Shown piece by piece: positions 1-64,000 of a stretch of 64,000 nucleotides of DNA. The notes beneath the pieces are model-generated. The model saw only the letters and a program-made list of their open reading frames with translations. It was not told where the DNA came from and made no database searches. This DNA is from an uncultured Opitutaceae bacterium (lineage in GTDB: Bacteria > Verrucomicrobiota > Verrucomicrobiia > Opitutales > Opitutaceae). The stretch is from the NCBI GenBank assembly GCA_937902925.1, contig CALFNN010000036.1:1-64000 (forward strand). The letters are read 5' to 3'. A program made the position numbers and the translations under genes. Numbering within the stretch: the first letter of the stretch is position 1; the number at the start of each line of letters is the position of its first letter.

Positions 1-1064
1 CACGGGTTCATCGCGGCGACGAGCATGAAGGCGCACGGCAGGGTCACCTTGCCGGCACTTCGCGAGATGGAGACTTCGCCGTCCTCCAGCGGCTGGCGGA
101 GCACTTCGAGCGCGGAGCGCTTGAACTCGGGCAGTTCGTCGAGAAACAAGACTCCATGATGGGCGAGGGAGATCTCACCCGGCCCGGGAATCGTGCCGCC
201 GCCGAGCAGCGCGATGTCCGACACGGTGTGATGCGGCGTCCGAAACGGGCGCGCACCCCAGGTCATCTCGCCGCTGATCGTGCGGCCCGCGGCCGAGTGG
301 ATGCCCAGAATCTCCAGGTGCTCGTCAAGCGTGGGCGCGGGCATGATGGTCGGAATGCGTTTCGCGATCATCGACTTTCCCGACCCGGGCGGACCGATCA
401 TCAGGAGATTGTGGGAGCCGGCGACCGCCACCTCGATGGCCCGACGGAGCGCATGCTGGCCCTTGATCTCAGAAAAATCGGTCGCGCTGTCCTCCGGTGG
501 CGTCTGCACGCTCCGCCGGGCGGCGACCGGGTCGAGCGGATTCAGCTTTATCTCGCCGGAAAGGAAGCGGGCGGCGCGATCCAGGGAGTCGACCCGATAA
601 ACCTCGACGCCCTCAACGAGCGCGGCCTCCTCGGCGGAGACCGCCGGGAGGAGCAGGCCGCGTTTGCGGAGCGAGCGCGCAAGGCGGGCCATGGCGAGCG
701 CCCCGCGGACGGGACGGGTCGCGCCCGACAGGCTGAGTTCCCCGGCAATCAGCCAGTCATCGAGGGTCGCGCACTTCAACTGCCCGGTGGCGGCGAGGAT
801 CGCGAGCGCGATGGGCAGGTCGTAAAACGGCCCCTCCTTGCGGAGGTGGCCGGGTGCGAGATTGATCGTCGTGCGCGTGCGCGGTGGCTTGAATCCGGTG
901 TTGTTGAGCGCGGCGAAGACGCGATCGCCGGACTCCTTCACCGCGGTGTCGGGCAACCCGACCAGGAACAGCTTCGGTTCGCCCGCCTCGCCGGCGTTGA
1001 CCTCGACGTGGACGATTTCCGCGTCGATGCCGTGGAGGGCGGCGGAGGCGATCGTCGCAAGCAT
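1..1064 (-). CDS. comM: YifB/ComM-family Mg-chelatase-like AAA+ ATPase (partial, C-terminus beyond window)
   Basis: The 354 visible residues begin [10 protein letters not shown] and show the ComM/YifB layout. An N-terminal ChlI-like (Lon S5-type) domain covers about residues 20-140. The Mg-chelatase AAA+ core follows, with a Walker A GPPGSGKS at 224-231 and a Walker B VLFLDE at 305-310. The gene continues past base 1, so roughly the last 150 residues of a normal 500-residue protein are missing only because of the window edge. In characterised relatives ComM is a hexameric helicase that helps branch migration during natural transformation. That role is family knowledge and is not shown here. 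The start is placed 36 bases after the stop of the upstream HD gene on the same strand, so the two are probably co-transcribed. Confidence 0.9.
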
Positions 1065-1100
1065 TCCCCGGATTTGACCGCGGACGGGGCGCGGAGCGAG

Positions 1101-1970
1101 TTACTTTTTCCGCGGCCTGCGCGCGGGACCCGACGCCCGGCGCTTGATCTTCTCGATGTTTTTCTCGACCGCCTGAAGATAGGCGTTCGGTCCGTGCGGG
1201 TAAGGCCGGGCCAGAAAACGATAGACCGCCTGAAAGTCGCTTTCGAGTTTCGGTTGGACGAACTTCTTCCAGAAGAGCGGCGTCCGTTCGACGAGTTCGT
1301 CGATGCTCTTGAAGGCGCGGCGCGACGGGGGGAGATGGATGAAGTCGTCGGACTCGTGGAATTCGTGAAACAGGATCTCCAGCTCGTCGGGATAGTCGGA
1401 CGCGGCCATTTGGCCGAGATAGTCGGCGGTTGCGAGCGCGCAACCGATGACCCGCTCGAACGGTTCGCGGAAGCGCAGCCGGCTGATCTCTTTCGTCGGA
1501 CCGGTGCAGTTGATGGCGCCGAGGACCGCCTCGACTTCGTAGTCGTTCGCGCCGAGCGTCGGAAGGTAGGACGCGGCGAACGCGCAACTGCGCAAGACGT
1601 GGCAAAACGTGTATTTGGCCCCGGTGCCGACATTATCGGAGCGAAGCTTGAGATAGCCCGAGTCGTGGAGCAGCACCGCCGAGAGTCCCAGCTCGAACTG
1701 GCGCGCGTTGAGGCGCGGCTCGACGCCGGCGTGGTGCCGGCCTTCAAGCAGCAAAACAATGCAAACGGTGGCCTGAAGCGTGTGCTCGAGATCGTGATAA
1801 CGCAGGTCGACCGCGGCGTAATCCGGGTGGCGGCCGGAAAAAAGGATCTCCATGTCGCGGAAAATAGTCTCGAGCCACGCGAGGCTGGCGTCGGGATACA
1901 TCTCCGCAAATTTCTGCTCCACAAATGCGGCTACCGCAGACGCATTTTTGGTGTCAACCGGTGGAAACAT
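1101..1970 (-). CDS. HD-domain metal-dependent phosphohydrolase (uncharacterised)
   Basis: A 289-residue soluble protein with HD-superfamily metal-binding motifs: YHDLEH at residues 58-63 and HDSG at 102-105, followed by helical sequence. The first motif resembles the Y-H-x-x-x-H signature of cyclic-nucleotide phosphodiesterases, so a phosphodiesterase is plausible, but the substrate cannot be read from sequence. The C-terminus is strongly basic and Arg/Lys-rich (ARRPRKK), which might contact nucleic acid. The start at MFPPV was chosen because the reading frame upstream of it runs into the divergent coaE promoter region and loses protein-like composition. It sits upstream of, and on the same strand as, the ComM-like gene and is divergent from coaE. 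Confidence 0.75.
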   Translation of the reverse strand: MFPPVDTKNASAVAAFVEQKFAEMYPDASLAWLETIFRDMEILFSGRHPDYAAVDLRYHDLEHTLQATVCIVLLLEGRHHAGVEPRLNARQFELGLSAVLLHDSGYLKLRSDNVGTGAKYTFCHVLRSCAFAASYLPTLGANDYEVEAVLGAINCTGPTKEISRLRFREPFERVIGCALATADYLGQMAASDYPDELEILFHEFHESDDFIHLPPSRRAFKSIDELVERTPLFWKKFVQPKLESDFQAVYRFLARPYPHGPNAYLQAVEKNIEKIKRRASGPARRPRKK

Positions 1971-2091
1971 GGCCGAGGCTGGATAGGTAAGTTCGGGCTT
2001 AGTGCCGCCGGAGCAACGGAGACCCGAAAGCGTGCGGCGATTAAGAATTTGCCGAATAGTTGCGCAAGCCCAAAGCTGGGGGAAAACTACC

Positions 2092-2676
2092 ATGGCGATT
2101 GCAGGCATTACGGGTGGACTCGGCTGCGGAAAATCGACCGTAGCCGGCATTTTCGAGCGTCGCGGCTACCGGCGAATCGACTCGGACGCGCTGGTGCGTG
2201 AACGCGTGCTCGTGTCGCCGGGAGTGGTATCCAGCCTGCGAGCCCGGTATGGTGCCGCCGTGGTCGACGACCAAGGCGTCGTTCACCGCGGTGCGCTGGC
2301 CGAACGCGTATTCGCCGACGAGGCTGAGCTGCGCTGGCTGGAGGAATTGACGCATCCGGCGGTGTTTGCATTGTGGCGGACCGCTTTCGCCGCGGAACCT
2401 GCGGCCCAATGGGTGGTCGAGGTGCCCCTGCTCTTCGAGAAGGCGTTGGAGAATTGGTTTGATTTCACCGTGTGCGTCGCCTGTGCTCCGGGCCAGCAAC
2501 TCGTCCGACTGGAGCAACGCGGCCTCCCGCGATCGCTCGCCGGGCAGCGAATCTCCAAGCAACTGCCGCTGGCACGAAAAATCGAGCTGTCCGACTTTGT
2601 CCTGTGGAACGAGGGCACCCTCGAATTCCTCCAGGCCGAGGTCGACCGCTTGGTCGACGCGCTGGAGAGCCGCTGA
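2092..2676 (+). CDS. coaE: Dephospho-CoA kinase
   Basis: CoaE phosphorylates the 3'-hydroxyl of dephospho-CoA, the last step of coenzyme A synthesis in the cytoplasm. The 194-residue length fits the family. The P-loop GGLGCGKST lies at residues 8-16, followed by the typical DSD segment near residue 30 (RRIDSDALV), a lid region containing the family HP motif (THPAVF), and the VVEVPLLFE strand. The start ATG is preceded by a good purine-rich ribosome-binding site (gggggaaaa, about 7 bases upstream), which is unusual in this window and favours this ATG over longer in-frame extensions. It is divergent from the HD gene and 54 bases ahead of rho, so it may share transcription with rho. Confidence 0.95.
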   Translation: MAIAGITGGLGCGKSTVAGIFERRGYRRIDSDALVRERVLVSPGVVSSLRARYGAAVVDDQGVVHRGALAERVFADEAELRWLEELTHPAVFALWRTAFAAEPAAQWVVEVPLLFEKALENWFDFTVCVACAPGQQLVRLEQRGLPRSLAGQRISKQLPLARKIELSDFVLWNEGTLEFLQAEVDRLVDALESR

Positions 2677-2730
2677 AAACCCTCGCGAGCGTCCGACGTG
2701 CCGCCGCACTTATTTCCCGCAACCCTTTCC

Positions 2731-4581
2731 ATGGCCCTCCCTCGTAAATCCGACGACGACTTGTCGTCTTCCGCCGTCCCCGGCGAAACCAAGAAAAAGC
2801 GTCAGCCGCGCGGTCCGCGCACGCGCAAGCCCAAGGCCGAGGCGTCCGAAACGCCCGCCGCCGAGTCGCGCGAGGTCGCCGCGCCGCCGCCCCGCGAGGA
2901 GCCTGCTGCGCCACCGCCTCCGCCACCGGCGCCGGAGCGGAACCGGGAACCCGAGTCGAAACCCATCCAGGCCGAAGCGTCCGCCCCGGCCCCCTCGAGT
3001 CCCCCTCCAGCGGAAGCGTCGCAACCTGCGTCGGCAAACGGCGGCCCGCCACCGCAGGGCGGTCGGGGCGAATGGCAGGAGCGCGGCGGTGGTGGTGGCG
3101 GCGATCGTGGTTTTTGGAAGCACGGCAAGCGCAAGCGTGGCCGCCACGGTGGCGGCCACTGGCAGCCGGGCGGCGGGGGCGGCCAGGGCCGCGAGCAGCA
3201 TCCGCCCCAACCGCCGCCACCCAGCAACGCGCCCGTCTTCGGCGACCTGCCCAATCCCACCCGGTTCAACGATCTGGCGGCGCTCGACGCCTTGGCAAAC
3301 GACCTCTCGAGCGGCAAAGGTGACGCGCTCTGGCTCAACGAAGTCTACGCCTTGCCGCTCGCCGAGCTTACGGCCTTCGCGAAGAAATTCGGCGCAACCT
3401 TCGAGGGCGCGCCGAACCGGCGTCAGTTGCTCGCGGAGATTTTCAAGTTTGCCGCGGGGAACAAGCGCACCGTCCGCGATCGTGGCCATATCGATGTCAC
3501 CGACCGCGGGGCGTTCATCGTCCATGAGCACGTCAACTACCGGCTTTACCCCGAGGATGCCTATCTGCCCGAAAGCTTGATCCAGCGGTATGGGCTCAAA
3601 CGCGGCCACCGCGTCGAGGTCACGGTCCAGACCCCGCAGCCGGGAGAGCGTTGTCCCTCGGTGGTCCGTATCGACACGGTCATGGGCGGCGAGCCGGAGG
3701 AGATTTCGAAGGTCACGCCGTTCGAGGAACTCGTGCCTTATTATCCGCTGAAACGCATCCTGCTCGAGGCGCCCGAGGTGCAGAAGGACGTGTCCATGCG
3801 GGCGGTGGACATTCTCACGCCGATCGGGTTCGGCCAGCGCGGCCTCATCGTCGCGCCGCCCCGCACGGGCAAGACCGTGCTGCTCCAGAACATCGCAAAC
3901 TCGATTTCCGAGAACAGCCCCGAGGTCAAACTCATCCTCCTGCTCATCGACGAACGGCCGGAGGAAGTGACCGACTTCAAGCGCCACACGAAGGGCGAGG
4001 TCGTCTCGTCGACCTTCGACGAGACGCCGGAGAGCCACGTGCATTGCGCCGAGATGGTGATCGAGATCGCCCGCCGGCGCGTGGAACAGGGCGACCATAT
4101 CGTGATTCTCCTCGACTCCATCACCCGTCTCGCGCGCGCCTACAACGCGCTCACCGGTAACCAGGGTAAAACGATGTCGGGCGGCCTCGAGTCCAACGCG
4201 CTCCAGAAACCGAAGCGGTTCTTCGGTTCCGCCCGCAACATCGAGGGCGGCGGCAGCCTCACCATCATCGCCAGCGCGCTGATCGACACCGGCAGCCGGA
4301 TGGACGAAATCATCTTCGAGGAATTCAAGGGCACCGGCAATAGCGAGCTGCATCTCGATCGCGGCCTCGTGGAGCGGCGGATTTTCCCGGCGATCAACAT
4401 CGATCGTTCCGGCACCCGCAAAGAGGAGCTCATCTATCATCCGGAGGAGTTGCAGCGCATCTACGGCCTGCGCCGCGCGATGCAGGGCCTCGGCCCGATC
4501 GAGTCGATGGAGATGCTCATCACCCGCCTCAAGAAGACGAAGTCCAACGCGGAGTTCCTCCTGAGCCTGGCGCCCAAATAG
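2731..4581 (+). CDS. rho: Transcription termination factor Rho, long N-terminal extension
   Basis: Rho is the hexameric RNA-dependent ATPase that ends transcription at C-rich untranslated RNA. The C-terminal 410 residues are a complete Rho: cold-shock-like RNA-binding domain, Walker A APPRTGKT at 375-382, the LLIDERPEEVTDF Walker B region, DSITRLARAYN, and the SGTRKEELI C-terminal motif. The first ~175 residues are low-complexity, rich in Lys, Arg, Pro, Glu and Gly with runs such as GGGGGDRG, and are predicted disordered. Similar insertions are known in several GC-rich phyla. The protein is 616 residues against about 420 in E. coli. The ATG at MALPRK was chosen over a GTG 33 bases upstream, since the extra residues look like translated leader. 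A second rho lies at 15939-17177. Confidence 0.95.
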   Translation: MALPRKSDDDLSSSAVPGETKKKRQPRGPRTRKPKAEASETPAAESREVAAPPPREEPAAPPPPPPAPERNREPESKPIQAEASAPAPSSPPPAEASQPASANGGPPPQGGRGEWQERGGGGGGDRGFWKHGKRKRGRHGGGHWQPGGGGGQGREQHPPQPPPPSNAPVFGDLPNPTRFNDLAALDALANDLSSGKGDALWLNEVYALPLAELTAFAKKFGATFEGAPNRRQLLAEIFKFAAGNKRTVRDRGHIDVTDRGAFIVHEHVNYRLYPEDAYLPESLIQRYGLKRGHRVEVTVQTPQPGERCPSVVRIDTVMGGEPEEISKVTPFEELVPYYPLKRILLEAPEVQKDVSMRAVDILTPIGFGQRGLIVAPPRTGKTVLLQNIANSISENSPEVKLILLLIDERPEEVTDFKRHTKGEVVSSTFDETPESHVHCAEMVIEIARRRVEQGDHIVILLDSITRLARAYNALTGNQGKTMSGGLESNALQKPKRFFGSARNIEGGGSLTIIASALIDTGSRMDEIIFEEFKGTGNSELHLDRGLVERRIFPAINIDRSGTRKEELIYHPEELQRIYGLRRAMQGLGPIESMEMLITRLKKTKSNAEFLLSLAPK

Positions 4582-4608
4582 CCGTCATGTAACGCCGGCG
4601 AATTTCCC

Positions 4609-6366
4609 GTGCCCCCGACGCCCCCCGTCTCCGCCGCCGACGATTTTGTCCTCCAGCTTGCCGTCGAGCGCGGGCTGTTGGGCACCGGGCAGGTCGAGGC
4701 TGCGCGATCCGTGGTCGCGGAACACACGGATTTGTCGGTGCCTGCACCGCGTGTTCTCGAGGTGCTGGTGGGGCAGGGGGTCCTGAACGCGCGACGGGTG
4801 GCGGAACTGCTGGCGGGGGAATTCGGAATGCCGATGGCGCCGGATCTCGGCGCCGTCCGCGTGACGGGCGACACGCTGGAACTTGTCCCGCGCGCGGTGG
4901 CCTTGCGCTACCGATTGCTGCCGCTGGCGCGGGGCGCGCACACCCTGCGGGTCGCGATCGCCGATCCGCTCGACACGGATGGCGTCGATGCGCTGGGTCA
5001 CATGCTGAAGCTGGCCATCGAGCCGCTGGTCGCGACGGCCGAGGAAATTACCGCGGCGATCGACCGGTTTTACGGCAAGGACGCCAACTCGATCGACGAA
5101 TTGCTCAACGACCTGGCGGTGGGCGGCGCGGGTGGCGACGCGAGTGCGGTCACGACCGAGGCGAGCGCCGCGGCCAACGTCTCCGACACCGAGACCGACG
5201 CGCCGATCATCAAGCTCGTGCACCAAATCATCCTCGAGGCGATTCAACGGCGGGCGTCGGACATCCACCTCGAGCCGTTGGAAAAACGCTTCCGGGTTCG
5301 CTACCGCATCGACGGCGTGCTCCTCGAGGTGGAGAATCCGCCGAAGCGCCTGCAGCTCTCGATCATCTCGCGGTTGAAGATCATGGCGAACATCTCGATC
5401 GCCGAGAAACGCATCCCGCAGGATGGACGCATTCAGATCGTGATGAACGGCCGGCAACTCGACCTGCGCGTGTCGTCGCTCCCGACGGCGCACGGCGAGA
5501 GCATCGTGATGCGCATCCTCGACAAGGAGGGCCTGCAACTCGGCCTGCCGGAACTGGGGTTCCTCAGCGACGATGCGGCGACGTTTGAAAAGCTGATCAC
5601 GCTGCCCGACGGGATCCTGCTCGTCACCGGGCCGACCGGTTCGGGCAAGACGACGACACTCTACGGTTGCCTGCACTACATCAACAAACCCGACCGCAAG
5701 ATCATCACCGTCGAGGACCCGGTTGAATACCAGCTCAACGGCATCAACCAGGTGCCGGTGCGTGCCGACGTCGGCATGACGTTTGCGTCCGCGCTGCGCG
5801 CCATGCTCCGCCAGGCGCCCAACATCGTGATGGTTGGCGAAATTCGCGACCTCGAGACGGCGGAGATCGCCATCAATGCGTCGCTGACCGGCCACATGGT
5901 TTTTTCGACCCTGCACACCAACGACGCGCCGAGCGCGGTCACGCGGCTGATCGACATCGGGGTGAAACCGTTTCTCGTCTCGACCTCGCTGCGGGCGACG
6001 ATGGCGCAGCGGCTGGTGCGTAAAATCTGCGCCAAATGCAAGCGTCCCTGCATTCCGACGCCGCAGGAATTGCGGGCCTTGAACATCAATCCCGCGCAGG
6101 CCGCAACGGCGTCGTTTGCCAGTGGGGAGGGCTGCGCGGAGTGCAACGCGACGGGTTACCGGGGGCGCATGGGCATCTTCGAGATCTTCGTCGTCAACGA
6201 GGAACTCCAGCGCATGATCTACGAGCACGCCGGCTCCGCGGCATTGCGCGACAAGGCGCGGGCGCTGGGCATGCGGACGATGCGGGAAGACGGGGCGCGG
6301 AAAGTCACCGCTGGTTTGACCACCATCGAGGAAGTCGTCTCCATCACGGTTGGCGACGCGAGCTAA
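4609..6366 (+). CDS. pilB: PilB/GspE-family assembly ATPase (copy 1)
   Basis: Cytoplasmic hexameric ATPase that drives pilin or pseudopilin polymerisation in type IV pili or type II secretion. The 585-residue protein has an N-terminal MshEN-type domain (about 1-150), then the secretion-ATPase core: Walker [11 protein letters not shown] from residue 341, Walker B around [12 protein letters not shown], a His box LSTLHTNDA-type segment, and a zinc tetracysteine of the C-x2-C ... C-x2-C form (CAKC, CAEC). The start is GTG at MPPTPPVSA, 27 bases after rho. It opens a tight block PilB-PilT-PilB-PilC. Whether this copy serves pili or secretion cannot be told from sequence alone. Confidence 0.9.
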
Positions 6367-6384
6367 CTTCAACCCACGAACACC

Positions 6385-7467
6385 ATGAGCTACGAAATGA
6401 ACGACCTCCTCGACTTGATGGTCGATCAAGGCGCGTCGGACCTTCACCTCCAGGTCGGTCAGCCCCCGACGCTGCGCCTCAGCGGCAGCATGACGCCGAT
6501 CGACGGCCCGGCGCTGACGCCGGGCGACACGGAGAAGTTGATGCAGTCGATCACGCCGGACGCCCATATCAGCAATGTGAAGCTCAACGGCGGCGCCGAC
6601 TTCGGCTTCGCGTTTGGCGAGAAGGCGCGTTTCCGCGTGTCCGTGCTGAAGTCGAAGACGAACTACGGCATGGTCCTGCGCCAGATTCCCTACAAAATGT
6701 TCGGTCTGCGCGACATTGGCCTGCCCGACAAGATTCGCGAGCTGCTCTACCGGCCGCGCGGATTGTTTCTCGTCACCGGGCCGACCGGCTCCGGCAAGTC
6801 GACGACCCTGGCGTCGATGGTCAATTACATCAACGAGTCCCGCGACGGACACATCATCACCATCGAGGATCCGATCGAATACTATCACGCCCACAAGCGG
6901 TGCGTGGTCACGCAACGTGAGGTGCATGTCGACGTGCCAAGTTTTTCCGAGGCGATCCGCCGCGCGCTCCGGCAGGATCCGGACGTGATCCTCGTCGGCG
7001 AAATGCGCGACCTCGAGACGATCGAAGCCGCCATCAGTGCGGCCGAGACCGGCCATCTCGTCTTCGGCACGCTCCACACGAACAGCGCGGCCAAGACCGT
7101 CGACCGCATCGTCGATGCGTTTCCGGCGAACATGAAGGACATGATCCGGACGCAGCTTTCGTCCTCGCTCATCGCGGTCGTTTCCCAGGTGCTCTGCAAA
7201 AAGATCGGCGGCGGGCGCATCGCGGGCTACGAGATCATGGTCAACACGACCTCGATCGGCTCCCTGATCCGCGAGAACAAGACGTTCCGCATCTCCTCCG
7301 ACATCCAGACCGGTGCGAACCTCGGCATGATCACGATGGACACCCACCTGATGAGCCTGGTGAACCGCGAACTCGTGGCGCCGGACGAGGCGCTGGAAAA
7401 GGCGCAGGACCCGAACATCATGCGCGAAAAGTTCCTGGCGGCGGGCATGAAGCTGCGCGAGGTGTGA
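6385..7467 (+). CDS. pilT: Twitching motility retraction ATPase PilT
   Basis: PilT is the hexameric ATPase that depolymerises type IV pili for twitching and DNA uptake. The 360 residues match the family length. The N-terminus has the PAS-like start with DLHL and the RLSG segment. Walker [11 protein letters not shown] begins at residue 132, Walker B is in [12 protein letters not shown], and the [13 protein letters not shown] box is intact. PilT lacks the zinc tetracysteine that the flanking PilB-like proteins have, which separates it from them. It lies 18 bases after the first PilB-like gene and 19 bases before the second, indicating one operon. A PilT argues that at least part of this block builds retractable pili rather than only a secretion pseudopilus. 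Confidence 0.93.
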
Positions 7468-7486
7468 GCGGCGGCGCAGCCGTCAC

Positions 7487-9178
7487 ATGTTCTCCAGCCA
7501 CAGTCCCGCGATTTACGAATTCCTGCGCGACCAGCGCATCGTCGGGCAGTCGCAACTCGACGAGCTCAACGAGGAGCACAAGGCCACCGGCAAGCCGCTG
7601 GCCGACGTCGTCATCGACCTGGGCATCGTCGACAAGGGCGCGCTTTTGCGGCAAATCGCCGATCATCTCGGCTACGAATTCGTCGCGGAGCTGCCCGGGC
7701 AGTTTCCCGGCGACGCCATCGCGGCGGTCACCGGCAAGCTCGCCCGCAACTACGGGGTGATGCCGATCCATGCCGACGACCAGCAGATCGAGCTGCTGGT
7801 CACCGACCCGTTCAGCACGCAGGCGGTGGACGACCTCACCTTTGCCCTCGGGCGGAGCGTGCGGTTGTTTTTCGCCGATCCGGACAAGGTCGAGGCGCAG
7901 ATCAAGCAGCACTATGGGGAGGACGACGAGACGATCGACGACCTGCTGCGCGAGATCAGCACGGGGGATCTCGCCGCCGGCGCCACCGAATTGTCGGAGC
8001 GCGATATCGAATCGCTGGCCGAGCAGACGCCGATCATCCGTTTCGTCAACCTCGTGATCGGCCAGGCGATCCGGGACAAGGCGAGCGACATCCACTTCGA
8101 GCCGTTCGAGCAGGAGTTCAAGATCCGCTACCGGATCGACGGCGCGCTCTACGAAATGGCCCCGCCGCCGCGGTCGCTGGCGCTGCCGATCATCTCGCGC
8201 GTCAAAGTCCTGGCCAGCCTCAACATCGCCGAGCGCCGTGTGCCGCAGGACGGGCGCATCAAGATCACCGTCGGCGGCCGGACCGTCGATCTGCGCGTCT
8301 CCACGCTTCCGACGCAGTTCGGCGAAAGCGTCGTGCTCCGCGTGCTCGACCAGTCGACGGTCCAGTTGGACATCGCGCAACTCGGGATGCCCGGGGATGT
8401 GTTCGACGGCGTGCAGGAGATCATCCGCCGGCCCAACGGGATTTTCGTCGTCACGGGGCCAACCGGCTCGGGGAAGACCACGACGCTCTACAGCGGCCTG
8501 CGGATCATCAACACTGCCGACCTCAAACTCCTGACCGCGGAGGATCCGGTCGAGTATGAGATCGAGGGCATCATGCAGGTGCCGGTGAACCCGCTCGTGG
8601 GGCTGACGTTCGCCGCGGCGCTGCGGTCGTTCCTGCGCCAGGATCCCGACGTGATCATGGTCGGGGAAATCCGCGACCTCGAGACCGCGCAGATCGCCAT
8701 CCAGGCTTCGCTGACGGGGCATCTCGTGCTTTCGACGCTTCACACCAACGATGCCGCCGGGGCCGTCACGCGCCTGATCGACATGGGCGTGGAGCCGTTT
8801 CTCATCGCGTCGACCCTCGAAGCGGTGCTGGCCCAGCGGCTCGTCCGCCGCGTCTGCGCCCACTGCAAGACTTCCTACGTGCCGCCGGCGGAGTTGCTCG
8901 GACAACTCGGGATCGCGCGGGAAAGTGTCGGCGACCGGCAGTTTTCCTACGGCCGCGGCTGCCCGAGTTGCACGCAAACGGGCTACCGCGGCAGACTCGG
9001 GATCTACGAATGGCTGCGCATGACGGAAGCGGTGCGGGATCTGGTCAGCCAGCGCGCACCGACGCTGCTGATCCGGCAAAAAGCGCTGGAGCAGGGCATG
9101 CGGACGCTGCGCGACGACGGGTTGCGGGCGATCTTCGACGGCCAGACGACGGTCGAGGAAATCATCAAATACACCTGA
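7487..9178 (+). CDS. pilB: PilB/GspE-family assembly ATPase (copy 2)
   Basis: A second assembly ATPase of 563 residues: an N-terminal MshEN-like domain (residues about 10-150), Walker [11 protein letters not shown] from residue 324, Walker [24 protein letters not shown], and a zinc tetracysteine (CAHC ... CPSC). It is clearly homologous to the gene at 4609-6366 but diverged across its whole length, so it is an old paralogue and not a recent copy. Its stop lies 2 bases before the start of the PilC-like gene, so this copy is the better candidate for partnering that inner-membrane platform. Confidence 0.9.
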
Positions 9179-9180
9179 CC

Positions 9181-10371
9181 ATGGCGAAACTCACTGGCCC
9201 CTCTGCGGCCGTGGCGGCAAAACCGGTGTCGTTGGCCGGCAAGGGGGCGGCGCGGACCGCGGCTGCGTTGTCGATGGCGGCAGCGGGCGGGGCGAAAAAA
9301 CGCCGGCGGCCGATTGTCATCGGACGGGCGATCAATGCGAAGGGGCTGGCGGTTTTCACGCGCCAGCTCGCCACGCTCGTCAAGGCCGGCATGCCCATCC
9401 TCCGCAGTCTCGAGGTGCTGGCGCGCCAGGAAAAGCGCCCGGCCTTCAAGGCGGTGGTCGAGAACATCGCCGACACGATCCGCTCGGGCGGAAATTTTTC
9501 GGACGGCCTGGCCGCGAGCGAAAAAGTCTTCGACCGGCTCTACGTCAACATGGTCCGCGCCGGCGAGGCGGGCGGAGTCCTCGACACGGTGCTCGAGCGA
9601 CTCGCCGTGTTCATGGAGAAGGCGCAGCGGATCAAGGGCAAGGTGAAGTCGGCGATGATCTATCCAGTCATCATCGTCTGTGTCGCGACCGCCATCGTGT
9701 CGGTGCTGATGGTTTTTGTCGTGCCGACGTTCCGGAATATTTTTCGCGACATGCTCAAGGGCCAGCCGCTGCCGGCCCTCACCGAGGATCTGCTCACGGT
9801 CAGCAATGTCCTCAAGGATCACTACCTTTACGTTGTGGGCGGGCTCCCCGCCGCCTACGTGGCGTTCCGGGTTTTTCGCCGGACTCGGACGGGCGCGCGA
9901 ACGGTCGACTGGCTGATCATTCACTTTCCGGTCGTGGGGGAGCTTTTCCTGAAGGCGGCGATCGCGCGGTTTACGCGAACCTTCGGCACGTTGCTGGCGA
10001 GCGGAGTGCCGATCCTGCAGGCCCTCGTGATCACCCGCGACACGAGCGGCAATGTTCATATCGCGAACGCGATCAACGTGGTCCACGACCGCGTGAAGGA
10101 AGGCGACAATGTCGCGCAGCCGCTCGAGTCCACGCACGTTTTCCCGGGCATGGTCACCAGCATGATCGAGGTGGGCGAGGAAACGGGTGCGCTGCCCGAC
10201 ATGCTCACGCGCATCGCCGACAACTACGAGGAGGAGGTCGACACGGCGGTCGCCGGGCTCACGTCGATCATCGAGCCGGTGATGATCGTTTTCATGGCGG
10301 TGGTGGTCGGCACGATCGTGATCGCGCTGTTTCTGCCGATGGTGAGCATCATCCAGCACCTCCAGACCTGA
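9181..10371 (+). CDS. pilC: Type IV pilus / type II secretion inner-membrane platform protein
   Basis: Polytopic platform protein that couples the assembly ATPase to pilin polymerisation. The 396 residues contain two GspF/PilC repeats: the first with FTRQLATLVKAGMPILRSLE, the second with FTRTFGTLLASGVPILQAL. Each ends in hydrophobic helices, with membrane segments near SAMIYPVIIVCVATAIV and MIVFMAVVVGTIVIALF. The first 45 residues are Ala/Lys-rich and precede the conserved domain. The ATG directly follows the stop of the second PilB-like gene, so translation is probably coupled. The gene ends 4 bases from the convergent YhaM-like gene. Confidence 0.92.
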   Translation: MAKLTGPSAAVAAKPVSLAGKGAARTAAALSMAAAGGAKKRRRPIVIGRAINAKGLAVFTRQLATLVKAGMPILRSLEVLARQEKRPAFKAVVENIADTIRSGGNFSDGLAASEKVFDRLYVNMVRAGEAGGVLDTVLERLAVFMEKAQRIKGKVKSAMIYPVIIVCVATAIVSVLMVFVVPTFRNIFRDMLKGQPLPALTEDLLTVSNVLKDHYLYVVGGLPAAYVAFRVFRRTRTGARTVDWLIIHFPVVGELFLKAAIARFTRTFGTLLASGVPILQALVITRDTSGNVHIANAINVVHDRVKEGDNVAQPLESTHVFPGMVTSMIEVGEETGALPDMLTRIADNYEEEVDTAVAGLTSIIEPVMIVFMAVVVGTIVIALFLPMVSIIQHLQT

Positions 10372-10375
10372 GCAG

Positions 10376-11371
10376 TCACCCGCCGGGCTTGCGCGTGAGG
10401 AGCGCCGAACTCAACCCCGGCAGCCGCTCGGAAAACTCGTCGCCCTCCGACGCCTGGCGGAGCGCACGCTGGACCATGCCCATCTTCGCATCGAGATTGT
10501 CGATCATCGAAACAAACACCGCCTCGGGTGTGGCGGCGTAGACGGCCGCGCCCCATTCCGGTTCGCCCTGATGACTCAGGATGATGTGCTCGAGTCGTTC
10601 AAGCAGGTCGGGCGCGAGCTTCGCCTTCATGCCTGCCTTCCGAGCGAGCTGGTAACCGAGCACGACGTGCCCTTGCAGGATGCCGCGGCGACTGCGCTTG
10701 GTGGCGAGCGTGCCCTCGTATTCGATGGTCTTGCCGGTGTCGTGCAACAGGATGCCGGCCATCGCAAGGTCGCCGTGAACTTCCGGGTAGAGCGGCAGCA
10801 ACGCCCGGCACGCCCGCGCCATGTGCACGGTGTGCTCCAACAGACCGTGCCGGTAGGCGTGGTGCATCGAGACGGCGGCAGGCGACCACTTGAACGCATC
10901 GCCAACTTCGTCGAAGACCGCCCGGACCGTGGCGCGCAGCTCCGCGTGTGCGATCCCCTCGATGAACCCACTGCACTCGGTCCACAGCGCCTCGGCGTTC
11001 TCCGGCGCGGTCTCGACGAGATTTTCCAACAGGCCCGGGGCGCCAAGCTCGCTCTCGGCGAGTGGCGTGGCGCGGTTGAGCCGCGGGGAAAGACGCCCTT
11101 GATAGAAATCGATTTTCCCCTCGATGCGCACCACCGCGCCCTCGCCGGCGGCCTTGAACGTTTCGAAGACCGGGCTGTCGCCGAAAACCGTGCAACCGAA
11201 GGAGCCCGTCCGGTCGCCGAGTTCGACACTGAAAAATGGATTGCCGTTCGAGGCGGTTTTCGCCGCGAGCTTCTTGATCACGAGCAGACTGGCGAACGGC
11301 CGGCCGTTCGCGGAGGTCTCGTGCGTTTTCAAGTCACGGACAGAGGAAAGCGGGAGGGAGTCGTCAGCCAT
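10376..11371 (-). CDS. YhaM-like OB-fold/HD-domain 3'-5' exoribonuclease
   Basis: A 331-residue cytoplasmic protein with an N-terminal OB-fold nucleic-acid-binding domain (about residues 10-105) and a C-terminal HD phosphohydrolase domain (HGLLEH at 175-180, HDTGK at 210-214, followed by the SHQGEPEWG segment). This order and length match YhaM/CbfI-type 3'-5' exoribonucleases, which trim single-stranded RNA or DNA using Mn. It is the last gene of a three-gene minus-strand operon: its start overlaps the end of the isochorismatase-like gene by 8 bases. Assignment to nuclease rather than another HD activity follows from family architecture. Confidence 0.8.
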   Translation of the reverse strand: MADDSLPLSSVRDLKTHETSANGRPFASLLVIKKLAAKTASNGNPFFSVELGDRTGSFGCTVFGDSPVFETFKAAGEGAVVRIEGKIDFYQGRLSPRLNRATPLAESELGAPGLLENLVETAPENAEALWTECSGFIEGIAHAELRATVRAVFDEVGDAFKWSPAAVSMHHAYRHGLLEHTVHMARACRALLPLYPEVHGDLAMAGILLHDTGKTIEYEGTLATKRSRRGILQGHVVLGYQLARKAGMKAKLAPDLLERLEHIILSHQGEPEWGAAVYAATPEAVFVSMIDNLDAKMGMVQRALRQASEGDEFSERLPGLSSALLTRKPGG

Positions 11372-11975
11372 GGGATTTCACGAGCTCGGTGTAGGGCTTG
11401 AAGAAGGGGTGCTTCACGTCGTGCAACAGCGCATAGAACACGGTCTCGCTCGGCAGCACGTGCGCCCCCGCGCGAATCAGGGCCTCGAGGCAGAGCCGCG
11501 CGTCGTCCGGCCGGCGGGCTCCGACGCAGTCGCCGAGAATCGTCACATGCCGGCCGGCGGCGAGGGCGTCGAGCGACGTCTGGTAGACGCACACGGACGT
11601 CTCGATGCCGCAGAGCAGCAAGTGCGCGACGTGACGTCCATCGAACAGGGCGTCGCGGATGCCATCGTCGCCGAGGGCGGAAAACGTGTTTTTACCGAAC
11701 ACGCCGGCTCCTGGCGCGAGCGCGAGCAATTCGGGCGTGGTGCCGCCGAGTTTTTGCGGCACCTGTTCCGTGAACCCAACCGGCAGCCCGAGCCCGGTGG
11801 CGGCGGCGATCGCAAATCCGCAGCGCCGCTGCACGCGGGGACCGTCGGCGACCGCGCGGAGGAAGACCGGTTGCATGTCGATGCAGAGCAGCAGCGTGCC
11901 GTCGGCACCGCCGCCGGCCGGCGCCGCCGGTTCGGTCGCTGGCGGGCGGGAACGTTTGCCCGGGGAAGCTTTCAT
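11364..11975 (-). CDS. Isochorismatase-family cysteine hydrolase
   Basis: A 203-residue protein with the isochorismatase/nicotinamidase fold. The catalytic triad can be picked out: Asp33 in CIDMQ, a Lys in the VFGKNTFSAL segment, and the nucleophilic Cys in GIETSVCV. The first 25 residues are a Pro/Ala-rich tail outside the domain. Family members hydrolyse isochorismate, nicotinamide or related amides, and the sequence does not decide between them. The segment normally carrying the nicotinamidase metal ligands is not evident, which argues against nicotinamidase. It overlaps the upstream phosphatase by 4 bases (ATGA) and the downstream YhaM-like gene by 8, so the three are translationally coupled. 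Confidence 0.85.
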   Translation of the reverse strand: MKASPGKRSRPPATEPAAPAGGGADGTLLLCIDMQPVFLRAVADGPRVQRRCGFAIAAATGLGLPVGFTEQVPQKLGGTTPELLALAPGAGVFGKNTFSALGDDGIRDALFDGRHVAHLLLCGIETSVCVYQTSLDALAAGRHVTILGDCVGARRPDDARLCLEALIRAGAHVLPSETVFYALLHDVKHPFFKPYTELVKSHG

Positions 11976-12631
11976 GGCCAGTAACGTTGCCGCGCTTTCA
12001 CCTGGATGAAATGTTTTTCGGGCAGCACAAAGGCGGTCAGGCTGCCGCCCAGCACGCAGCCGGTGTCGATGCCCACGGACCACTTGAGTTTGTAGATCTC
12101 GGGCCGCGGCGTGTGGCCGTAGACGACGAACGGCGGGCCGCTCCACAGATCCGCCCAGGCGGGTGCGTCGGGCAAGTCCGCGCGTTTCGCCGGCCGGCCA
12201 TCGCGGTCGACCACTTGGATGCGGGTGACGACCTCGGCCGGCTGCTTTTGCCAGGGCCCGGCGGGCAGAAAGCCGCCGTGGACGAACACGACGTTGAGTT
12301 CCGGCTCCTCGAACGTGAGCGGCATGGCCTCCATGAAGGCCCAGTCCTCGGGCTGCAGTCTGGCGAAGGTCTCGCGATCATGTTCCTTGAGGTATTTCTC
12401 GTCGTGACTGCGGCGGTATTTCAGGAGGCGCAACTCGTGGTTGCCGAGGAGCGCGGTCGCGCGGTAGGCGCGGGCGAGGTCGATGACCTTGCAGCTGTCG
12501 GGGCCACGGTTGACAAGGTCCCCGAGCAGCACGAGCCGGTCGTCGCGCGTCAGTTCCAGCTGGGTCAGCAGCTCGGCGAACTCGAGGTGGCAGCCGTGGA
12601 TGTCACCGATGGCGATCAGTCGTCCGTTCAT
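11972..12631 (-). CDS. PPP-family metallophosphatase (ApaH/PrpA-like)
   Basis: A 219-residue calcineurin-like phosphoesterase with the full PPP motif set: GDIHG at residues 9-13, GDLVNRGPDS, GNHE, an FVHGG segment and a late GHTPRPE histidine. Relatives are bacterial serine/threonine phosphatases or diadenosine-tetraphosphate hydrolases, and the specificity is open. The ATG at MNGRLIAIGD was preferred over one three codons upstream because the domain starts immediately after it. It is the first gene of the overlapping operon with the isochorismatase-like hydrolase and the YhaM-like nuclease, and it is divergent from the gene at 12684. Confidence 0.88.
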   Translation of the reverse strand: MNGRLIAIGDIHGCHLEFAELLTQLELTRDDRLVLLGDLVNRGPDSCKVIDLARAYRATALLGNHELRLLKYRRSHDEKYLKEHDRETFARLQPEDWAFMEAMPLTFEEPELNVVFVHGGFLPAGPWQKQPAEVVTRIQVVDRDGRPAKRADLPDAPAWADLWSGPPFVVYGHTPRPEIYKLKWSVGIDTGCVLGGSLTAFVLPEKHFIQVKARQRYWP

Positions 12632-12683
12632 GCGGCGCAAAAGTGCTAGCGTCCGCGGTGGGCGGGAGTAAACAAGAAAGCCT

Positions 12684-13232
12684 ATGGAAATGAATCTCCA
12701 GCCGCTCGCGACGACCTGCTTCGTGTCGGGCCAGCCATTCGTCGAGGGCGCGCGCGTCGCCAGCTACCTCGTGCGGGCGACCACCCTCGAGGTGGTGCGC
12801 TACGACGTGCTCGAGGAGCAGGCGGGGAGTTTTGCGCCGGAGGGCTTCGTGGCGTGCCGGTGGGTGCAGGCCTACAAGCCGCGGCGGGCGGGAGAGAATG
12901 CGGACCGGGCACTCAAGCTGAATGCGGAGAATCTTTTTCTCACCCTGGCGGACCCGACGAACGAGTTGAATGTGGAGAGCACGCGGCTGGTGCAGTTTCT
13001 CGCGCTGATGCTCGAACGGAAGAAACTCCTGCGCCCGAAAGGCCGGAACGCCGACGGCACGAAGAACGTTTACGAGCACGCCAGGACGAAGCAGCGCTTC
13101 GAGGTGCCGGTGGGCGAATTGACGCCGGAATTCTTCGTGGCGGTGCAGGAGCAGCTCAGCGTGCTCGTGGGCGCGCCGAAAGGGAAAGTCGCGGGGGCGG
13201 CGCCCGAGCCGCAGGCCAGTCCGACGGCTTAG
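12684..13232 (+). CDS. Conserved hypothetical protein, 182 aa
   Basis: I do not recognise this protein. It is a soluble 182-residue product beginning MEMNLQPLATTCFVSG, with no signal peptide or membrane segment. The body mixes strands and helices, and the last ~20 residues are Ala/Pro-rich and probably disordered. A Cys near residue 13 (ATTCFVSG) and one near 58 (FVACRWV) hint at a small metal-binding or redox site, but they are not in a paired motif. Codon use is like its neighbours and the reading frame is clean, so it is a real gene. It is divergent from the phosphatase and convergent with hisF. Confidence 0.7.
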   Translation: MEMNLQPLATTCFVSGQPFVEGARVASYLVRATTLEVVRYDVLEEQAGSFAPEGFVACRWVQAYKPRRAGENADRALKLNAENLFLTLADPTNELNVESTRLVQFLALMLERKKLLRPKGRNADGTKNVYEHARTKQRFEVPVGELTPEFFVAVQEQLSVLVGAPKGKVAGAAPEPQASPTA

Positions 13233-13262
13233 CCGCGCCGGGCGGGGCACGGAAATTTTCGT

Positions 13263-14024
13263 TTACTGGCGCACCGGCACCCCGCGCCCGGCGAGATAGG
13301 TTTTCACCTGCGGAATCGTGAGCGTGCCGAAATGGAAGAGGCTGGCCGCGAGGACCGCGCTCGCATGCCCCTGGTCGAGCACGTCGGCGAAATGAGCGAG
13401 CGTGCCGGCGCCGCCGCTGGCGATCACCGGCACCTCGACGGCGTCGCTGACCGCGCGAGTCAGCGCGCAGTCATAGCCGGCCTGCGTGCCGTCGGCGTCC
13501 ATGCTGGTGAGCAGGATTTCCCCGGCGCCGAGTGTGACCGCGGTGCGGGCCCAGCCGACGGCGTCGAGTTCGGTCGGATTGCGGCCGCCGTGGGTATAGA
13601 CGCGCCACGACTGGCCGCCGGGTTCGCGCTTGGCGTCGATCGCCAGCACGATGCACTGCGCGCCGAAGCGGTCGGAGGCCGCGCGGATGAGATTGGGGTC
13701 TTTGATCGCAGCCGTGTTGAGCGAGACCTTGTCGGCGCCGCTTTTCAACATCCTCTCGATGTCGGCGACCGTCCGGAGGCCGCCGCCCACGGTGAGCGGC
13801 ATGAAGCATTGTTCCGCGGTCGCAGCCACGACGTCGTGCATGATGCGGCGGTTGTCGCTCGAGGCCGTGATGTCGAGGAAGACAAGTTCGTCAGCTCCCT
13901 GTGCGTCGTAGGCCCTGGCGCTTTCGACCGGGTCGCCGGCGTCGCGGAGTTGCTGGAATTTCACGCCCTTGACCACGCGGCCGGCGTTGACGTCGAGGCA
14001 GGGAATGATGCGGCGGCTGAGCAT
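13263..14024 (-). CDS. hisF: Imidazole glycerol phosphate synthase cyclase subunit HisF
   Basis: HisF is the TIM-barrel cyclase of histidine synthesis. With the glutaminase HisH it converts PRFAR to imidazole glycerol phosphate and AICAR. The 253 residues match the family. The catalytic Asp11 is in [10 protein letters not shown], the second catalytic Asp is in VLAIDAK, and phosphate-binding loops GGGLRT and ASGGAG are present. No other his gene lies in the window, so histidine genes are scattered here. It is preceded by the large uncharacterised gene on the same strand, 55 bases away. Confidence 0.96.
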
Positions 14025-14079
14025 GGACAGGGCGTTGCTTGCCGGCGCCGACGAGCGGCGTCAAGCGCCGCCGACAAAA

Positions 14080-15840
14080 TCAATTCGCCGTATGTCCGAC
14101 GTCGGGCTCGAAGTTCACCGCAAGCCGGTAGACGTGACCCGGACGCATGATGAGCGGATGGTCGCGCACGAGGTATTGGAGATAGTGCACCTTGCCGTAA
14201 TTCGTGCGGTAGGTCGGATCCGCGCTGACCACCTCGGTCTCCTGCCAGACGCCTTGGAAATCATCCTTCGCGACGCTGCACCGGTGGCCTTGCGGGCCGA
14301 GGGCGAGCGCGCCGCTGACGTGGTATTTCGAATGCGGCGCCGCGATGACGAGCGCATAGCGGAATTTATCGAGCGTCACCTGCTGTTTCACCGTGTAGGC
14401 GAACTCGCAGCCGATTTTGTTGCCGGCGAAGGTCCATTGCACCTTCACGCTGCCGATGTTTTTCACGATCTCTTCCTTGACCGTGATGAGTTCCGGCTGC
14501 TCGTAGCGGAAATAGAAACTGTTGCGCAGGCCCAGGCCGGTCACGCAGTTCTTGCCGTAAAAGGAGGGCAACGTCACGTGCTCGCCGAAGGTGAGTTCGG
14601 GGAGCATGACCGGCACGTAAACGTTGTTGGGCCAGTCGAAGATGCCGGGGCAGTGCGGGAACGCGAGCGGATCGCTCGACAGCCGGCTGCCGGCGCTGAT
14701 CAACGGCACCTGCAGGTGCAGGCCGGTCTCGGCGTCGCGATAGAGGAAAAGGCCCTGCTCCTTGCGGTTCGACTTGTCGAAGATGACGAAGCGGCCCGAG
14801 GTGCGCATGGGCTCTGTCTTCGGGTTGCCGCCCGGGATCTGCACGGCTTTCGCGAGGCGCGACCACTGGCAGAGGTAACGCGCGGCGTCGAAGTTGGCCA
14901 TCCGGGTGGTATGCGCCGCGTAGGCGGTGCGCTCGTTATCGCGCAAATCCAGGAAGCCGTGCTCCTGGTCGAGGTAGGTCTCGTAGAAAAACAAAAACAA
15001 CCGGCGCAGCAGGTCGAAGTATTTGACCTTTTGGTCGTCGGGAATCCAGCCGTCGCGGAGGCCCTGCAGGATGAGGCTGATGCAGTGCATCTGGCCGTAG
15101 GCGCCTGCCGCCCGGCCGAACGCCCAACCGAGCCCGTCCGCGCGGACGAGATCGGGCATCATCTTGATGTATTTCTCCGCGTAGGTGCGCAGGGTCGGGA
15201 GCTTGCGGTCGCGCACGCCGCTGTTGGCGTGGAGCTGCAGCGCGGAGCGGATGAACACAAAGCTCATCACGCCGTAGAGATTGAAATTCCCGCCGAAGCC
15301 GTGGGTCGCGTCGTCGAAGAAACCGGCCGAGCTGGTCTGGTTGATGCGATCGCACATCCGCTCGATCAGGCGAGAGGTCTCGTCTTTCTTGGACAGGCCG
15401 AAGCTGAAGCGGGCGACTGCCTTCGCGATGTTGAACGACTGCCAGTGGTTGTCGTAGTCGCTGCGATGCAGGAGCGACTTGTCGATGCGCTGCTGGGTTT
15501 CCTCGACGAGGCGTTCCCAGACGGGATTGCGCTCCTTGGAGGGGCCGAAGCAGAGGAGGCCGAGCGCGGCGTAGGCGAGGCCGTTTTCCGCGGGCGGTTC
15601 GGTGAACATCTGCGCCGTCACGCAGCGTGCGGCGAGGTCGATGAGGTCGCGGCCCTTGAGGGTGGTCTCGCCAGTGGCGCGGTAAAATTCTCCGAGCGCG
15701 AACGCCGCATGCCCCGGCTCGTCCGGGCGCGACTGTTCGTCATTTGCAGGGAGGACGGTGCCGTCAGGTTGGATCGAGTCGAGATTGTGGGCCAGCATTG
15801 AGCGGGCCATGTCGAGACATTGCTCGGAGAAGCTGTGCAT
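14080..15840 (-). CDS. Uncharacterised 586-aa protein, probable alpha/alpha-barrel N-terminus plus beta-rich C-terminus
   Basis: I cannot assign a family. There is no signal peptide. Residues about 1-330 are helical with repeated aromatic and Gly-rich turns (for example PGHAAFALGEFYRATGE, DNHWQSFNIAKA), the look of an alpha/alpha toroid as in polysaccharide-lyase or heparinase-like proteins. From about residue 350 onward the sequence is strand-rich (GRFVIFDKSN, VQWTFAGNKIG), consistent with a beta-sandwich of the kind that follows such toroids. That would suggest carbohydrate metabolism in the cytoplasm, but this is inference from pattern only. It sits between rho2 and hisF on the same strand. 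A 98-base gap to rho2 leaves room for its own promoter. Confidence 0.75.
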   Translation of the reverse strand: MHSFSEQCLDMARSMLAHNLDSIQPDGTVLPANDEQSRPDEPGHAAFALGEFYRATGETTLKGRDLIDLAARCVTAQMFTEPPAENGLAYAALGLLCFGPSKERNPVWERLVEETQQRIDKSLLHRSDYDNHWQSFNIAKAVARFSFGLSKKDETSRLIERMCDRINQTSSAGFFDDATHGFGGNFNLYGVMSFVFIRSALQLHANSGVRDRKLPTLRTYAEKYIKMMPDLVRADGLGWAFGRAAGAYGQMHCISLILQGLRDGWIPDDQKVKYFDLLRRLFLFFYETYLDQEHGFLDLRDNERTAYAAHTTRMANFDAARYLCQWSRLAKAVQIPGGNPKTEPMRTSGRFVIFDKSNRKEQGLFLYRDAETGLHLQVPLISAGSRLSSDPLAFPHCPGIFDWPNNVYVPVMLPELTFGEHVTLPSFYGKNCVTGLGLRNSFYFRYEQPELITVKEEIVKNIGSVKVQWTFAGNKIGCEFAYTVKQQVTLDKFRYALVIAAPHSKYHVSGALALGPQGHRCSVAKDDFQGVWQETEVVSADPTYRTNYGKVHYLQYLVRDHPLIMRPGHVYRLAVNFEPDVGHTAN

Positions 15841-15938
15841 TCGATGGGTTAGGCGTGGTGGCGGAAGTCGGCCGATCGCGGCGGCGAAAGGAATCGTTGA
15901 ATCTCAGGAGTTTTGGGAACGGGGCAAGAGGGAAGTTC

Positions 15939-17177
15939 TCACCGCGCAATCAGTTTGAGGAACTCGGCGTTGGTCTTGGTCTTCGAAAGGCGGGCGATCA
16001 TCGTCTCGGTGGCCTCCTCGATCTTCTGCTGCACGAGGGCGCGGCGGAAGAAATGGATGCCCTCGAGCGTCTTGGCGTCGATGAGCAACTCCTCCTTGCG
16101 CGTCCCCGAGGAGGCGATGTTGATCGCCGGCCAGAGACGCATCTCGGCGCATTTGCGGTCGAGCACGAGCTCCATGTTGCCGGTGCCCTTGAATTCCTGG
16201 AAGATCACGTCGTCCATCCGGCTGCCGGTCTCGACCAGCACGGAGGCGATGATCGTCAGCGAGCCCGCTTCCTCGGTCTTGCGCGCGCTGGCGAAGATCT
16301 GGCGGGGTTTCTCGAGGGCGCGCACGTCGAGGCCGCCGGAACCGGTGCGGCCCGAGTTGCGCGCGGTGTTGTGCGCGCGGGACAGCCGGGTGATCGAATC
16401 GACGAAGAGGACGACGTCGCGGCCGACCTCGACGAGGCGCTTGGCGCGCTCGATGCACAGGTCGGCGATGCGGATGTGATTTTCGATCTGCTCGTCGTTC
16501 GACGAGGCCCAGATCTCGGCGGCGGGCACGCTGCGGCGGAAGTCGGTGACTTCCTCGGGGCGTTCGTCGACGAGGAGAATCATCACGTGGCATTCCGGGT
16601 TGTTCTGCAGGACGCCGAGCGCCATGTCGCGGAGAAGGGTGGTCTTGCCGGTGCGGGGTGGGGCGACGATGAGGCCGCGGGTGCCCTTGCCGATTGGGCA
16701 GAACAGATCGACCGCGCGCGTCGTGAGCCGTCCGTCGGCCAGCTCCATCTTGAGAAACTGATTCGGCGAGATCGTCGTCAGGGCGGTGAATTCGAATTTG
16801 CCCCGCCGGCCCTCGAGCGGAACGCCGTCGACCGTCTCGATGAAACGCATCTTGGGATTCGGAAAACGCCCGTCCGGCGGAAACGCGGTGCCGCCGATCA
16901 TCGAGCCAGTGCGCAGCTTGAAACGCCGGATGAGCTCTTTCGGCACGAACGGGTCGCTGGGGCGCCGCTTGCCACCGCGGCTCAGGTCGAGCAACTGGCC
17001 GTTGCCGCCGCGCTGCAGGTCGACGTCGAGGACGCCCTCGACGCGGATGGTTTCGACCGGCGCGGGGGCGGCGGGCGCGGTCGCGCCGTTTTCCGGCGTG
17101 GTGGGTGCCGGGGCCGGAGCGGCGGGCGCAGCGGTGGCGGGAGCGTCCGCAGAGGCGGACAGGGTTTTCTTTTCCAT
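15939..17177 (-). CDS. rho: Second transcription termination factor Rho, compact form
   Basis: A complete second Rho of 412 residues. Residues 1-45 are an Ala/Pro-rich linker. RNA-binding and ATPase domains follow, with Walker A APPRTGKT at 172-179, VDERPEEVTDFRR, DSITRLSRAHN, the ETGSRMDDVIFQEFKGTGN region and the SGTRKEELL end motif. It lacks the Lys/Arg/Gly-rich N-terminal extension of the rho at 2731-4581, and the two differ throughout, for instance WASSNDE against STFDETP after Walker B. All key ATPase motifs look intact, so it is probably functional. The ATG at MEKKTL was chosen because upstream residues look like translated leader. It is divergent from acs across a 101-base gap. Confidence 0.93.
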   Translation of the reverse strand: MEKKTLSASADAPATAAPAAPAPAPTTPENGATAPAAPAPVETIRVEGVLDVDLQRGGNGQLLDLSRGGKRRPSDPFVPKELIRRFKLRTGSMIGGTAFPPDGRFPNPKMRFIETVDGVPLEGRRGKFEFTALTTISPNQFLKMELADGRLTTRAVDLFCPIGKGTRGLIVAPPRTGKTTLLRDMALGVLQNNPECHVMILLVDERPEEVTDFRRSVPAAEIWASSNDEQIENHIRIADLCIERAKRLVEVGRDVVLFVDSITRLSRAHNTARNSGRTGSGGLDVRALEKPRQIFASARKTEEAGSLTIIASVLVETGSRMDDVIFQEFKGTGNMELVLDRKCAEMRLWPAINIASSGTRKEELLIDAKTLEGIHFFRRALVQQKIEEATETMIARLSKTKTNAEFLKLIAR

Positions 17178-17278
17178 ACAGAAGTTGAGACGAATCACGC
17201 CCTGCGCTTGACGCTTGAAACTCACGGCGGGATAAGTGTCGCGAGTTTCGCGTTCTTAACCCTAAAATCCGACACACT

Positions 17279-19228
<1,950 letters not shown>

Positions 19229-19280
19229 TCGGGCCGGTTATCCTCCACGACCGCGGGTCGAAATCCAACTCTGCCCCTCG

Positions 19281-19784
19281 ATGAGAATTCATTCCGGCTG
19301 GGCGACGTTCATCGCCGGCGCACTGCTGCTTTCCGGCTGCGCGGGCGAGCGGATCGAGATGGCGACGTCGACGCCGTCGCAGGTTTCCGCGAGTGCCGCG
19401 GCCGGTCGCGCCAAGGAGCTCCGCATCGGCGCGCGGCGCGCCTACTGGGTCTGGAAGGACGTCGACGGCGTCTGGCATGTGCGGACGACGGCAGGTCGCA
19501 ATGGCCGCGGCTTCAAGGGCGCGATCCGGCCGCTCCCGGGGGCGACCCTCGCGGACATCAAGCCGGTCGGGCTCGGCCCCAACGCCGAACTCGAGACGAT
19601 CGGGCGGATGTTGACGTTCAAATTCCGGACGAAGGGCGGGATGGACGGTTTCGATTTCCGGGTGAACGGCGAGGCCTGCCTCGAGTGCGATCTGCGCATC
19701 GACGACGACGGCGACCCTGCGCATATTTACATTGGGGAAAAGCAGCAGCGGCCGGAAAGCGAACATTTCATGCTCTGTCCGTGA
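19281..19784 (+). CDS. Small lipoprotein, function unknown
   Basis: A 167-residue predicted lipoprotein. The signal peptide MRIHSGWATFIAGALLLSGC ends in an LSGC lipobox with the lipidated Cys at position 20. The mature part is beta-rich with a YWVWKDVDGVWHVR segment and a conserved-looking C-terminal LECDLRIDDDGD followed by a terminal Cys-Pro. I do not recognise the domain. The ATG was chosen because it gives a clean lipoprotein signal. It follows acs by 52 bases and precedes a 194-base gap carrying an inverted repeat. Confidence 0.75.
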   Translation: MRIHSGWATFIAGALLLSGCAGERIEMATSTPSQVSASAAAGRAKELRIGARRAYWVWKDVDGVWHVRTTAGRNGRGFKGAIRPLPGATLADIKPVGLGPNAELETIGRMLTFKFRTKGGMDGFDFRVNGEACLECDLRIDDDGDPAHIYIGEKQQRPESEHFMLCP

Positions 19785-19813
19785 CCGCGCCGCTGGCGCG
19801 AAAGGTCCAAAAT

Positions 19814-19900
19814 CCAGGCTCCAGGAAAAATCCCAATTAGGAGCGCCGATTTGGTGTTTCGTTTTTGAGATTTCCCCGGAGGTTGGATGTTGGAGCCTGG
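19814..19900. repeat. Inverted repeat in an AT-richer intergenic stretch
   Basis: The gap at 19785-19978 holds a lower-GC stretch bounded by perfect 10-base inverted arms, CCAGGCTCCA at 19814-19823 and TGGAGCCTGG at 19891-19900. The 67 bases between contain T-rich runs unlike coding DNA here. It resembles the dispersed non-coding repeats seen between genes in GC-rich verrucomicrobial genomes, a comparison made from memory. It could also be a long hairpin or terminator after the lipoprotein gene. Confidence 0.5.
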
Positions 19901-19978
19901 TGCTTCGCGACCGCCGGCGCGCCCTTTTCCATTTGCGACGGCGACGGCACTGGCGCTTCATGGGTGCGACCTACCCCG

Positions 19979-20647
19979 ATGTCGCGCGCCTGCCAAGACC
20001 GTCGCCCGCTTGGATTCACCCTCATCGAACTCCTGACGGTGATGGCGATCATCGCGATTCTCGTGAGCATCGGCATCGGCGCGGTGCGCGGCGCCAACCA
20101 GCGCGCGGCCATCGCGCGCGCCAAGGCGGACCTCGCCGGCGTCGCGACCGCCCTTGAGGAATTCAAACGCCACTATGGCGACTACCCGCAGCTCGGCGAG
20201 TTTGCCCATGCCGCGGTCGTGCCGGCCACCGCCAACACGGGACCCGGCCTCGCCACCGCCGAGGCGCGCCTCTTCAACTGTCTCACTGGCGCGTTCGGGC
20301 CCTCGCGCTTCACGACGGACGACCGGCTCAACGGCCCGGACTTTCTCGACGTCGGGAAATTCTCCCTCGACGCGCCGCCCGCCGCCACGTTTCTGGTGCC
20401 GGCCACCAACGCCCCGCGGCCCACCTTCAAGCCCGAGCAAAATGTCAGCCTGCTCGATCCCTGGGGCCACCGCTATCTCTACTACTACAAGAACGCGCGC
20501 TCACCCAACACGTGGCAGGCCGCCGGCTATGTGCTCTACTCCGCCGGCCCCGATGGTGCTCACACCGCACCGCCGGCCACGGGCATTCTTTCCGCGACGC
20601 AGCTCGCCGCCGTCAACAATGCCGACAACCTCTACGCCAACCCCTGA
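19979..20647 (+). CDS. GspG-like major pseudopilin
   Basis: A 222-residue pseudopilin. A short 12-residue leader ends RRPLG, followed by the processed N-terminus FTLIELLTVMAIIAIL with the essential Glu5 (residue 17). The mature part has a long amphipathic helix and a GspG-type C-terminal segment LLDPWGHRYLYYYKNA, the region that binds calcium in type II secretion major pseudopilins. The protein is longer than the usual 140 residues because of inserts in the middle. It heads a run of seven same-strand genes with gaps of 1 to 7 bases or overlaps. No prepilin peptidase or secretin gene is in the window. Confidence 0.85.
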   Translation: MSRACQDRRPLGFTLIELLTVMAIIAILVSIGIGAVRGANQRAAIARAKADLAGVATALEEFKRHYGDYPQLGEFAHAAVVPATANTGPGLATAEARLFNCLTGAFGPSRFTTDDRLNGPDFLDVGKFSLDAPPAATFLVPATNAPRPTFKPEQNVSLLDPWGHRYLYYYKNARSPNTWQAAGYVLYSAGPDGAHTAPPATGILSATQLAAVNNADNLYANP

Positions 20648-20650
20648 CGC

Positions 20651-21421
20651 ATGAACCTGCACCCCGCCGCGCGCGTCTCTCCGCCTCCGGCTCCCGGCTT
20701 TCCGCTCCCTCGCGTTCGCCGTGGCGCCTTCACTCTCGTCGAACTCCTCACCGTGATCGCGATCATCGGCATCCTTGCGGCGATCCTGATTCCGACCACC
20801 GGCTCTGCACGCGCCGCCGCCAACAAGGCAAAAACCCGCGCGCAATTCGCGCAGTGGGCTTCCGCGATCGAGGCGTTCCGCCAGGAATACGGCTACTACC
20901 CGACTTTCGAGACGAACAACAAGGTCAACGGCACGACGGCCTCGTCCACCACCGGCAGCGCGCTGCATCGCTTCTACGACACGCTCGTCGGGACGCGACG
21001 CGACGGCACCGCGCTGCCTGCGGTCCGCACCGGGGCGCAGCCTAGCCCCGCGCCGCCCGAGGCGCAGAACACCCGTCGCATCCAATTCATGTCGTTCACG
21101 GAGGCCGATATCGTGCCCGTCTCGACGACCGATCCGACGCTCACTGCCAAACGCGGGCTCATCCGCGACGCCTTCGACGACACCGACATCGCCGTCCTCG
21201 TCGATCGGAACCTCGACGGCGCGATTCGCAACAACAACACCGATTTCACCGGCGCGCTTCCGACCGTGAGCCCACCCGACAACACGGCCGTCCGCATCGC
21301 CGGCCCCGGCACCGCGGATTTTCCCACGGGAGCGACCGGCGGGGTGCGCGCCGGCGTGATTTTTTACTGCGCGCCGCCCAAGGCCGCGACCAGCGCCGAC
21401 CTTATCATGAGTTGGAAGTGA
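20651..21421 (+). CDS. GspG-like pseudopilin with long Pro/Arg leader
   Basis: A 256-residue pseudopilin. The 26-residue leader is rich in Pro, Arg and Ala and ends RRGA, followed by FTLVELLTVIAIIGIL with Glu5 present. The -1 residue is Ala rather than the canonical Gly. The helix continues into a GspG-like segment FRQEYGYYPTF and then a strand-rich C-terminal domain of unknown type. It lies 3 bases after the preceding pseudopilin. Part of its leader is encoded by a 13-base sequence shared with the next gene's leader. Confidence 0.82.
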   Translation: MNLHPAARVSPPPAPGFPLPRVRRGAFTLVELLTVIAIIGILAAILIPTTGSARAAANKAKTRAQFAQWASAIEAFRQEYGYYPTFETNNKVNGTTASSTTGSALHRFYDTLVGTRRDGTALPAVRTGAQPSPAPPEAQNTRRIQFMSFTEADIVPVSTTDPTLTAKRGLIRDAFDDTDIAVLVDRNLDGAIRNNNTDFTGALPTVSPPDNTAVRIAGPGTADFPTGATGGVRAGVIFYCAPPKAATSADLIMSWK

Positions 21422-21428
21422 CGTCGCC

Positions 21429-22166
21429 GTGCCCGATCCCCGACTTCCAGCTTTCCGCTCCCGACTGCGGCATCCCGCGCGCCGCGCTTTCACCCTGATC
21501 GAACTTCTCGTCGTCATCGGGCTCATCGCGTTGCTCGTCGGCGGCATCGGCATGGCGCTCGGCGGCCGCGGCACCGATGGCGCCGCGCTCGCCGCCGCGC
21601 AGAATACGGTCGCGAGCCTGGTCGGCGCCACGCGGGCGCAGGCCGCGCTGCACCAGACGACCGCGCGGCTTCTCGTCTACGCATCGCAACCGCCCGGTGG
21701 TGATGCGGACAAATACCTCCGTTACCTCCAGGTCGTCCGCCTCGAGGGCGGCAACTGGGTCGCGACCGGCAATGCCGTCACGCTGCCGTCGCCCGTGTGC
21801 GTCGTTCCGCCGTCGCCCGTGCCGACGAATCATCTGCGCAGCGGCGTGACGTGGAACAACAATGGCGCCACCGGTCCGGTGTCGACGCTCGCCCGCGCGA
21901 CCGGTTTCTCCGTGAACGGCCAGCCGACGGCACCATCGGGCCAGGTCTTCGGCGGCTCCGGCGGTGGCATCGTCTATTATCTCGAGTTTGCGGCCGACGG
22001 CACGGTGTCCTCCAACACCTCGGGCAATCCCACGAAGCTCGCCCTGACGACGGCCGTCCTTGCGAACAACGCGCTGCCGCAGTTCAACAACGCGAACGCC
22101 GTTCGCGGCCTGTTCGTGCGCAAGACCGGCGCGGTGTCGATGGTGAGCGATGCGACCGGTTTCTGA
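21429..22166 (+). CDS. Prepilin-like protein, probable Verru_Chthon cassette D type
   Basis: A 245-residue protein starting at GTG. The leader is 20 residues, Pro/Arg-rich, ending ARRA; the mature N-terminus is FTLIELLVVIGLIALLVGGIGMAL with Glu5 at residue 25. The C-terminal domain is Gly/Thr/Ala-rich with predicted strands, like GspH-type minor pseudopilins. The order of this gene and the next three, each with a prepilin-like N-terminus and ending in a ~1000-residue partner, matches what I remember of the TIGRFAM 'Verru_Chthon cassette' of proteins A-D. The cassette letter is assigned by position and needs an HMM search. Confidence 0.72.
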   Translation: MPDPRLPAFRSRLRHPARRAFTLIELLVVIGLIALLVGGIGMALGGRGTDGAALAAAQNTVASLVGATRAQAALHQTTARLLVYASQPPGGDADKYLRYLQVVRLEGGNWVATGNAVTLPSPVCVVPPSPVPTNHLRSGVTWNNNGATGPVSTLARATGFSVNGQPTAPSGQVFGGSGGGIVYYLEFAADGTVSSNTSGNPTKLALTTAVLANNALPQFNNANAVRGLFVRKTGAVSMVSDATGF

Positions 22167-22168
22167 CC

Positions 22169-22828
22169 ATGCATGCCGCACGCGCGTCAATTCGTCCGAA
22201 GGCAGGGCCTGACCTACCTTCAATCCGCGCCTTCTCCCTCCTCGAGGTGGTCGCTGCCGTCGGCATCTTCGCCATCGGCATGGTCGCGGTCCTCGCGCTG
22301 TTGACGCCGGTCACGAAATCCGTCGCGACCGTCTCGGAAGCCGAAGCCGCGGCCCGGGTGGCCGACGCCGTGCTCGCACGCCTCCAAGCCATGCCGTTCA
22401 CGACCGCCGCGGCGCTGATTCAGGATCCCGCTGCCATCCAGAAAACCGACGCGTCCGGCGCCTACAACCCAAACGACGGCACGCATCCCGCAGTCCTGTT
22501 CGCCAAGCCGGATGGCGAACTCGGGATCTACGATGCCACGGCGACCCCGAAGGGCTGGTTCGACTCGTCGGGCGCCCGGTTCGCCGATGCCGACAAATAT
22601 TTTGAGATCGAACTCATCCGCAACGAGACGCTTTCGCCCGCGGCGGCCGATGCCGGCGCCCTGATGCTGGCCTTCAACATGCGCGTTCGCTGGCCGGCAT
22701 TCCTGCCGTCCTCCACCGGCGGCGCCGTGCAGGTGGGGGCCAATCCAGCCACTGGAGCGCAGACCTCGGTCGCGTTCGACCAAAGCAAGAAGTCGGTGCT
22801 TTTCTTCACCGGCTCGATTTCCCGCTGA
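22169..22828 (+). CDS. Prepilin-like protein, probable Verru_Chthon cassette B type
   Basis: A 219-residue protein with a 21-residue leader ending SIRA and a mature N-terminus FSLLEVVAAVGIFAIGMVAV carrying Glu5. This FSLLEV form is typical of GspI-like minor pseudopilins. The body after the helix includes the segment ARLQAMPFTTAAAL. It starts 2 bases after the preceding gene and ends 2 bases before the next, so translation is probably coupled. The ATG used is the first of two nearby ATGs; the downstream one is in another frame. Confidence 0.72.
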   Translation: MHAARASIRPKAGPDLPSIRAFSLLEVVAAVGIFAIGMVAVLALLTPVTKSVATVSEAEAAARVADAVLARLQAMPFTTAAALIQDPAAIQKTDASGAYNPNDGTHPAVLFAKPDGELGIYDATATPKGWFDSSGARFADADKYFEIELIRNETLSPAAADAGALMLAFNMRVRWPAFLPSSTGGAVQVGANPATGAQTSVAFDQSKKSVLFFTGSISR

Positions 22829-22830
22829 CG

Positions 22831-23943
22831 ATGAACTCGGCACACCTCACTCGTCACCGATCCCACCCGCGCGTCCCACGCGCCTTCACTCTCCTCGAAC
22901 TCCTCGTCGCCGCGTCGATCACCGTCGTCATCTCGGGTTTCTTCTTCGCCATCGTCCGCAATGTCGGCACCACCTGGACGCGCGCTTCCGGCCGGCTCGG
23001 GGCCGATGCGCAGGCGCGTCTCGTGCTCGACCAGCTCGCGCTCGATCTGCAAGGCGCGCTTTTCCGCGACGACGGCCACGTGTGGTTCGCGGCCGACATC
23101 CTCGACACCAACGGCAACTCGGGCCTCTGGGTGGCGGCGCAGACACCCAACAACGCCAAGCCCGCCGGCTCCACGTCGCTCGTCCTCAATTCGCCCAGCA
23201 TTGCCGACGCACGCTTCGGCCTCGCGGGCGTGTGGCTGCGGTTCTTCACGACCAGTCGCGGCACCAATACAACCGCGAACCCCGCCACGATTTCCGCGCC
23301 CGTCGCCGTCGGTTACCAAGTCGTCCGTCGCTTCACGGCGACGAATCCGCTCAACCAAAACACAGCCTACCTGCTCCACCGCGCTGAAGTCCGCCCCGGC
23401 GCCGTCTCAAGCCGGCTGGGCGTGCTCGAGTCCGGCTACGATCTCACGGCCGCGGCCTATACGACGGGGGGCGCGAACAACGACGGCTCGTCGACCGGCG
23501 ATCCGCGCAGTGTGCAGGCGCCGGGCACGAATGCGGGCACGCGCAACCTCGACTCCATCATTGCCGACAATGTCGTCGACTTCGGCATCCGCTGCTACGT
23601 GCGCGATGCCACGCAACCGGGCGGGCTCCGCCTGATTTTTCCCGCCAGCGCCGCCGGCGTGCCCGGTGGCACGGCCGCGACGCGACTTCGTTCCTCGCTT
23701 CCATCGAGCGTCCCCGCGGCATCGGGCAATGCCACGTCGCCCTTTCCCGACGTAGTCGACGTGATGATCCGCGTCCTGACCGACGATGGCGCCGAACTCA
23801 TTGCCAACCTGGAAAAATCCCCCGCACAGCCGCCGACGCGCCCGCAAAAATACCTGAACAACGCCGCGTGGTGGTGGGGCGTCGTGCAGGAAAACTCCCG
23901 CGTCTACACCCGTCGCATCGTCCTCCGCGCCCAGCCCCTCTGA
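22831..23943 (+). CDS. Prepilin-like protein, probable Verru_Chthon cassette C type (GspJ-like)
   Basis: A 370-residue protein whose 18-residue basic leader ends VPRA, followed by FTLLELLVAASITVVISGFF with Glu5. The following helix contains ARLVLDQLALDLQGALFRDDG, the typical GspJ-type region. The remainder is strand-rich with Asn/Thr/Gly loops and is roughly twice the usual GspJ length. It overlaps nothing but lies 2 bases from its neighbour upstream and 3 from the one downstream. Its position directly ahead of the GspK-like giant parallels the J-K order of type II secretion operons. Confidence 0.75.
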   Translation: MNSAHLTRHRSHPRVPRAFTLLELLVAASITVVISGFFFAIVRNVGTTWTRASGRLGADAQARLVLDQLALDLQGALFRDDGHVWFAADILDTNGNSGLWVAAQTPNNAKPAGSTSLVLNSPSIADARFGLAGVWLRFFTTSRGTNTTANPATISAPVAVGYQVVRRFTATNPLNQNTAYLLHRAEVRPGAVSSRLGVLESGYDLTAAAYTTGGANNDGSSTGDPRSVQAPGTNAGTRNLDSIIADNVVDFGIRCYVRDATQPGGLRLIFPASAAGVPGGTAATRLRSSLPSSVPAASGNATSPFPDVVDVMIRVLTDDGAELIANLEKSPAQPPTRPQKYLNNAAWWWGVVQENSRVYTRRIVLRAQPL

Positions 23944-23946
23944 GCT

Positions 23947-26900
23947 GTGATTACCCCGTCTCCCGTCACCCGTCACATGCCACCGTCGCGCGAAGCGCGA
24001 AACGGCTTTGCCTTGCTGATCACCCTCACGCTGCTCGCGTTCGTCGTGATCCTGCTCGTCGGGCTTTCGGCCTACACGCGGATCGAGACCGCTGTCGCTG
24101 GCAACACCCAGCGCCAGGCGCAGGCGCGGCAAAACGCGCTGCTCGCCCTCAACGCCGCCGTCGCCCATCTCCAGCGCTACGCCGGTCCCGACCAGCGCGT
24201 CACCGCGACCGCCGAGGCGTTTCCCAACGCCAGCGGCACCCGCTACTACACCGGCGTCTGGGATGCGACGGGCACCGGCCCGACGCCGCTGACCTGGCTC
24301 GTGAGTGGCAACGAGGTGCTCAAGCCCGACGGCACCGGCGATCCGCTCGCCGTGACGCCGGCCGCCGTGGCGGGCTCGACCGTGGAACTCGTGGGCAAGA
24401 ACACGAGCGGCACGGCGAGCGACGTCGTTGCGCCGCTGGTCGCGATCAAGAGCTACGGCGTCCCGGGCCAGTTCGCGAACGACAACGCGACGACCGGCGG
24501 CACGACCCTCGGGCGTTACGCGTGGTGGGTGGGGGACCAGGGCGTGAAGGCAGCGGTGGCGCTCGCCGACCGGACCGCCGCGGTGAACTACGCGCCGTGG
24601 GACTCCGCGGAGCTCAACAGTCGCATCCGCCAGCAAATCGGACTCGGCGCCGGGCCCGCCGACGCCGCGGGCAACGCCGTCTTCGAGCCGCGCGACACGA
24701 CGACCGGCAACCCGACGAACGCGGCGCTCACGGCCAACACGACCGATTTCGGTCAACTCGCGTTTTTCAACAAGGTTTCCGGCGGCACCGTCGGGCTCGC
24801 GACGCTCCAGCAGAATTACCATGCGTGGTCGCCGAACAACTTCGCCGTCCTCGCGAACACGAAACTCGGCGGCCTGCGGCAGGACCTGTCGCTCAAGCCC
24901 GACCTCCTCGGCAGCGCCTTCGCGGCGTGGGCGGACTACAAGAGCTACATGGAGGATCCAGTCGCGCCGGCGACACCGGCACCGTTGCCCGCATATGGTT
25001 CTGATCCCCTTAGGCGCCGCTACAAAATCACGCCATCGGTGTTTTCGCCTACCGTTGGTGTGTCGCCAGTATTGAACTATTTTTACCTTTTGTTCGGCGT
25101 GAGGAAGCAAACCGGCGCTCAACCATATACGCTCAGTTTGCGCTGGGCCGCGGCATTGTGGAATCCGTATACCAGCGCCTTGGTGCCGGAAGATTTGTGT
25201 CTCGATATTTTCGGTCTCCCCGCATCGGTTACAACCACGGTCGTAAACACTGGCACAGGCGCCACCGCTGACGACATCACGTTTAACTTACGTCAACTTT
25301 ATGGTGAACCGCTAAAGGTCACACTGCCGTGGACGCCGTCTTCCTCTCCCAAGCCGGCGGAAGAATCGTGGCTTCCAGGGCGAGTTTACAATTGGACATA
25401 TCTGCCGGGGGCAACTCTCCAACTGGGCGCCGACAACCCCGGCAGGTTTAATTCACGTGATTTTGGGGCGTTTGGAGACGGGCTCACCGTTACGATTCCA
25501 GCTAGTAACACCGTTAATGGAAACTCGCAGCTTGCGATTCGGATTCCAGTTCCCACCACCCTGAGGCTAGTGCTCAAGCGAGCAAATGGTGATGTGTTGG
25601 CGACCTACACGAGTCCTGCATTTGATGCGGTTCCGCTTTCTGATCATGGCGCGGCCAATGGCACCACATCCCAGTGTGGATTTGATTTTCGGCTTGCGGA
25701 GAGCGTGGACACCGTGGCTACGAACCCAAATGAGTGGCTGACGACGCCGGGGCGCGATCCGCGGAGCGACCAACTGCCACCGGACTCCTTTACGGTTCCG
25801 AACACAACGAGCCCGGTCGATTACAGTAGTGGCAACTTCAACTTGCGAATTCGAGCGCCCGAGCGCCTTCTCGACCGAGATATCACGAATGGGTTGTCCT
25901 ACAACGAGGACGTTCCAATTTTTGAGCTTCCTCGAGCACCGATCCTTTCGCTTGGAGAGCTGCAACATTTTTACGTCGCTGGCGCTCGCCCTTTTTCCGT
26001 CGGTAATTCGTGGGGTGACGGCATCCAAGTCGGTGGCATGAATGTCGGAACGCTGCCGGATCGGTTTTTTTTCTCCGGTCTCGTGGCTGGCATAACCCCG
26101 ATCGCGGCTAACGGTTCGATCGTTATGCCAAATTCACTCCTGACGCCGCTGCCGCGCAACGGTGCGACTGGAGCAACTGTAACGGTTGCTGATTTGCAGG
26201 GCGCGCCCAACCAACAGTCCTCCAAATTTCTCCTCCAGAGTGGGGCGTTTAATTTCAATTCGGCGACGCCGAGCGCTTGGGAAGCCGTTCTGCGCTCCGG
26301 CAGATTTATGTCAGCGGCCAATTTTACCTACCTGAATTCCGACCCGGCCTCTGGCACTGCTTCCGACGATCTTGTTACGCTCACGCCCGATCAAACAGTG
26401 CTGGCGAACCTTCCTACGGCAGCTTTCTTTCGTTTCGCTCAGTCGGCCCAAGAGACTTACAAAGCTGACGACGGATATGTGCAAAGCACGTCGGGTCCGG
26501 AGCAAAATACATTGGATACACCTCTCTTTCGTCGAGGGATGAGGGCGCTGAGCCCTGGCGACATTTCCAGTCTCGCGACGAAACTGGCCGACGCGATCAG
26601 GCTTTATCAAAACGCCAGTGGGCCACTCCGTTCCGTTGAGGAATTTCTCGCTCGGGGCTCGGTCGGCGCCCCGAGCCTGATCGAACAAGCGATTTCGGAC
26701 GCGGGTATCAACGCCAACATTGCCGAGTTCAGCTCCCAATGGCTCACGCAGGCCGACATCATGACGGCGCTCGCGCCGGTGCTCTTTCCGCGGTCGGACA
26801 CGTTTGTTGTCCGGGCCTACGGCGAAGAGGTAAATCCGGCAACGGGCGCCACGGAGGGCAAGGCGTGGTGCGAGGCGACCATCCAGCGGGTGCCGGCGTA

Positions 26901-27018
26901 TTTCGACCCGAGCGATCCCGAGGAGACCGCGCTCGCTTCGCTCAACGCCACCAACCAGGCTGTCGGCCGCCGCTTCAAGATCGTTTCCTTCCGATGGCTC
27001 ACGCACTCCGATATCTGA
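23947..27018 (+). CDS. Giant GspK-like protein, probable Verru_Chthon cassette A type
   Basis: A 1023-residue protein. The leader of 20 residues ends EARNG, followed by FALLITLTLLAFVVILLVGLSAYTRIE. Glu5 is replaced (FALLI), as in GspK, the pseudopilus-tip protein. Residues about 45-70 continue as a helix (NTQRQAQARQNALLALNAAV), and the rest is a large extracytoplasmic region rich in Asn, Thr, Ser and Pro. The C-terminus has a GspK-like turn with SVEEFLARGS and tandem helical segments. From about 24990 to 26690 the coding DNA has markedly lower G+C and more AT-ending codons while the reading frame stays open. It overlaps the next gene by 25 bases. Confidence 0.75.
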   Translation: MITPSPVTRHMPPSREARNGFALLITLTLLAFVVILLVGLSAYTRIETAVAGNTQRQAQARQNALLALNAAVAHLQRYAGPDQRVTATAEAFPNASGTRYYTGVWDATGTGPTPLTWLVSGNEVLKPDGTGDPLAVTPAAVAGSTVELVGKNTSGTASDVVAPLVAIKSYGVPGQFANDNATTGGTTLGRYAWWVGDQGVKAAVALADRTAAVNYAPWDSAELNSRIRQQIGLGAGPADAAGNAVFEPRDTTTGNPTNAALTANTTDFGQLAFFNKVSGGTVGLATLQQNYHAWSPNNFAVLANTKLGGLRQDLSLKPDLLGSAFAAWADYKSYMEDPVAPATPAPLPAYGSDPLRRRYKITPSVFSPTVGVSPVLNYFYLLFGVRKQTGAQPYTLSLRWAAALWNPYTSALVPEDLCLDIFGLPASVTTTVVNTGTGATADDITFNLRQLYGEPLKVTLPWTPSSSPKPAEESWLPGRVYNWTYLPGATLQLGADNPGRFNSRDFGAFGDGLTVTIPASNTVNGNSQLAIRIPVPTTLRLVLKRANGDVLATYTSPAFDAVPLSDHGAANGTTSQCGFDFRLAESVDTVATNPNEWLTTPGRDPRSDQLPPDSFTVPNTTSPVDYSSGNFNLRIRAPERLLDRDITNGLSYNEDVPIFELPRAPILSLGELQHFYVAGARPFSVGNSWGDGIQVGGMNVGTLPDRFFFSGLVAGITPIAANGSIVMPNSLLTPLPRNGATGATVTVADLQGAPNQQSSKFLLQSGAFNFNSATPSAWEAVLRSGRFMSAANFTYLNSDPASGTASDDLVTLTPDQTVLANLPTAAFFRFAQSAQETYKADDGYVQSTSGPEQNTLDTPLFRRGMRALSPGDISSLATKLADAIRLYQNASGPLRSVEEFLARGSVGAPSLIEQAISDAGINANIAEFSSQWLTQADIMTALAPVLFPRSDTFVVRAYGEEVNPATGATEGKAWCEATIQRVPAYFDPSDPEETALASLNATNQAVGRRFKIVSFRWLTHSDI
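24990..26690. other. Internal low-GC mosaic segment of the giant cassette gene
   Basis: Within one uninterrupted reading frame the base composition drops. Hand counts on 60-base lines give 72% at 24601 and 65% at 24901, then 48% at 25081, 55% at 25201, 55% at 25561, 52% at 26281 and 48% at 26461, returning to 67% at 26761. The segment also uses codons rare elsewhere here, such as TTA, AGT and AAT. The edges are gradual by eye, so the coordinates are approximate. No terminal repeats or insertion-sequence features are visible. Confidence 0.8.
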
Positions 27019-27680
27019 CCGCCGCGATCGCGATGGCGACCGCGGTGCATGGCCAACCGCCGCGCGCGCCCGAGCAGGCGTTTCGTTTCACGGTATTCTC
27101 CGCGCGGCCCGTCGAGGGCGTTTCGTTCTCGCCGAATTTGCGCGCGGCGCCGCAGAAGCTCGTGTTTTACCCGACGGCCCGGTCGCCGCGCTACGAGTTT
27201 CGCGGTGCGTTGCCACTGCGGTTCACGGACGCCTCCGGTGCGGTGGTGGCCGAAGCGACGGTCCCGCCGGAGATGCACGACGTGCTTTTGCTGTTCTCCG
27301 CCGTCGAGCCCGTGCCGTCCTCCGGCTTGCGCTATCAGATCGCCGTGCTCGACGATGGAGCCGCGCGACACGGACCAAGCGGACTCGCGATCATCAACCT
27401 GAGCGGCCTCGCGCTCGCCGGGACGGTCGGGCGGGCGGACGTGGTGCTCAAAAGCGGGCTCAACCCGACGCTGCAGGTCAGCCGCACGGCGAAGATCATG
27501 CTGCGGACGACGTTCAAGGGCCGGAGCTATCAGTCTTACGCCGGCGAACTCGAGATGAAGGCCGCCGAGCGCGCGCTGCTGATTCTGTTTCCGCCCTTCT
27601 ACAAGGGCTCGCTCGAGGTCCAGTCGCGTCTGCTGATCGACGAGCCGCCGCTGCCGCCCGTCCCGGCCAACGCGCGTTGA
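26994..27680 (+). CDS. Exported protein of unknown function closing the pseudopilin run
   Basis: A 228-residue protein with a probable signal peptide (MAHALRYLTAAIAMATAVHG then QPP). The mature part is strand-rich, with segments such as LVFYPTARSPRYEFRG and LPLRFTDASGAVVAE, and a late hydrophobic stretch LLILFPPFYKG that is too short to be a confident membrane anchor. I do not recognise a family. The start overlaps the end of the giant gene by 25 bases, suggesting it belongs to the same operon and acts with the pseudopilin-like proteins. An alternative ATG lies 39 bases downstream, but it would shorten the signal peptide. Confidence 0.65.
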   Translation: MAHALRYLTAAIAMATAVHGQPPRAPEQAFRFTVFSARPVEGVSFSPNLRAAPQKLVFYPTARSPRYEFRGALPLRFTDASGAVVAEATVPPEMHDVLLLFSAVEPVPSSGLRYQIAVLDDGAARHGPSGLAIINLSGLALAGTVGRADVVLKSGLNPTLQVSRTAKIMLRTTFKGRSYQSYAGELEMKAAERALLILFPPFYKGSLEVQSRLLIDEPPLPPVPANAR

Positions 27681-27733
27681 TCCGCGTGCATCCATTTCAC
27701 GTTCACTCCGTCAGGCATCGAATTCACCCCATC

Positions 27734-29377
27734 ATGCTGAAGAAACTTGCTGTTCCCGTCCTGCTGCTCGGTTTGGGTTGCGCCGCGGTCCTGCCGCGCG
27801 CCGTGGCCGCGGAGGCGCCGACCCGCGCCGCCGCGCTCGACACGATGAAGCGCGCGACGACGTTCATGGTCGACAAGGTCAGCTACAAGGGCGGCTACGT
27901 CTGGTCGTATCTCCCGGATTTCTCGCGGCAATGGGGCGAGATGGAAGCGCGCCGCACGATGATCTGGATGCAGGCGCCCGGCACGTCCGAGATGGGCCAG
28001 ATTTATCTCGATGCCTACCACGTGACTGGCGACGAGTTTTACTACCAGGCCGCCGAGCAGGTCGCCAGCGCGGTGATCTGGGCGCAGTTGCCCTGCGGCG
28101 GCTGGAACTACATCGCCGACTTCGCGGGCGAGCATTCGTTGCGCGACTGGTATGACACCGTCGGCAAGAACGGCTGGCGGCTCGAGGAGTTTCTCCACTA
28201 CTACGGCAACGCGACGTTCGACGACTCGGTGAGCTCGCTGGCCGCGCAGTTTCTCCTGCGGATGTATGTCGAGAAACGCGACCCGAAGTTCAAGCCGGCG
28301 CTCGACAAGGCGATCCAGTTCGTCCTCGACAGCCAGTATCCCATCGGCGCGTGGCCGCAGCGCTATCCGCTGATGTATGAATACTCGGATCATGGGCTGC
28401 CGGACTACACGTCGTTCCTGACGTTCAACGACGACGTCATCGCGGAGAACATCGATTTTCTGCTCCAGTGCTACCAAGTGCTCGGGGAAAAGCGCGTGCT
28501 CGACCCGATCCTCCGCGGCATGAACTCGTTCCTCGTCACGCAGCAGGGCGCGCCGCAGGCGGGCTGGGCGCTGCAATACACGACCGATCTGAAGCCGGCC
28601 GGGGCGCGCACCTACGAGCCGACGGCGATGGTGACGCATACGACGGCGGCGAACATCGAGAACCTCCTCAAATTCTACCGGCTGACGGGCGAGACGAAAT
28701 TCCTCGCGCGGATTCCCGAGGCGATCGACTGGCTGGAGTCGGTGCATCTCTCGGCGGACGTGCTCAAGAACGGCAACGGTCGCGGCGAATATCCCACGTT
28801 CCTCGAGGTTGGCACCAACAAGCCGCTCTATGTCCATCGGACGGGCTCCAACGTGGTGAATGGCTACTACTACGTGGACTACAATCCGAAGAACACGATC
28901 GGCCACTACTCCTCGTTCCGCAGCATCGACGTGGCGGGCCTCCGCCAGCGTTATGCGGCGGCGAAGGCGATGTCGCCCGAGGAGGCGACGAAAGGTTCGC
29001 CGCTGCGGCCGGGCGCGGGGCTGATCGACCTGCCGCGGGTCGTGACCCGAGCGGGTGGAGCGGGATTTTTCGGCGGGGGCGGTGGCGGCCGGGGCGGCCC
29101 GGGCGGTCGCGGTGGAAACACCGGCGACCGGATCGCCCAACTCATTGCCTCGCTCAACGCCGACGGCTACTGGCCGACGCCGCTGCGCTCGACGAGTCAT
29201 CCCTACAAGGGCGACGGTTCGAAGGAAGTGACGCCCGGCGATTATTCGCATGCCCAGGTCGGCGACGACACCGACACGTCACCCTACACGGATCCGAATC
29301 CCGCGATGGGCATCTCGACCGCAGCCTACATGCGGAACATGGCGACGCTGCTGGAATTCCTGGATCGGGCGAAATAG
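27734..29377 (+). CDS. Exported pectate lyase, polysaccharide lyase family 10 type
   Basis: A 547-residue secreted protein with a signal peptide ending around AVAAEA. The body matches the PL10 pectic-acid lyase pattern: an alpha/alpha toroid with GGWNYIADFAGEHSLRDWYD, GAWPQRYPL, and DYTSFLTFNDDVIAENI segments. Family members cleave polygalacturonate by beta-elimination with a calcium and Arg/Asp-based mechanism. Between about residues 441 and 462 there is a run of Gly and Arg (GGGGGGRGGPGGRGG) that interrupts the domain before the C-terminal segment. The start was chosen at MLKKLAV because it gives the signal peptide. It is convergent with the GH28 gene, which points to joint pectin degradation. 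Confidence 0.85.
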   Translation: MLKKLAVPVLLLGLGCAAVLPRAVAAEAPTRAAALDTMKRATTFMVDKVSYKGGYVWSYLPDFSRQWGEMEARRTMIWMQAPGTSEMGQIYLDAYHVTGDEFYYQAAEQVASAVIWAQLPCGGWNYIADFAGEHSLRDWYDTVGKNGWRLEEFLHYYGNATFDDSVSSLAAQFLLRMYVEKRDPKFKPALDKAIQFVLDSQYPIGAWPQRYPLMYEYSDHGLPDYTSFLTFNDDVIAENIDFLLQCYQVLGEKRVLDPILRGMNSFLVTQQGAPQAGWALQYTTDLKPAGARTYEPTAMVTHTTAANIENLLKFYRLTGETKFLARIPEAIDWLESVHLSADVLKNGNGRGEYPTFLEVGTNKPLYVHRTGSNVVNGYYYVDYNPKNTIGHYSSFRSIDVAGLRQRYAAAKAMSPEEATKGSPLRPGAGLIDLPRVVTRAGGAGFFGGGGGGRGGPGGRGGNTGDRIAQLIASLNADGYWPTPLRSTSHPYKGDGSKEVTPGDYSHAQVGDDTDTSPYTDPNPAMGISTAAYMRNMATLLEFLDRAK

Positions 29378-29446
29378 ACCGGAAGCCAGCCAAGGCCGGG
29401 CACCCGGGCCCGCTGGGAGACCGGGTCCTGCCTTCGGTCCAGACAT

Positions 29447-30877
29447 CTACCGCACGACGATCGCCTTGTCGCGATCGGGATGAGCGGCCTCGCCGGCGAA
29501 GTTGGGATAGGTGAGTTCGGTCACGTCCTCGGCCTCGAGGGCGTGGCTGAAATAGTCCGGGATGTTTTTGCCCCAGGCGGCGCGGCAGCTCGCGAGGACG
29601 ACCCGGTCGGCGTGCCGGATGCTGAAAGCGGGATTACCGTGCTCCTCGAGCCCCGGCACGGCGGTCGTCGGGCGGTTGTCCCAGAGGCCGCCGCGGTATT
29701 TGGTCCAGCGGTCGAGGGTGACATCGACCTCCTTGAGCTTCACGTCGCGAATGCGGCTCTGCGTCGAGCCGCTGACGCGCACGCTGTTCTCCGCGCGGCC
29801 CCTGACGTTGACGATGCGGACGTCGCTCAGGGTGCCGACCTTGGTCTCCGGCGTGCGTGGGATCGCGGTGAGCGAGATGGCCTCGCCTCGGCCCCACCAC
29901 GGATCGGAAAAATACCGCGAGGTGAACGTGATGTCGCGAAACTCGATGTTGGACACGTTGCCCTCGTCGCGAAGCTGGAGGCAGAGCCCGCGGCAGCCGG
30001 TCGCGATCGAGCAGCGCTCGAAGCGGACGTCGCTGATGTCCTGGGTCGTCTCGGTGCCGATCTTCAGGCCGGAGTCCTGCGTCTCCAGCACACAGTCTTT
30101 CACCCGGATGTTGGAGGATGGCCCATGCGAAGCGCCCTGGCGGGTGGTCTTGATGACGATGGCGTCGTCGCCGCAGACAATGTGGCAGTTCTTGATCTCG
30201 AGGTCGCGGCAGTGGTCGGGGTCGATGCCGTCGCAGTTGGGCACATCGAGCTGGTTGTGAATCTTGATGCCCTCGACGAGCGTGTGCTCGCAACCGAGCA
30301 GGTGGAGCGTCCAGCTTGGCGCCTGGCGGAATGTGAGGTCGCGAATCTCGAGATCCTTGCATCCGGTGAGAACGACGAGGCGGGGGCGGAAGTTCTTCGG
30401 GCGCCACCATTCGTCCTGGGCATCGAAGTGATCCATGAACTCGGGCGAACGGCCATTGATCGAACCGGTGCCAGTGAGGCGGAGCCCGTGCGCGGCATTG
30501 GCCGTGAGCGCGGCACGCCCGGAGAATTGGGCCGCTTCGGTGCTGACGAGCAGCTCGGCGTCGTCGGCGAGGTGAAACTCGATGCCGCCCTTCAACTCGA
30601 GCGCGCCGATGAGATAGTGCTTGCCGCCGCGCACGAGCACCTGGGCGCCGCTCCCGGCCGCCGCGGCCTCGTCGATCGCGCGCTGGATCGCGGCGGTGTC
30701 GAGGGTCGTGCCATCGCCGACGGCGCCGTAGTCGCGGATGTCGAAAACGCGGCGCGAAGGACTGCCGGAGTCGGCGGCGCGGAGTAGCGGCCGCAGCGCC
30801 GGACCGAGCGCGGCGGCGGCGGCGAACTTGACGCCGGCGCGGAGGAGTTCGCGGCGGGTGAGGCGGGGGGATTTCAT
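29447..30877 (-). CDS. Tat-exported polygalacturonase-like glycoside hydrolase (GH28)
   Basis: A 476-residue parallel beta-helix protein. The N-terminus carries a twin-arginine signal (TRRELLRAG, Arg8-Arg9) followed by a hydrophobic Ala-rich stretch. The domain starts FDIRDYGAVGDGTTLDT, and GH28 active-site motifs are visible: NCDGIDPDH, CGDDAI, and a histidine segment ASHGPSSN. The usual R-I-K motif appears as SGLKIGTE, lacking the Arg, so exo- rather than endo-specificity or a different uronide is possible. The ATG at MKSPRL was chosen because it places the twin Arg at positions 8-9. It is convergent with the pectate lyase and divergent by position from the tRNA. Confidence 0.85.
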   Translation of the reverse strand: MKSPRLTRRELLRAGVKFAAAAALGPALRPLLRAADSGSPSRRVFDIRDYGAVGDGTTLDTAAIQRAIDEAAAAGSGAQVLVRGGKHYLIGALELKGGIEFHLADDAELLVSTEAAQFSGRAALTANAAHGLRLTGTGSINGRSPEFMDHFDAQDEWWRPKNFRPRLVVLTGCKDLEIRDLTFRQAPSWTLHLLGCEHTLVEGIKIHNQLDVPNCDGIDPDHCRDLEIKNCHIVCGDDAIVIKTTRQGASHGPSSNIRVKDCVLETQDSGLKIGTETTQDISDVRFERCSIATGCRGLCLQLRDEGNVSNIEFRDITFTSRYFSDPWWGRGEAISLTAIPRTPETKVGTLSDVRIVNVRGRAENSVRVSGSTQSRIRDVKLKEVDVTLDRWTKYRGGLWDNRPTTAVPGLEEHGNPAFSIRHADRVVLASCRAAWGKNIPDYFSHALEAEDVTELTYPNFAGEAAHPDRDKAIVVR

Positions 30878-30935
30878 GGCGGACGGCACCCCGGGGCGGA
30901 CGAAAAAACCGCGCAGGGGTGTCGCGCGGTGAAAC

Positions 30936-31010
<75 letters not shown>

Positions 31011-31111
31011 GAACACGATCAAGCCGCGGGTATTACGCTTTCCCAAAAACGGGTGACAAGCAATTTCGCCGGGCGTTTCCGACATGGAATGCACCGACGC
31101 GATGGACCGAC

Positions 31112-31543
31112 TCAGAAGCCCGCCTCGACATGCTCGCGGATCCGGAGGACGGCCTCCTGCGAGAAACGGCGCCGGTATTCGGCCATGATTTCCCGGACGC
31201 TCCGATCGGAGGCGGCGTCGTCGGGGTGCAAAAGGTCGAGGACGTAGCTTTGCTCCTTTGCGATCTTGCCATCCGCGCCACGCCATTGGCCGTCACCATG
31301 CCAGACGGTGAGGCCCGCGGGGAACCGGGGGGTGACAACCTCGGCCAGAAACGCGGCCCAGGCTTCATCGGAGACGAAGCCGCCGGTAGGAATCGTGCGG
31401 CCGAAGTAGAGGTGTTCCGAGACCTGGATGGACAGCGGCTCAACCCGGGCCGCCGGGCGGCCGCCCGGGGTCACCGACCCACAGGCGGCGAGCGACAGGC
31501 AAAAGCCGCAAAGCAACAGCGTGGGGAACGGGCGAATTGTCAT
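31112..31543 (-). CDS. DUF3574-family lipoprotein
   Basis: A 143-residue predicted lipoprotein with lipobox LAAC (lipid Cys at residue 21). The mature part matches the DUF3574 pattern as I remember it: EHLYFGRTIPTGGFVSDEAW, then PRFPAGLTVWHGDGQWRG, and a C-terminal helix REIMAEYRRRF. Members are small periplasmic or envelope proteins without known function. The start overlaps the stop of the upstream TPR gene by 4 bases, and the PP2C gene lies just beyond, so the three may form an operon. Confidence 0.85.
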   Translation of the reverse strand: MTIRPFPTLLLCGFCLSLAACGSVTPGGRPAARVEPLSIQVSEHLYFGRTIPTGGFVSDEAWAAFLAEVVTPRFPAGLTVWHGDGQWRGADGKIAKEQSYVLDLLHPDDAASDRSVREIMAEYRRRFSQEAVLRIREHVEAGF

Positions 31544-31869
31544 GACGTCTTTCCGGGAGGGGAAAGTTCGGCGAGCAGGGCGCGGACCTCGCGCTCGGGG
31601 TCCTCGTGATGCTGTTCAACGGCGAGCCGGAGGGCCGATTCCAGCAAGGGCCGTGCGTCGGTGCGGCGGTTGAGCTGGAGGAGCAGCTTGCCGAGCAGGA
31701 TGCGCGGCATCATCCAGTCGGCCTTTTTCGCCACGCAGAATTCGAAATGCGGCAGGGCGTCGGCGGCATGTCCCTCGGCGGCGAGCGACTGGGCGAGACT
31801 GAACCGAAACAGCTCGTTGTCCGGTTGCCGGGCGACTGCGGCTGTGAACTGCTCCATCCTCGACGCCAT
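31540..31869 (-). CDS. Small TPR-like protein
   Basis: A 109-residue soluble protein with about two tetratricopeptide-type repeats: FRFSLAQSLAAEGHAADALPHF and a second ending RRTDARPLLESALRLA. TPRs mediate protein-protein contacts, and the partner is unknown. The ATG at MASRMEQF starts the first helix. An upstream extension would overlap the PP2C gene and is not TPR-like. It lies 4 bases from the PP2C stop upstream and overlaps the DUF3574 lipoprotein start by 4 bases (ATGA). Confidence 0.75.
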   Translation of the reverse strand: MASRMEQFTAAVARQPDNELFRFSLAQSLAAEGHAADALPHFEFCVAKKADWMMPRILLGKLLLQLNRRTDARPLLESALRLAVEQHHEDPEREVRALLAELSPPGKTS

Positions 31870-31873
31870 CGGA

Positions 31874-32596
31874 TCAAACCCCCACGACTTCGACGAGGAC
31901 GGCGGTGACGTTGTCCGGGCCGCCACGGCGGACGGCCAGCGAGACGAGATCGCGCAGCACTTCCTCCAAGGGTCCGGGCTTCGCGCCCATCGTGCCCAGC
32001 TCGGAGTCGGGCACCATGCGGGTAAGGCCGTCGGTGCAAAAAAGAATCCGGTCGCCGACGGCGAGGGGTTGCGAGATGAGATCGACCTCCGGGGGCGTCG
32101 GCTGGCCGATGCACCGGGTGAGGGCGTTGCGGTTGGCCTCGTGGTAGTAGACGACCTCGCCCTTGGCCCGGCGCAACCGCGCCTCGTTTTCCACCGAGTG
32201 GTCCTCGGTGACCCGGCGAAATTCCCCCTGATGCCAGGCGTAGCAGCGCGAATCGCCGACGTGGGCGAGTTTCAACACCCCGCCTTGCGCATGGCCGAAA
32301 GTCAGCGTGGTGCCGATGCCCATGGTCGGGCTGATTTTCATGCCGAGGGCGCCCACGCTTTGGTTGGCGTGGTGGACGATCACGGTCAGGTTCGGCTCCT
32401 CGCCGGCGGGCAGGGCGTGGATCGCGCCGGCGACCTCGTCGATGGTTTGCTGGGCGGCGTCGGCCCCGCCCGGAAGCCCGCCGACGCCGTCGGCGACGCC
32501 GTAGAGCATGGCGTCGGCATCGAGCAGAAAGCGGTCTTCGTTTTGGCGGCGGACACGGCCGATGTCGGTGAGCGCGGCGGCGCGGAGCGATAGCAT
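31874..32596 (-). CDS. PP2C-family serine/threonine phosphatase (Stp1-like)
   Basis: A 240-residue cytoplasmic protein phosphatase of the bacterial PP2C type. All metal-binding motifs are present: the TDIGRVRRQNEDRF start with the Arg and Asp, VADGVGG, GIGTTLT, HVGDSRCYAW, a TDGLTRMV loop and C-terminal GGPDNVTAVLV. These proteins usually reverse the action of Hanks-type kinases, but no kinase lies in the window. It heads the short minus-strand run with the TPR protein and the lipoprotein, and is 30 bases downstream of the helicase gene. Confidence 0.92.
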   Translation of the reverse strand: MLSLRAAALTDIGRVRRQNEDRFLLDADAMLYGVADGVGGLPGGADAAQQTIDEVAGAIHALPAGEEPNLTVIVHHANQSVGALGMKISPTMGIGTTLTFGHAQGGVLKLAHVGDSRCYAWHQGEFRRVTEDHSVENEARLRRAKGEVVYYHEANRNALTRCIGQPTPPEVDLISQPLAVGDRILFCTDGLTRMVPDSELGTMGAKPGPLEEVLRDLVSLAVRRGGPDNVTAVLVEVVGV

Positions 32597-32626
32597 GGGT
32601 TGAGGACAGGCTAGCGGCCCGGGCGC

Positions 32627-34702
32627 TCAGGCGAAAGGAATAAATTTTTCGCTAAGCGTTTTTCGCGTCACGGCGACGAACTCCGGCTGGGGCAGACAAT
32701 CGAGGAACAGGCGGCCGTAACTCTTCGCCAGCAGGCGCGAATCGAGCAGGGTCACCACGCCGCGATCGGTCTGCGTGCGGATGAGGCGGCCGATGCCCTG
32801 GCGGAACTTGATCAAGGCGTCGGGCAGCGTGAGTTCGTTGAACGGATTGCCGCCGGCGTCCCGGATGTGCTCGCATTTCGCCTCGGTGATGGGATGCGTC
32901 GGCGGATCGAAGGGCAGGCGCGTGATCACGACCTGGGCGAGCGCGTCGCCGGGCACGTCGACGCCGGTCCAGAAACTGTCCGTGCCGAAAAGGACGGCGT
33001 TGCCCCGCTCGCGCATCTGCCTGGCGAGTTCGGTGCGCGAGAGCGCCTCGCCCTGCATGAAAAACGGCCGGCCGGCCTCGCGATAGCCGGGCTCGAGCGC
33101 GGCGGCGATGGCGCGCATGTCGGCATAACTCGTGAAAAGAACGAGCGAGCCGCCGCGAACGCGTTGCGTGCAAAACCCGACGTATTCCGTGAGGACGTCG
33201 AGGGCGAGTTTCGCCTCGGCGGGCGAGGGCAGCGGCACGTCGCTCGCGACGTAGACGCGCATGTTGCGCGCGAAATCGAACGGCGATTTCACGACCACCG
33301 CGCGGGCGTCGTCCGCGCCGATCCGGGCGGCGAACGGCTCGATCTGTCCGCCCATCGCGAGAGTTGCGCTGGTGCAAACGACGCTGGTGCCGCAGCCGAA
33401 AAGATGCCGCCGGAGCTGGGGAGCAACGTCGATGGGCGCGCTGCGGAGCGTGACGATGGTCTGCTTCCGCCCGCCTCGTTCGCCCCAGTAGACGTGGCCT
33501 TTGTCGCCGAGCGTGAGCCACCCGGTGACGGAGGCCTGCATGCCCTTGATGCGCTGCTTTTGCTCGAGAAGTTCGTCGCGTTCGCGACCGTCCTCGAGTT
33601 TGTCGGCGAGTTTGCCAAGGAGCCGGTGCAACGCCTCGAGCGGGCCGTCGAGCGTGGGCTCGGCGACATCGGGTTCGCGGAGCCGGACGATGGGGCGCTG
33701 GGCAAGCAGCGTGGCCGAGAGGAATTCGAAGAACTGCCGCGAGGCGTCGAGCGCGTCGACGACGAGTTGTTGCGCCTCGGGGCCGCCGAGCTTGCGGAAG
33801 AGGCCGCGCTTGGTGCGCGGGTTGAAGAGGTATTTCAACGCGCGGTCGACGCCATAGCTCGAGAGCGAGAGGCCGAAGTTGTCCGTGGCGACCTCGGGAA
33901 CCGTGTGCGCCTCGTCGAGCACGAGGAAGTCGTCCGCGAAGAGGACGCCGCGCGTGTCGGTGGTCGCACCGGCCGCCTGCGCGCCGCCCGCGCTGATCAA
34001 CGCGAAGAGGAGGGCGTGGTTGACAATGACGAGATTGGCCGAGCGCATTCGGGCGCGGGCGCGCTGGTAAAAGCATTTGTTGCAGTCGCAGTGTTTGCGG
34101 GAGCAGGAGGAGGAGTCGGCGTTGACGGCGTCCCAGACTTCCGGGCGGGGTGGCGGGCGGAGATCGTGGCGGAGACCCGATTCGGTGGTGTCGGCCCAAG
34201 TGGCGATGCGCTGGAGTTCCTCGTAATCGGCGTCGGCGAAGAGACTCGCGCGATCGGCGAGCGCGTGGCCGAGGCGGGTGGTGCAGAGGTAGTTCGACTT
34301 GCCGACGAGGACGGCGGATTTGAAATCGGCGTAGCGAGCGAGGTTGGGGGTCGATTGGAAGAGGCGGCGACAGAGGGGCAGGTCGCTCGTTTCGAGCTGT
34401 TCCTGGAGCGAGATCGTATGCGTCGACACGATGAGCTGCCGCGACTGGTCGATCGCCTGGATGAGCCCCGGAACGAGATAGGCGAGTGATTTGCCGACGC
34501 CGGTGCCGGCTTCGAAGAGCAACGGCTCGTCGGCGGTCATCGCGGCGGCAACGGCGCGGCCCATTGTTTCCTGTTGCGGGCGATGCTCGAGCTTCAGGCC
34601 GGACTGCAGCCAGCCGTCCTCGGCGAAGATTTTAGCGGCGAGGGCGGGCGCGTGGCTGGGAGGCGGAGGCGCGGAGCCGGAGTCGTCGCGGAGGCCGATC
34701 AT
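32627..34702 (-). CDS. dinG: DinG/XPD-like superfamily 2 DNA helicase with Fe-S cysteines
   Basis: A 691-residue ATP-dependent helicase of the DinG/Rad3 family. Walker A is EAGTGVGKS within FEAGTGVGKSLAYLVP, and the DEAH box is in VLDEAHTVPE. The cysteines expected for the [4Fe-4S] domain are YLCTTRL and a cluster in SCSRKHCDCNKC. The C-terminal helicase motif VLFGTDSFWTGVDVPGD is intact, and the run LIRTQTDRG completes the fold. These enzymes unwind 5'-tailed DNA during replication or repair. The start at MIGLRDD was chosen because extension upstream enters the divergent promoter region shared with the P-type ATPase. Confidence 0.92.
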   Translation of the reverse strand: MIGLRDDSGSAPPPPSHAPALAAKIFAEDGWLQSGLKLEHRPQQETMGRAVAAAMTADEPLLFEAGTGVGKSLAYLVPGLIQAIDQSRQLIVSTHTISLQEQLETSDLPLCRRLFQSTPNLARYADFKSAVLVGKSNYLCTTRLGHALADRASLFADADYEELQRIATWADTTESGLRHDLRPPPRPEVWDAVNADSSSCSRKHCDCNKCFYQRARARMRSANLVIVNHALLFALISAGGAQAAGATTDTRGVLFADDFLVLDEAHTVPEVATDNFGLSLSSYGVDRALKYLFNPRTKRGLFRKLGGPEAQQLVVDALDASRQFFEFLSATLLAQRPIVRLREPDVAEPTLDGPLEALHRLLGKLADKLEDGRERDELLEQKQRIKGMQASVTGWLTLGDKGHVYWGERGGRKQTIVTLRSAPIDVAPQLRRHLFGCGTSVVCTSATLAMGGQIEPFAARIGADDARAVVVKSPFDFARNMRVYVASDVPLPSPAEAKLALDVLTEYVGFCTQRVRGGSLVLFTSYADMRAIAAALEPGYREAGRPFFMQGEALSRTELARQMRERGNAVLFGTDSFWTGVDVPGDALAQVVITRLPFDPPTHPITEAKCEHIRDAGGNPFNELTLPDALIKFRQGIGRLIRTQTDRGVVTLLDSRLLAKSYGRLFLDCLPQPEFVAVTRKTLSEKFIPFA

Positions 34703-34715
34703 TTCGTGAGGGAGG

Positions 34716-34758
34716 GCCAACCAATGATTGGCAACCGATGCGGAGCAAATGAATTTGC
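34716..34758. promoter_or_regulatory. Paired palindromes in the dinG / P-type ATPase divergent promoter
   Basis: The 89-base gap holds two short perfect inverted repeats: CCAATGATTGG at 34721-34731, nested in GCCAA ... TTGGC (34716-34732), and GCAAATGAATTTGC at 34745-34758. A possible -35 TTGGCA at 34728-34733 for the plus-strand ATPase lies inside the first repeat, with a weak -10 (TGAATT) at the second. A regulator covering these sites would control both genes; a metal sensor is possible but unproven. Confidence 0.45.
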
Positions 34759-34791
34759 GGGACCGGATGGGCGGCGTATTCGTGGTGGTGC

Positions 34792-37029
34792 ATGGCAACG
34801 CCGGATAACACGGGCAGCGACTGGGTGGGCGAGCTGGTGCGTTTTCTGCGGACGCAACCGGGCGTCAGTGCCGTGCGGATCGATCACGCCGCGCACAAGG
34901 TCGCGGTGGCGACGGTGGGCCGGGTCGATCTCAGCGAACTCGAAGAAAAGCTCGCGGAGACGATCGCGGCGGTGGAGGCGCAACTTGCCGCCAAGGAAAG
35001 CGCGGGAGCGCCCGCAGGGTATTCGGTCCGGAAGGAAGGCGGCACGACGGTGATCGGGCGCGACTCGTGCGTGACGGCGGAAAAAATGTGGCTCTGGCGC
35101 GAAATGGAGTGGCCGGAGATCAAGGCGGAGCCGACGAAGGAGGATCAGGAATGGCGGACACTGGCCGTGCTGGCCGCGGTGTGCGGGATTGCCGGAGTCG
35201 CCGGAGTCGCAGTGGAGCAACTTGCGCCGGATCTGCCCCGGCTGGCGAGGGCGTTCTTCGTCGTGGGACTGGTCACGGGCGGCTGGGACGCGGTGATCGA
35301 TACGTGGGGGAATCTGCGGAAGCGCGAGATCGACATTCATTTCCTGATGATCGCGGTGGCGGTCGGGGCGGTCTTCATTGGCGCGTGGGGCGAGGCGGTG
35401 CTGCTGTTGTTCTTGTTTTCCGCCTCGGGCGCGATGGAGGAATACGCGCTCGATCGGACCCAGCGGGAAGTGAGCGCACTGCTCAAGACCTCGCCAAAGC
35501 GGGCAACATTGGTGTTGCCGGACGGGACCGAGCGCGAGGTGGCGGTGGAAGCGCTGCAGGTGGGCCAGCGCGTGCGCGTAAAGCCGGGCGAGGCGTTTGC
35601 GGCCGACGGGGTGGTCGTGACGGGAAAGAGCGCGAGCGACGAGTCGGCCCTCACGGGCGAGGCGAATCCGGTGGAGAAAGACGTGGGCGCCCAAGTGTTC
35701 AGCGGGACGCTGAATCTCTGGGGCGCCGTGGACTACGAGGTGGCACGGCTGCCGGCGGAAAGCACGCTGCAAAAAATCATCCGGCTCATCCAGACGGCGC
35801 AAAAACTGAAGGCGCCGAGCGAGCGGTTCACGGACAAGTTTGGCACGGGCTACACCTACCTGGTGATCGGCGGCGCGACGGCGATGTTTCTCATCTGGTG
35901 GCTGGGCTTTCACCTGCCGGCGTTCAACAACGACACCGGTGTGCGCTCGGCGTTTTACCGGGCGATGACGCTGATGGTCGTCGCGAGCCCGTGCGCGCTG
36001 GTGCTGTCGATTCCGTCGGCGATCCTCGCGGCGATCGCGTGGGGCGCGCGGCATGGCGTGCTGTTCCGCGGCGGCGCGGCGATCGAGAAGCTCGCCGACA
36101 TTTCGGTCGTGGCGCTCGACAAGACCGGCACGCTCACCACGGGCGAACTGGCGGTCGTGGGTTGCGAGAGCTACCCGGAAGGCCGCGAGCGCGAGGTGCT
36201 GCAACTGGCGTTCACGCTCGAGGCGAAGTCGCAGCATCCCATCGCGCGGGCCATCGTGCACCACGCGAAGGCCGAGGGCCTGAGCGAGCTGGCACTCGAC
36301 GATTTTCAGTCGATCACGGGACAGGGATTGCGCGGGCGGGTCGACGGCGCGTCGTTGCTCCTCGGCCGGCGGGAGTTGCTGGAGAGCGGACCGCTGGCGG
36401 AGTGGGCGAGGCAGTTGCCGCCGGCGGCGGCGGAGTTGAGCGAAGTCTGGGTGATCGGCCGCGATCTCGTGGGGCGCGTGCTCTTGAAGGACCAGATCCG
36501 AGCGGAGTCGAAAGGGGTGCTGGCGGCCTTGCATGGCGCCGGGATCAGGACGGTGATGCTCACCGGCGACCGGCGCCACGCAGCCGAGGCGGTGGCGCTG
36601 GAACTCGGGCTCGACGAAGTGCGGGCGGGGCTTTCGCCCGAGGACAAGGTGGCGGCGATCCAGGAGCTGCGCGCGGGAGGGAAAAAAGTGGCGATGATGG
36701 GTGACGGCGTGAACGACGCCCCCTGTCTCGCGGCGGCCGACGTGAGCGTGGCGATGGGCGCGCGGGGAAGCGATGCGGCGTTGGAGCAGGCCGAGGTGAT
36801 CCTGATGCACGACCGGATAGAGAATTTTCTCGCGGCGCACCGGTTGAGCCGGCGGGCCCGGGCGGTGATCCGGCAGAATCTCACGATCTCGCTTGGCGTG
36901 GTGATCGTGATGGTGGTGGCGACGGCGTTCGGCGCGGTGCCGCTCGCGGTCGGCGTCGGGGCGCATGAGGGCAGCACGCTGGTGGTTTGCCTGAACAGCC
37001 TGCGGTTGCTCTTCGGCCGGAACGCCTAG
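34792..37029 (+). CDS. P1B-type metal-exporting ATPase (ZntA-like)
   Basis: A 745-residue inner-membrane P-type ATPase. Motifs: LTGEANPVEK, the SPC motif (SPC at 399-401, in place of CPC), the phosphorylated Asp at 443 in DKTGTLTT, and MMGDGVNDAP. The C-terminal membrane segment HEGSTLVVCLNSLRLL resembles the ZntA-type ending, favouring Zn/Cd/Pb or Co over Cu. The first ~80 residues look like a heavy-metal-associated domain fold that has lost its CxxC motif. About eight membrane helices are expected. It is divergent from dinG. Confidence 0.87.
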   Translation: MATPDNTGSDWVGELVRFLRTQPGVSAVRIDHAAHKVAVATVGRVDLSELEEKLAETIAAVEAQLAAKESAGAPAGYSVRKEGGTTVIGRDSCVTAEKMWLWREMEWPEIKAEPTKEDQEWRTLAVLAAVCGIAGVAGVAVEQLAPDLPRLARAFFVVGLVTGGWDAVIDTWGNLRKREIDIHFLMIAVAVGAVFIGAWGEAVLLLFLFSASGAMEEYALDRTQREVSALLKTSPKRATLVLPDGTEREVAVEALQVGQRVRVKPGEAFAADGVVVTGKSASDESALTGEANPVEKDVGAQVFSGTLNLWGAVDYEVARLPAESTLQKIIRLIQTAQKLKAPSERFTDKFGTGYTYLVIGGATAMFLIWWLGFHLPAFNNDTGVRSAFYRAMTLMVVASPCALVLSIPSAILAAIAWGARHGVLFRGGAAIEKLADISVVALDKTGTLTTGELAVVGCESYPEGREREVLQLAFTLEAKSQHPIARAIVHHAKAEGLSELALDDFQSITGQGLRGRVDGASLLLGRRELLESGPLAEWARQLPPAAAELSEVWVIGRDLVGRVLLKDQIRAESKGVLAALHGAGIRTVMLTGDRRHAAEAVALELGLDEVRAGLSPEDKVAAIQELRAGGKKVAMMGDGVNDAPCLAAADVSVAMGARGSDAALEQAEVILMHDRIENFLAAHRLSRRARAVIRQNLTISLGVVIVMVVATAFGAVPLAVGVGAHEGSTLVVCLNSLRLLFGRNA

Positions 37030-37092
37030 GGAAAACACCGTGCGACAATTCCATCGTAACCCGAGTCATAACCGGCAGCGTCTTATTTGCCC

Positions 37093-37557
37093 ATGAAAAC
37101 GAAACTTAATCCTACGTTGCTCGCCGGTGCGCTGGTGTGGATTGTCTCCGGGTGCACGTTTCCATCTCATGGCACGATGGTGGATCGCGCCCACGTTGGC
37201 CGTTCGATGAATATCGAAACCGGCGATATCGTTGCCGTTCGTGACATGGTCATCAGCGGTCAGTCCGGTCCGATCGGACTGACGGGCGGCGGCCTGGTCG
37301 GACACGCCGCCGGTTCGAGTGTCGGCCAGGGCACGGGATCGTCACTGGCGGGGGCGGGGGGCGCCGTGGTCGGTGCGATCGTCGGGTCGGCGGTGGAAGA
37401 GGCCGCCACGCGCCGTCCGGCGCAGGAAATCCAGGTGAAGTTGAGCAGTGGAGAAACCGTGGCGGTCGTCCAGGAAGCGAAAGACGGCGCGTTCGTGGTC
37501 GGCGAACACGTGCAGGTTTTGTCGGGCGGCGCGGGCATGATCGTCCGCCGGTTCTAA
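37093..37557 (+). CDS. Glycine-zipper outer-membrane lipoprotein (SlyB-like)
   Basis: A 154-residue lipoprotein with lipid Cys at residue 21 (WIVSGC). The mature part begins with GTMVDRAHVGRS and a GDIVAVRDMVI strand, followed by a glycine-zipper (about residues 60-95) of the form GGGLVGHAAGSSVGQGTGSS, typical of SlyB/Pal-type proteins that insert as a hairpin in the outer membrane. The C-terminal part has the EIQVKLSSGETVAVVQE segment. It is a paralogue of the next gene, which keeps the flanking strands but lacks the zipper. Confidence 0.85.
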   Translation: MKTKLNPTLLAGALVWIVSGCTFPSHGTMVDRAHVGRSMNIETGDIVAVRDMVISGQSGPIGLTGGGLVGHAAGSSVGQGTGSSLAGAGGAVVGAIVGSAVEEAATRRPAQEIQVKLSSGETVAVVQEAKDGAFVVGEHVQVLSGGAGMIVRRF

Positions 37558-37563
37558 ACGGCG

Positions 37564-38004
37564 ATGTTGCCGACGAAGGGAGGGATCGCGGTAGCGCTGG
37601 CGACCTGCGCGCTGCTGGTCGGAGGATGCGCCGTGGCGCGGACCACGCCGCCACCCCAACGGCCATTCGGTGAGGTGGAACGCGAGGAGCCGGGCGAGGT
37701 GGTGAGCGTTCATGACACGATGATCGACCTGCGAACCGGGCAAACCCGGAGTATCCAGGCGCACACGCCACCGGTGGCGCTGGGCCCGATCGCCGTCTCG
37801 CTGCCGGTTTCGATTGGCGGCGAGTCGCGACGTGATGTCCCGGGCGAAGAGATCACAGTCCAACTGCCATCGGGAAAGCTCATCCTCGTTGTGCAGGAGC
37901 TGAGTCATCCACCGTTCGCCAAGGGCGAGCGAGTCCGGGTGCTGCATGAACGGCCAAATCTCGTCACCGGCGAGTCGCGCACCCGGGTCGAGCGGCTGGA
38001 GTAA
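37564..38004 (+). CDS. Lipoprotein paralogue without glycine zipper
   Basis: A 146-residue predicted lipoprotein with lipid Cys at residue 22 (LLVGGC). It shares with its neighbour a GEVVSVHDTMIDL strand in place of GDIVAVRDMVI, and EITVQLPSGKLILVVQE in place of EIQVKLSSGETVAVVQE. The central zipper is replaced by a short Pro-rich segment (HTPPVALGPIAVSLPV). The start lies 6 bases after the previous stop, so they are co-transcribed. Function unknown; probably an envelope accessory to the zipper protein. Confidence 0.7.
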   Translation: MLPTKGGIAVALATCALLVGGCAVARTTPPPQRPFGEVEREEPGEVVSVHDTMIDLRTGQTRSIQAHTPPVALGPIAVSLPVSIGGESRRDVPGEEITVQLPSGKLILVVQELSHPPFAKGERVRVLHERPNLVTGESRTRVERLE

Positions 38005-38088
38005 GCGAAGAAGACCGATCACGCTTGCGACGCTGCCATGACGGGCGGAATCGGGGGCGGGCGGCCGCGCGGGTCGCGGCGTCTTTGC

Positions 38089-38613
38089 TCAATCGGCGAT
38101 CCACACCAGATCGCCGGCGCGGACTTCCTCGCAGAGCTCGACGATGTCGAGATTGCGCATGAGCACGCAGCCGGCGCTCAGCGGCTGGCCGAGTTTGGCC
38201 TCGTGGTTGGTGCCGTGGACGTAGATGTAACGTTCGTAGGAATCGACGTCGCCGCCGCGGTTCACGCCGGGTTCGCACCCACGGAGCCAGAGAATGCGGC
38301 TCGTGATCAGATTGGTTTCGGCGGCGGCATCAGGGAGTTCCGAAAAATGCCGGCCGGTGGGGACGCGGGACTTGAAGACGGTGCCCGGCGGCTGGCCGGC
38401 GCCGATGCGTTCGGCGATCTCGTGCAGGCCGCGCGGGGTGCCGAGGGAGTTTTTGATATTAGACGGCGGACGCCGGGAAGTAGAGACGACGTAACTCTTC
38501 ACGAGCACAGCCTTGCGGTGGAATTGGAGCGTGGCTGTGCCGATGCGGACGACGAGGATCCGCTCTCCGGGCTTGATGCCAAGGCGGGCACAGGTTTTGT
38601 TGACCTGCTCCAT
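38089..38613 (-). CDS. YkuD/L,D-transpeptidase-like protein without signal peptide
   Basis: A 174-residue protein with the YkuD fold: a strand segment ERILVVRIGTATLQF and the catalytic region YIYVHGTN ... PLSAGCVLMRN, with His133 and Cys149. The typical motif S-x-G-C-[IV]-R is changed: Arg is replaced by Leu151 (SAGCVLM). There is no signal peptide or membrane segment with this start, which is unusual because these enzymes normally act in the periplasm. A longer start 54 bases upstream also gives no signal and would overlap asd. It may be an amidohydrolase-like cytoplasmic variant or a repurposed binding protein. Only 13 bases separate its start from the asd start. Confidence 0.75.
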   Translation of the reverse strand: MEQVNKTCARLGIKPGERILVVRIGTATLQFHRKAVLVKSYVVSTSRRPPSNIKNSLGTPRGLHEIAERIGAGQPPGTVFKSRVPTGRHFSELPDAAAETNLITSRILWLRGCEPGVNRGGDVDSYERYIYVHGTNHEAKLGQPLSAGCVLMRNLDIVELCEEVRAGDLVWIAD

Positions 38614-38626
38614 CGGAGAATCACTC

Positions 38627-39673
38627 GTGAACAACGCATCCATCAATGTCGCTATCGTCGGCGCCACCGGGGCGGCCGGTCAAGAGCTGCTCGGGCTCCT
38701 GCATGAACGTAACTTTCCCATGGCCTCGCTGCGGCTCTTCGCCTCGGCGCGGTCGGTCGGCAAGGTCGTGACCTGCGGGAACAAGAAATACACGGTGGAG
38801 GAGGCGAAAGTCGGGGTGTTTGGGGACGTCGACGTGGCTTTCTTTGCCACCGAAGGAGCGATCACCAAGGCGCTGGCGCCCGATGCGGTGAAGGCGGGCT
38901 GCCTCGTCATCGACAAGAGCTCGGCGTTCCGGATGGACCCGGAGGTGCCGCTGGTGATTCCCGAGATCAACCCGGAGGGCCTGCGGAACCACAAAGGCAT
39001 CATCGCGAATCCGAATTGCTCGACGGCGGTCGCGTTGATGGCGCTGTGGCCGTTGCACCAGGCGTTCGGGCTGAAGCGCTACTTTGCGGCGACCTACCAG
39101 TCGGTTTCCGGCACGGGCGTCGACGCGATCGACGAGCTCGAGGCGCAGGTGCAGGCGCACGTGAAGGGTGGGGCGATGCCGCGGAAAGTTTACCCGTATC
39201 AGATCGCGTTCAATGCGATCCCGCAGGTCGATTCGTTCGGGTCGAACGGCTACACCGGCGAGGAAACCAAGATGGCGCAGGAGAGCCGCAGGATCATGGG
39301 CCTGCCCGGCCTCAAGGTTTCGTCCACGTGCGTGCGGGTGCCGGTCGTGCGGGCGCACTCCGTCGCGATCAACGCGGAGTTCGAGCGCCCGGTGAGCGTC
39401 GAGGCGGCGCGGGCCGCGATTGCGACCTTCCCGGGCGCGGAGCTCGTCGATGAGCCGGCAAAGTCCGCGTATCCCACCCCGCTCGATTTCTCGCGCAAGG
39501 TGAAGTGCGGTGTCGGACGCATCCGGCTCGACACCGCGCTCGACAATGGCCTCGCGCTGTGGGTGAGCGGCGACAATCTCTGGAAAGGCGCCGCGCTCAA
39601 TGCGCTCCAGAACGCGGAGCTCATGGTGCGCGAGGGACGGCTCAAGCCGAAGGCGGCGCTGGCGGGCGTGTGA
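38627..39673 (+). CDS. asd: Aspartate-semialdehyde dehydrogenase
   Basis: Asd reduces aspartyl phosphate with NADPH, feeding lysine, threonine, methionine and diaminopimelate synthesis. The 348 residues match the family. The nucleotide-binding start is VAIVGATGAAGQE, the active-site Cys131 is in PNCSTAVALM, and the C-terminal catalytic segment CVRVPVVRAHS is present. The start is GTG at MNNASINV, with a GGAG ribosome-binding sequence about 8 bases upstream. The promoter must lie inside or beyond the oppositely oriented YkuD gene. The tRNA-Val follows after 135 bases. Confidence 0.96.
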   Translation: MNNASINVAIVGATGAAGQELLGLLHERNFPMASLRLFASARSVGKVVTCGNKKYTVEEAKVGVFGDVDVAFFATEGAITKALAPDAVKAGCLVIDKSSAFRMDPEVPLVIPEINPEGLRNHKGIIANPNCSTAVALMALWPLHQAFGLKRYFAATYQSVSGTGVDAIDELEAQVQAHVKGGAMPRKVYPYQIAFNAIPQVDSFGSNGYTGEETKMAQESRRIMGLPGLKVSSTCVRVPVVRAHSVAINAEFERPVSVEAARAAIATFPGAELVDEPAKSAYPTPLDFSRKVKCGVGRIRLDTALDNGLALWVSGDNLWKGAALNALQNAELMVREGRLKPKAALAGV

Positions 39674-39808
39674 GAATGCGACGCCCGGGCCCGACGGCCG
39701 ACCTTCACCGCGCCGCAAACCCGGCGACCGGGGGGAACGGCGGGCGTTTACCCGCGAATAATTCCTTGTCATCGCCACGACCCAACCGCTTTCATCAACC
39801 CTCGGCTC

Positions 39809-39885
39809 GGACGCCTAGCTCAGTTGGTTAGAGCATCTCGTTTACACCGAGGGGGTCGGGGGTTCGAGTCCCTCGGCGTCCACCA
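39809..39885 (+). tRNA. tRNA-Val (UAC anticodon)
   Basis: A complete 77-nt cloverleaf with encoded CCA. The 7-bp acceptor GGACGCC pairs with GGCGTCC, the D-arm is GCTC ... GAGC, and the anticodon loop TTTACAC gives UAC for valine. The T-arm is GGGGG/CCCTC with loop TTCGAGT, with one GU-type pair. Discriminator is A73. It ends only 24 bases before the ATG of ilvN, a valine/leucine/isoleucine gene, so the two are probably on one transcript. Confidence 0.96.
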
Positions 39886-39909
39886 GCTTATCTCCACTTT
39901 AAAACCTCC

Positions 39910-40380
39910 ATGCGACACACGATCTCCGTCCTCGTTGAGAACAAGTTCGGCGTATTGGCGCGCGTGTCCGGAATGTTCTCCGGCCGCGGCTTCAATATCG
40001 ATTCGCTCAACGTCGCGCCCACGCACGATGCGTCGCTGTCGCGGATCACCGCCGTGCTCAAGGGCGACGAGGCATCGCTCGATCTTTGCATCAAGCAGCT
40101 GCGGAAACTGATCAACGTGGTCGAGGTCGCCGATTTCAAGGAAGGTCAGGCCGTCGCCCGCGAGCTGGTCCTCGTCAAGGTCCGGGCCACGCCGCAAACG
40201 CGCTCGGAAATCGTCCAGATCGCCGACATCTTCCGCGCGAAGATCGTCAACCTTGCGGCCGACAACCTCATCATCGAGCTGACGGGCGACGACGAGAAGG
40301 TGAATGCGCTCCTCGGCCTGCTCGAACCCTTTGGCATCCTCGAACTCGCCCGCACCGGCCGGCTGGCGCTCAAACGCTGA
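39910..40380 (+). CDS. ilvN: Acetolactate synthase small (regulatory) subunit
   Basis: The 156-residue regulatory subunit of acetohydroxyacid synthase, which binds valine and gives feedback control. An ACT domain runs through about residues 2-75 with the [26 protein letters not shown] start, then a C-terminal second ACT-like part containing [16 protein letters not shown]. The large subunit (ilvB) is not in this window, which is unusual since the two are commonly adjacent. The tRNA-Val is 24 bases upstream and ilvC 58 bases downstream. The leader has AACCTCC just before the ATG, the reverse of a Shine-Dalgarno sequence. Confidence 0.95.
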
Positions 40381-40438
40381 GTCACCGCCGCGCTTCGCCC
40401 TCAACTCTCATTCCCCCAACCCACAATTTTTCCCAACC

Positions 40439-41467
40439 ATGCCCGCCAAAGTCTACACCGACAAAGACGCCAATCTCGGCGTGTTTAAAAACAAAACGCT
40501 CGCCATCCTCGGCTACGGTTCGCAGGGCCACGCCCACGCGCTCAACCTGAAGGACAGCGGCTGCAAGGTCATCATCGGCCTTTATCCTGGCTCGAAGTCG
40601 AAGGCCGTCGCCGAGCAGCACGGCTTCAAGGTCTACGATACCGCCGAGGCGGTGCGTCGCGCGGACGTCATCATGGTCGGCCTGCCCGACATGAAGCAGG
40701 CGTCCGTCTACAAAAACGACATCCTGCCGAATCTCGCGAAGGGCAAGACCCTCCTCTTCTCGCACGGCCTCTCGGTCCACTTCGGCCTCGTGAAGCTGCA
40801 CAAGGACATCGACTGCATCATGGTCGCGCCGAAGGGCCCCGGCCACATGGTCCGCCGCCTCTACGCCGAGGGCAAGGGCATGCCGGCGCTGATCGCTGTC
40901 GCGCAGGACAAGTCGAAGACCGCGAAACAACAGGCGCTCGCGTGGGCCAAGGGCATCGGCTCGACGCGCGCCGGCGTGCTGCAGACCTCGTTCAAGGAAG
41001 AGACCGAGACGGATCTCTTCGGCGAGCAGGCCGTGCTCTGCGGTGGCGCCAGCGCGCTCGTGCAGGCCGGGTTCGAGACGCTGGTCGAGGCCGGCTATCA
41101 GCCGGAGATGGCGTATTTCGAATGCCTCCACGAGCTGAAGCTCATCTGCGATCTTATGTATGAGTCGGGCATCGCCGGCATGCGGTTCTCGATTTCCGAG
41201 ACGGCGAAATACGGAGACATCACCCGCGGCCCGCGCGTCGTGAACAAGGCGACGAAGAAGGAAATGAAAAAGATCCTTGGCGAGATCCAGAGCGGCAAAT
41301 TCACCCGCGAGTGGGTCCGGGAATACAAGGGCGGCCTGAAGAAATACAACAAGCTGCTCAAGCAGGGCGAGAAACACAAAATCGAGAAGACCGGTCTCTA
41401 CCTGCGCAGCATGATGCCCTGGATGACGAAGAAGAACATCAAGGGTGTGCAGGCGTCATATTCCTGA
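40439..41467 (+). CDS. ilvC: Ketol-acid reductoisomerase
   Basis: Class I ketol-acid reductoisomerase, the second step of valine, leucine and isoleucine synthesis, which isomerises and reduces acetolactate. The 342 residues are typical of the short form. The NAD(P)H-binding loop [12 protein letters not shown] is followed by the Ser-rich cofactor loop YPGSKSK, which favours NADPH. The metal-binding acidic residues are in the [12 protein letters not shown] helix, and an [16 protein letters not shown] segment follows. It ends with an isolated strong hairpin terminator that immediately precedes hemC. Confidence 0.97.
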
Positions 41468-41491
41468 TCCGGACGATTTGCCAAACACTTC

Positions 41492-41527
41492 GGAGGCGCG
41501 GAGGCTGACTCCGCGCCTTCCGTTTTT
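41492..41527 (+). terminator. Strong intrinsic terminator between ilvC and hemC
   Basis: A 12-pair stem, 41492-41503 with 41509-41520 (core GGCGCGGAG / CTCCGCGCC, one GT wobble), loop GCTGA, followed directly by CGTTTTT. It is the most convincing intrinsic terminator in the window. It ends 3 bases before the hemC ATG at 41531, so it either ends the ilv transcript, attenuates hemC, or both. No other promoter is evident between it and hemC. Confidence 0.88.
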
Positions 41528-41530
41528 CCG

Positions 41531-42385
41531 ATGACCAAGCTCGTCCTCGCCACCCGCAAGAGTCCGCTCGCGCTCGCCCAAACCGAGATGGTCGCCGCCC
41601 ACTTGCGGGCCGCGCTCGGGGTCGAGACGGAGCTGTTGAAAATCGTCACCACGGGCGACAGGCAGACCGAATGGTCGCTCGAGAAGCGCGGGGGCAAGGG
41701 ATTGTTCACGAGCGAACTCGAGGCCGCGCTCCAGCGGGGCGACGCGGACGTCGCCGTGCACAGCACGAAGGATCTGCCCGGCGACATGCCGGCCGGCCTT
41801 GCGATCGGCGGTTACATGCCGCGCGCGGACACCCGGGACGTGCTCGTGCTCCATGCCGGCGTGAAAACGCCGAAGACGCTCGCGACCGGCAGCCCGCGCC
41901 GCCGGTTGCAGGTCGCGCGGCTGTTTCCGGCGGTCGAGTTTACCGAGATCCGGGGCAATGTGGACACGCGGCTCAAGAAGATCGGCGAGCTTCACGTGGC
42001 CGACGGGACGATTCTGGCGGCCGCCGGGATGAAGCGACTCGGCATCAGCGCGTGGCCGGGCGTCGAGTTCACCCCGCTGAATTTTGACCAGATGGTGCCG
42101 GCGGTCGGCCAGGGTGCGATCGCGATCCAGTGCCGGGCGGGCGACGCGGGAAAATTCGCCGCGGTGTTCGACGGCGCCACGGCGCGGACCGTGACGCTCG
42201 AGCGGGCCTTTCAGACGGCGCTCGGCGGCGGCTGTCACACGGCCTTTGCGGCGCACGCGACCGCGGACCGGTTGTATCTTTTCCACGAAAACACGGGCGG
42301 GCGCAGCCTGCCCCTGACGGCGGCGGACTTCGCGACGCCGGAGCAAACGGCGGCGCGAGTCCTGCGCGAGCTCGGGCTGCGGTGA
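41531..42385 (+). CDS. hemC: Hydroxymethylbilane synthase (porphobilinogen deaminase)
   Basis: HemC polymerises four porphobilinogen units to hydroxymethylbilane for haem and corrinoid synthesis. The 284-residue protein is a little short. The N-terminus KLVLATRKSPLALAQT is canonical, so the ATG is well placed. The VHSTKDLPGDMP substrate loop is present, and the Cys that carries the dipyrromethane cofactor is residue 235 in ALGGGCHTAF. The C-terminal domain is trimmed. The terminator ending 3 bases upstream leaves no room for a normal leader. hemD lies beyond an oppositely oriented gene. Confidence 0.96.
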   Translation: MTKLVLATRKSPLALAQTEMVAAHLRAALGVETELLKIVTTGDRQTEWSLEKRGGKGLFTSELEAALQRGDADVAVHSTKDLPGDMPAGLAIGGYMPRADTRDVLVLHAGVKTPKTLATGSPRRRLQVARLFPAVEFTEIRGNVDTRLKKIGELHVADGTILAAAGMKRLGISAWPGVEFTPLNFDQMVPAVGQGAIAIQCRAGDAGKFAAVFDGATARTVTLERAFQTALGGGCHTAFAAHATADRLYLFHENTGGRSLPLTAADFATPEQTAARVLRELGLR

Positions 42386-42394
42386 CCGGGGAAA

Positions 42395-43387
42395 CTAGGG
42401 CGGGGGACGCGCGGTGGCCTCGGGGACCTCGCCGATCACCTTGATTTCGCCGACTTGCACGGTGCCGTGGCGCTCCTTGGCCAGTTCCATGGCGATGCCG
42501 TCGGTCGGCTTGCCGTTGAAACCCGCGGCGACGCTGCTCATCCGGTCGACGGCCGTCGCGAAGTTCACGCCGGCGGCGCGAATGCTCATGCGGGTCGTCC
42601 AGAGACGTTTCTTCTTTCCGGTGCGCATCGAGGGCCCGTCGTAGGCCATCAGGATGATAAAGTAGCGCTCCTCGTTGACCATCGCATGCAGGGCGGCGCT
42701 CACGTCGGTCTCGAGCATCGACTGGTCCGAACTCTCGAGGGCGGTCCGGTAACCGAGCAACTCGGCATTCGAGTATTCGCGATACTCGTTCGCGCCATAC
42801 TGGCTGGACATGACGTTGGATTCGAAGCGCATGGTGCTTTCGGCGGCGGCCACGCTTCCAGTTAGCCCCGATGATCCCTCGTTGAGCAGTGCGTTCTCCT
42901 GCGTCTGCTGGCGGGCGACCTCGACCGCGATCGCCGACTGCCGCAGAACATCGGGGTCCAGCAGGAAGAGCGCCGCTCCGTTTTCATTGGGAATCGTCAC
43001 GCCCCAATGGACCATGATGATCAGGTCGGCATCGGTGACGCTCTTGGTCGGCTCGTAGTGGCGTTTTTTCAAGTCTGCAGCCAGGGTCGTGGCCAGCATG
43101 CGAAAACTTGTCCGCTCCATCCCGAAGTCGAGCGTCACCCCGGGGAAATACTGTCCCTTGGCAAAGACATAGGTCTCCGGCTTCGGAGCCTCGGCGACAT
43201 CGGCGTGGCGCGCGACGTAGGCCGCGTCGACCAGCGAGCGCACCGTGACCAGCTTTTCGCCGCGCGAACCCAATGGAACGGCCAGCGCAACCACGGCGAT
43301 CCACCGGACCCACGCACGGCGCAACCGGAAAGGGCGCGCCCATTGGGGGAACGTCGGCCGACGGAGACCGGACGGGGCGAGGGACAT
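42395..43387 (-). CDS. Conserved hypothetical exported protein between hemC and hemD
   Basis: A 330-residue protein I do not recognise. The N-terminus has a basic start and a hydrophobic segment WVRWIAVVALAVPLGSRG (about residues 25-42), a likely signal or anchor. The mature part is mixed, with a repeated acidic-aromatic pattern (VHWGVTIPNENG, SDQSMLETDVSAALHAMV) and a helical segment with a YFIILMAYDG strand. It lies between hemC and hemD on the opposite strand, convergent with hemC. The start was set at MSLAPSG, which gives a short basic N-terminus before the hydrophobic segment; an ATG 81 bases upstream would overlap the start of hemD. Confidence 0.65.
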   Translation of the reverse strand: MSLAPSGLRRPTFPQWARPFRLRRAWVRWIAVVALAVPLGSRGEKLVTVRSLVDAAYVARHADVAEAPKPETYVFAKGQYFPGVTLDFGMERTSFRMLATTLAADLKKRHYEPTKSVTDADLIIMVHWGVTIPNENGAALFLLDPDVLRQSAIAVEVARQQTQENALLNEGSSGLTGSVAAAESTMRFESNVMSSQYGANEYREYSNAELLGYRTALESSDQSMLETDVSAALHAMVNEERYFIILMAYDGPSMRTGKKKRLWTTRMSIRAAGVNFATAVDRMSSVAAGFNGKPTDGIAMELAKERHGTVQVGEIKVIGEVPEATARPPP

Positions 43388-43446
43388 GGCGTGGTTCGCG
43401 CGGGAAAATGTATCGCGGAGCAGGGAAGTGCCGCTAATTTCCGGAC

Positions 43447-44241
43447 ATGGCAAGTGTTTCAGCGACATCTTTGACCGGCAGGCGCATCGCGATCACGCGG
43501 GCGCGGGAGCAGGCGTCCGAGCTGGCCGCAAGGCTGGCGGCGCTGGGCGCCGAGGTCGTCGAGCTGCCGCTCATCCGTGTCGCCAAACACATCGAGAAGG
43601 ACACCCTTGCGGATGTCATGCTCGAACTCGGCGGCTATGACTGGATTGTGTTTACCAGCACGAATGGCGTGGCGTTTTTCTTCGAGGAGTTCTTCCGCTT
43701 GTTCGACGACATCCGGTCGCTCGGCCTCCTGCGATTCGCGTGTGTCGGCGCCGCCACGGCCCGGGCGATTGGCGGGTTTCACCTGAAGGTCGAATGCCAG
43801 CCGGAAACGGCGACCGCCGAGGCGCTGGCCGGGGCGCTCGTGGCCACCGACAGCCTCGACAGCGCGAAAGTGCTGGTGGTCACCGGCAATCTCAACCGCG
43901 ACACGCTAGTGACGAAGCTCGAGGCCGCGCGCGCGATCGTCGACTGCCTTCAGGTCTATCGGACGGAAAAGACCGACTTGACCGCGGAGCCCGCGGCGGC
44001 GGACTTCCGGGCCCGCGGGGCGGATGCGATTCTTTTCGCAAGCTCGTCCGCGGTGCAGTCGTTTGTCGACCAGGCGGCCGCGCTCAAACTCGCGCCGGGC
44101 GCCACGCGTCCGCTCGCCGGCAGCATCGGCCCGCAGACCGGCGAGACGATGAAGAAGGTCGGCATGCCGATCGACTTCGAGGCGAAGACACCAAGCCTCG
44201 ACAGTCTGGTGGAAGCGGTGGTGAAGAAACTCAACAAATGA
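43447..44241 (+). CDS. hemD: Uroporphyrinogen-III synthase
   Basis: HemD closes and inverts ring D of hydroxymethylbilane to give uroporphyrinogen III. The 264 residues fit the family, with the two-domain alternating pattern typical of the fold: ITRAREQASELAARLAALG near the start, a central FTSTNGV segment, and DAILFASSSAVQSFVDQ in the second domain. HemD is poorly conserved overall, so this call rests mainly on fold pattern and the nearby hemC. It overlaps the DegT-family gene by 4 bases (ATGA). Confidence 0.88.
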   Translation: MASVSATSLTGRRIAITRAREQASELAARLAALGAEVVELPLIRVAKHIEKDTLADVMLELGGYDWIVFTSTNGVAFFFEEFFRLFDDIRSLGLLRFACVGAATARAIGGFHLKVECQPETATAEALAGALVATDSLDSAKVLVVTGNLNRDTLVTKLEAARAIVDCLQVYRTEKTDLTAEPAAADFRARGADAILFASSSAVQSFVDQAAALKLAPGATRPLAGSIGPQTGETMKKVGMPIDFEAKTPSLDSLVEAVVKKLNK

Positions 44242-45332
44242 AGGTCCCGTTTCTCGATCTCTCACTCCAGCATCGCGCGCTGCGCGAACCCGCGCTCGCC
44301 GCGCTCGCGGCGACCTACGACGCCACGCGGTTCTGTCTCGGCAAGGACGTCGAGGATTTCGAAAAGAATTTCGGCGTGACGCTCGGCTATCCGCGGGTGC
44401 TCGGCATGAACAGCGGGACCGCGCCCCTGCACGTGGCGTGCATGATCGCGGGGTTCGGGCCGGGCGACGAGGTGGTGACGGCGCCGTTCACCTTCATCTC
44501 CTCGGCTTGGGGCATCAACTATGTGGGGGCGACGCCGGTCTTCGCCGACATCGAGGAAGGCACATTCAATCTCGATCCGGCCCGAGTCGCGGCCGCCATC
44601 ACCCCGCGCACGAAGGGGATCATCGTCGTTCATCTGTTCGGCCAGCCGGCGCGAATGGACGAGATCATGGCCATCGCCCGCCGGCACCAGTTGTTCGTGA
44701 TTGAGGATTGCGCGCAAGCGGTGGGAGCGAAATACCGCGGCGCACCGGTCGGGATCATCGGCGATGCGGGGACGTTCAGCTTCTATCCGACAAAAAACCT
44801 CGGTGGCTGCGGCGAGGGCGGGGCATTTGTCTCACGCCGCGAGGATGTGCAGACGAAGGCGCGGCACATCCGCGTGCATGGATCGGATCGCCGCTACTAT
44901 CACGACATCGTGGGCGGGAATTTCCGGATGGATGGATTCCAAGGCGCGTTGCTCAACGTGAAGCTGCCGCATCTCGCCCGCTGGACCGCACGCCGGCAGG
45001 AAATCGCCCGCCGATACCTGGGCGGAATCAAGCTCGCCGACGTGCGGCTGCCGGAGCAGCCCGCCTACGGGCCGTCGGTGTTTCATCAATTCACGATCCG
45101 TCATCCCCGGCGGGACACGTTGCGCGAGCACCTCGCGAAACACGAGGTCGGGACCGACTTGATCTATCCCGTGCCGCTGCATCTGCAGAAATGCTATGCG
45201 CCGCTCGACCGCGGGGCGGGGTCGTTTCCCGGGGCGGAGCAGGCGGCCGCGACGTGCGTGAGCCTGCCGATTTTCCCCGAGTTGACCGACGCGCAGGTCG
45301 ACCATGTGATCGCCACGATCAACACATTTTAA
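44238..45332 (+). CDS. DegT/DnrJ/EryC1-family PLP aminotransferase
   Basis: A 364-residue fold-type I PLP enzyme that transfers amino groups to keto-sugars. The internal-aldimine Lys186 lies in FYPTKNLGG, and the cofactor region is the MNSGTAPLHVA and FVIEDCAQAVGAKY segments. Sequences of this family make aminosugars for lipopolysaccharide, O-antigen or glycoprotein. No other sugar-nucleotide gene is nearby, so the sugar is unknown. Its start overlaps hemD by 4 bases, an unexpected coupling to a tetrapyrrole gene that may simply reflect co-transcription. Confidence 0.88.
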   Translation: MKVPFLDLSLQHRALREPALAALAATYDATRFCLGKDVEDFEKNFGVTLGYPRVLGMNSGTAPLHVACMIAGFGPGDEVVTAPFTFISSAWGINYVGATPVFADIEEGTFNLDPARVAAAITPRTKGIIVVHLFGQPARMDEIMAIARRHQLFVIEDCAQAVGAKYRGAPVGIIGDAGTFSFYPTKNLGGCGEGGAFVSRREDVQTKARHIRVHGSDRRYYHDIVGGNFRMDGFQGALLNVKLPHLARWTARRQEIARRYLGGIKLADVRLPEQPAYGPSVFHQFTIRHPRRDTLREHLAKHEVGTDLIYPVPLHLQKCYAPLDRGAGSFPGAEQAAATCVSLPIFPELTDAQVDHVIATINTF

Positions 45333-45401
45333 GCGGGTGCTGTGCCGGCGGCGGTCACTGGAAGCTCGGCAACACGAGCGTTTTCGGCCTAGCTGACTTC
45401 C

Positions 45402-46544
45402 ATGGCCAGCAAATCGAACGGCACGATCGGCATTCTCACGGCAGGCGGCGACTGCCCGGGGCTCAACGCCGTTATTCGCGCGGTGGCCAAGGCGGCGATG
45501 CACCATGGCATCAAGGTCGTCGGCATCCGGGACGGATTTCGCGGGCTCGTGGAAAACCGGACCATGCCGATCGACAACTCGCTCGTCAGCGGCATCCTCA
45601 CGCAGGGCGGCACGTTTCTCGGCAGCAGTCGCGACCGGCCGCACAAGATGGAGGTTGCCGGCCGGATCGTGGACAAGACGGAGGTCGCCGTTCGCAACTA
45701 CCGGAAGTTGAAGCTCGATTGCCTGGTCTGCCTCGGAGGCAACGGCACGCAAAAAACGGCGCTCCGGCTTCACGAGCGGGGCGGGATCAATGTCCTCACG
45801 CTGCCGAAGACGATCGACAACGACGTCGCCGAGACGGACATCACGTTTGGGTTCGATTCCGCGATGGCGATCGCAACCGAGGCGATCGATCGGCTGCACA
45901 CAACGGCATCGAGTCACCAGCGCATCATGATTTGCGAAATCATGGGGCACGACGCCGGCTGGCTGTGCCTCGGAGCGGGCATCGCGGGCGGGGCGGACGT
46001 GATCCTGCTGCCGGAAATTCCCTACGATCTCGAGGTGGTCGCGCGGCATCTGCTCCGCCGGCAGCGCGCGGGAAAACGCTTTTCGATCGTCGCCGTCGCC
46101 GAGGGCATTGTTTCGCGCGAAGAGGCTAAACGGAAGGCCGCGGCGGATCGGATCAGTCACGAGCTCGGCCGTGAGACCCGCCTCATCGCGCAGTCGGGAG
46201 CGGCCGAGGGCGTGCACCTGGTCCAGGAGGCGGTGGCGAGTCGGCTCGCGCGGCGGCTGCAGCATCTCGCGGGAGTCGAGGCCCGCGTCACGTCGCTCGG
46301 GCATGTGCAGCGCGGCGGGTCGCCGACGCCGTTTGACCGGCTGCTGTGCACCCGCTTCGGCACCAAGGCCGGCGAGTTGCTCGCGGAAAAGCGCTACAAC
46401 ATCATGGTCGGCCTCAAGAGCAACGTGTGTGTGCCGGTGCCGCTGAAGAAAGTGGCGGGCATCAAGCGGGTGGTTCCGGTCAATCATCCCTGGTTGACCA
46501 CGGCGCGGCTGGTGGAAACCTGCCTGGGCGACGAGGTCGAGTAA
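45402..46544 (+). CDS. pfkA: 6-phosphofructokinase, mixed-motif (group III) type
   Basis: A 380-residue phosphofructokinase. The active-site loops are GGDCPGLN near residue 15, GGNGTQ at 112-117 and PKTIDND at 135-141. The Gly in GGNGT at the position that is Asp in PPi-dependent enzymes points to ATP, while the Lys in PKTIDND is normally seen in PPi-dependent enzymes. This combination is that of the group III family, some members of which use ATP. It catalyses the committed step of glycolysis in the cytoplasm. The gene has its own 69-base upstream gap and is followed by trpF after 12 bases. Confidence 0.88.
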   Translation: MASKSNGTIGILTAGGDCPGLNAVIRAVAKAAMHHGIKVVGIRDGFRGLVENRTMPIDNSLVSGILTQGGTFLGSSRDRPHKMEVAGRIVDKTEVAVRNYRKLKLDCLVCLGGNGTQKTALRLHERGGINVLTLPKTIDNDVAETDITFGFDSAMAIATEAIDRLHTTASSHQRIMICEIMGHDAGWLCLGAGIAGGADVILLPEIPYDLEVVARHLLRRQRAGKRFSIVAVAEGIVSREEAKRKAAADRISHELGRETRLIAQSGAAEGVHLVQEAVASRLARRLQHLAGVEARVTSLGHVQRGGSPTPFDRLLCTRFGTKAGELLAEKRYNIMVGLKSNVCVPVPLKKVAGIKRVVPVNHPWLTTARLVETCLGDEVE

Positions 46545-46556
46545 GCGGCACCGACG

Positions 46557-47207
46557 ATGATCGACGGCATTCGATTCAAGGTGTGCGGGTTGACCTCGCA
46601 TGTGGACGCGGAATTCGCCGACCGCAGCGGCGCGGACTATCTTGGCTTCATCCTCTACCCGAACTCGCCGCGTCACATCGCGCTCGAGACCTACCGGGCA
46701 ATGGCGGCGCGCCTGCCCGACCGGAAGAAGGTGGCGGTATCGGTCGCGCCCAGCATCGGCGAACTCGAGGCGATGCGCGTCGCGGGTTTCGATTTCTTTC
46801 AGATCCATTTTAATCACGACACCTCGTGGGAAACGGTGGCGGGCTGGTCGAAGACCGTCGGTCCGGGGCAGTTGTGGCTCGCGCCCAAATTGCCGCCGGC
46901 GGTCGACGTGCCGGCGGCGCTCTTGCCGTTGGCGGAATTCATTCTGCTCGACACGTTTCACGCCGATAAATTCGGCGGCACCGGCGTTGCGGGCGACTGG
47001 TCGAAGTTTGCACGCCATCAGCACGCGCAGCCCGACAAGACGTGGATTCTCTCCGGTGGCCTGAACCCGGAGAATATCGGCGAGGCGCTGCGAGTGAGCG
47101 GGGCGCGGTTCGTCGACGTCAACAGCGGCGTCGAGTCGGCGCCGGGCGTGAAGGATCACACCAAGCTGAAGCGCTTTGTCGTTCGGCTACACGAGAGCCG
47201 GACTTAG
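46557..47207 (+). CDS. trpF: Phosphoribosylanthranilate isomerase
   Basis: TrpF catalyses the Amadori rearrangement of phosphoribosylanthranilate in tryptophan synthesis. The 216-residue barrel begins FKVCGLTS with catalytic Cys10 in KVCGLT, has the catalytic Asp in [14 protein letters not shown], and ends with phosphate-binding segments SGGLNPEN and VNSGVES. No other trp gene is here, so the pathway is dispersed. It lies 12 bases after the phosphofructokinase gene and its last 21 bases overlap the convergent ogt gene. Confidence 0.9.
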
Positions 47208-47687
47208 CGCGCCTTCGTGTTCGAGCAGCCGGCGCTTGATGTCTTCACCGAAGGCGAAGCCCGTGAGCGAGCCGTCGGCGCCGATGACGCGGTGGCAGGG
47301 CACGATCAGGCAGATGGGATTGGTGGCGTTGGCGCGGCCGACGGCACGGGCTGCGCCCGGCCGACCGAGTTGCGCCGCCAACTCGCCGTAGGAGCGCGTC
47401 TCGCCGAACGGGATGCGCTGGAGGGCCGACCAGACCCGCTGTTGAAACGGGGTCCCCATCGGAGCAAGGGTTAGTTCAAACGCCCGACGCTCGCCGGCGA
47501 AATAGGCGAGGATCTCCGTCCGCGCGACCGCGACGCGGGGGTTGTCAACTAATAGTTGACAGCCTCCGAGACGGGAGCGCAGAGCGGGGGCGGGGCCGAA
47601 GGCGGTGGCGACGACCGCCCCAGCGGCGTTGACGGCGACGGAGAAGGAGCCGAGCGGAGTGGTAAAAGTATCGAAATAAGCGGTCAT
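47187..47687 (-). CDS. ogt: Methylated-DNA--protein-cysteine methyltransferase
   Basis: Ogt removes alkyl groups from O6-guanine to its own Cys in a suicidal reaction. The 166-residue protein ends with the canonical helix-turn-helix and active site: the [12 protein letters not shown] segment, [14 protein letters not shown] with the acceptor Cys131, and a C-terminal [15 protein letters not shown]. The N-terminal part (residues 1-75) is variable, and residues 43-49 are encoded by a palindromic element with atypical codons. It overlaps the upstream Ada-AlkA fusion by 4 bases (ATGA) and the convergent trpF by 21. Confidence 0.93.
47537..47567. repeat. Palindromic element inside the ogt coding sequence
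   Basis: A perfect 19-base palindrome at 47543-47561 (TGTCAACTA, centre A, TAGTTGACA) with a GC-rich extension to 31 bases at 47537-47567 after one mismatch (GGGGG opposite CCTCC, one GT pair). It is AT-rich against the 65-70% local G+C. It is read in the ogt frame as CQLLVDN, using CTA, TTA and GTT, codons that are rare in neighbouring genes. I believe similar sequences occur as dispersed repeats in related genomes, from memory only. Confidence 0.7.
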
Positions 47688-49108
47688 GACGGAATGGGTT
47701 GGTTGAATTGCCAAAGGTGGGCGGTCGCGAGACTGCGATAGGGCGAGAAGACGGCCATCAGCCGGCGCGTGGCGTCGAGATCGGGACGCTCCTCGAGCTT
47801 GAGGAGCGCCTGGAGGCCGCTCGTCACGCCGGTGTCGCCGAGCGGGACGCAGTCGGAAAAGCCGAGGGCGCGCATCATGAGATAGTTCACCGACCATGGA
47901 CCAAGCCCGCGCACGGCGAGCAGCGTGCGCTCGGCCCGGGTGGCGGACATGTCACGAAGCGCGGCAAGGTCGAGTTTGCCGTCGACGATGAGCCGGGCGG
48001 TCTGGATGACGTAGTCGGCCTTTTGCCGGGAGAACTGCAATGGCAAGAGGTCCGCTGGCTCGAGGGCCGCGACGGCGGCGGGCGTGGGTGGCGCGCTGAG
48101 ACCGTCCGCCAGAGGTTTGCCGGCGCGTTCGATGAGGCGGCGCTTGAGCAGGCACGCGAAGGGAAAATTAATCTGCTGACCGACGATCGACCAAAGCAGG
48201 CCGTCGAAGACCGAGGGCGTCTGGCTGATTCGCAGTTCGGTCCGGCCTGCCACGAGGCGGGCAAGGCCGAGGCGTTTCGCGAGCCGGGAGAACGCGGCGG
48301 CGTCCTCGTCGAGTCCGAGCAGGCCGACGACGAGCGCGTGCGCTTCGGCGCCGACCTCGCGGGAGATCCCGGCCCGGATGAAACCGGCCGAAAGCTGAAG
48401 CGTGAGCAATGCAGGGCCGTCGCTGAGCTGCACGGCGGCGGTGTAGGTGTCGCCGGCCAGCCGCTCGGCAATGCTGTGGATATCGCGACTGAGCGCGCGA
48501 CGGAGATAGCCCAGCGGATAGCCAGCCGGGAGTGCGACCTCGAAGGTCCGGTCAGAGCGCAGCTCGCGGTAGGCAGCCGGGGTGAGACCGTTGAGCCGGC
48601 GGAAGTGTTCGTGAAAGACCGAGAGGGACTCGAAGCCGACACCGCTGGCAATTTCCGCGAGGCCGGCGCGGGTGGCAAGAAGTTGCCGTTTGGCAGCGGC
48701 AACGCGGGCACGCACGAGGAGATCGGCCGGGGTCGTGTGATAATGCAGGCGGAAGAGTTCGAAGACCCTCGTCGCGCCGAATCCCGAGCGACGGACGATG
48801 GCCCCGGCATCCGCAAACGCGGCGGGATTTTCGCGGACTTCGGCGACCAGGGACTCGATCGTCTCCAGGACGGGATCGGCGCCCCGCGCGAAGTCGTCGG
48901 GATGGCATTTTTTACAGGGGCGGAGCCCGGCGGCACGCGCAGCCTCGCAGGTCGGAAAAAACCGGACGTTTTCCGGCTTCGGCTTTCGCGCCTTGCACGC
49001 GGGCAGGCAGTAGATGCCGGTGGTCAGGACACCGGTGAAGAAGCGGCCGTTGCAGGACGCGTCGCTGGCGAGCACGCGCGCATACATCGTGGCATTGGTC
49101 ATTCGCAT
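47684..49108 (-). CDS. alkA: Ada-type regulator fused to AlkA-type DNA glycosylase
   Basis: A 474-residue fusion with three parts. First is a zinc-binding Ada N-terminal domain with the four Cys of the methyl-phosphotriester sensor at residues 34, 38, 65 and 68 ([12 protein letters not shown]). Then comes an AraC-type helix-turn-helix (about 85-190, with the [20 protein letters not shown] signature). The rest is an AlkA-type 3-methyladenine glycosylase with helix-hairpin-helix [18 protein letters not shown] and a conserved Asp in PLGDTGV. The protein senses alkylation, regulates transcription and excises bases, as in other Ada-AlkA fusions. It starts at MRMTN (a second ATG is 6 bases inside) and overlaps ogt by 4 bases, so both repair genes share a transcript. 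Confidence 0.92.
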
Positions 49109-49189
49109 GGCGCGAACGTAGCACACCACTCGCGGCCTGTCGTCCGGATTTCTCCGGCGTAATTTTTTTTGGTTCGCCGCGGATGGCGG

Positions 49190-50446
49190 CTAACCCTGCG
49201 CCTGAAGTTTCTTGATGACCTGCTCGATGGCCTGCGCGTCGTGGAGGGCGTTGGGCGGGATGGGGTGATCGGCGTTGAACACATGCATGGCGGCGGGGCC
49301 CTCGATGGTGATGTGCGACTCGTCGATCTTGCCATCGGGGCCTTCCACGGCGGCGAGATTCAGGCCGAGGTGGGCGGCGAGAAAACGATACGCGGCGGCG
49401 CGCTTGCTGGGGCCGTAGTCGTGGCCCTCGTCGGGAAGGTGGACGTTGGCGACCTCGTCATCCGCGCCGTAGTAGCCGTAGATTTTCTTGATGAAGGGAA
49501 ACTCGGTGACCGGCGTATACTTGGTCCAGTCGCCGCCGTCGGAAACGACGAGCATCGGGCGGGGAGCGGCGAGGGCGGCGACCATGGCGTTGCTGACGAA
49601 GTGATCGGCGCTGCGATGGACCGGCTGGCCGCTTTCGCACGGGCAGCCGCCGAAGTGGTAGCTCGACACCATCGTGACGGGCACGCTGACGGCGACGCGG
49701 GGGTCGAGGGCCGTGACCATAAAGGTCTGCGTGCCGCCGCCGGAATAGCCGCTGACGCCGATGCGCTTCGGGTCGACGCCCTCGAGCGACTGCAGAAAAT
49801 CGATCGTTCGTGTCGAGTTCCACGTCTGGATCGTGAACGCGAGCGGCTGGCGGTGCGCGGCCTGTCCCACGAGTTGGATCGAGTCGCCGCAGCCGAACAT
49901 ATCGATCGAGAAGACGACCGCGCCCATCCGGGCGAGGTTGGCGCAGCGGGTCTGCATGCCGGGTTCGAAGCGGCCCTGTTTCGCATAGTCCTCGGGTTTG
50001 ACGACAGGCCCGGTATGGCCGTGCGGCGAGATGATGGCGGCGTAGGGCGGCTTGGCGTTGAGCGGCCGGTAGAGATTGCCGGTGACATAGGAGCCGGGGA
50101 CGGACTCGAAATAGACGTTCTCGACCGAGTAGCCGTCGTAGACGCGGCGGCTGTGGATGACGGGATTGAGGGGAGTGCGCTTCGGCCACGGCGAGAGTTC
50201 GGCGCCCTCCTGAATCCGCTCGCGGACGTGCTGCGCGTAGGCGTCCCATGAGTCGTGGTCCGGAAAGCGGACCAGCGCGGCATCGAGCACGGCCTTGCCC
50301 TGTTCGGGTTTGAGAAACGCGCCGAGTCCCATGCCGGGTTTGGGCGGTGGCGGGAGGCCGTCGGGCACCCAACTGACAGAAGGGTCGGCGGCAAAAGCCG
50401 AGGTGGCGAGCACGAGGAAAAACGCGGGGAAGCGATGAGAGGGCAT
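49190..50446 (-). CDS. Exported alpha/beta hydrolase, possible acetyl esterase
   Basis: A 418-residue protein with a signal peptide (MPSHRFPAFFLVLATSAFAA). The hydrolase nucleophile is in GVSGYSGGGTQ, with the oxyanion segment ISPHGHTG and the acidic/His residues in the late DEGHDYGPSK segment. The N-terminal ~90 residues are a helical cap before the hydrolase domain. The family is close to large alpha/beta hydrolases annotated as acetyl esterases or peptidases, without an exact substrate. In this window a polysaccharide deacetylase role is reasonable but inferred. It is divergent from the ADOP permease over a 201-base gap in which I see no confident promoter. Confidence 0.78.
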   Translation of the reverse strand: MPSHRFPAFFLVLATSAFAADPSVSWVPDGLPPPPKPGMGLGAFLKPEQGKAVLDAALVRFPDHDSWDAYAQHVRERIQEGAELSPWPKRTPLNPVIHSRRVYDGYSVENVYFESVPGSYVTGNLYRPLNAKPPYAAIISPHGHTGPVVKPEDYAKQGRFEPGMQTRCANLARMGAVVFSIDMFGCGDSIQLVGQAAHRQPLAFTIQTWNSTRTIDFLQSLEGVDPKRIGVSGYSGGGTQTFMVTALDPRVAVSVPVTMVSSYHFGGCPCESGQPVHRSADHFVSNAMVAALAAPRPMLVVSDGGDWTKYTPVTEFPFIKKIYGYYGADDEVANVHLPDEGHDYGPSKRAAAYRFLAAHLGLNLAAVEGPDGKIDESHITIEGPAAMHVFNADHPIPPNALHDAQAIEQVIKKLQAQG

Positions 50447-50647
50447 GGGGTTTATGGCGGGAGTGACTCGAGGACGGGGAAGCGGCGGGACCTTACATCA
50501 GCGGGGCTGGTCGGCAAGCAGGACGGACCGAGCGCCGGTCGGTTCCGCGAATTTGCGCGTTGCGCCCCGGCTGGAAATCCTGCGGGCGATGGAAAATGGG
50601 GCGACTTTTCTGTAACTATCCCTTTTGCTCCGGGTTCTCCGGCACCG

Positions 50648-53095
50648 ATGCCCCTCCTCGACTCCATCCTGCGCGACGTGCGGCAGTCCGTTTTCAGTTT
50701 CAGCCGCGAGAAGAGTTTCACGTGCACCGTGCTGTTGATCTTCGCACTCTGCCTCGCGGCTAACGTGGCGATTTTCGCCGTGGTCGACACGGTCCTGTTG
50801 AAGCCGCTGCCGTTTTTCGAGCCCGGCCGGCTGGTCACGAGTTACAACTCCTACCCCAAGGCGAATGTCGAGCGCGCGGGCACGTCGGTGCCGCACTACC
50901 TGGAGCGCAAACAAGGAATCGCCGCCTTCCTCGATGTGGCGGCCTATCGATCCCATGGCGTGACCATCGGCGAGGCCGGAGCGCCGGAGCGGGCCGATGC
51001 CACCATCGCGACCCCGTCTTTTTTTCATGTGCTCGGCGCCAACGCCGCCCTCGGGCGAACGTTTACCGAGGACGAGGCGCAGACCGGCAAGAACCAGGTC
51101 GTCGTTCTGAGCGACGGCCTCTGGCGCGAACGATTTGGAGCCAACCCGGCCGCGATCGGCCGCACCATGCGGATCGATGCGAAGGACTTCACGATCGTTG
51201 GCGTGATGCCGCCGGGCTTCCGGTTTCTCGCCGAACGGGCGCAACTCTGGCTGCCGCTCGCGTTTTCCGACGACGATCGCAAGCCCGACGAGCGCCACTC
51301 GAACAACATGGAGATGATCGCACGGCTGCGCCCCGGAGCGACGATGGCGCAGGCGCAGATGCAACTGGATGCGCTGAACGAGCAGACATTGAACCTCGAT
51401 CCCTACGCGAAACTGGTCGCCGACGCGGGCTTTCACACGGTTGTGCACGATCTCCGTGCGGACTACGTCGCCGGCCTGCGGCCGATATTGCTGCTGCTGC
51501 AAGTGGGCGTGCTTTTTCTCCTGCTGATCGGGGCGGTCAATCTCGCCAACCTCCTGCTCGTCCGCGCCACCGGTCGGACCAAGGAATACAGCGTGCGCCA
51601 GGCGCTCGGCGCAGGTTGGGTGCAGCTTGCGCGGTCGCTTGCGATCGAGACCTCATTGCTTGCGATCGCCGGCGGTTTGCTCGGGCTCGGCCTTGGTGCC
51701 GCGGCCCTGCGCGGCATCGGCCGGCTTGCCGCCGACCAACTCCATCTGGCCGGCGCGCCCACGCTCAATGTCGCCGTGTGCCTCGCGGCCTTCGGTGCCT
51801 CCGTGGTGCTTGGGCTGGTGCTCGCAGTGCCGGTGATCTGGCACACGCTGCACCGCGACCTGACGGTGGCGCTCTCGACGGAAGCGCGGGGCGGCACGAC
51901 GACCCGCAACGTGCATCGTTTGCGACATGCGTTGATTGTGGCGCAGATCGCGCTCGCCTTCGTGTTGCTCGCGGGCACCGGCCTGCTGGGCACAAGTTTC
52001 ATGCGGGTGCTCGCGGTCACGCCCGGATTCCGCCCCGAGAATGTGCTCACGGGGAAACTCTCGTTGCCGGGGGAAAAATACAAAACACCGGAGCGTCTCG
52101 CGTTCATCGAAAAGCTGACCGACGCGGCGCGGGTGCTGCCGGGTGTGACCGCGGCCGGGATCGTCACCGACTTGCCGTTCACCGGGTCCGTTGACGACAG
52201 TGCCGTGTCGATCGAGGGCCGTCCGCTCGAACCCGGCGAGTCGATCCAGGCGCATTATACAAACGGGGTGGCCGGCGACTATTTCCAGGCGCTCGGCGTG
52301 CCGTTGCGTGAGGGAAGACTTTTGACGCTCGACGATTCGCGGGCCGATTTGAAAGTTTGCGTGGTCGACGAGGCCGTCGCCCGGCGTTACTGGCCAACCG
52401 GCGGCGCGCTCGGACACCGGCTGATCCGCGGGGCGCCGGACTCCAAGGAGCCCCACTATACGATCGTGGGCGTGGTCGGCTCGGTGAAACAGAAGGACTT
52501 GGCGGAAACGAGGGCGAACGGTGCGATCTATCTTCCCTACGCGAGCTACGCGGGCGGCTCGTTTGTGCTCGCGGTCCGAACGCGCCAAGCGCCGGAGAGC
52601 ATCGGCCCGGCGCTGCGCGCCGCGGTGTTGCACCTCGATCCGGAATTGCCGTTGACCGACTTGAAGCCGATGGCGCTGCGCGTCGACGAGAGCCTTGCCA
52701 GCCGACGCGTGCCGTTGTTGCTCGCGGGGATCTTTGCCGCGGTGGCGCTCGTGCTCGCGGCGGTCGGCATCTACGGCGTGCTCGCCTACAGCGTGATGCA
52801 ACGGCAGCGCGAAATCGGCGTGCGCATGGCGCTGGGCGCGCTGCCCCGACAGATTCTGCGCCAGTTCCTCGGACTCGGCGGGCGAATGCTGGCGGTCGGA
52901 CTTCCGCTGGGCTTGCTCGGGGCCTGGCTGGCGGGTCGGGCGATGGCGGGTTTGCTGTTCGGTGTTGCGCCGGCCAACCCGCTGGTGCTCGGTGGCACTG
53001 CCGCGGTGCTCGCGGCCGTGGCGATGCTGGCGTGCCTGCTGCCCTCGCGACGAGCAGCGCGGGTCTCGCCCATCGTCGCACTGCGCGGGAATTGA
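50648..53095 (+). CDS. ADOP-type MacB-like duplicated permease
   Basis: An 815-residue inner-membrane permease with two MacB/FtsX halves. Membrane segments lie near residues 25-45 (TVLLIFALCLAANVAIF), about 280-300, 330-350, 375-395 and 430-455 of the first half, and a second FtsX set near the C-terminus (LLAGIFAAVALVLAAVGIYGVLAYSV, then LLGAWLAG and LGGTAAVLAAVAMLACLL). Two periplasmic MacB_PCD domains lie between. There is no ATPase gene beside it, the pattern called orphan duplicated permease. The first domain is preceded by a short cytoplasmic N-terminus. It may work with an ATPase encoded elsewhere in macrolide, lipoprotein or peptide export. The ATG at MPLLDSIL sits at the start of the N-terminal helix. 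Confidence 0.85.
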   Translation: MPLLDSILRDVRQSVFSFSREKSFTCTVLLIFALCLAANVAIFAVVDTVLLKPLPFFEPGRLVTSYNSYPKANVERAGTSVPHYLERKQGIAAFLDVAAYRSHGVTIGEAGAPERADATIATPSFFHVLGANAALGRTFTEDEAQTGKNQVVVLSDGLWRERFGANPAAIGRTMRIDAKDFTIVGVMPPGFRFLAERAQLWLPLAFSDDDRKPDERHSNNMEMIARLRPGATMAQAQMQLDALNEQTLNLDPYAKLVADAGFHTVVHDLRADYVAGLRPILLLLQVGVLFLLLIGAVNLANLLLVRATGRTKEYSVRQALGAGWVQLARSLAIETSLLAIAGGLLGLGLGAAALRGIGRLAADQLHLAGAPTLNVAVCLAAFGASVVLGLVLAVPVIWHTLHRDLTVALSTEARGGTTTRNVHRLRHALIVAQIALAFVLLAGTGLLGTSFMRVLAVTPGFRPENVLTGKLSLPGEKYKTPERLAFIEKLTDAARVLPGVTAAGIVTDLPFTGSVDDSAVSIEGRPLEPGESIQAHYTNGVAGDYFQALGVPLREGRLLTLDDSRADLKVCVVDEAVARRYWPTGGALGHRLIRGAPDSKEPHYTIVGVVGSVKQKDLAETRANGAIYLPYASYAGGSFVLAVRTRQAPESIGPALRAAVLHLDPELPLTDLKPMALRVDESLASRRVPLLLAGIFAAVALVLAAVGIYGVLAYSVMQRQREIGVRMALGALPRQILRQFLGLGGRMLAVGLPLGLLGAWLAGRAMAGLLFGVAPANPLVLGGTAAVLAAVAMLACLLPSRRAARVSPIVALRGN

Positions 53096-53115
53096 CGAAT
53101 CGGACGGGCGCCGGC

Positions 53116-53364
53116 CTAGATCCGGGCGTCGGGCGGAATCGTCCGGCTCAAATCGGTTCGGACGAAGAGCTCCTCCACCTTCGCGCGCGCCCACGGCGTT
53201 TTGCGGAGGAACGTGAGACTCGATTTGATGCTGGGATCGTGGTTGAAGCAGCGGATCTCGATCCGCCGGCCCAACTCCGCCCAACCGTAGTGCGCGACGA
53301 GCCGCGTCAGGAGACTTTCGAGGGTGACGCCGTGGAGTGGATCGTTCGACTGTGGGGTCGGCAT
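53116..53364 (-). CDS. VF530-family small DNA-binding protein (DUF2132)
   Basis: An 82-residue protein whose whole length matches the VF530/DUF2132 pattern: [28 protein letters not shown], then [29 protein letters not shown]. Structural work on the family has shown DNA-binding character. Its partners are unknown. It ends 21 bases from the convergent ADOP stop and starts 20 bases after the next minus-strand gene, with which it may be co-transcribed. Confidence 0.9.
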
Positions 53365-53384
53365 GAAAGAGCAAGGCGCACCGG

Positions 53385-53756
53385 TCACGCGGTGGCGTGT
53401 TGTTGCAGCAGCTCGAGCGGCACGATTTCGAGAGTGCGCTCGTGCGTGGCGGCGAGCGCGACGGGCGAGCTGACACCGGCCTCGAGGCATTCGAGCCAGC
53501 GGGCCGCACACACGCACCACCGATCGCCGGGTCGCAGGCCGGGAAAACCATACTCGGGCCGCGGGGTCGAGAGGTCGTTGCCGGCGGCCCGACTGTAGGC
53601 GAGAAACTCCTGCGTGACCTCGACGCAGACCGTATGGCAGCCGGCGTCCTCGGCGCAGGAGTCGCAGGCGCCGTTGCGAAAAAAGCCCGTCAACGGATCG
53701 GTCGAGCAGGGCTTCAGCGGACCGCCGAGGACGTTGCGCGAGGGCAGGGGAGTCAT
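53385..53756 (-). CDS. DUF2237-family protein
   Basis: A 123-residue soluble protein with the typical DUF2237 features: [22 protein letters not shown], a Cys-rich stretch [14 protein letters not shown], and [10 protein letters not shown] near the C-terminus. Several Cys in pairs suggest a metal-binding role, but the function of the family is unknown. It sits directly upstream of the VF530 gene on the same strand, with the convergent yqeY-like gene on the other side. Confidence 0.88.
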
Positions 53757-53865
53757 GGCCGCACGCTGGCCGGTTCGCGGCGCGAGGCAACGCTGCGTTA
53801 GCCGCGGGGCGGGACGGCGCCGACTGCCTTCTCGACACCGGCCCGGACGCTTGCAGGCTGGCGGG

Positions 53866-54315
53866 ATGCCTTCGATCTACGAGACCCTCCGCGCCGACAT
53901 CGTCACCGCCATGAAAGCCCGTGACGCGGCCACGACCACGGCGTTGCGCACCGCCGACGCGGCAATCAAGCGCGCGGAGATGGACACGAACAAGCCGATC
54001 GACGACGCGCTGGTCATCACCACGCTGCGGAAGGCGGTCAAGAACCTGACCGACGCCAAGGTGGAATTCGAACGCGGCGGCCGGGCGGACTTGGTGGCGG
54101 CGAACGAGACCGAGATTCGGGTGCTCGAAAAATACCTGCCGAAGGGACTCGAGCCCGCGAAGGTCGAGGCGCTCATCACCGAGGTCATCGCCGCGACCGG
54201 CGCGCAATCGAAAAAAGAGATGGGCAGGGTCATCGGCGCGCTGAAGCAGCGGCCCGAGGCGCCGCTGCTCGATTTCGGCGCCGTCAGCAAACTCGTGCAG
54301 GCGAAGCTGCCCTGA
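53866..54315 (+). CDS. GatB/YqeY-family protein
   Basis: A 149-residue protein of the GatB/YqeY family, which shares the C-terminal tail domain of the amidotransferase GatB that binds tRNA. Helical segments [46 protein letters not shown] and [11 protein letters not shown] are in the usual order. No gatA, gatB or gatC is near, so it stands alone as usual for this family; its role is unknown. The ATG at MPSIYETLR is preceded by a GGCGGG run that may serve as a ribosome-binding site. Confidence 0.9.
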
Positions 54316-54321
54316 GCGCGG

Positions 54322-56316
54322 TCAATAAAACAGGACGTTGATCACGGAGTTGCCGATCCCGGTCAGCGCCCAGCCCGAAATCAGGCCGGCGCAAATCGGT
54401 TCGCAGCCTTCGACCCAGAAGCCGTGGCCGCGGGTGCCGGGCGCGGGATGCTTGCGGCCCATCCACCAGAAGATCAGCGCGCCGAGCCACATCGTGAAGA
54501 CGTATTCCGGCGGCAGCACCACGCCGAGGCCGATCGACACGGCGCTCAACGGGAAGCGACCTTTCGTGACGATCCGGGCGATTTCGAATGCCGCGGCACA
54601 CACCGCGGCCGCGACCATGGAGATGATCGCCGACGTCGGCAACGAGTGCAGCCCGTGCGTGATCAAGTCGGCCACGCCCTTCCATTGGACGGCGGCCGGC
54701 ATCGCGAACTGGTCCGAGACCAGCGTCGCGGTGGACCGCGTGCCGTCCCTGGCCGGCGGCAAAAACAGGAGGTAAAAGAGCGGCACGGCGGCGAGTGCGC
54801 CGGAGAAAATCCCGATGACGTGCCCGATGGCTTGCTGGCGGGGCTTCGCCCCGAGCATGTAGCCGGGCTTGATGTCGGAGAGAAGGTTGGCGGCGTTGGC
54901 GGAAATCTCGGAGGTCATGCCGCCGGGAATCAGGTTGCTCGCGGGATTGGTGCGGTCGAAGGCCGCCATCGTGAACTGCGTGATCTTGGCGAGCGAGCCG
55001 GTGGGCGTCCACGAGGTCAGCGCCATGGAGTTCGTGCAGATGATCGTGAGGACGAAGATCAGCGGAAACGAAATGAACGCCAGAAACCACGGCACGCCGA
55101 AGAACTCATGGGAAACCGTCGCGCCCAGCACGGCGAGCACCGGCACGGCGACGGCCGACATCCACAGGGGCAGCTCGATGTGTTTGAGCACATCGGTGTT
55201 CTTCTCCTTGCCCGCGGCCGTGGCGGCCGGGCTTTTTTTCCGTAGGAGGCTCGTGAACAACTCGGGTTTGCCGAGGAGGCCGACCAGTGAGCCGACGACC
55301 ATCATGACGACGGCCCACCAGAGCGCCCACTGGTTGACGATCTCCGCGCGGGAAATCGCGATCACTTTTCCGTCGGCGGCGATTCGTTGCACGATGTCAC
55401 CGTGGCGGATCATGAGCGGGGCGAGGACCGCGTAGTTGAGGAACGTGCCGAGGAGGCAGCTCGTCGCAACGCGGATCCCCATCAGGCCGCCGACGCCGAC
55501 CATCGAAAGATCGAGGGTGAGGCGCAACCCGAGCTGGCGGATATCGGTGCCGAGGATCGACGGCGTCCAGAGGTGGTAGCGGGCGGCGAGGTTGTAGTAG
55601 TAGGTATCGAGCCGTTCGGGCAGCGACCATGGCTCCTTCAGGCCGAGCCAGCGGTTCATGCGCAGCACGGTAAACTGGGTGAGCCGCATCCAGCCGTCGC
55701 CCGAGATGAAGTTGATGAAAGCCGCGCCGACGGCGGTCCAGCCGAGGAGCCGCGCCTTGAACATGCCCTGCTCCGCGTGCCCGTGGTAGAGCGCGTCGAG
55801 CACGACGCCGGACGCGCGGCCCTCGGGAAACGGGAGTTGCTCTTCGTTGATGAACCGGCGCTTCAACGGAAACGCGAGAAACACGCCGAGCACCGCCACG
55901 ACGAGCATCCAGGCGAGCATGTGCCACCACGGGATGATCGTGCCGGTGACGATCATGTAGGCGGCGAGCGCGGAGATGAGCGGCGACGTCATGTAGCCGG
56001 CCGCCGTCGCGATCGACTGCGTGCAGTTGTTTTCCAGGATGGTGAAATCCTGGCAGAGCCCGCTCTTGGCGAGGCCGCGGTAGAGCGCGAACGCGAGAAT
56101 GACCGAGGTAAGCCCGACGCCGGTCGTGATGCCGGTCTTGCCGCCGATGTAGAGGTTGGTCGCGGCGAGAATGCCGCCGAGGAGGAAGCCGGTCAGGGCG
56201 GACCGGATGGTCAACTGCGGCATGTCGCCGCGATAGATGTTATCCAGCCACCATTTGTCTTTTTGTGCCCGGGTCCAGTTGCGCGTTTGTTCGTCCGACA
56301 GTTGTTGCAGGGGCAT
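54322..56316 (-). CDS. OPT-family oligopeptide transporter
   Basis: A 664-residue polytopic protein of the oligopeptide transporter family, with about fifteen hydrophobic segments. Family-type segments include NLYIGGKTGITTGVG, AAGYMTSPLISALAAYM, SDIKPGYMLGAKPRQQAIGHVIG and the C-terminal ALTGIGNSVINVLFY. Such transporters take up di- to pentapeptides or iron-siderophore complexes with protons. The substrate is open. The start used is MPLQQLSDEQTR; an in-frame ATG 45 bases upstream is also possible (MTRAPTV). It is divergent from the type-B carboxylesterase. Confidence 0.87.
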   Translation of the reverse strand: MPLQQLSDEQTRNWTRAQKDKWWLDNIYRGDMPQLTIRSALTGFLLGGILAATNLYIGGKTGITTGVGLTSVILAFALYRGLAKSGLCQDFTILENNCTQSIATAAGYMTSPLISALAAYMIVTGTIIPWWHMLAWMLVVAVLGVFLAFPLKRRFINEEQLPFPEGRASGVVLDALYHGHAEQGMFKARLLGWTAVGAAFINFISGDGWMRLTQFTVLRMNRWLGLKEPWSLPERLDTYYYNLAARYHLWTPSILGTDIRQLGLRLTLDLSMVGVGGLMGIRVATSCLLGTFLNYAVLAPLMIRHGDIVQRIAADGKVIAISRAEIVNQWALWWAVVMMVVGSLVGLLGKPELFTSLLRKKSPAATAAGKEKNTDVLKHIELPLWMSAVAVPVLAVLGATVSHEFFGVPWFLAFISFPLIFVLTIICTNSMALTSWTPTGSLAKITQFTMAAFDRTNPASNLIPGGMTSEISANAANLLSDIKPGYMLGAKPRQQAIGHVIGIFSGALAAVPLFYLLFLPPARDGTRSTATLVSDQFAMPAAVQWKGVADLITHGLHSLPTSAIISMVAAAVCAAAFEIARIVTKGRFPLSAVSIGLGVVLPPEYVFTMWLGALIFWWMGRKHPAPGTRGHGFWVEGCEPICAGLISGWALTGIGNSVINVLFY

Positions 56317-56446
56317 GATACGGGGTTCGTAAGTTGGGGGGACTGTGGGCGCGCGTGTCATAAAGGCGAGCCCGGCTTTGGCCTCGTGCGAACGGTCCGC
56401 GGAAAAGCGTTCGACGGCGGTTCGCCGCCGCGTCAAGGTCGCGACC

Positions 56447-58057
56447 ATGACCCCGCGTCGCTTTGGTCCGACCCTGATTCGATGGATTGCCGGCGGCACG
56501 GCGGCGCTGCTGCTCGTTGCCGGCCGGCCGGCGAAAGCGGCGGAGGCGTCACCGATCGCCCAAACGAGCGCCGGCAGAATCCGCGGCTACGTCGACAACG
56601 GCATCAACGTGTTCAAGGGCGTGCCGTATGGCGACGACACGGCGAAGCACCGCTTCCAGCCGCCGGTCCCGCCGGTTCCGTGGGAAGGCGTGCGCGACAC
56701 CGTGGCGTTCGGTCCGATGGCGCCGCAACCCGGCGGGCGCGGTGGCACGGATTTCTTTCCCACGCCGCCGGCGGACACGAAGATCAGCGAGGATTGCCTC
56801 ACGCTCAATGTCTGGACTCCCGCGCTGCGCGATCACGGCAAGCGGCCGGTGCTCGTGTATTTTCACGGCGGCGGCTTCAACGGTTGGTCGGTCAACGTGG
56901 ACGCCTATGACGGGGTCCGGCTTTGCCGGCGCGGCGACGTCGTGGTGGTGACGGTCAATCACCGGTTGAACGGATTCGGCTATCTCTACCTCGCGGAGCT
57001 CGGTGGGCCGGAGTTCGCGAGCTCGGGCAACGCCGGGATGCTGGACCTCGTGCTTTCGCTCCAGTGGGTGCGGGACAATATCGCGGAGTTTGGCGGCGAC
57101 CCGGGATGCGTGACGATTTTCGGGCAGTCGGGCGGCGGGGCGAAGTGTGCGACCCTGATGGCGATGCCAGCGGCGCACGGGCTGTTTCACCGCGTGCTCA
57201 CGATGAGCGGGCAGCAACTCGTGGGGCGGACGCGCGAGCATGCGACCGAGACCGCGCGCGGGGTGCTCAAGGCGCTCAACCTCACGCCGGAAACGATCGA
57301 TCGGATCAAGACTGTGCCGATGGAAAAACTGATGGCTGCGATGCGCGGGGGCGAGTGGACGCCGGTGGTCGACGGCACGGTGCTGCCGCGCGATCCCTTC
57401 TCGCCGGATGCGCCGCCGCAGTCGGCCGACGTCCCGATGATTCTCGGCAACACGCACGACGAGACGGCGTATTTTTACGGGCGCTCGCAGCCGTCGCCGT
57501 TCGACATCACCTGGGAGCAGTTGCCCGGCCGGATCAAACAGGCGGTCAGCCAATACATCGCGGACATCCCGCCGGAGGAAATCGTCGCCGAATATCGCCG
57601 GCTTTATCCGGCCGATACGGCGAGCGACGTTTTTTTCGCCGCGACGACGGCCGCGCGTTCGTGGCGCGGGATGGTGATCGAGTGCGAACGGCGTGCGGCG
57701 CAGGGCGGGCCGACCTATGCCTACAACCTGACTTGGAACACGCCGGTCGACGGCGGCAAATGGAAGGCACCGCATACGCTCGATATTCCGCTCTTCTTCG
57801 ACAACACGGCCTACACCCCGGGCATGACCGGCGATGGCGACGAGGCGCGCAAGGTTGCGGCGCTGATGAGCGATTCGTTGATCGCGTTCGCCCGCACAGG
57901 AAATCCGAAGACGCCGGCGCTGCCGGCCTGGCCGCGTTTCGACCGGGAAAAAAGGGCGACCATGCTGTTCGACGCGACGCCGCGGGTGGAGGACGACCCG
58001 CGTGGAGCCGAGCGCAAATTCTTCGCGCCGGTGACCTACAACCAACCCGGTCGCTAG
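56447..58057 (+). CDS. Exported type-B carboxylesterase (copy 1)
   Basis: A 536-residue carboxylesterase/lipase of the cholinesterase-like family. A signal peptide covers about residues 1-33 (ending AAEA). The nucleophile Ser228 is in [13 protein letters not shown], the acidic residue is probably in NTHDETAYF, and the His in WKAPHTLDI. The oxyanion segment YFHGGGF is present. These exported enzymes cleave ester side chains or acylated sugars. Its paralogue is at 60444-62033; the two share most segments, and both end RVEDDPRG(A/S)ER(K/E)FFA. The ferredoxin and HDOD genes lie between them. Confidence 0.88.
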   Translation: MTPRRFGPTLIRWIAGGTAALLLVAGRPAKAAEASPIAQTSAGRIRGYVDNGINVFKGVPYGDDTAKHRFQPPVPPVPWEGVRDTVAFGPMAPQPGGRGGTDFFPTPPADTKISEDCLTLNVWTPALRDHGKRPVLVYFHGGGFNGWSVNVDAYDGVRLCRRGDVVVVTVNHRLNGFGYLYLAELGGPEFASSGNAGMLDLVLSLQWVRDNIAEFGGDPGCVTIFGQSGGGAKCATLMAMPAAHGLFHRVLTMSGQQLVGRTREHATETARGVLKALNLTPETIDRIKTVPMEKLMAAMRGGEWTPVVDGTVLPRDPFSPDAPPQSADVPMILGNTHDETAYFYGRSQPSPFDITWEQLPGRIKQAVSQYIADIPPEEIVAEYRRLYPADTASDVFFAATTAARSWRGMVIECERRAAQGGPTYAYNLTWNTPVDGGKWKAPHTLDIPLFFDNTAYTPGMTGDGDEARKVAALMSDSLIAFARTGNPKTPALPAWPRFDREKRATMLFDATPRVEDDPRGAERKFFAPVTYNQPGR

Positions 58058-58099
58058 CGCGTTTTTTGCGGCGGCGACGCTGCCCTGGCAAAAAACGCG
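58058..58099. repeat. Perfect 12-bp inverted repeat after carboxylesterase copy 1
   Basis: CGCGTTTTTTGC at 58058-58069 faces GCAAAAAACGCG at 58088-58099 with an 18-base spacer. The stem is AT-rich in the middle, so it is not a standard GC stem-plus-U-tract terminator, but on either strand a six-U run lies inside the arm. It could act as a bidirectional terminator or a protein site. It is directly downstream of the carboxylesterase stop. Confidence 0.5.
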
Positions 58100-58172
58100 T
58101 TGTCCCGGTCAAGAAGTGCCGAGCCACGCCGGCGCGCGATTGCTAGAGTGGGAACGCAATCCTCCCTCTATC

Positions 58173-58403
58173 ATGGCAACTCTCACTGAACGAAACCCGG
58201 CCAACCAGACCGGCCGCTACTATGTGGATTCCACGTGCATCGACTGCGACCAGTGTCGCGCGATGGCGCCCGAATTCTTTGGCCGGCACGAGGACGGATT
58301 CTCCTTTATCCAGCGCCAGCCGGTGACGCCGGAGGAGATCGCCGCGGTCGAGGAAGCGGCGGAAGCCTGCGCAACGAGCTCGATCGGCAACGACGGCGAG
58401 TAA
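58173..58403 (+). CDS. Small [4Fe-4S] ferredoxin
   Basis: A 76-residue single-cluster ferredoxin. The four cluster Cys are 22, 25, 28 (CIDCDQC) and 66 (ACATSSIG), in the three-plus-one pattern of monocluster [4Fe-4S] ferredoxins, with Ala where Pro normally follows the last Cys. It carries electrons in the cytoplasm. No obvious partner oxidoreductase is next to it. The start at MATLTERN is preceded by a modest purine stretch. It lies 115 bases after a type-B carboxylesterase and is convergent with the HDOD protein. Confidence 0.88.
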   Translation: MATLTERNPANQTGRYYVDSTCIDCDQCRAMAPEFFGRHEDGFSFIQRQPVTPEEIAAVEEAAEACATSSIGNDGE

Positions 58404-58414
58404 CGCTGCGAATC

Positions 58415-58441
58415 GGAACCGGCGGCAACCGCCGCCATTCC
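58415..58441. terminator. Hairpin between convergent ferredoxin and HDOD genes
   Basis: A stem CGGCGG/CCGCCG with a CAA loop (58420-58434), with an outer helix GGAA/TTCC two or three bases away. It falls in the 39-base gap between convergent genes, so it could serve as a bidirectional terminator. There is no clear U-tract on either strand, which lowers confidence. Confidence 0.35.
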
Positions 58442-58442
58442 G

Positions 58443-60164
58443 TTATGCAGCGAGAAACCGCCGGCGGCCGAGATCCCGGTTGGTGCGGCCCAGCAAGGTT
58501 TGGTGGAGTTCCACACAGCAGGCATGTGCGCCCGCCTCGAACTTCGGGAGTTCGAAACTGGGGAACAGCCGCGGTTGGAGCAACTGCCAGGCTGACGTCT
58601 GGCTGATGGGCGGCGGGGAACCGTCGGGCAGGTCGCCGCAGCAGCCGATGCGATTGTGCAGGCAGAGGTGCCGGGCCAGCGAAACGATCGCGATGAGGTC
58701 GACGTGCTCGGTGGCGGCTTCGGGAGTCTCGACCCACTGGATGACGCGACGGTAGACTGGCGGGAGGCCGACGCCTTCGGCGAAGGCGCAGCCCATTTCG
58801 CGCGTGGTCATGCCGAGATATTTCTTCTCGGCCTCGCGCAGGCTGACCTTGCGGGCCCGCGCGTAGCGGACCATCGGTTCGAGGGCGAACGGGTGCAGCT
58901 TGACCAGCAGGAGCAAGCCGATGTCGTGCATCAGGCCGGCGGTGTAGGCGTTGGCCTTCAGATAAGAGAGTTCGAGATAGTCGCAGATGAACAAGGACAG
59001 CTTGCCGACGCCGATTTGAAACATCCAGAAGTCCGCCCACGTCAGGGGAGGGACGGTCAGATGGCGCTCGGGCACGACCGGCAGCGCCTTGGCGAGGGCG
59101 TTGAGCTTGATCACGCCGAGGCGGTTGACGGCGGCCCGCGGGTCGTCGGTCACGGTGTTCTCGGCATCGGTGCCCTTGTTCGCAGCGACGAGCACCTGCG
59201 CGCTGAGGCCGGGGTCATTGGCGGCGCGCTCCATCGCGGGATCGATGCTGGTCGCCTTGCCATCGGCGGCCATGAGAAAGGCGGCGGCGACCGTGTCGAC
59301 GACCGGGCAGCCGGGCAGGGCGGCGAGCTGTTGCTCGATCTCGGCGCGCGCGACCACGGGCCCACTCACATCGACGTCGGCGCCGGACCAGCGGGAGCGC
59401 TCGGCCGCCTCCTTGATGCGGGCCTTCTCCTCGTCGGAGCGCAGGCAGTCGGGCGTGTAGGAGGGGTTGAGCTGGCAGAAGATCAGGCGGCTGGCGTATT
59501 CCAGGCTGTCGGCACAATGCTTGAACGCGTCCCAGTGGGCCGATTCCGCGTGGCCGCGCAATTCGCGGAAATAGTCCACCACGCCCCAGACCCCGGCGGC
59601 CTCGGCGTCGGCTGACACGGCGTCGATCTCCTCGAACACGGTGGCGTTTTCGCGGCGGACCGTCCACCGGGGAAACGTCTTGGCGCACTCGTCGAGGCGG
59701 CCCATCAGGTTCCGGCGCAGCGTGGCGAGCGCATCCAGCGAGAGGCCGAGTTGCGCGCAGAAGGACTTGACCTCTTCAAAATGCAGGTTGCGCCACGGAT
59801 TGGCCGAAACCTTGGCGATCTCGCCGAAGATGGCCGTTTCGGTGTAGGGCTTGATCAGGTAATTCTGGGCCTTCAACGCGACGGCCTTCTTCACCTGATT
59901 GATGTCGGCCACGCCGGTATAAACCGCCACCGGAAGCACCTTCAGGAAACAATCGTCGCGCAGCTTTTGCAGGAAGATCATGCCCGCGTTGCCGGGCAGC
60001 TTCAACTCGAGGAACACGAGATCGATCACGACGGACTCGCGCAGGTGCCGCCACGCTTCGTCGGCCTTCGTCGCAACGATGCAACCATGGCGGCCACGGG
60101 CAAGAACTCCTTGCATGGCTTTCCCCGCCACTTCGTTGTCATCGAGCAGGAGGATGTTGGCCAT
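58443..60164 (-). CDS. HDOD-domain response regulator with Glu at the phosphorylation site
   Basis: A 573-residue protein. Residues 1-~120 are a receiver domain: acidic pocket Asp8-Asp9, switch Thr83 in VYTG and Lys105 in LIKP, but the position of the phosphorylated Asp is Glu53 (VFLELKLPG). A linker precedes a long helical region and an HDOD domain in the second half (GVIKLNALAKALPVV through the TAGLMHDIGLLLLVKLHP segment). HDOD proteins act in cell-cycle, twitching and stress signalling. The start at MANILLLDD is the receiver start. It is divergent from the second carboxylesterase by a 279-base gap. No histidine kinase is nearby. Confidence 0.88.
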   Translation of the reverse strand: MANILLLDDNEVAGKAMQGVLARGRHGCIVATKADEAWRHLRESVVIDLVFLELKLPGNAGMIFLQKLRDDCFLKVLPVAVYTGVADINQVKKAVALKAQNYLIKPYTETAIFGEIAKVSANPWRNLHFEEVKSFCAQLGLSLDALATLRRNLMGRLDECAKTFPRWTVRRENATVFEEIDAVSADAEAAGVWGVVDYFRELRGHAESAHWDAFKHCADSLEYASRLIFCQLNPSYTPDCLRSDEEKARIKEAAERSRWSGADVDVSGPVVARAEIEQQLAALPGCPVVDTVAAAFLMAADGKATSIDPAMERAANDPGLSAQVLVAANKGTDAENTVTDDPRAAVNRLGVIKLNALAKALPVVPERHLTVPPLTWADFWMFQIGVGKLSLFICDYLELSYLKANAYTAGLMHDIGLLLLVKLHPFALEPMVRYARARKVSLREAEKKYLGMTTREMGCAFAEGVGLPPVYRRVIQWVETPEAATEHVDLIAIVSLARHLCLHNRIGCCGDLPDGSPPPISQTSAWQLLQPRLFPSFELPKFEAGAHACCVELHQTLLGRTNRDLGRRRFLAA

Positions 60165-60443
60165 CGTTGGATTGTTGGTTGGTGAACCTGCGGGGCAGGG
60201 GAGAAGCGGGAGCAGCGCCGAGCCCGTGACTCGACCATTTCGCCCATCGTCACAGCCGGCGGGCAAATTAACCAAAAGGTCGATTAACTGGGGGAACTGC
60301 CCTAGGCAGATGTGACGGAGGAGATCGGCCAGGCCCCCGCGTCGCCGGGGACGGACGGGCCCGGCGACGCATCGAGAGAGTGAGCCTTGCCGTCCGATTC
60401 TGCGGTGAGGTAACATTCGTCCGCGTCTTAAACCCCTGTCGCC
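60165..60443. promoter_or_regulatory. Divergent gap with direct repeats and a strong hairpin
   Basis: This 279-base gap separates the HDOD gene and the second carboxylesterase. It carries two direct ATTAAC repeats at 60267-60272 and 60283-60288, one and a half helical turns apart, in a locally AT-rich patch. It also has an 11-bp perfect hairpin at 60339-60370 (GCGTCGCCGGG / CCCGGCGACGC, 10-base loop) with no U-tract. These could be an activator site and an RNA or DNA structure near the carboxylesterase transcription start. I see no reading frame with coding character. Confidence 0.4.
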
Positions 60444-62033
60444 ATGATTGCTTTCCGTCCTCTCCTTTTACTGCGTCGCATTCCTCAGTTTGCCCTCATC
60501 GCGTTGGCCTTGCTTTGGACGGCGAGTCAAACCCACGCTGCGGACGCCGCCGATGCCGGTCCCGTTGCGACGACCCAAGCCGGCAAAGTGCGCGGCTATC
60601 TCGATCAAGGCGTCAATGCCTTCAAGGGCATCCCGTATGGCGAGGACACGGCGAAACATCGGTTTCAACCCTCGGTGCCGCCCCAGCCCTGGACCGGGGT
60701 GCGTGAGGCCGTTAAGTTTGGTCCCGTGGCGCCGCAGGGAAGCCGGACGGCCGATGGTGCGAGCGAGGACTGTCTTTATCTGAATGTCTGGACCCCGGCG
60801 CTGCGCGATGGCCACAAGCGTCCGGTTCTCGTTTATTTTCACGGCGGCGCCTACAACAACGGCTCGGTCAACTCCAACCTCTACGACGGCGTGAACCTCA
60901 GCCGTCGTGGCGACGTCGTCGTGGTCACGGTCAATCACCGGCTCAACATCCTCGGCTACCTCTATCTTGCCGAACTGGGTGGCCCGGAATTCCGCGATTC
61001 GGGAAACGTCGGCCAGCTCGACCTGATCCTCGCACTGCGCTGGGTGCACGATAATATCGCGGAGTTTGGCGGCGATCCGGGCAGTGTCCTGATCTTCGGC
61101 CAGTCGGGCGGGGGCGCGAAATGCGCCACGCTCATGGCGATGCCGGCCGCCCACGAGTTGTTTCAACGCGTGTGGTCGATGAGCGGCCAGCAAGTCACGG
61201 GCCGGACGCGCGAGCATGCGACCGAGGACGCGCGCAAGGTCCTCAAGGCGCTCGATCTCACCCCCGAGCGGATCGATGAAATCAAAACCCTGCCCCTCGA
61301 CCGGATCATGGCCGCCGCCCGGCAGGGCAGCTGGAACCCCGTCGTCGATGGCGGCGCCTTGCCGCGCGATCCGTTTGCGCCCGATGCCCCGCCGTTGTCG
61401 CGGGACATCCCGATGGTCCTCGGCAATACGCACGACGAGACCCGCAATCTGATCGGGGGAAGCAACGCGGCGCTCTTCAACCTCACTTGGGAAACGCTGC
61501 CCGCCGCGCTCGCGCAAAGCGTGAAACAGTTCATCGGCGACTACACGCCGGACGACGTCGTCGCGGCCTATCGCAAGTTCTATCCCGCCTACTCGGCAAG
61601 CGACGTGTTTTTCGCCGCCTCGACGGCGGCGCGCTCATGGAAGAGCATGATCATCGAGGCTGACCGGCGCGCGGCGCAGTCCGGCCCGACATATGCCTAC
61701 TACGTCAACTGGCCCTCGCCGGCGGACGGCGGCAAATGGAAGTCGCCGCATACGATCGATATTCCCTTCGTTTTCGACAACGTCGCCCAGAGCAACTACA
61801 CGCGCGACGGGGGACTGCCGGTGGAAAAGCTGGCGGAGCAGGCCAGCGATGCGTTGATCGCCTTTGCACGCACGGGCAATCCGAACACACCCTCGCTGCC
61901 GAACTGGCCCCGCTTCGATCCCGAGAAACGCCCGACGATGATCTTCGACGTCCCGCCGCGCGTCGAGGACGACCCGCGGGGCAGCGAGCGGGAGTTTTTT
62001 GCGAAGGCGGCCTACATTCAGCCCGGCACGTGA
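60444..62033 (+). CDS. Exported type-B carboxylesterase (copy 2)
   Basis: A 529-residue paralogue of the gene at 56447-58057. The signal peptide is [32 protein letters not shown] in two pieces (a basic start and a hydrophobic segment ending near residue 32). The nucleophile Ser221 is in GQSGGG, the acidic residue in NTHDETRNL and His in WKSPHTIDI. Both proteins share the [13 protein letters not shown] segment. Its 3' end is followed by a good intrinsic terminator, and its neighbour is the large beta-helix protein. The two esterases probably act on acetylated or feruloylated polysaccharides or xenobiotic esters; the exact substrates are unknown. Confidence 0.88.
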
Positions 62034-62034
62034 C

Positions 62035-62058
62035 ACGGCCCGCGATCGGGCCGTTTTT
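62035..62058 (+). terminator. Intrinsic terminator after carboxylesterase copy 2
   Basis: An 8-pair stem ACGGCCCG (62035-62042) with CGGGCCGT (62047-62054), loop CGAT, followed by TTTT (62055-62058) directly after the hairpin. It begins 2 bases after the carboxylesterase stop, so it clearly ends that transcript. Confidence 0.85.
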
Positions 62059-62106
62059 CCGCACCCAATCTTCCCGCGCTTGCGTCTGGCTGAGCGCTTC
62101 AACCCC

Positions 62107-64000
62107 ATGGCTACACTATCTCGCACCGCTTCGCGCGGATTGTCCCCTGTTGTCTGTTTTGTCATTCTCGGCCTGCTCGCGCCGCTGGCCGGTGCCGCCG
62201 AAGCCCGCAACCGTCCCGCGATTTCCGTCCGCGCGGGCGACAACGGCGCGCTTGTCTACACGGCGGATGACGCGGGGAACCGGGTCATCGATTTTTCCGC
62301 GGCCGGTTACGGTGGCGGCGGCGAGGCGATCCCGCTCGTGCCGGCCAGGATGGTCGTGGCGCCGACCGGCAATCGCGACGGAGAGCGAATTCAGGCGGCG
62401 CTCGACCTCGTGGCCGCGATGCCGGTCGACGCGCAGGGTTTTCGCGGTGCCGTGCTGCTCAAGCCCGGCCGCTACCGGATCGACGGGAATCTTCGCCTGC
62501 GCGCGAGCGGAGTGGTGCTGCGCGGGTCGGGGCAGGCGGAAAACGGCACGGTGCTGGTGGCAACCGGTCTTTCGCGTCGCGCCTTGATCGAGATTGCCGG
62601 CGCCGGCGACCGGAACGAGATCGCGCCGTCGCGCCAGAATGTCACCGACGCCTATGTGCCGGTGGGCGCGACCCGGCTCGCGGTCGACGACGCCTCGGCG
62701 TTCCCGGTCGGCACGCGGATCGTCGTTCGCCGTCCGAGCAACGCCGCGTGGATCGCGCAAGTTGGAATGGGCGCTTTTTCGGGCTGGCCGCAGAACCCCC
62801 TGTCGTGGAGACCGGGCACGCGCGATATCGTCTGGGAACGCGCGGTGACGGCCGTGGAGGGCAACACCCTGACGCTCGATGCGCCGATCACCACGGCGCT
62901 CGATGCGAAGGTGGGCGGCGGCACGGTCACGCGCTATGACTTTCCCGGCCGCATCGATCACGTCGGCGTCGAGAACCTCCGCTGCGTGTCCGAGTTCAAC
63001 AAGGCGTTGCCGAAGGACGAGGAGCATGCGTGGTTCTGCGTCACGCTCGACAAGGTGGAAAACGCCTGGGTGCGGCAGGTGACCGCACAGCAGTTCGTGA
63101 GCTACGTCGTCGATGCGCAGGCGGACTCGAAGTCGGTCACGATCGAGGACTGCACCGCGCTCGACCCGGTGTCGGAGATCGCGGCCTATCGCCGCCGCGC
63201 GTTCGCCATCGCCGGCCAGCTGACGCTCGTGCAACGCTGCCAGTCCGAGCACGGGTTGCACGATTTCACGTCGGGCTTCGCGGCCGCGGGCCCGAATGTT
63301 TTCCTGCAATGCACCGCCCGCGACGCGCAGGACTACAGCGGCCCGGTCGAGAGCTGGGCGTCGGGCTTGCTTTACGACAACGTCGTCATTCGCGGCAACG
63401 CGCTGCGGTTCATCAACCGCGGGGCCAACGGTCAGGGCACCGGCTGGACCGCGGCGAATTCGATCTTCTGGAGCTGCGAGTCCACCGAGCTTCAGGTGCA
63501 GAGCCCGCCGGGCGCGCCGAACCAGGCGTTCGGCTGCAAGGGCCTCATCGTGGATGACAGCAAGGACTACGATCCCCGGGTGATGCCCTATCAACCGTTC
63601 GTGAAGGGCTCCGCGATGACGCCGGTCAGCCTCTATCTCGCCCAGCTCGCCGCCCGCAAGGGCGGCGACGCTGTCCCCCGTCTCGCGCGGGCGACGATTT
63701 CCATTTCAGCCGACGGCGTCCGCGCCCTTGCCGCGGCCGACGTCCCGCCGCCGCCGGCCCGCGGCCCGGTGCATCCGTTGCGCGTGGAGCACGCCCAGTT
63801 TACCATCGATGGCCAGCGCGCGTTCACGGCGATGACCAACTGGTCGTGGTATCTCGGCCAGATGCCGCGCGGCATCGCGCGGCCCGCGGGGCCGGGCATC
63901 ACGCGATTTTCGCCTGGCGAAACCGGCACCGGCCAGACCGACCGCCTCGAGGATGTGATCGCGGCGCTCGCCCCGGGCGCGGCGTTCGTCCACCACTATG
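62107..64000 (+). CDS. Exported right-handed beta-helix protein (partial, C-terminus beyond window)
   Basis: The visible 631 residues begin with a signal peptide MATLSRTASRGLSPVVCFVI ending near AGA-AEA. The body is a right-handed beta-helix of pectate-lyase-like type: VIDFSAAGYGGGGEAIPLV, VLLKPGRYRI, repeated SVTIEDCTALDPV-type coils with short strands and Cys/Asp turns. It continues to the window end, so the C-terminal part is unknown. Family assignment to a specific polysaccharide lyase or hydrolase cannot be made, and the catalytic residues are not identified. With the pectate lyase, GH28 and esterases in the window, it is best seen as a plant-polysaccharide enzyme. The terminator at 62035-62058 separates it from the carboxylesterase. 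Confidence 0.82.
   Translation, partial: MATLSRTASRGLSPVVCFVILGLLAPLAGAAEARNRPAISVRAGDNGALVYTADDAGNRVIDFSAAGYGGGGEAIPLVPARMVVAPTGNRDGERIQAALDLVAAMPVDAQGFRGAVLLKPGRYRIDGNLRLRASGVVLRGSGQAENGTVLVATGLSRRALIEIAGAGDRNEIAPSRQNVTDAYVPVGATRLAVDDASAFPVGTRIVVRRPSNAAWIAQVGMGAFSGWPQNPLSWRPGTRDIVWERAVTAVEGNTLTLDAPITTALDAKVGGGTVTRYDFPGRIDHVGVENLRCVSEFNKALPKDEEHAWFCVTLDKVENAWVRQVTAQQFVSYVVDAQADSKSVTIEDCTALDPVSEIAAYRRRAFAIAGQLTLVQRCQSEHGLHDFTSGFAAAGPNVFLQCTARDAQDYSGPVESWASGLLYDNVVIRGNALRFINRGANGQGTGWTAANSIFWSCESTELQVQSPPGAPNQAFGCKGLIVDDSKDYDPRVMPYQPFVKGSAMTPVSLYLAQLAARKGGDAVPRLARATISISADGVRALAAADVPPPPARGPVHPLRVEHAQFTIDGQRAFTAMTNWSWYLGQMPRGIARPAGPGITRFSPGETGTGQTDRLEDVIAALAPGAAFVHHY

Follow-up and report, generated by a model that had tools for sequence, protein, structure and literature searches.

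The window, a stretch of 64,000 nucleotides of contig CALFNN010000036.1 from an uncultured Opitutaceae bacterium, contains at 23947-27018 (+) a single open frame of 1023 codons with a GTG start, which probably encodes a giant GspK-like minor pseudopilin. It is the last and largest gene of a pseudopilin set of six. The five further genes, identified by profile matches, are located on the same strand at 19865-20647, 20651-21421, 21429-22166, 22211-22828, and 22831-23943, and are ordered as two GspG-like genes followed by genes resembling the Verru_Chthon cassette proteins D, B, and C. These three resemblances all stay below the model cut-offs, with 27.2 (70), 31.0 (51.4), and 23.3 (256.5) bits, respectively, and our literature search did not find any paper on a "Verru_Chthon cassette". 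Of the 10 related loci tested, eight have all six genes grouped and in this order, and an acetyl-CoA ligase gene is found upstream in five of these eight. One of the two other loci is cut by the end of its contig, and the other one is distant.

The giant protein itself is matched by the model NF037980 (T2SS_GspK) with 28.7 bits across residues 19-91 only, and by TIGR02600 (Verru_Chthon cassette protein A) with 17.0 bits across residues 20-78. Because both scores are far below the respective cut-offs of 130 and 332.3, we term the gene GspK-like and do not file it as a member of either family. Like Verru_Chthon cassette protein A, it is a pseudopilin of great length whose neighbours resemble the proteins B, C, and D, but only the N-terminus matches and the neighbours do not reach their cut-offs either. 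The mature N-terminus of the protein, FALLI after Gly20, has no Glu at position +5, the absence of which is a trait of GspK. The structure model of the whole protein is weak (mean pLDDT 50.6). Compared with 1000 chains it matched best 3ci0_K, which is GspK (Z 8.1, rmsd 2.3 over 106 residues, just above the tool's meaningful level; next best Z 5.7). Because this match spans model residues 49-1020 and therefore both protein ends, the N- and C-terminal ends, judged from this weak model, probably form a split GspK-like core into which the middle is inserted. The protein would share with GspK the split pilin core, the large insert, the missing Glu, and the last place in the gene set, but it has 1023 residues compared to 280 in the solved chain, its insert includes a beta-rich domain, and the cut-off of the NCBIfam model is not reached. 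A sequence search of solved structures with the window protein gave no match at E<=1, and Foldseek gave none at E<=0.001 for the whole model or for the model of the beta-rich domain. Such a GspK-like protein would probably cap a type IV pilus or a type II secretion-like filament.

The gene can be divided into an N part (codons 1-336, 23947-24954 (+)) with the prepilin leader, the pilin helix, and the first half of the core, a low-GC block (codons 337-902, 24955-26652 (+)), and a C part (codons 903-1023, 26653-27018 (+)), to which the fold match assigns the second half of the core. The low-GC block comprises the beta-rich insert, called the exchanged domain in the following (codons 337-652, 24955-25902 (+)), and a second half (codons 656-902, 25912-26652 (+)). 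Residues 375-585 are modelled as beta strands, and the exchanged domain modelled alone reached a pLDDT of 68.0 and a pTM of 0.74. This model weakly resembles Ig-like sandwiches (best Z 6.1), and Ig-type entries (lamin, GH2 domains) and the archaellum proteins FlaF/FlaG scored Z values of about 4-6, which is below the telling level. The label "Ig-like" is a lead only.

Several observations concern the surroundings of the gene. Profile matches place PilB-like, PilT-like, GspE/PilB-like, and PilC/GspF-like genes at 4609-10371 (+). In this pilus motor set two PilB/GspE-like ATPases flank PilT and are followed by the PilC/GspF-like gene, and the three-ATPase domain order recurs in G142, G114, G108, and G246. 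A reading frame at 26817-27695 (-) lies opposite the 3' end of the giant gene and extends beyond it. It has no Pfam match, but tblastn matches of 31-54% occupy the corresponding position in eight of the 10 related loci and in 5 longer stretches. The frame is in part the antisense of the giant gene itself and may in part be a convergent gene. Beside the pseudopilin genes there are also genes for a pectate lyase (27677-29377 (+)) and for a GH28 protein (29447-30889 (-)). None of the 10 related loci matched either gene, and several of these loci stop close to this point. The genomes G034, G047, and G054 contain 22, 15, and 15 matching pieces of the giant gene, respectively, which suggests several giant pseudopilin genes in each of them.

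Composition of the gene

The initial annotation had described a low-GC middle inside one open frame, and this middle is real. In 300-base windows the GC content along the gene changes from 0.68-0.72 to 0.55-0.58 and back to 0.64-0.67, so that the middle is indeed low, although not as low as the 48-55% given at first. Maximum-likelihood change points of GC3 were found at codons 336 and 902 (nucleotides 24955 and 26653) with a gain in log-likelihood of 66, close to the cut points of 345 and 915 that had been proposed. GC3 amounts to 0.905, 0.576, and 0.835 in codons 1-336, 337-902, and 903-1023. Fourfold sites have 93, 63, and 87% G+C in residues 1-345, 346-915, and 916-1023, and the composition change therefore affects synonymous sites and is not just a consequence of the amino acid sequence. 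The host itself is GC-rich at third positions, with GC3 values of 0.83-0.86 in most neighbouring genes and 0.890 in rpoB, compared to 0.576 in the block. In the genome baseline, for which 376,761 bases or about 6% of the genome were sampled (mean 0.659, sd 0.023), only 2 of 1177 windows of 1.5 kb are below 0.58 GC, and both are in the low-GC block. This baseline is plain GC; GC3 of the longest ORFs was discarded because this rule picks antisense frames in a GC-rich genome. The block had also been called rich in Asn, Thr, and Pro. This applies to Pro (8.8 versus 6.4% in the N part), and Ser is enriched as well (8.8 versus 4.6%), but Asn (5.6 versus 5.8%) and Thr (8.9 versus 10.4%) are no higher than in the N part.

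For comparison, 54 of 75 loci (L002-L076) were kept as orthologues, which score at least 400 bits, reach residue 1000, and start by residue 60; the 21 loci left out are partial or weak. Among the 54 there is no other species from the genus of the window. Many of the relatives' genomes are fragmented drafts, and the named records are mostly metagenome assemblies. The GC3 drop of 0.310 in the window gene is the largest among the 55 orthologues (mean of the other 54 0.050, sd 0.065). A mild mid-gene dip is present in 42 of the 54, and a drop of at least 0.14 in five.

The absence of insertion-sequence traits, noted already in the initial annotation, agrees with our data. An insertion element is not supported, given the unbroken frame, the alignment of the block to the orthologues, and the lack of any transposase model match to the gene. 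The draft genome consists of 105 contigs, which would leave room for a chimeric assembly. However, the frame of 1023 codons runs on across both junctions, the block can be aligned to orthologues along its whole length, and the same kind of replacement is found in independent genomes, and we regard an assembly artefact as extremely improbable.

Phylogeny of the gene segments

In the tree of residues 337-670 (54 orthologues) the window gene groups with L032 and L038 with an SH-aLRT support of 100. The three represent three genera (g1, g60, and g7), and the genome of L032 is a single contig. This clade, which was picked after the tree had been seen, is rejected in AU tests on 33 of the 55 rows by residues 16-336 (p = 0.041), 671-902 (p = 0.0065), and 903-1023 (p = 1e-5), and also by rpoB (p-AU 0.011). 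For rpoB, 30 of the 55 genomes were searched, 27 matched, and 26 were used, G067 being omitted for its split gene. The pair of the window and L032 is rejected by the C part (p = 0.0037) and by rpoB (p = 0.0049), but not by the N part (p = 0.169) or residues 671-902 (p = 0.341). Along the gene, the similarity rank of L032 among the 54 relatives changes from 46 at residues 281-330 to 1 at 341-390, and from 1 (tied) at 841-890 to 39 at 901-950, and both switches are close to the changes in composition. In the intervening stretch the order of the relatives varies, and residues 681-810 are led by others, mainly L031, L035, L002, and L003. As outliers among all 1485 pairs, window-L032 (z 2.1, rank 50) and window-L038 (z 1.4, rank 144) are modest. 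The nearest relative by flanks is also the nearest by domain in 19 of 55 cases, which is no worse than the control of N against C part (13 of 55) and thus uninformative.

To some degree, all segment trees conflict with each other and with rpoB, and that of the domain does so most. When the best other topology is imposed on a segment, the loss amounts to 1155 log units in the domain (314 columns), compared to 263 in the N part (307), 184 in the second half (236), and 129 in the C part (126). Across 26 genomes, distances correlate with 0.57 between N and C part and 0.51 between rpoB and N part, compared to 0.17 between N part and domain and 0.18 between rpoB and domain; the latter two are still above 480 and 490 of 500 permutations, respectively. 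Segment GC3 correlates with the rpoB GC3 of the host with 0.45 for the N part, 0.26 for the domain, 0.04 for the second half, and 0.09 for the C part, and domain GC3 is therefore not clearly decoupled from the host beyond the other segments.

The second half of the block behaves differently in the tree. In the tree of residues 656-902 the window is sister to L003 (SH-aLRT 96), the row closest to it in the rpoB tree as well. In this segment the window has a long branch (0.48 versus a median of 0.30) but in the N part a short one (0.27 versus 0.43), a pattern that would suit an import from an unsampled lineage. However, because the second half is equally AT-rich but not displaced in the tree, an import of it would rest on composition, and because of the grouping with L003 the low-GC block is not one demonstrated import. 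The initial proposal that the exposed part had been replaced by recombination is thus upheld for codons 337 to about 652-670, by the tree conflict and AU tests, the rank switches, and the replicate cases in relatives described below, and not for residues 656-902. Of the two signs that together would indicate an old and stable composition, a low-GC middle in relatives and a congruent tree, the first is present in 5 of the 54, but the trees conflict at residues 337-670. Replacement of the domain from codon 337 to about 652-670 in the window gene by recombination is well supported.

Two other readings of these data have to be considered. The composition could have arisen in place, through relaxed selection on codon use or local limits on base composition, with a GC3 drift that is strongest in this lineage. 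The mild dip in 42 of the orthologues and the AT-rich but undisplaced residues 656-902 would fit such a drift. However, the drop in the window gene is about 4 sd over the mean of the others, it begins within a few codons, and its left edge coincides with the switch of nearest relatives. In addition, drift leaves both the tree conflict and the saturation of synonymous sites in relatives unexplained, and we therefore consider it unlikely. The direction of transfer could also be reversed, so that L032 and L038 would have received the domain from the lineage of the window, whose copy would be native. The tree conflict alone gives no direction. It is the window copy, though, that is out of line with its host in GC3, both against the neighbouring genes and against rpoB, which makes this direction very unlikely.

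Domain exchange in relatives

The window case is not unique, and other members of the family have swapped this domain on more than one occasion. Between close relatives, synonymous divergence is raised in the domain alone, up to saturation, in a trio of species of genus g19 (L004, L041, and L048), and is raised over a longer stretch between L034 and L046. The DNA identity of L048 to L004 falls to about 45-69% over about 0.9 kb inside the gene and then returns to 83-92%. The pS of the L048 domain is 0.80 against L004 and 0.73 against L041, compared to 0.25-0.29 in the other three segments. Between L004 and L041 the rise is smaller (0.58 versus 0.12-0.36 elsewhere). L144 and L143, which are of the same species as L041 and L048, could be compared over 12 kb, and 40 of the 48 scored 250-base windows have identities of 80-98%. 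The longest valley, four adjacent windows with 54-72%, lies in the exchanged domain, and shorter dips are located near the 3' ends of the smaller pseudopilin genes and of the giant gene. Downstream of the giant gene, L142, which is from the same species as L004, is divergent as well. The smaller pseudopilin genes have identity dips of 60-76% at their 3' ends (L143, about 5366-6037; L142, near 3750-4000), and exposed parts of other g19 pilins may be exchanged too.

Between L034 and L046, dS over N part, residues 337-652, residues 656-902, and C part is 0.66, 1.92, 1.98, and 0.62. The raised stretch has approximately the extent of the low-GC block of the window, and the GC3 of L046 is 0.86, 0.65, and 0.83. 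For nine near pairs within the three groups L049-L051, L058-L061, and L073/L074, dS in the domain does not exceed about 1.2 times the value of the N part. Of 27 chosen pairs, eight have breaks at residues 331-364 and 635-654, including three pairs from the g19 trio; five have breaks at 331-361 and 858-929, and 14 elsewhere. The recurrent breaks adjoin conserved stretches: on the left residues 328-338 (WADYKSYMEDP, 24928-24960 (+)), and on the right residues 651-675 (SYNEDVPIFELPRAPILSLGELQHF, 25897-25971 (+)) with a mean pairwise identity of 0.77. We refer to these as anchors. Low GC as a general mark of exchange was not upheld, given the little GC difference in the g19 trio and the weak correlations of segment GC3 with rpoB GC3.

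The least conserved residues of the window gene, 426-575, are within the exchanged domain, as would be expected if an exposed domain evolved fast by diversifying selection without any recombination. However, dN/dS is 0.05-0.39 in all but one defined value from 14 pairs, the exception being 0.62 on a dS of 0.02. Because dN/dS is low and dS itself is raised in the domain, the valley represents replacement and not accelerated change. In addition, GC3 does not respond to selection at the amino acid level. Positive selection alone was therefore rejected, and we give diversifying selection without recombination hardly any credence. With dN/dS low in every segment measured in the relatives, the suggested likeness to surface antigen loci is, as far as selection is concerned, unproven.

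Proposed route and role of the exchange

We favour, with a probability of roughly 0.7, the explanation that the exposed beta-rich domain was replaced via homologous recombination from a lower-GC lineage, and that such replacements recur in the family. The two protein ends would form the conserved pilin core, and the long insert would be the exposed part, with the beta-rich domain (about 337-652) as its first half. Homologous recombination between the conserved flanking stretches would swap the domain, the incoming variant would come from another, lower-GC lineage of the family, and the imported DNA would not yet have drifted to the composition of the host. Uptake of DNA from related bacteria, followed by recombination in the conserved anchors, would be the simplest route, and natural transformation is suspected. 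ComEC- and PilT-like genes, as predicted from sequence, are present, and the ComEC-type Competence domain was found in 5 of the 6 genomes searched, including that of the window. A silent-copy donor was not found: at E<=10 the own genome (95% complete) contains no second copy of the low-GC block, with only the gene itself matching, and conversion from a silent copy is therefore unlikely.

In the antigenic variation of Neisseria pilE, the exposed part of the pilin is replaced by recombination while the conserved N-terminus is kept. The window gene is similar in both respects. However, no silent copy corresponding to pilS was found in the genome, the related domain is found in other genera, and the protein is a large minor pseudopilin and not the major pilin. 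Pilin alleles are also exchanged between strains, as is the case for PilA of Pseudomonas or Vibrio. Here too, exposed pilin sequence is swapped horizontally at a fixed locus, but it is an internal domain within a conserved gene, and the exchange takes place between species and genera. Minor pseudopilins of the GspK type are generally regarded as conserved proteins that initiate assembly. The titles and abstract openings that we searched contain no report of a domain exchange in a GspK-like protein. Pseudopilin genes travel in Verrucomicrobiota as whole genes, according to one publication (PMC13274419).

The domain would be the exposed head of the protein, and its change could alter adhesion, substrate contact, or phage attachment; a donor lineage and selection for a changed contact surface are what we infer. 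More speculatively, and with considerable doubt, the pilus tip of this family could have a changeable head: a beta-rich recognition domain, mounted on a conserved GspK-like base, would be traded between the anchors via the DNA uptake of its own pilus. If this were true, species and genera would be trading a cassette between two conserved anchor stretches.

The composition break, which is visible by eye, marks an evolutionary event, at least in the first half of the block. It represents a clear case of recombination between species that is confined to one domain, in the little-studied Verrucomicrobiota. The recurrent exchange of one domain points to a part of the filament that meets the outside world, and the natural domain variants could be used to find its ligand or phage. 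Together, this suggests a filament tip that is renewed by gene exchange.
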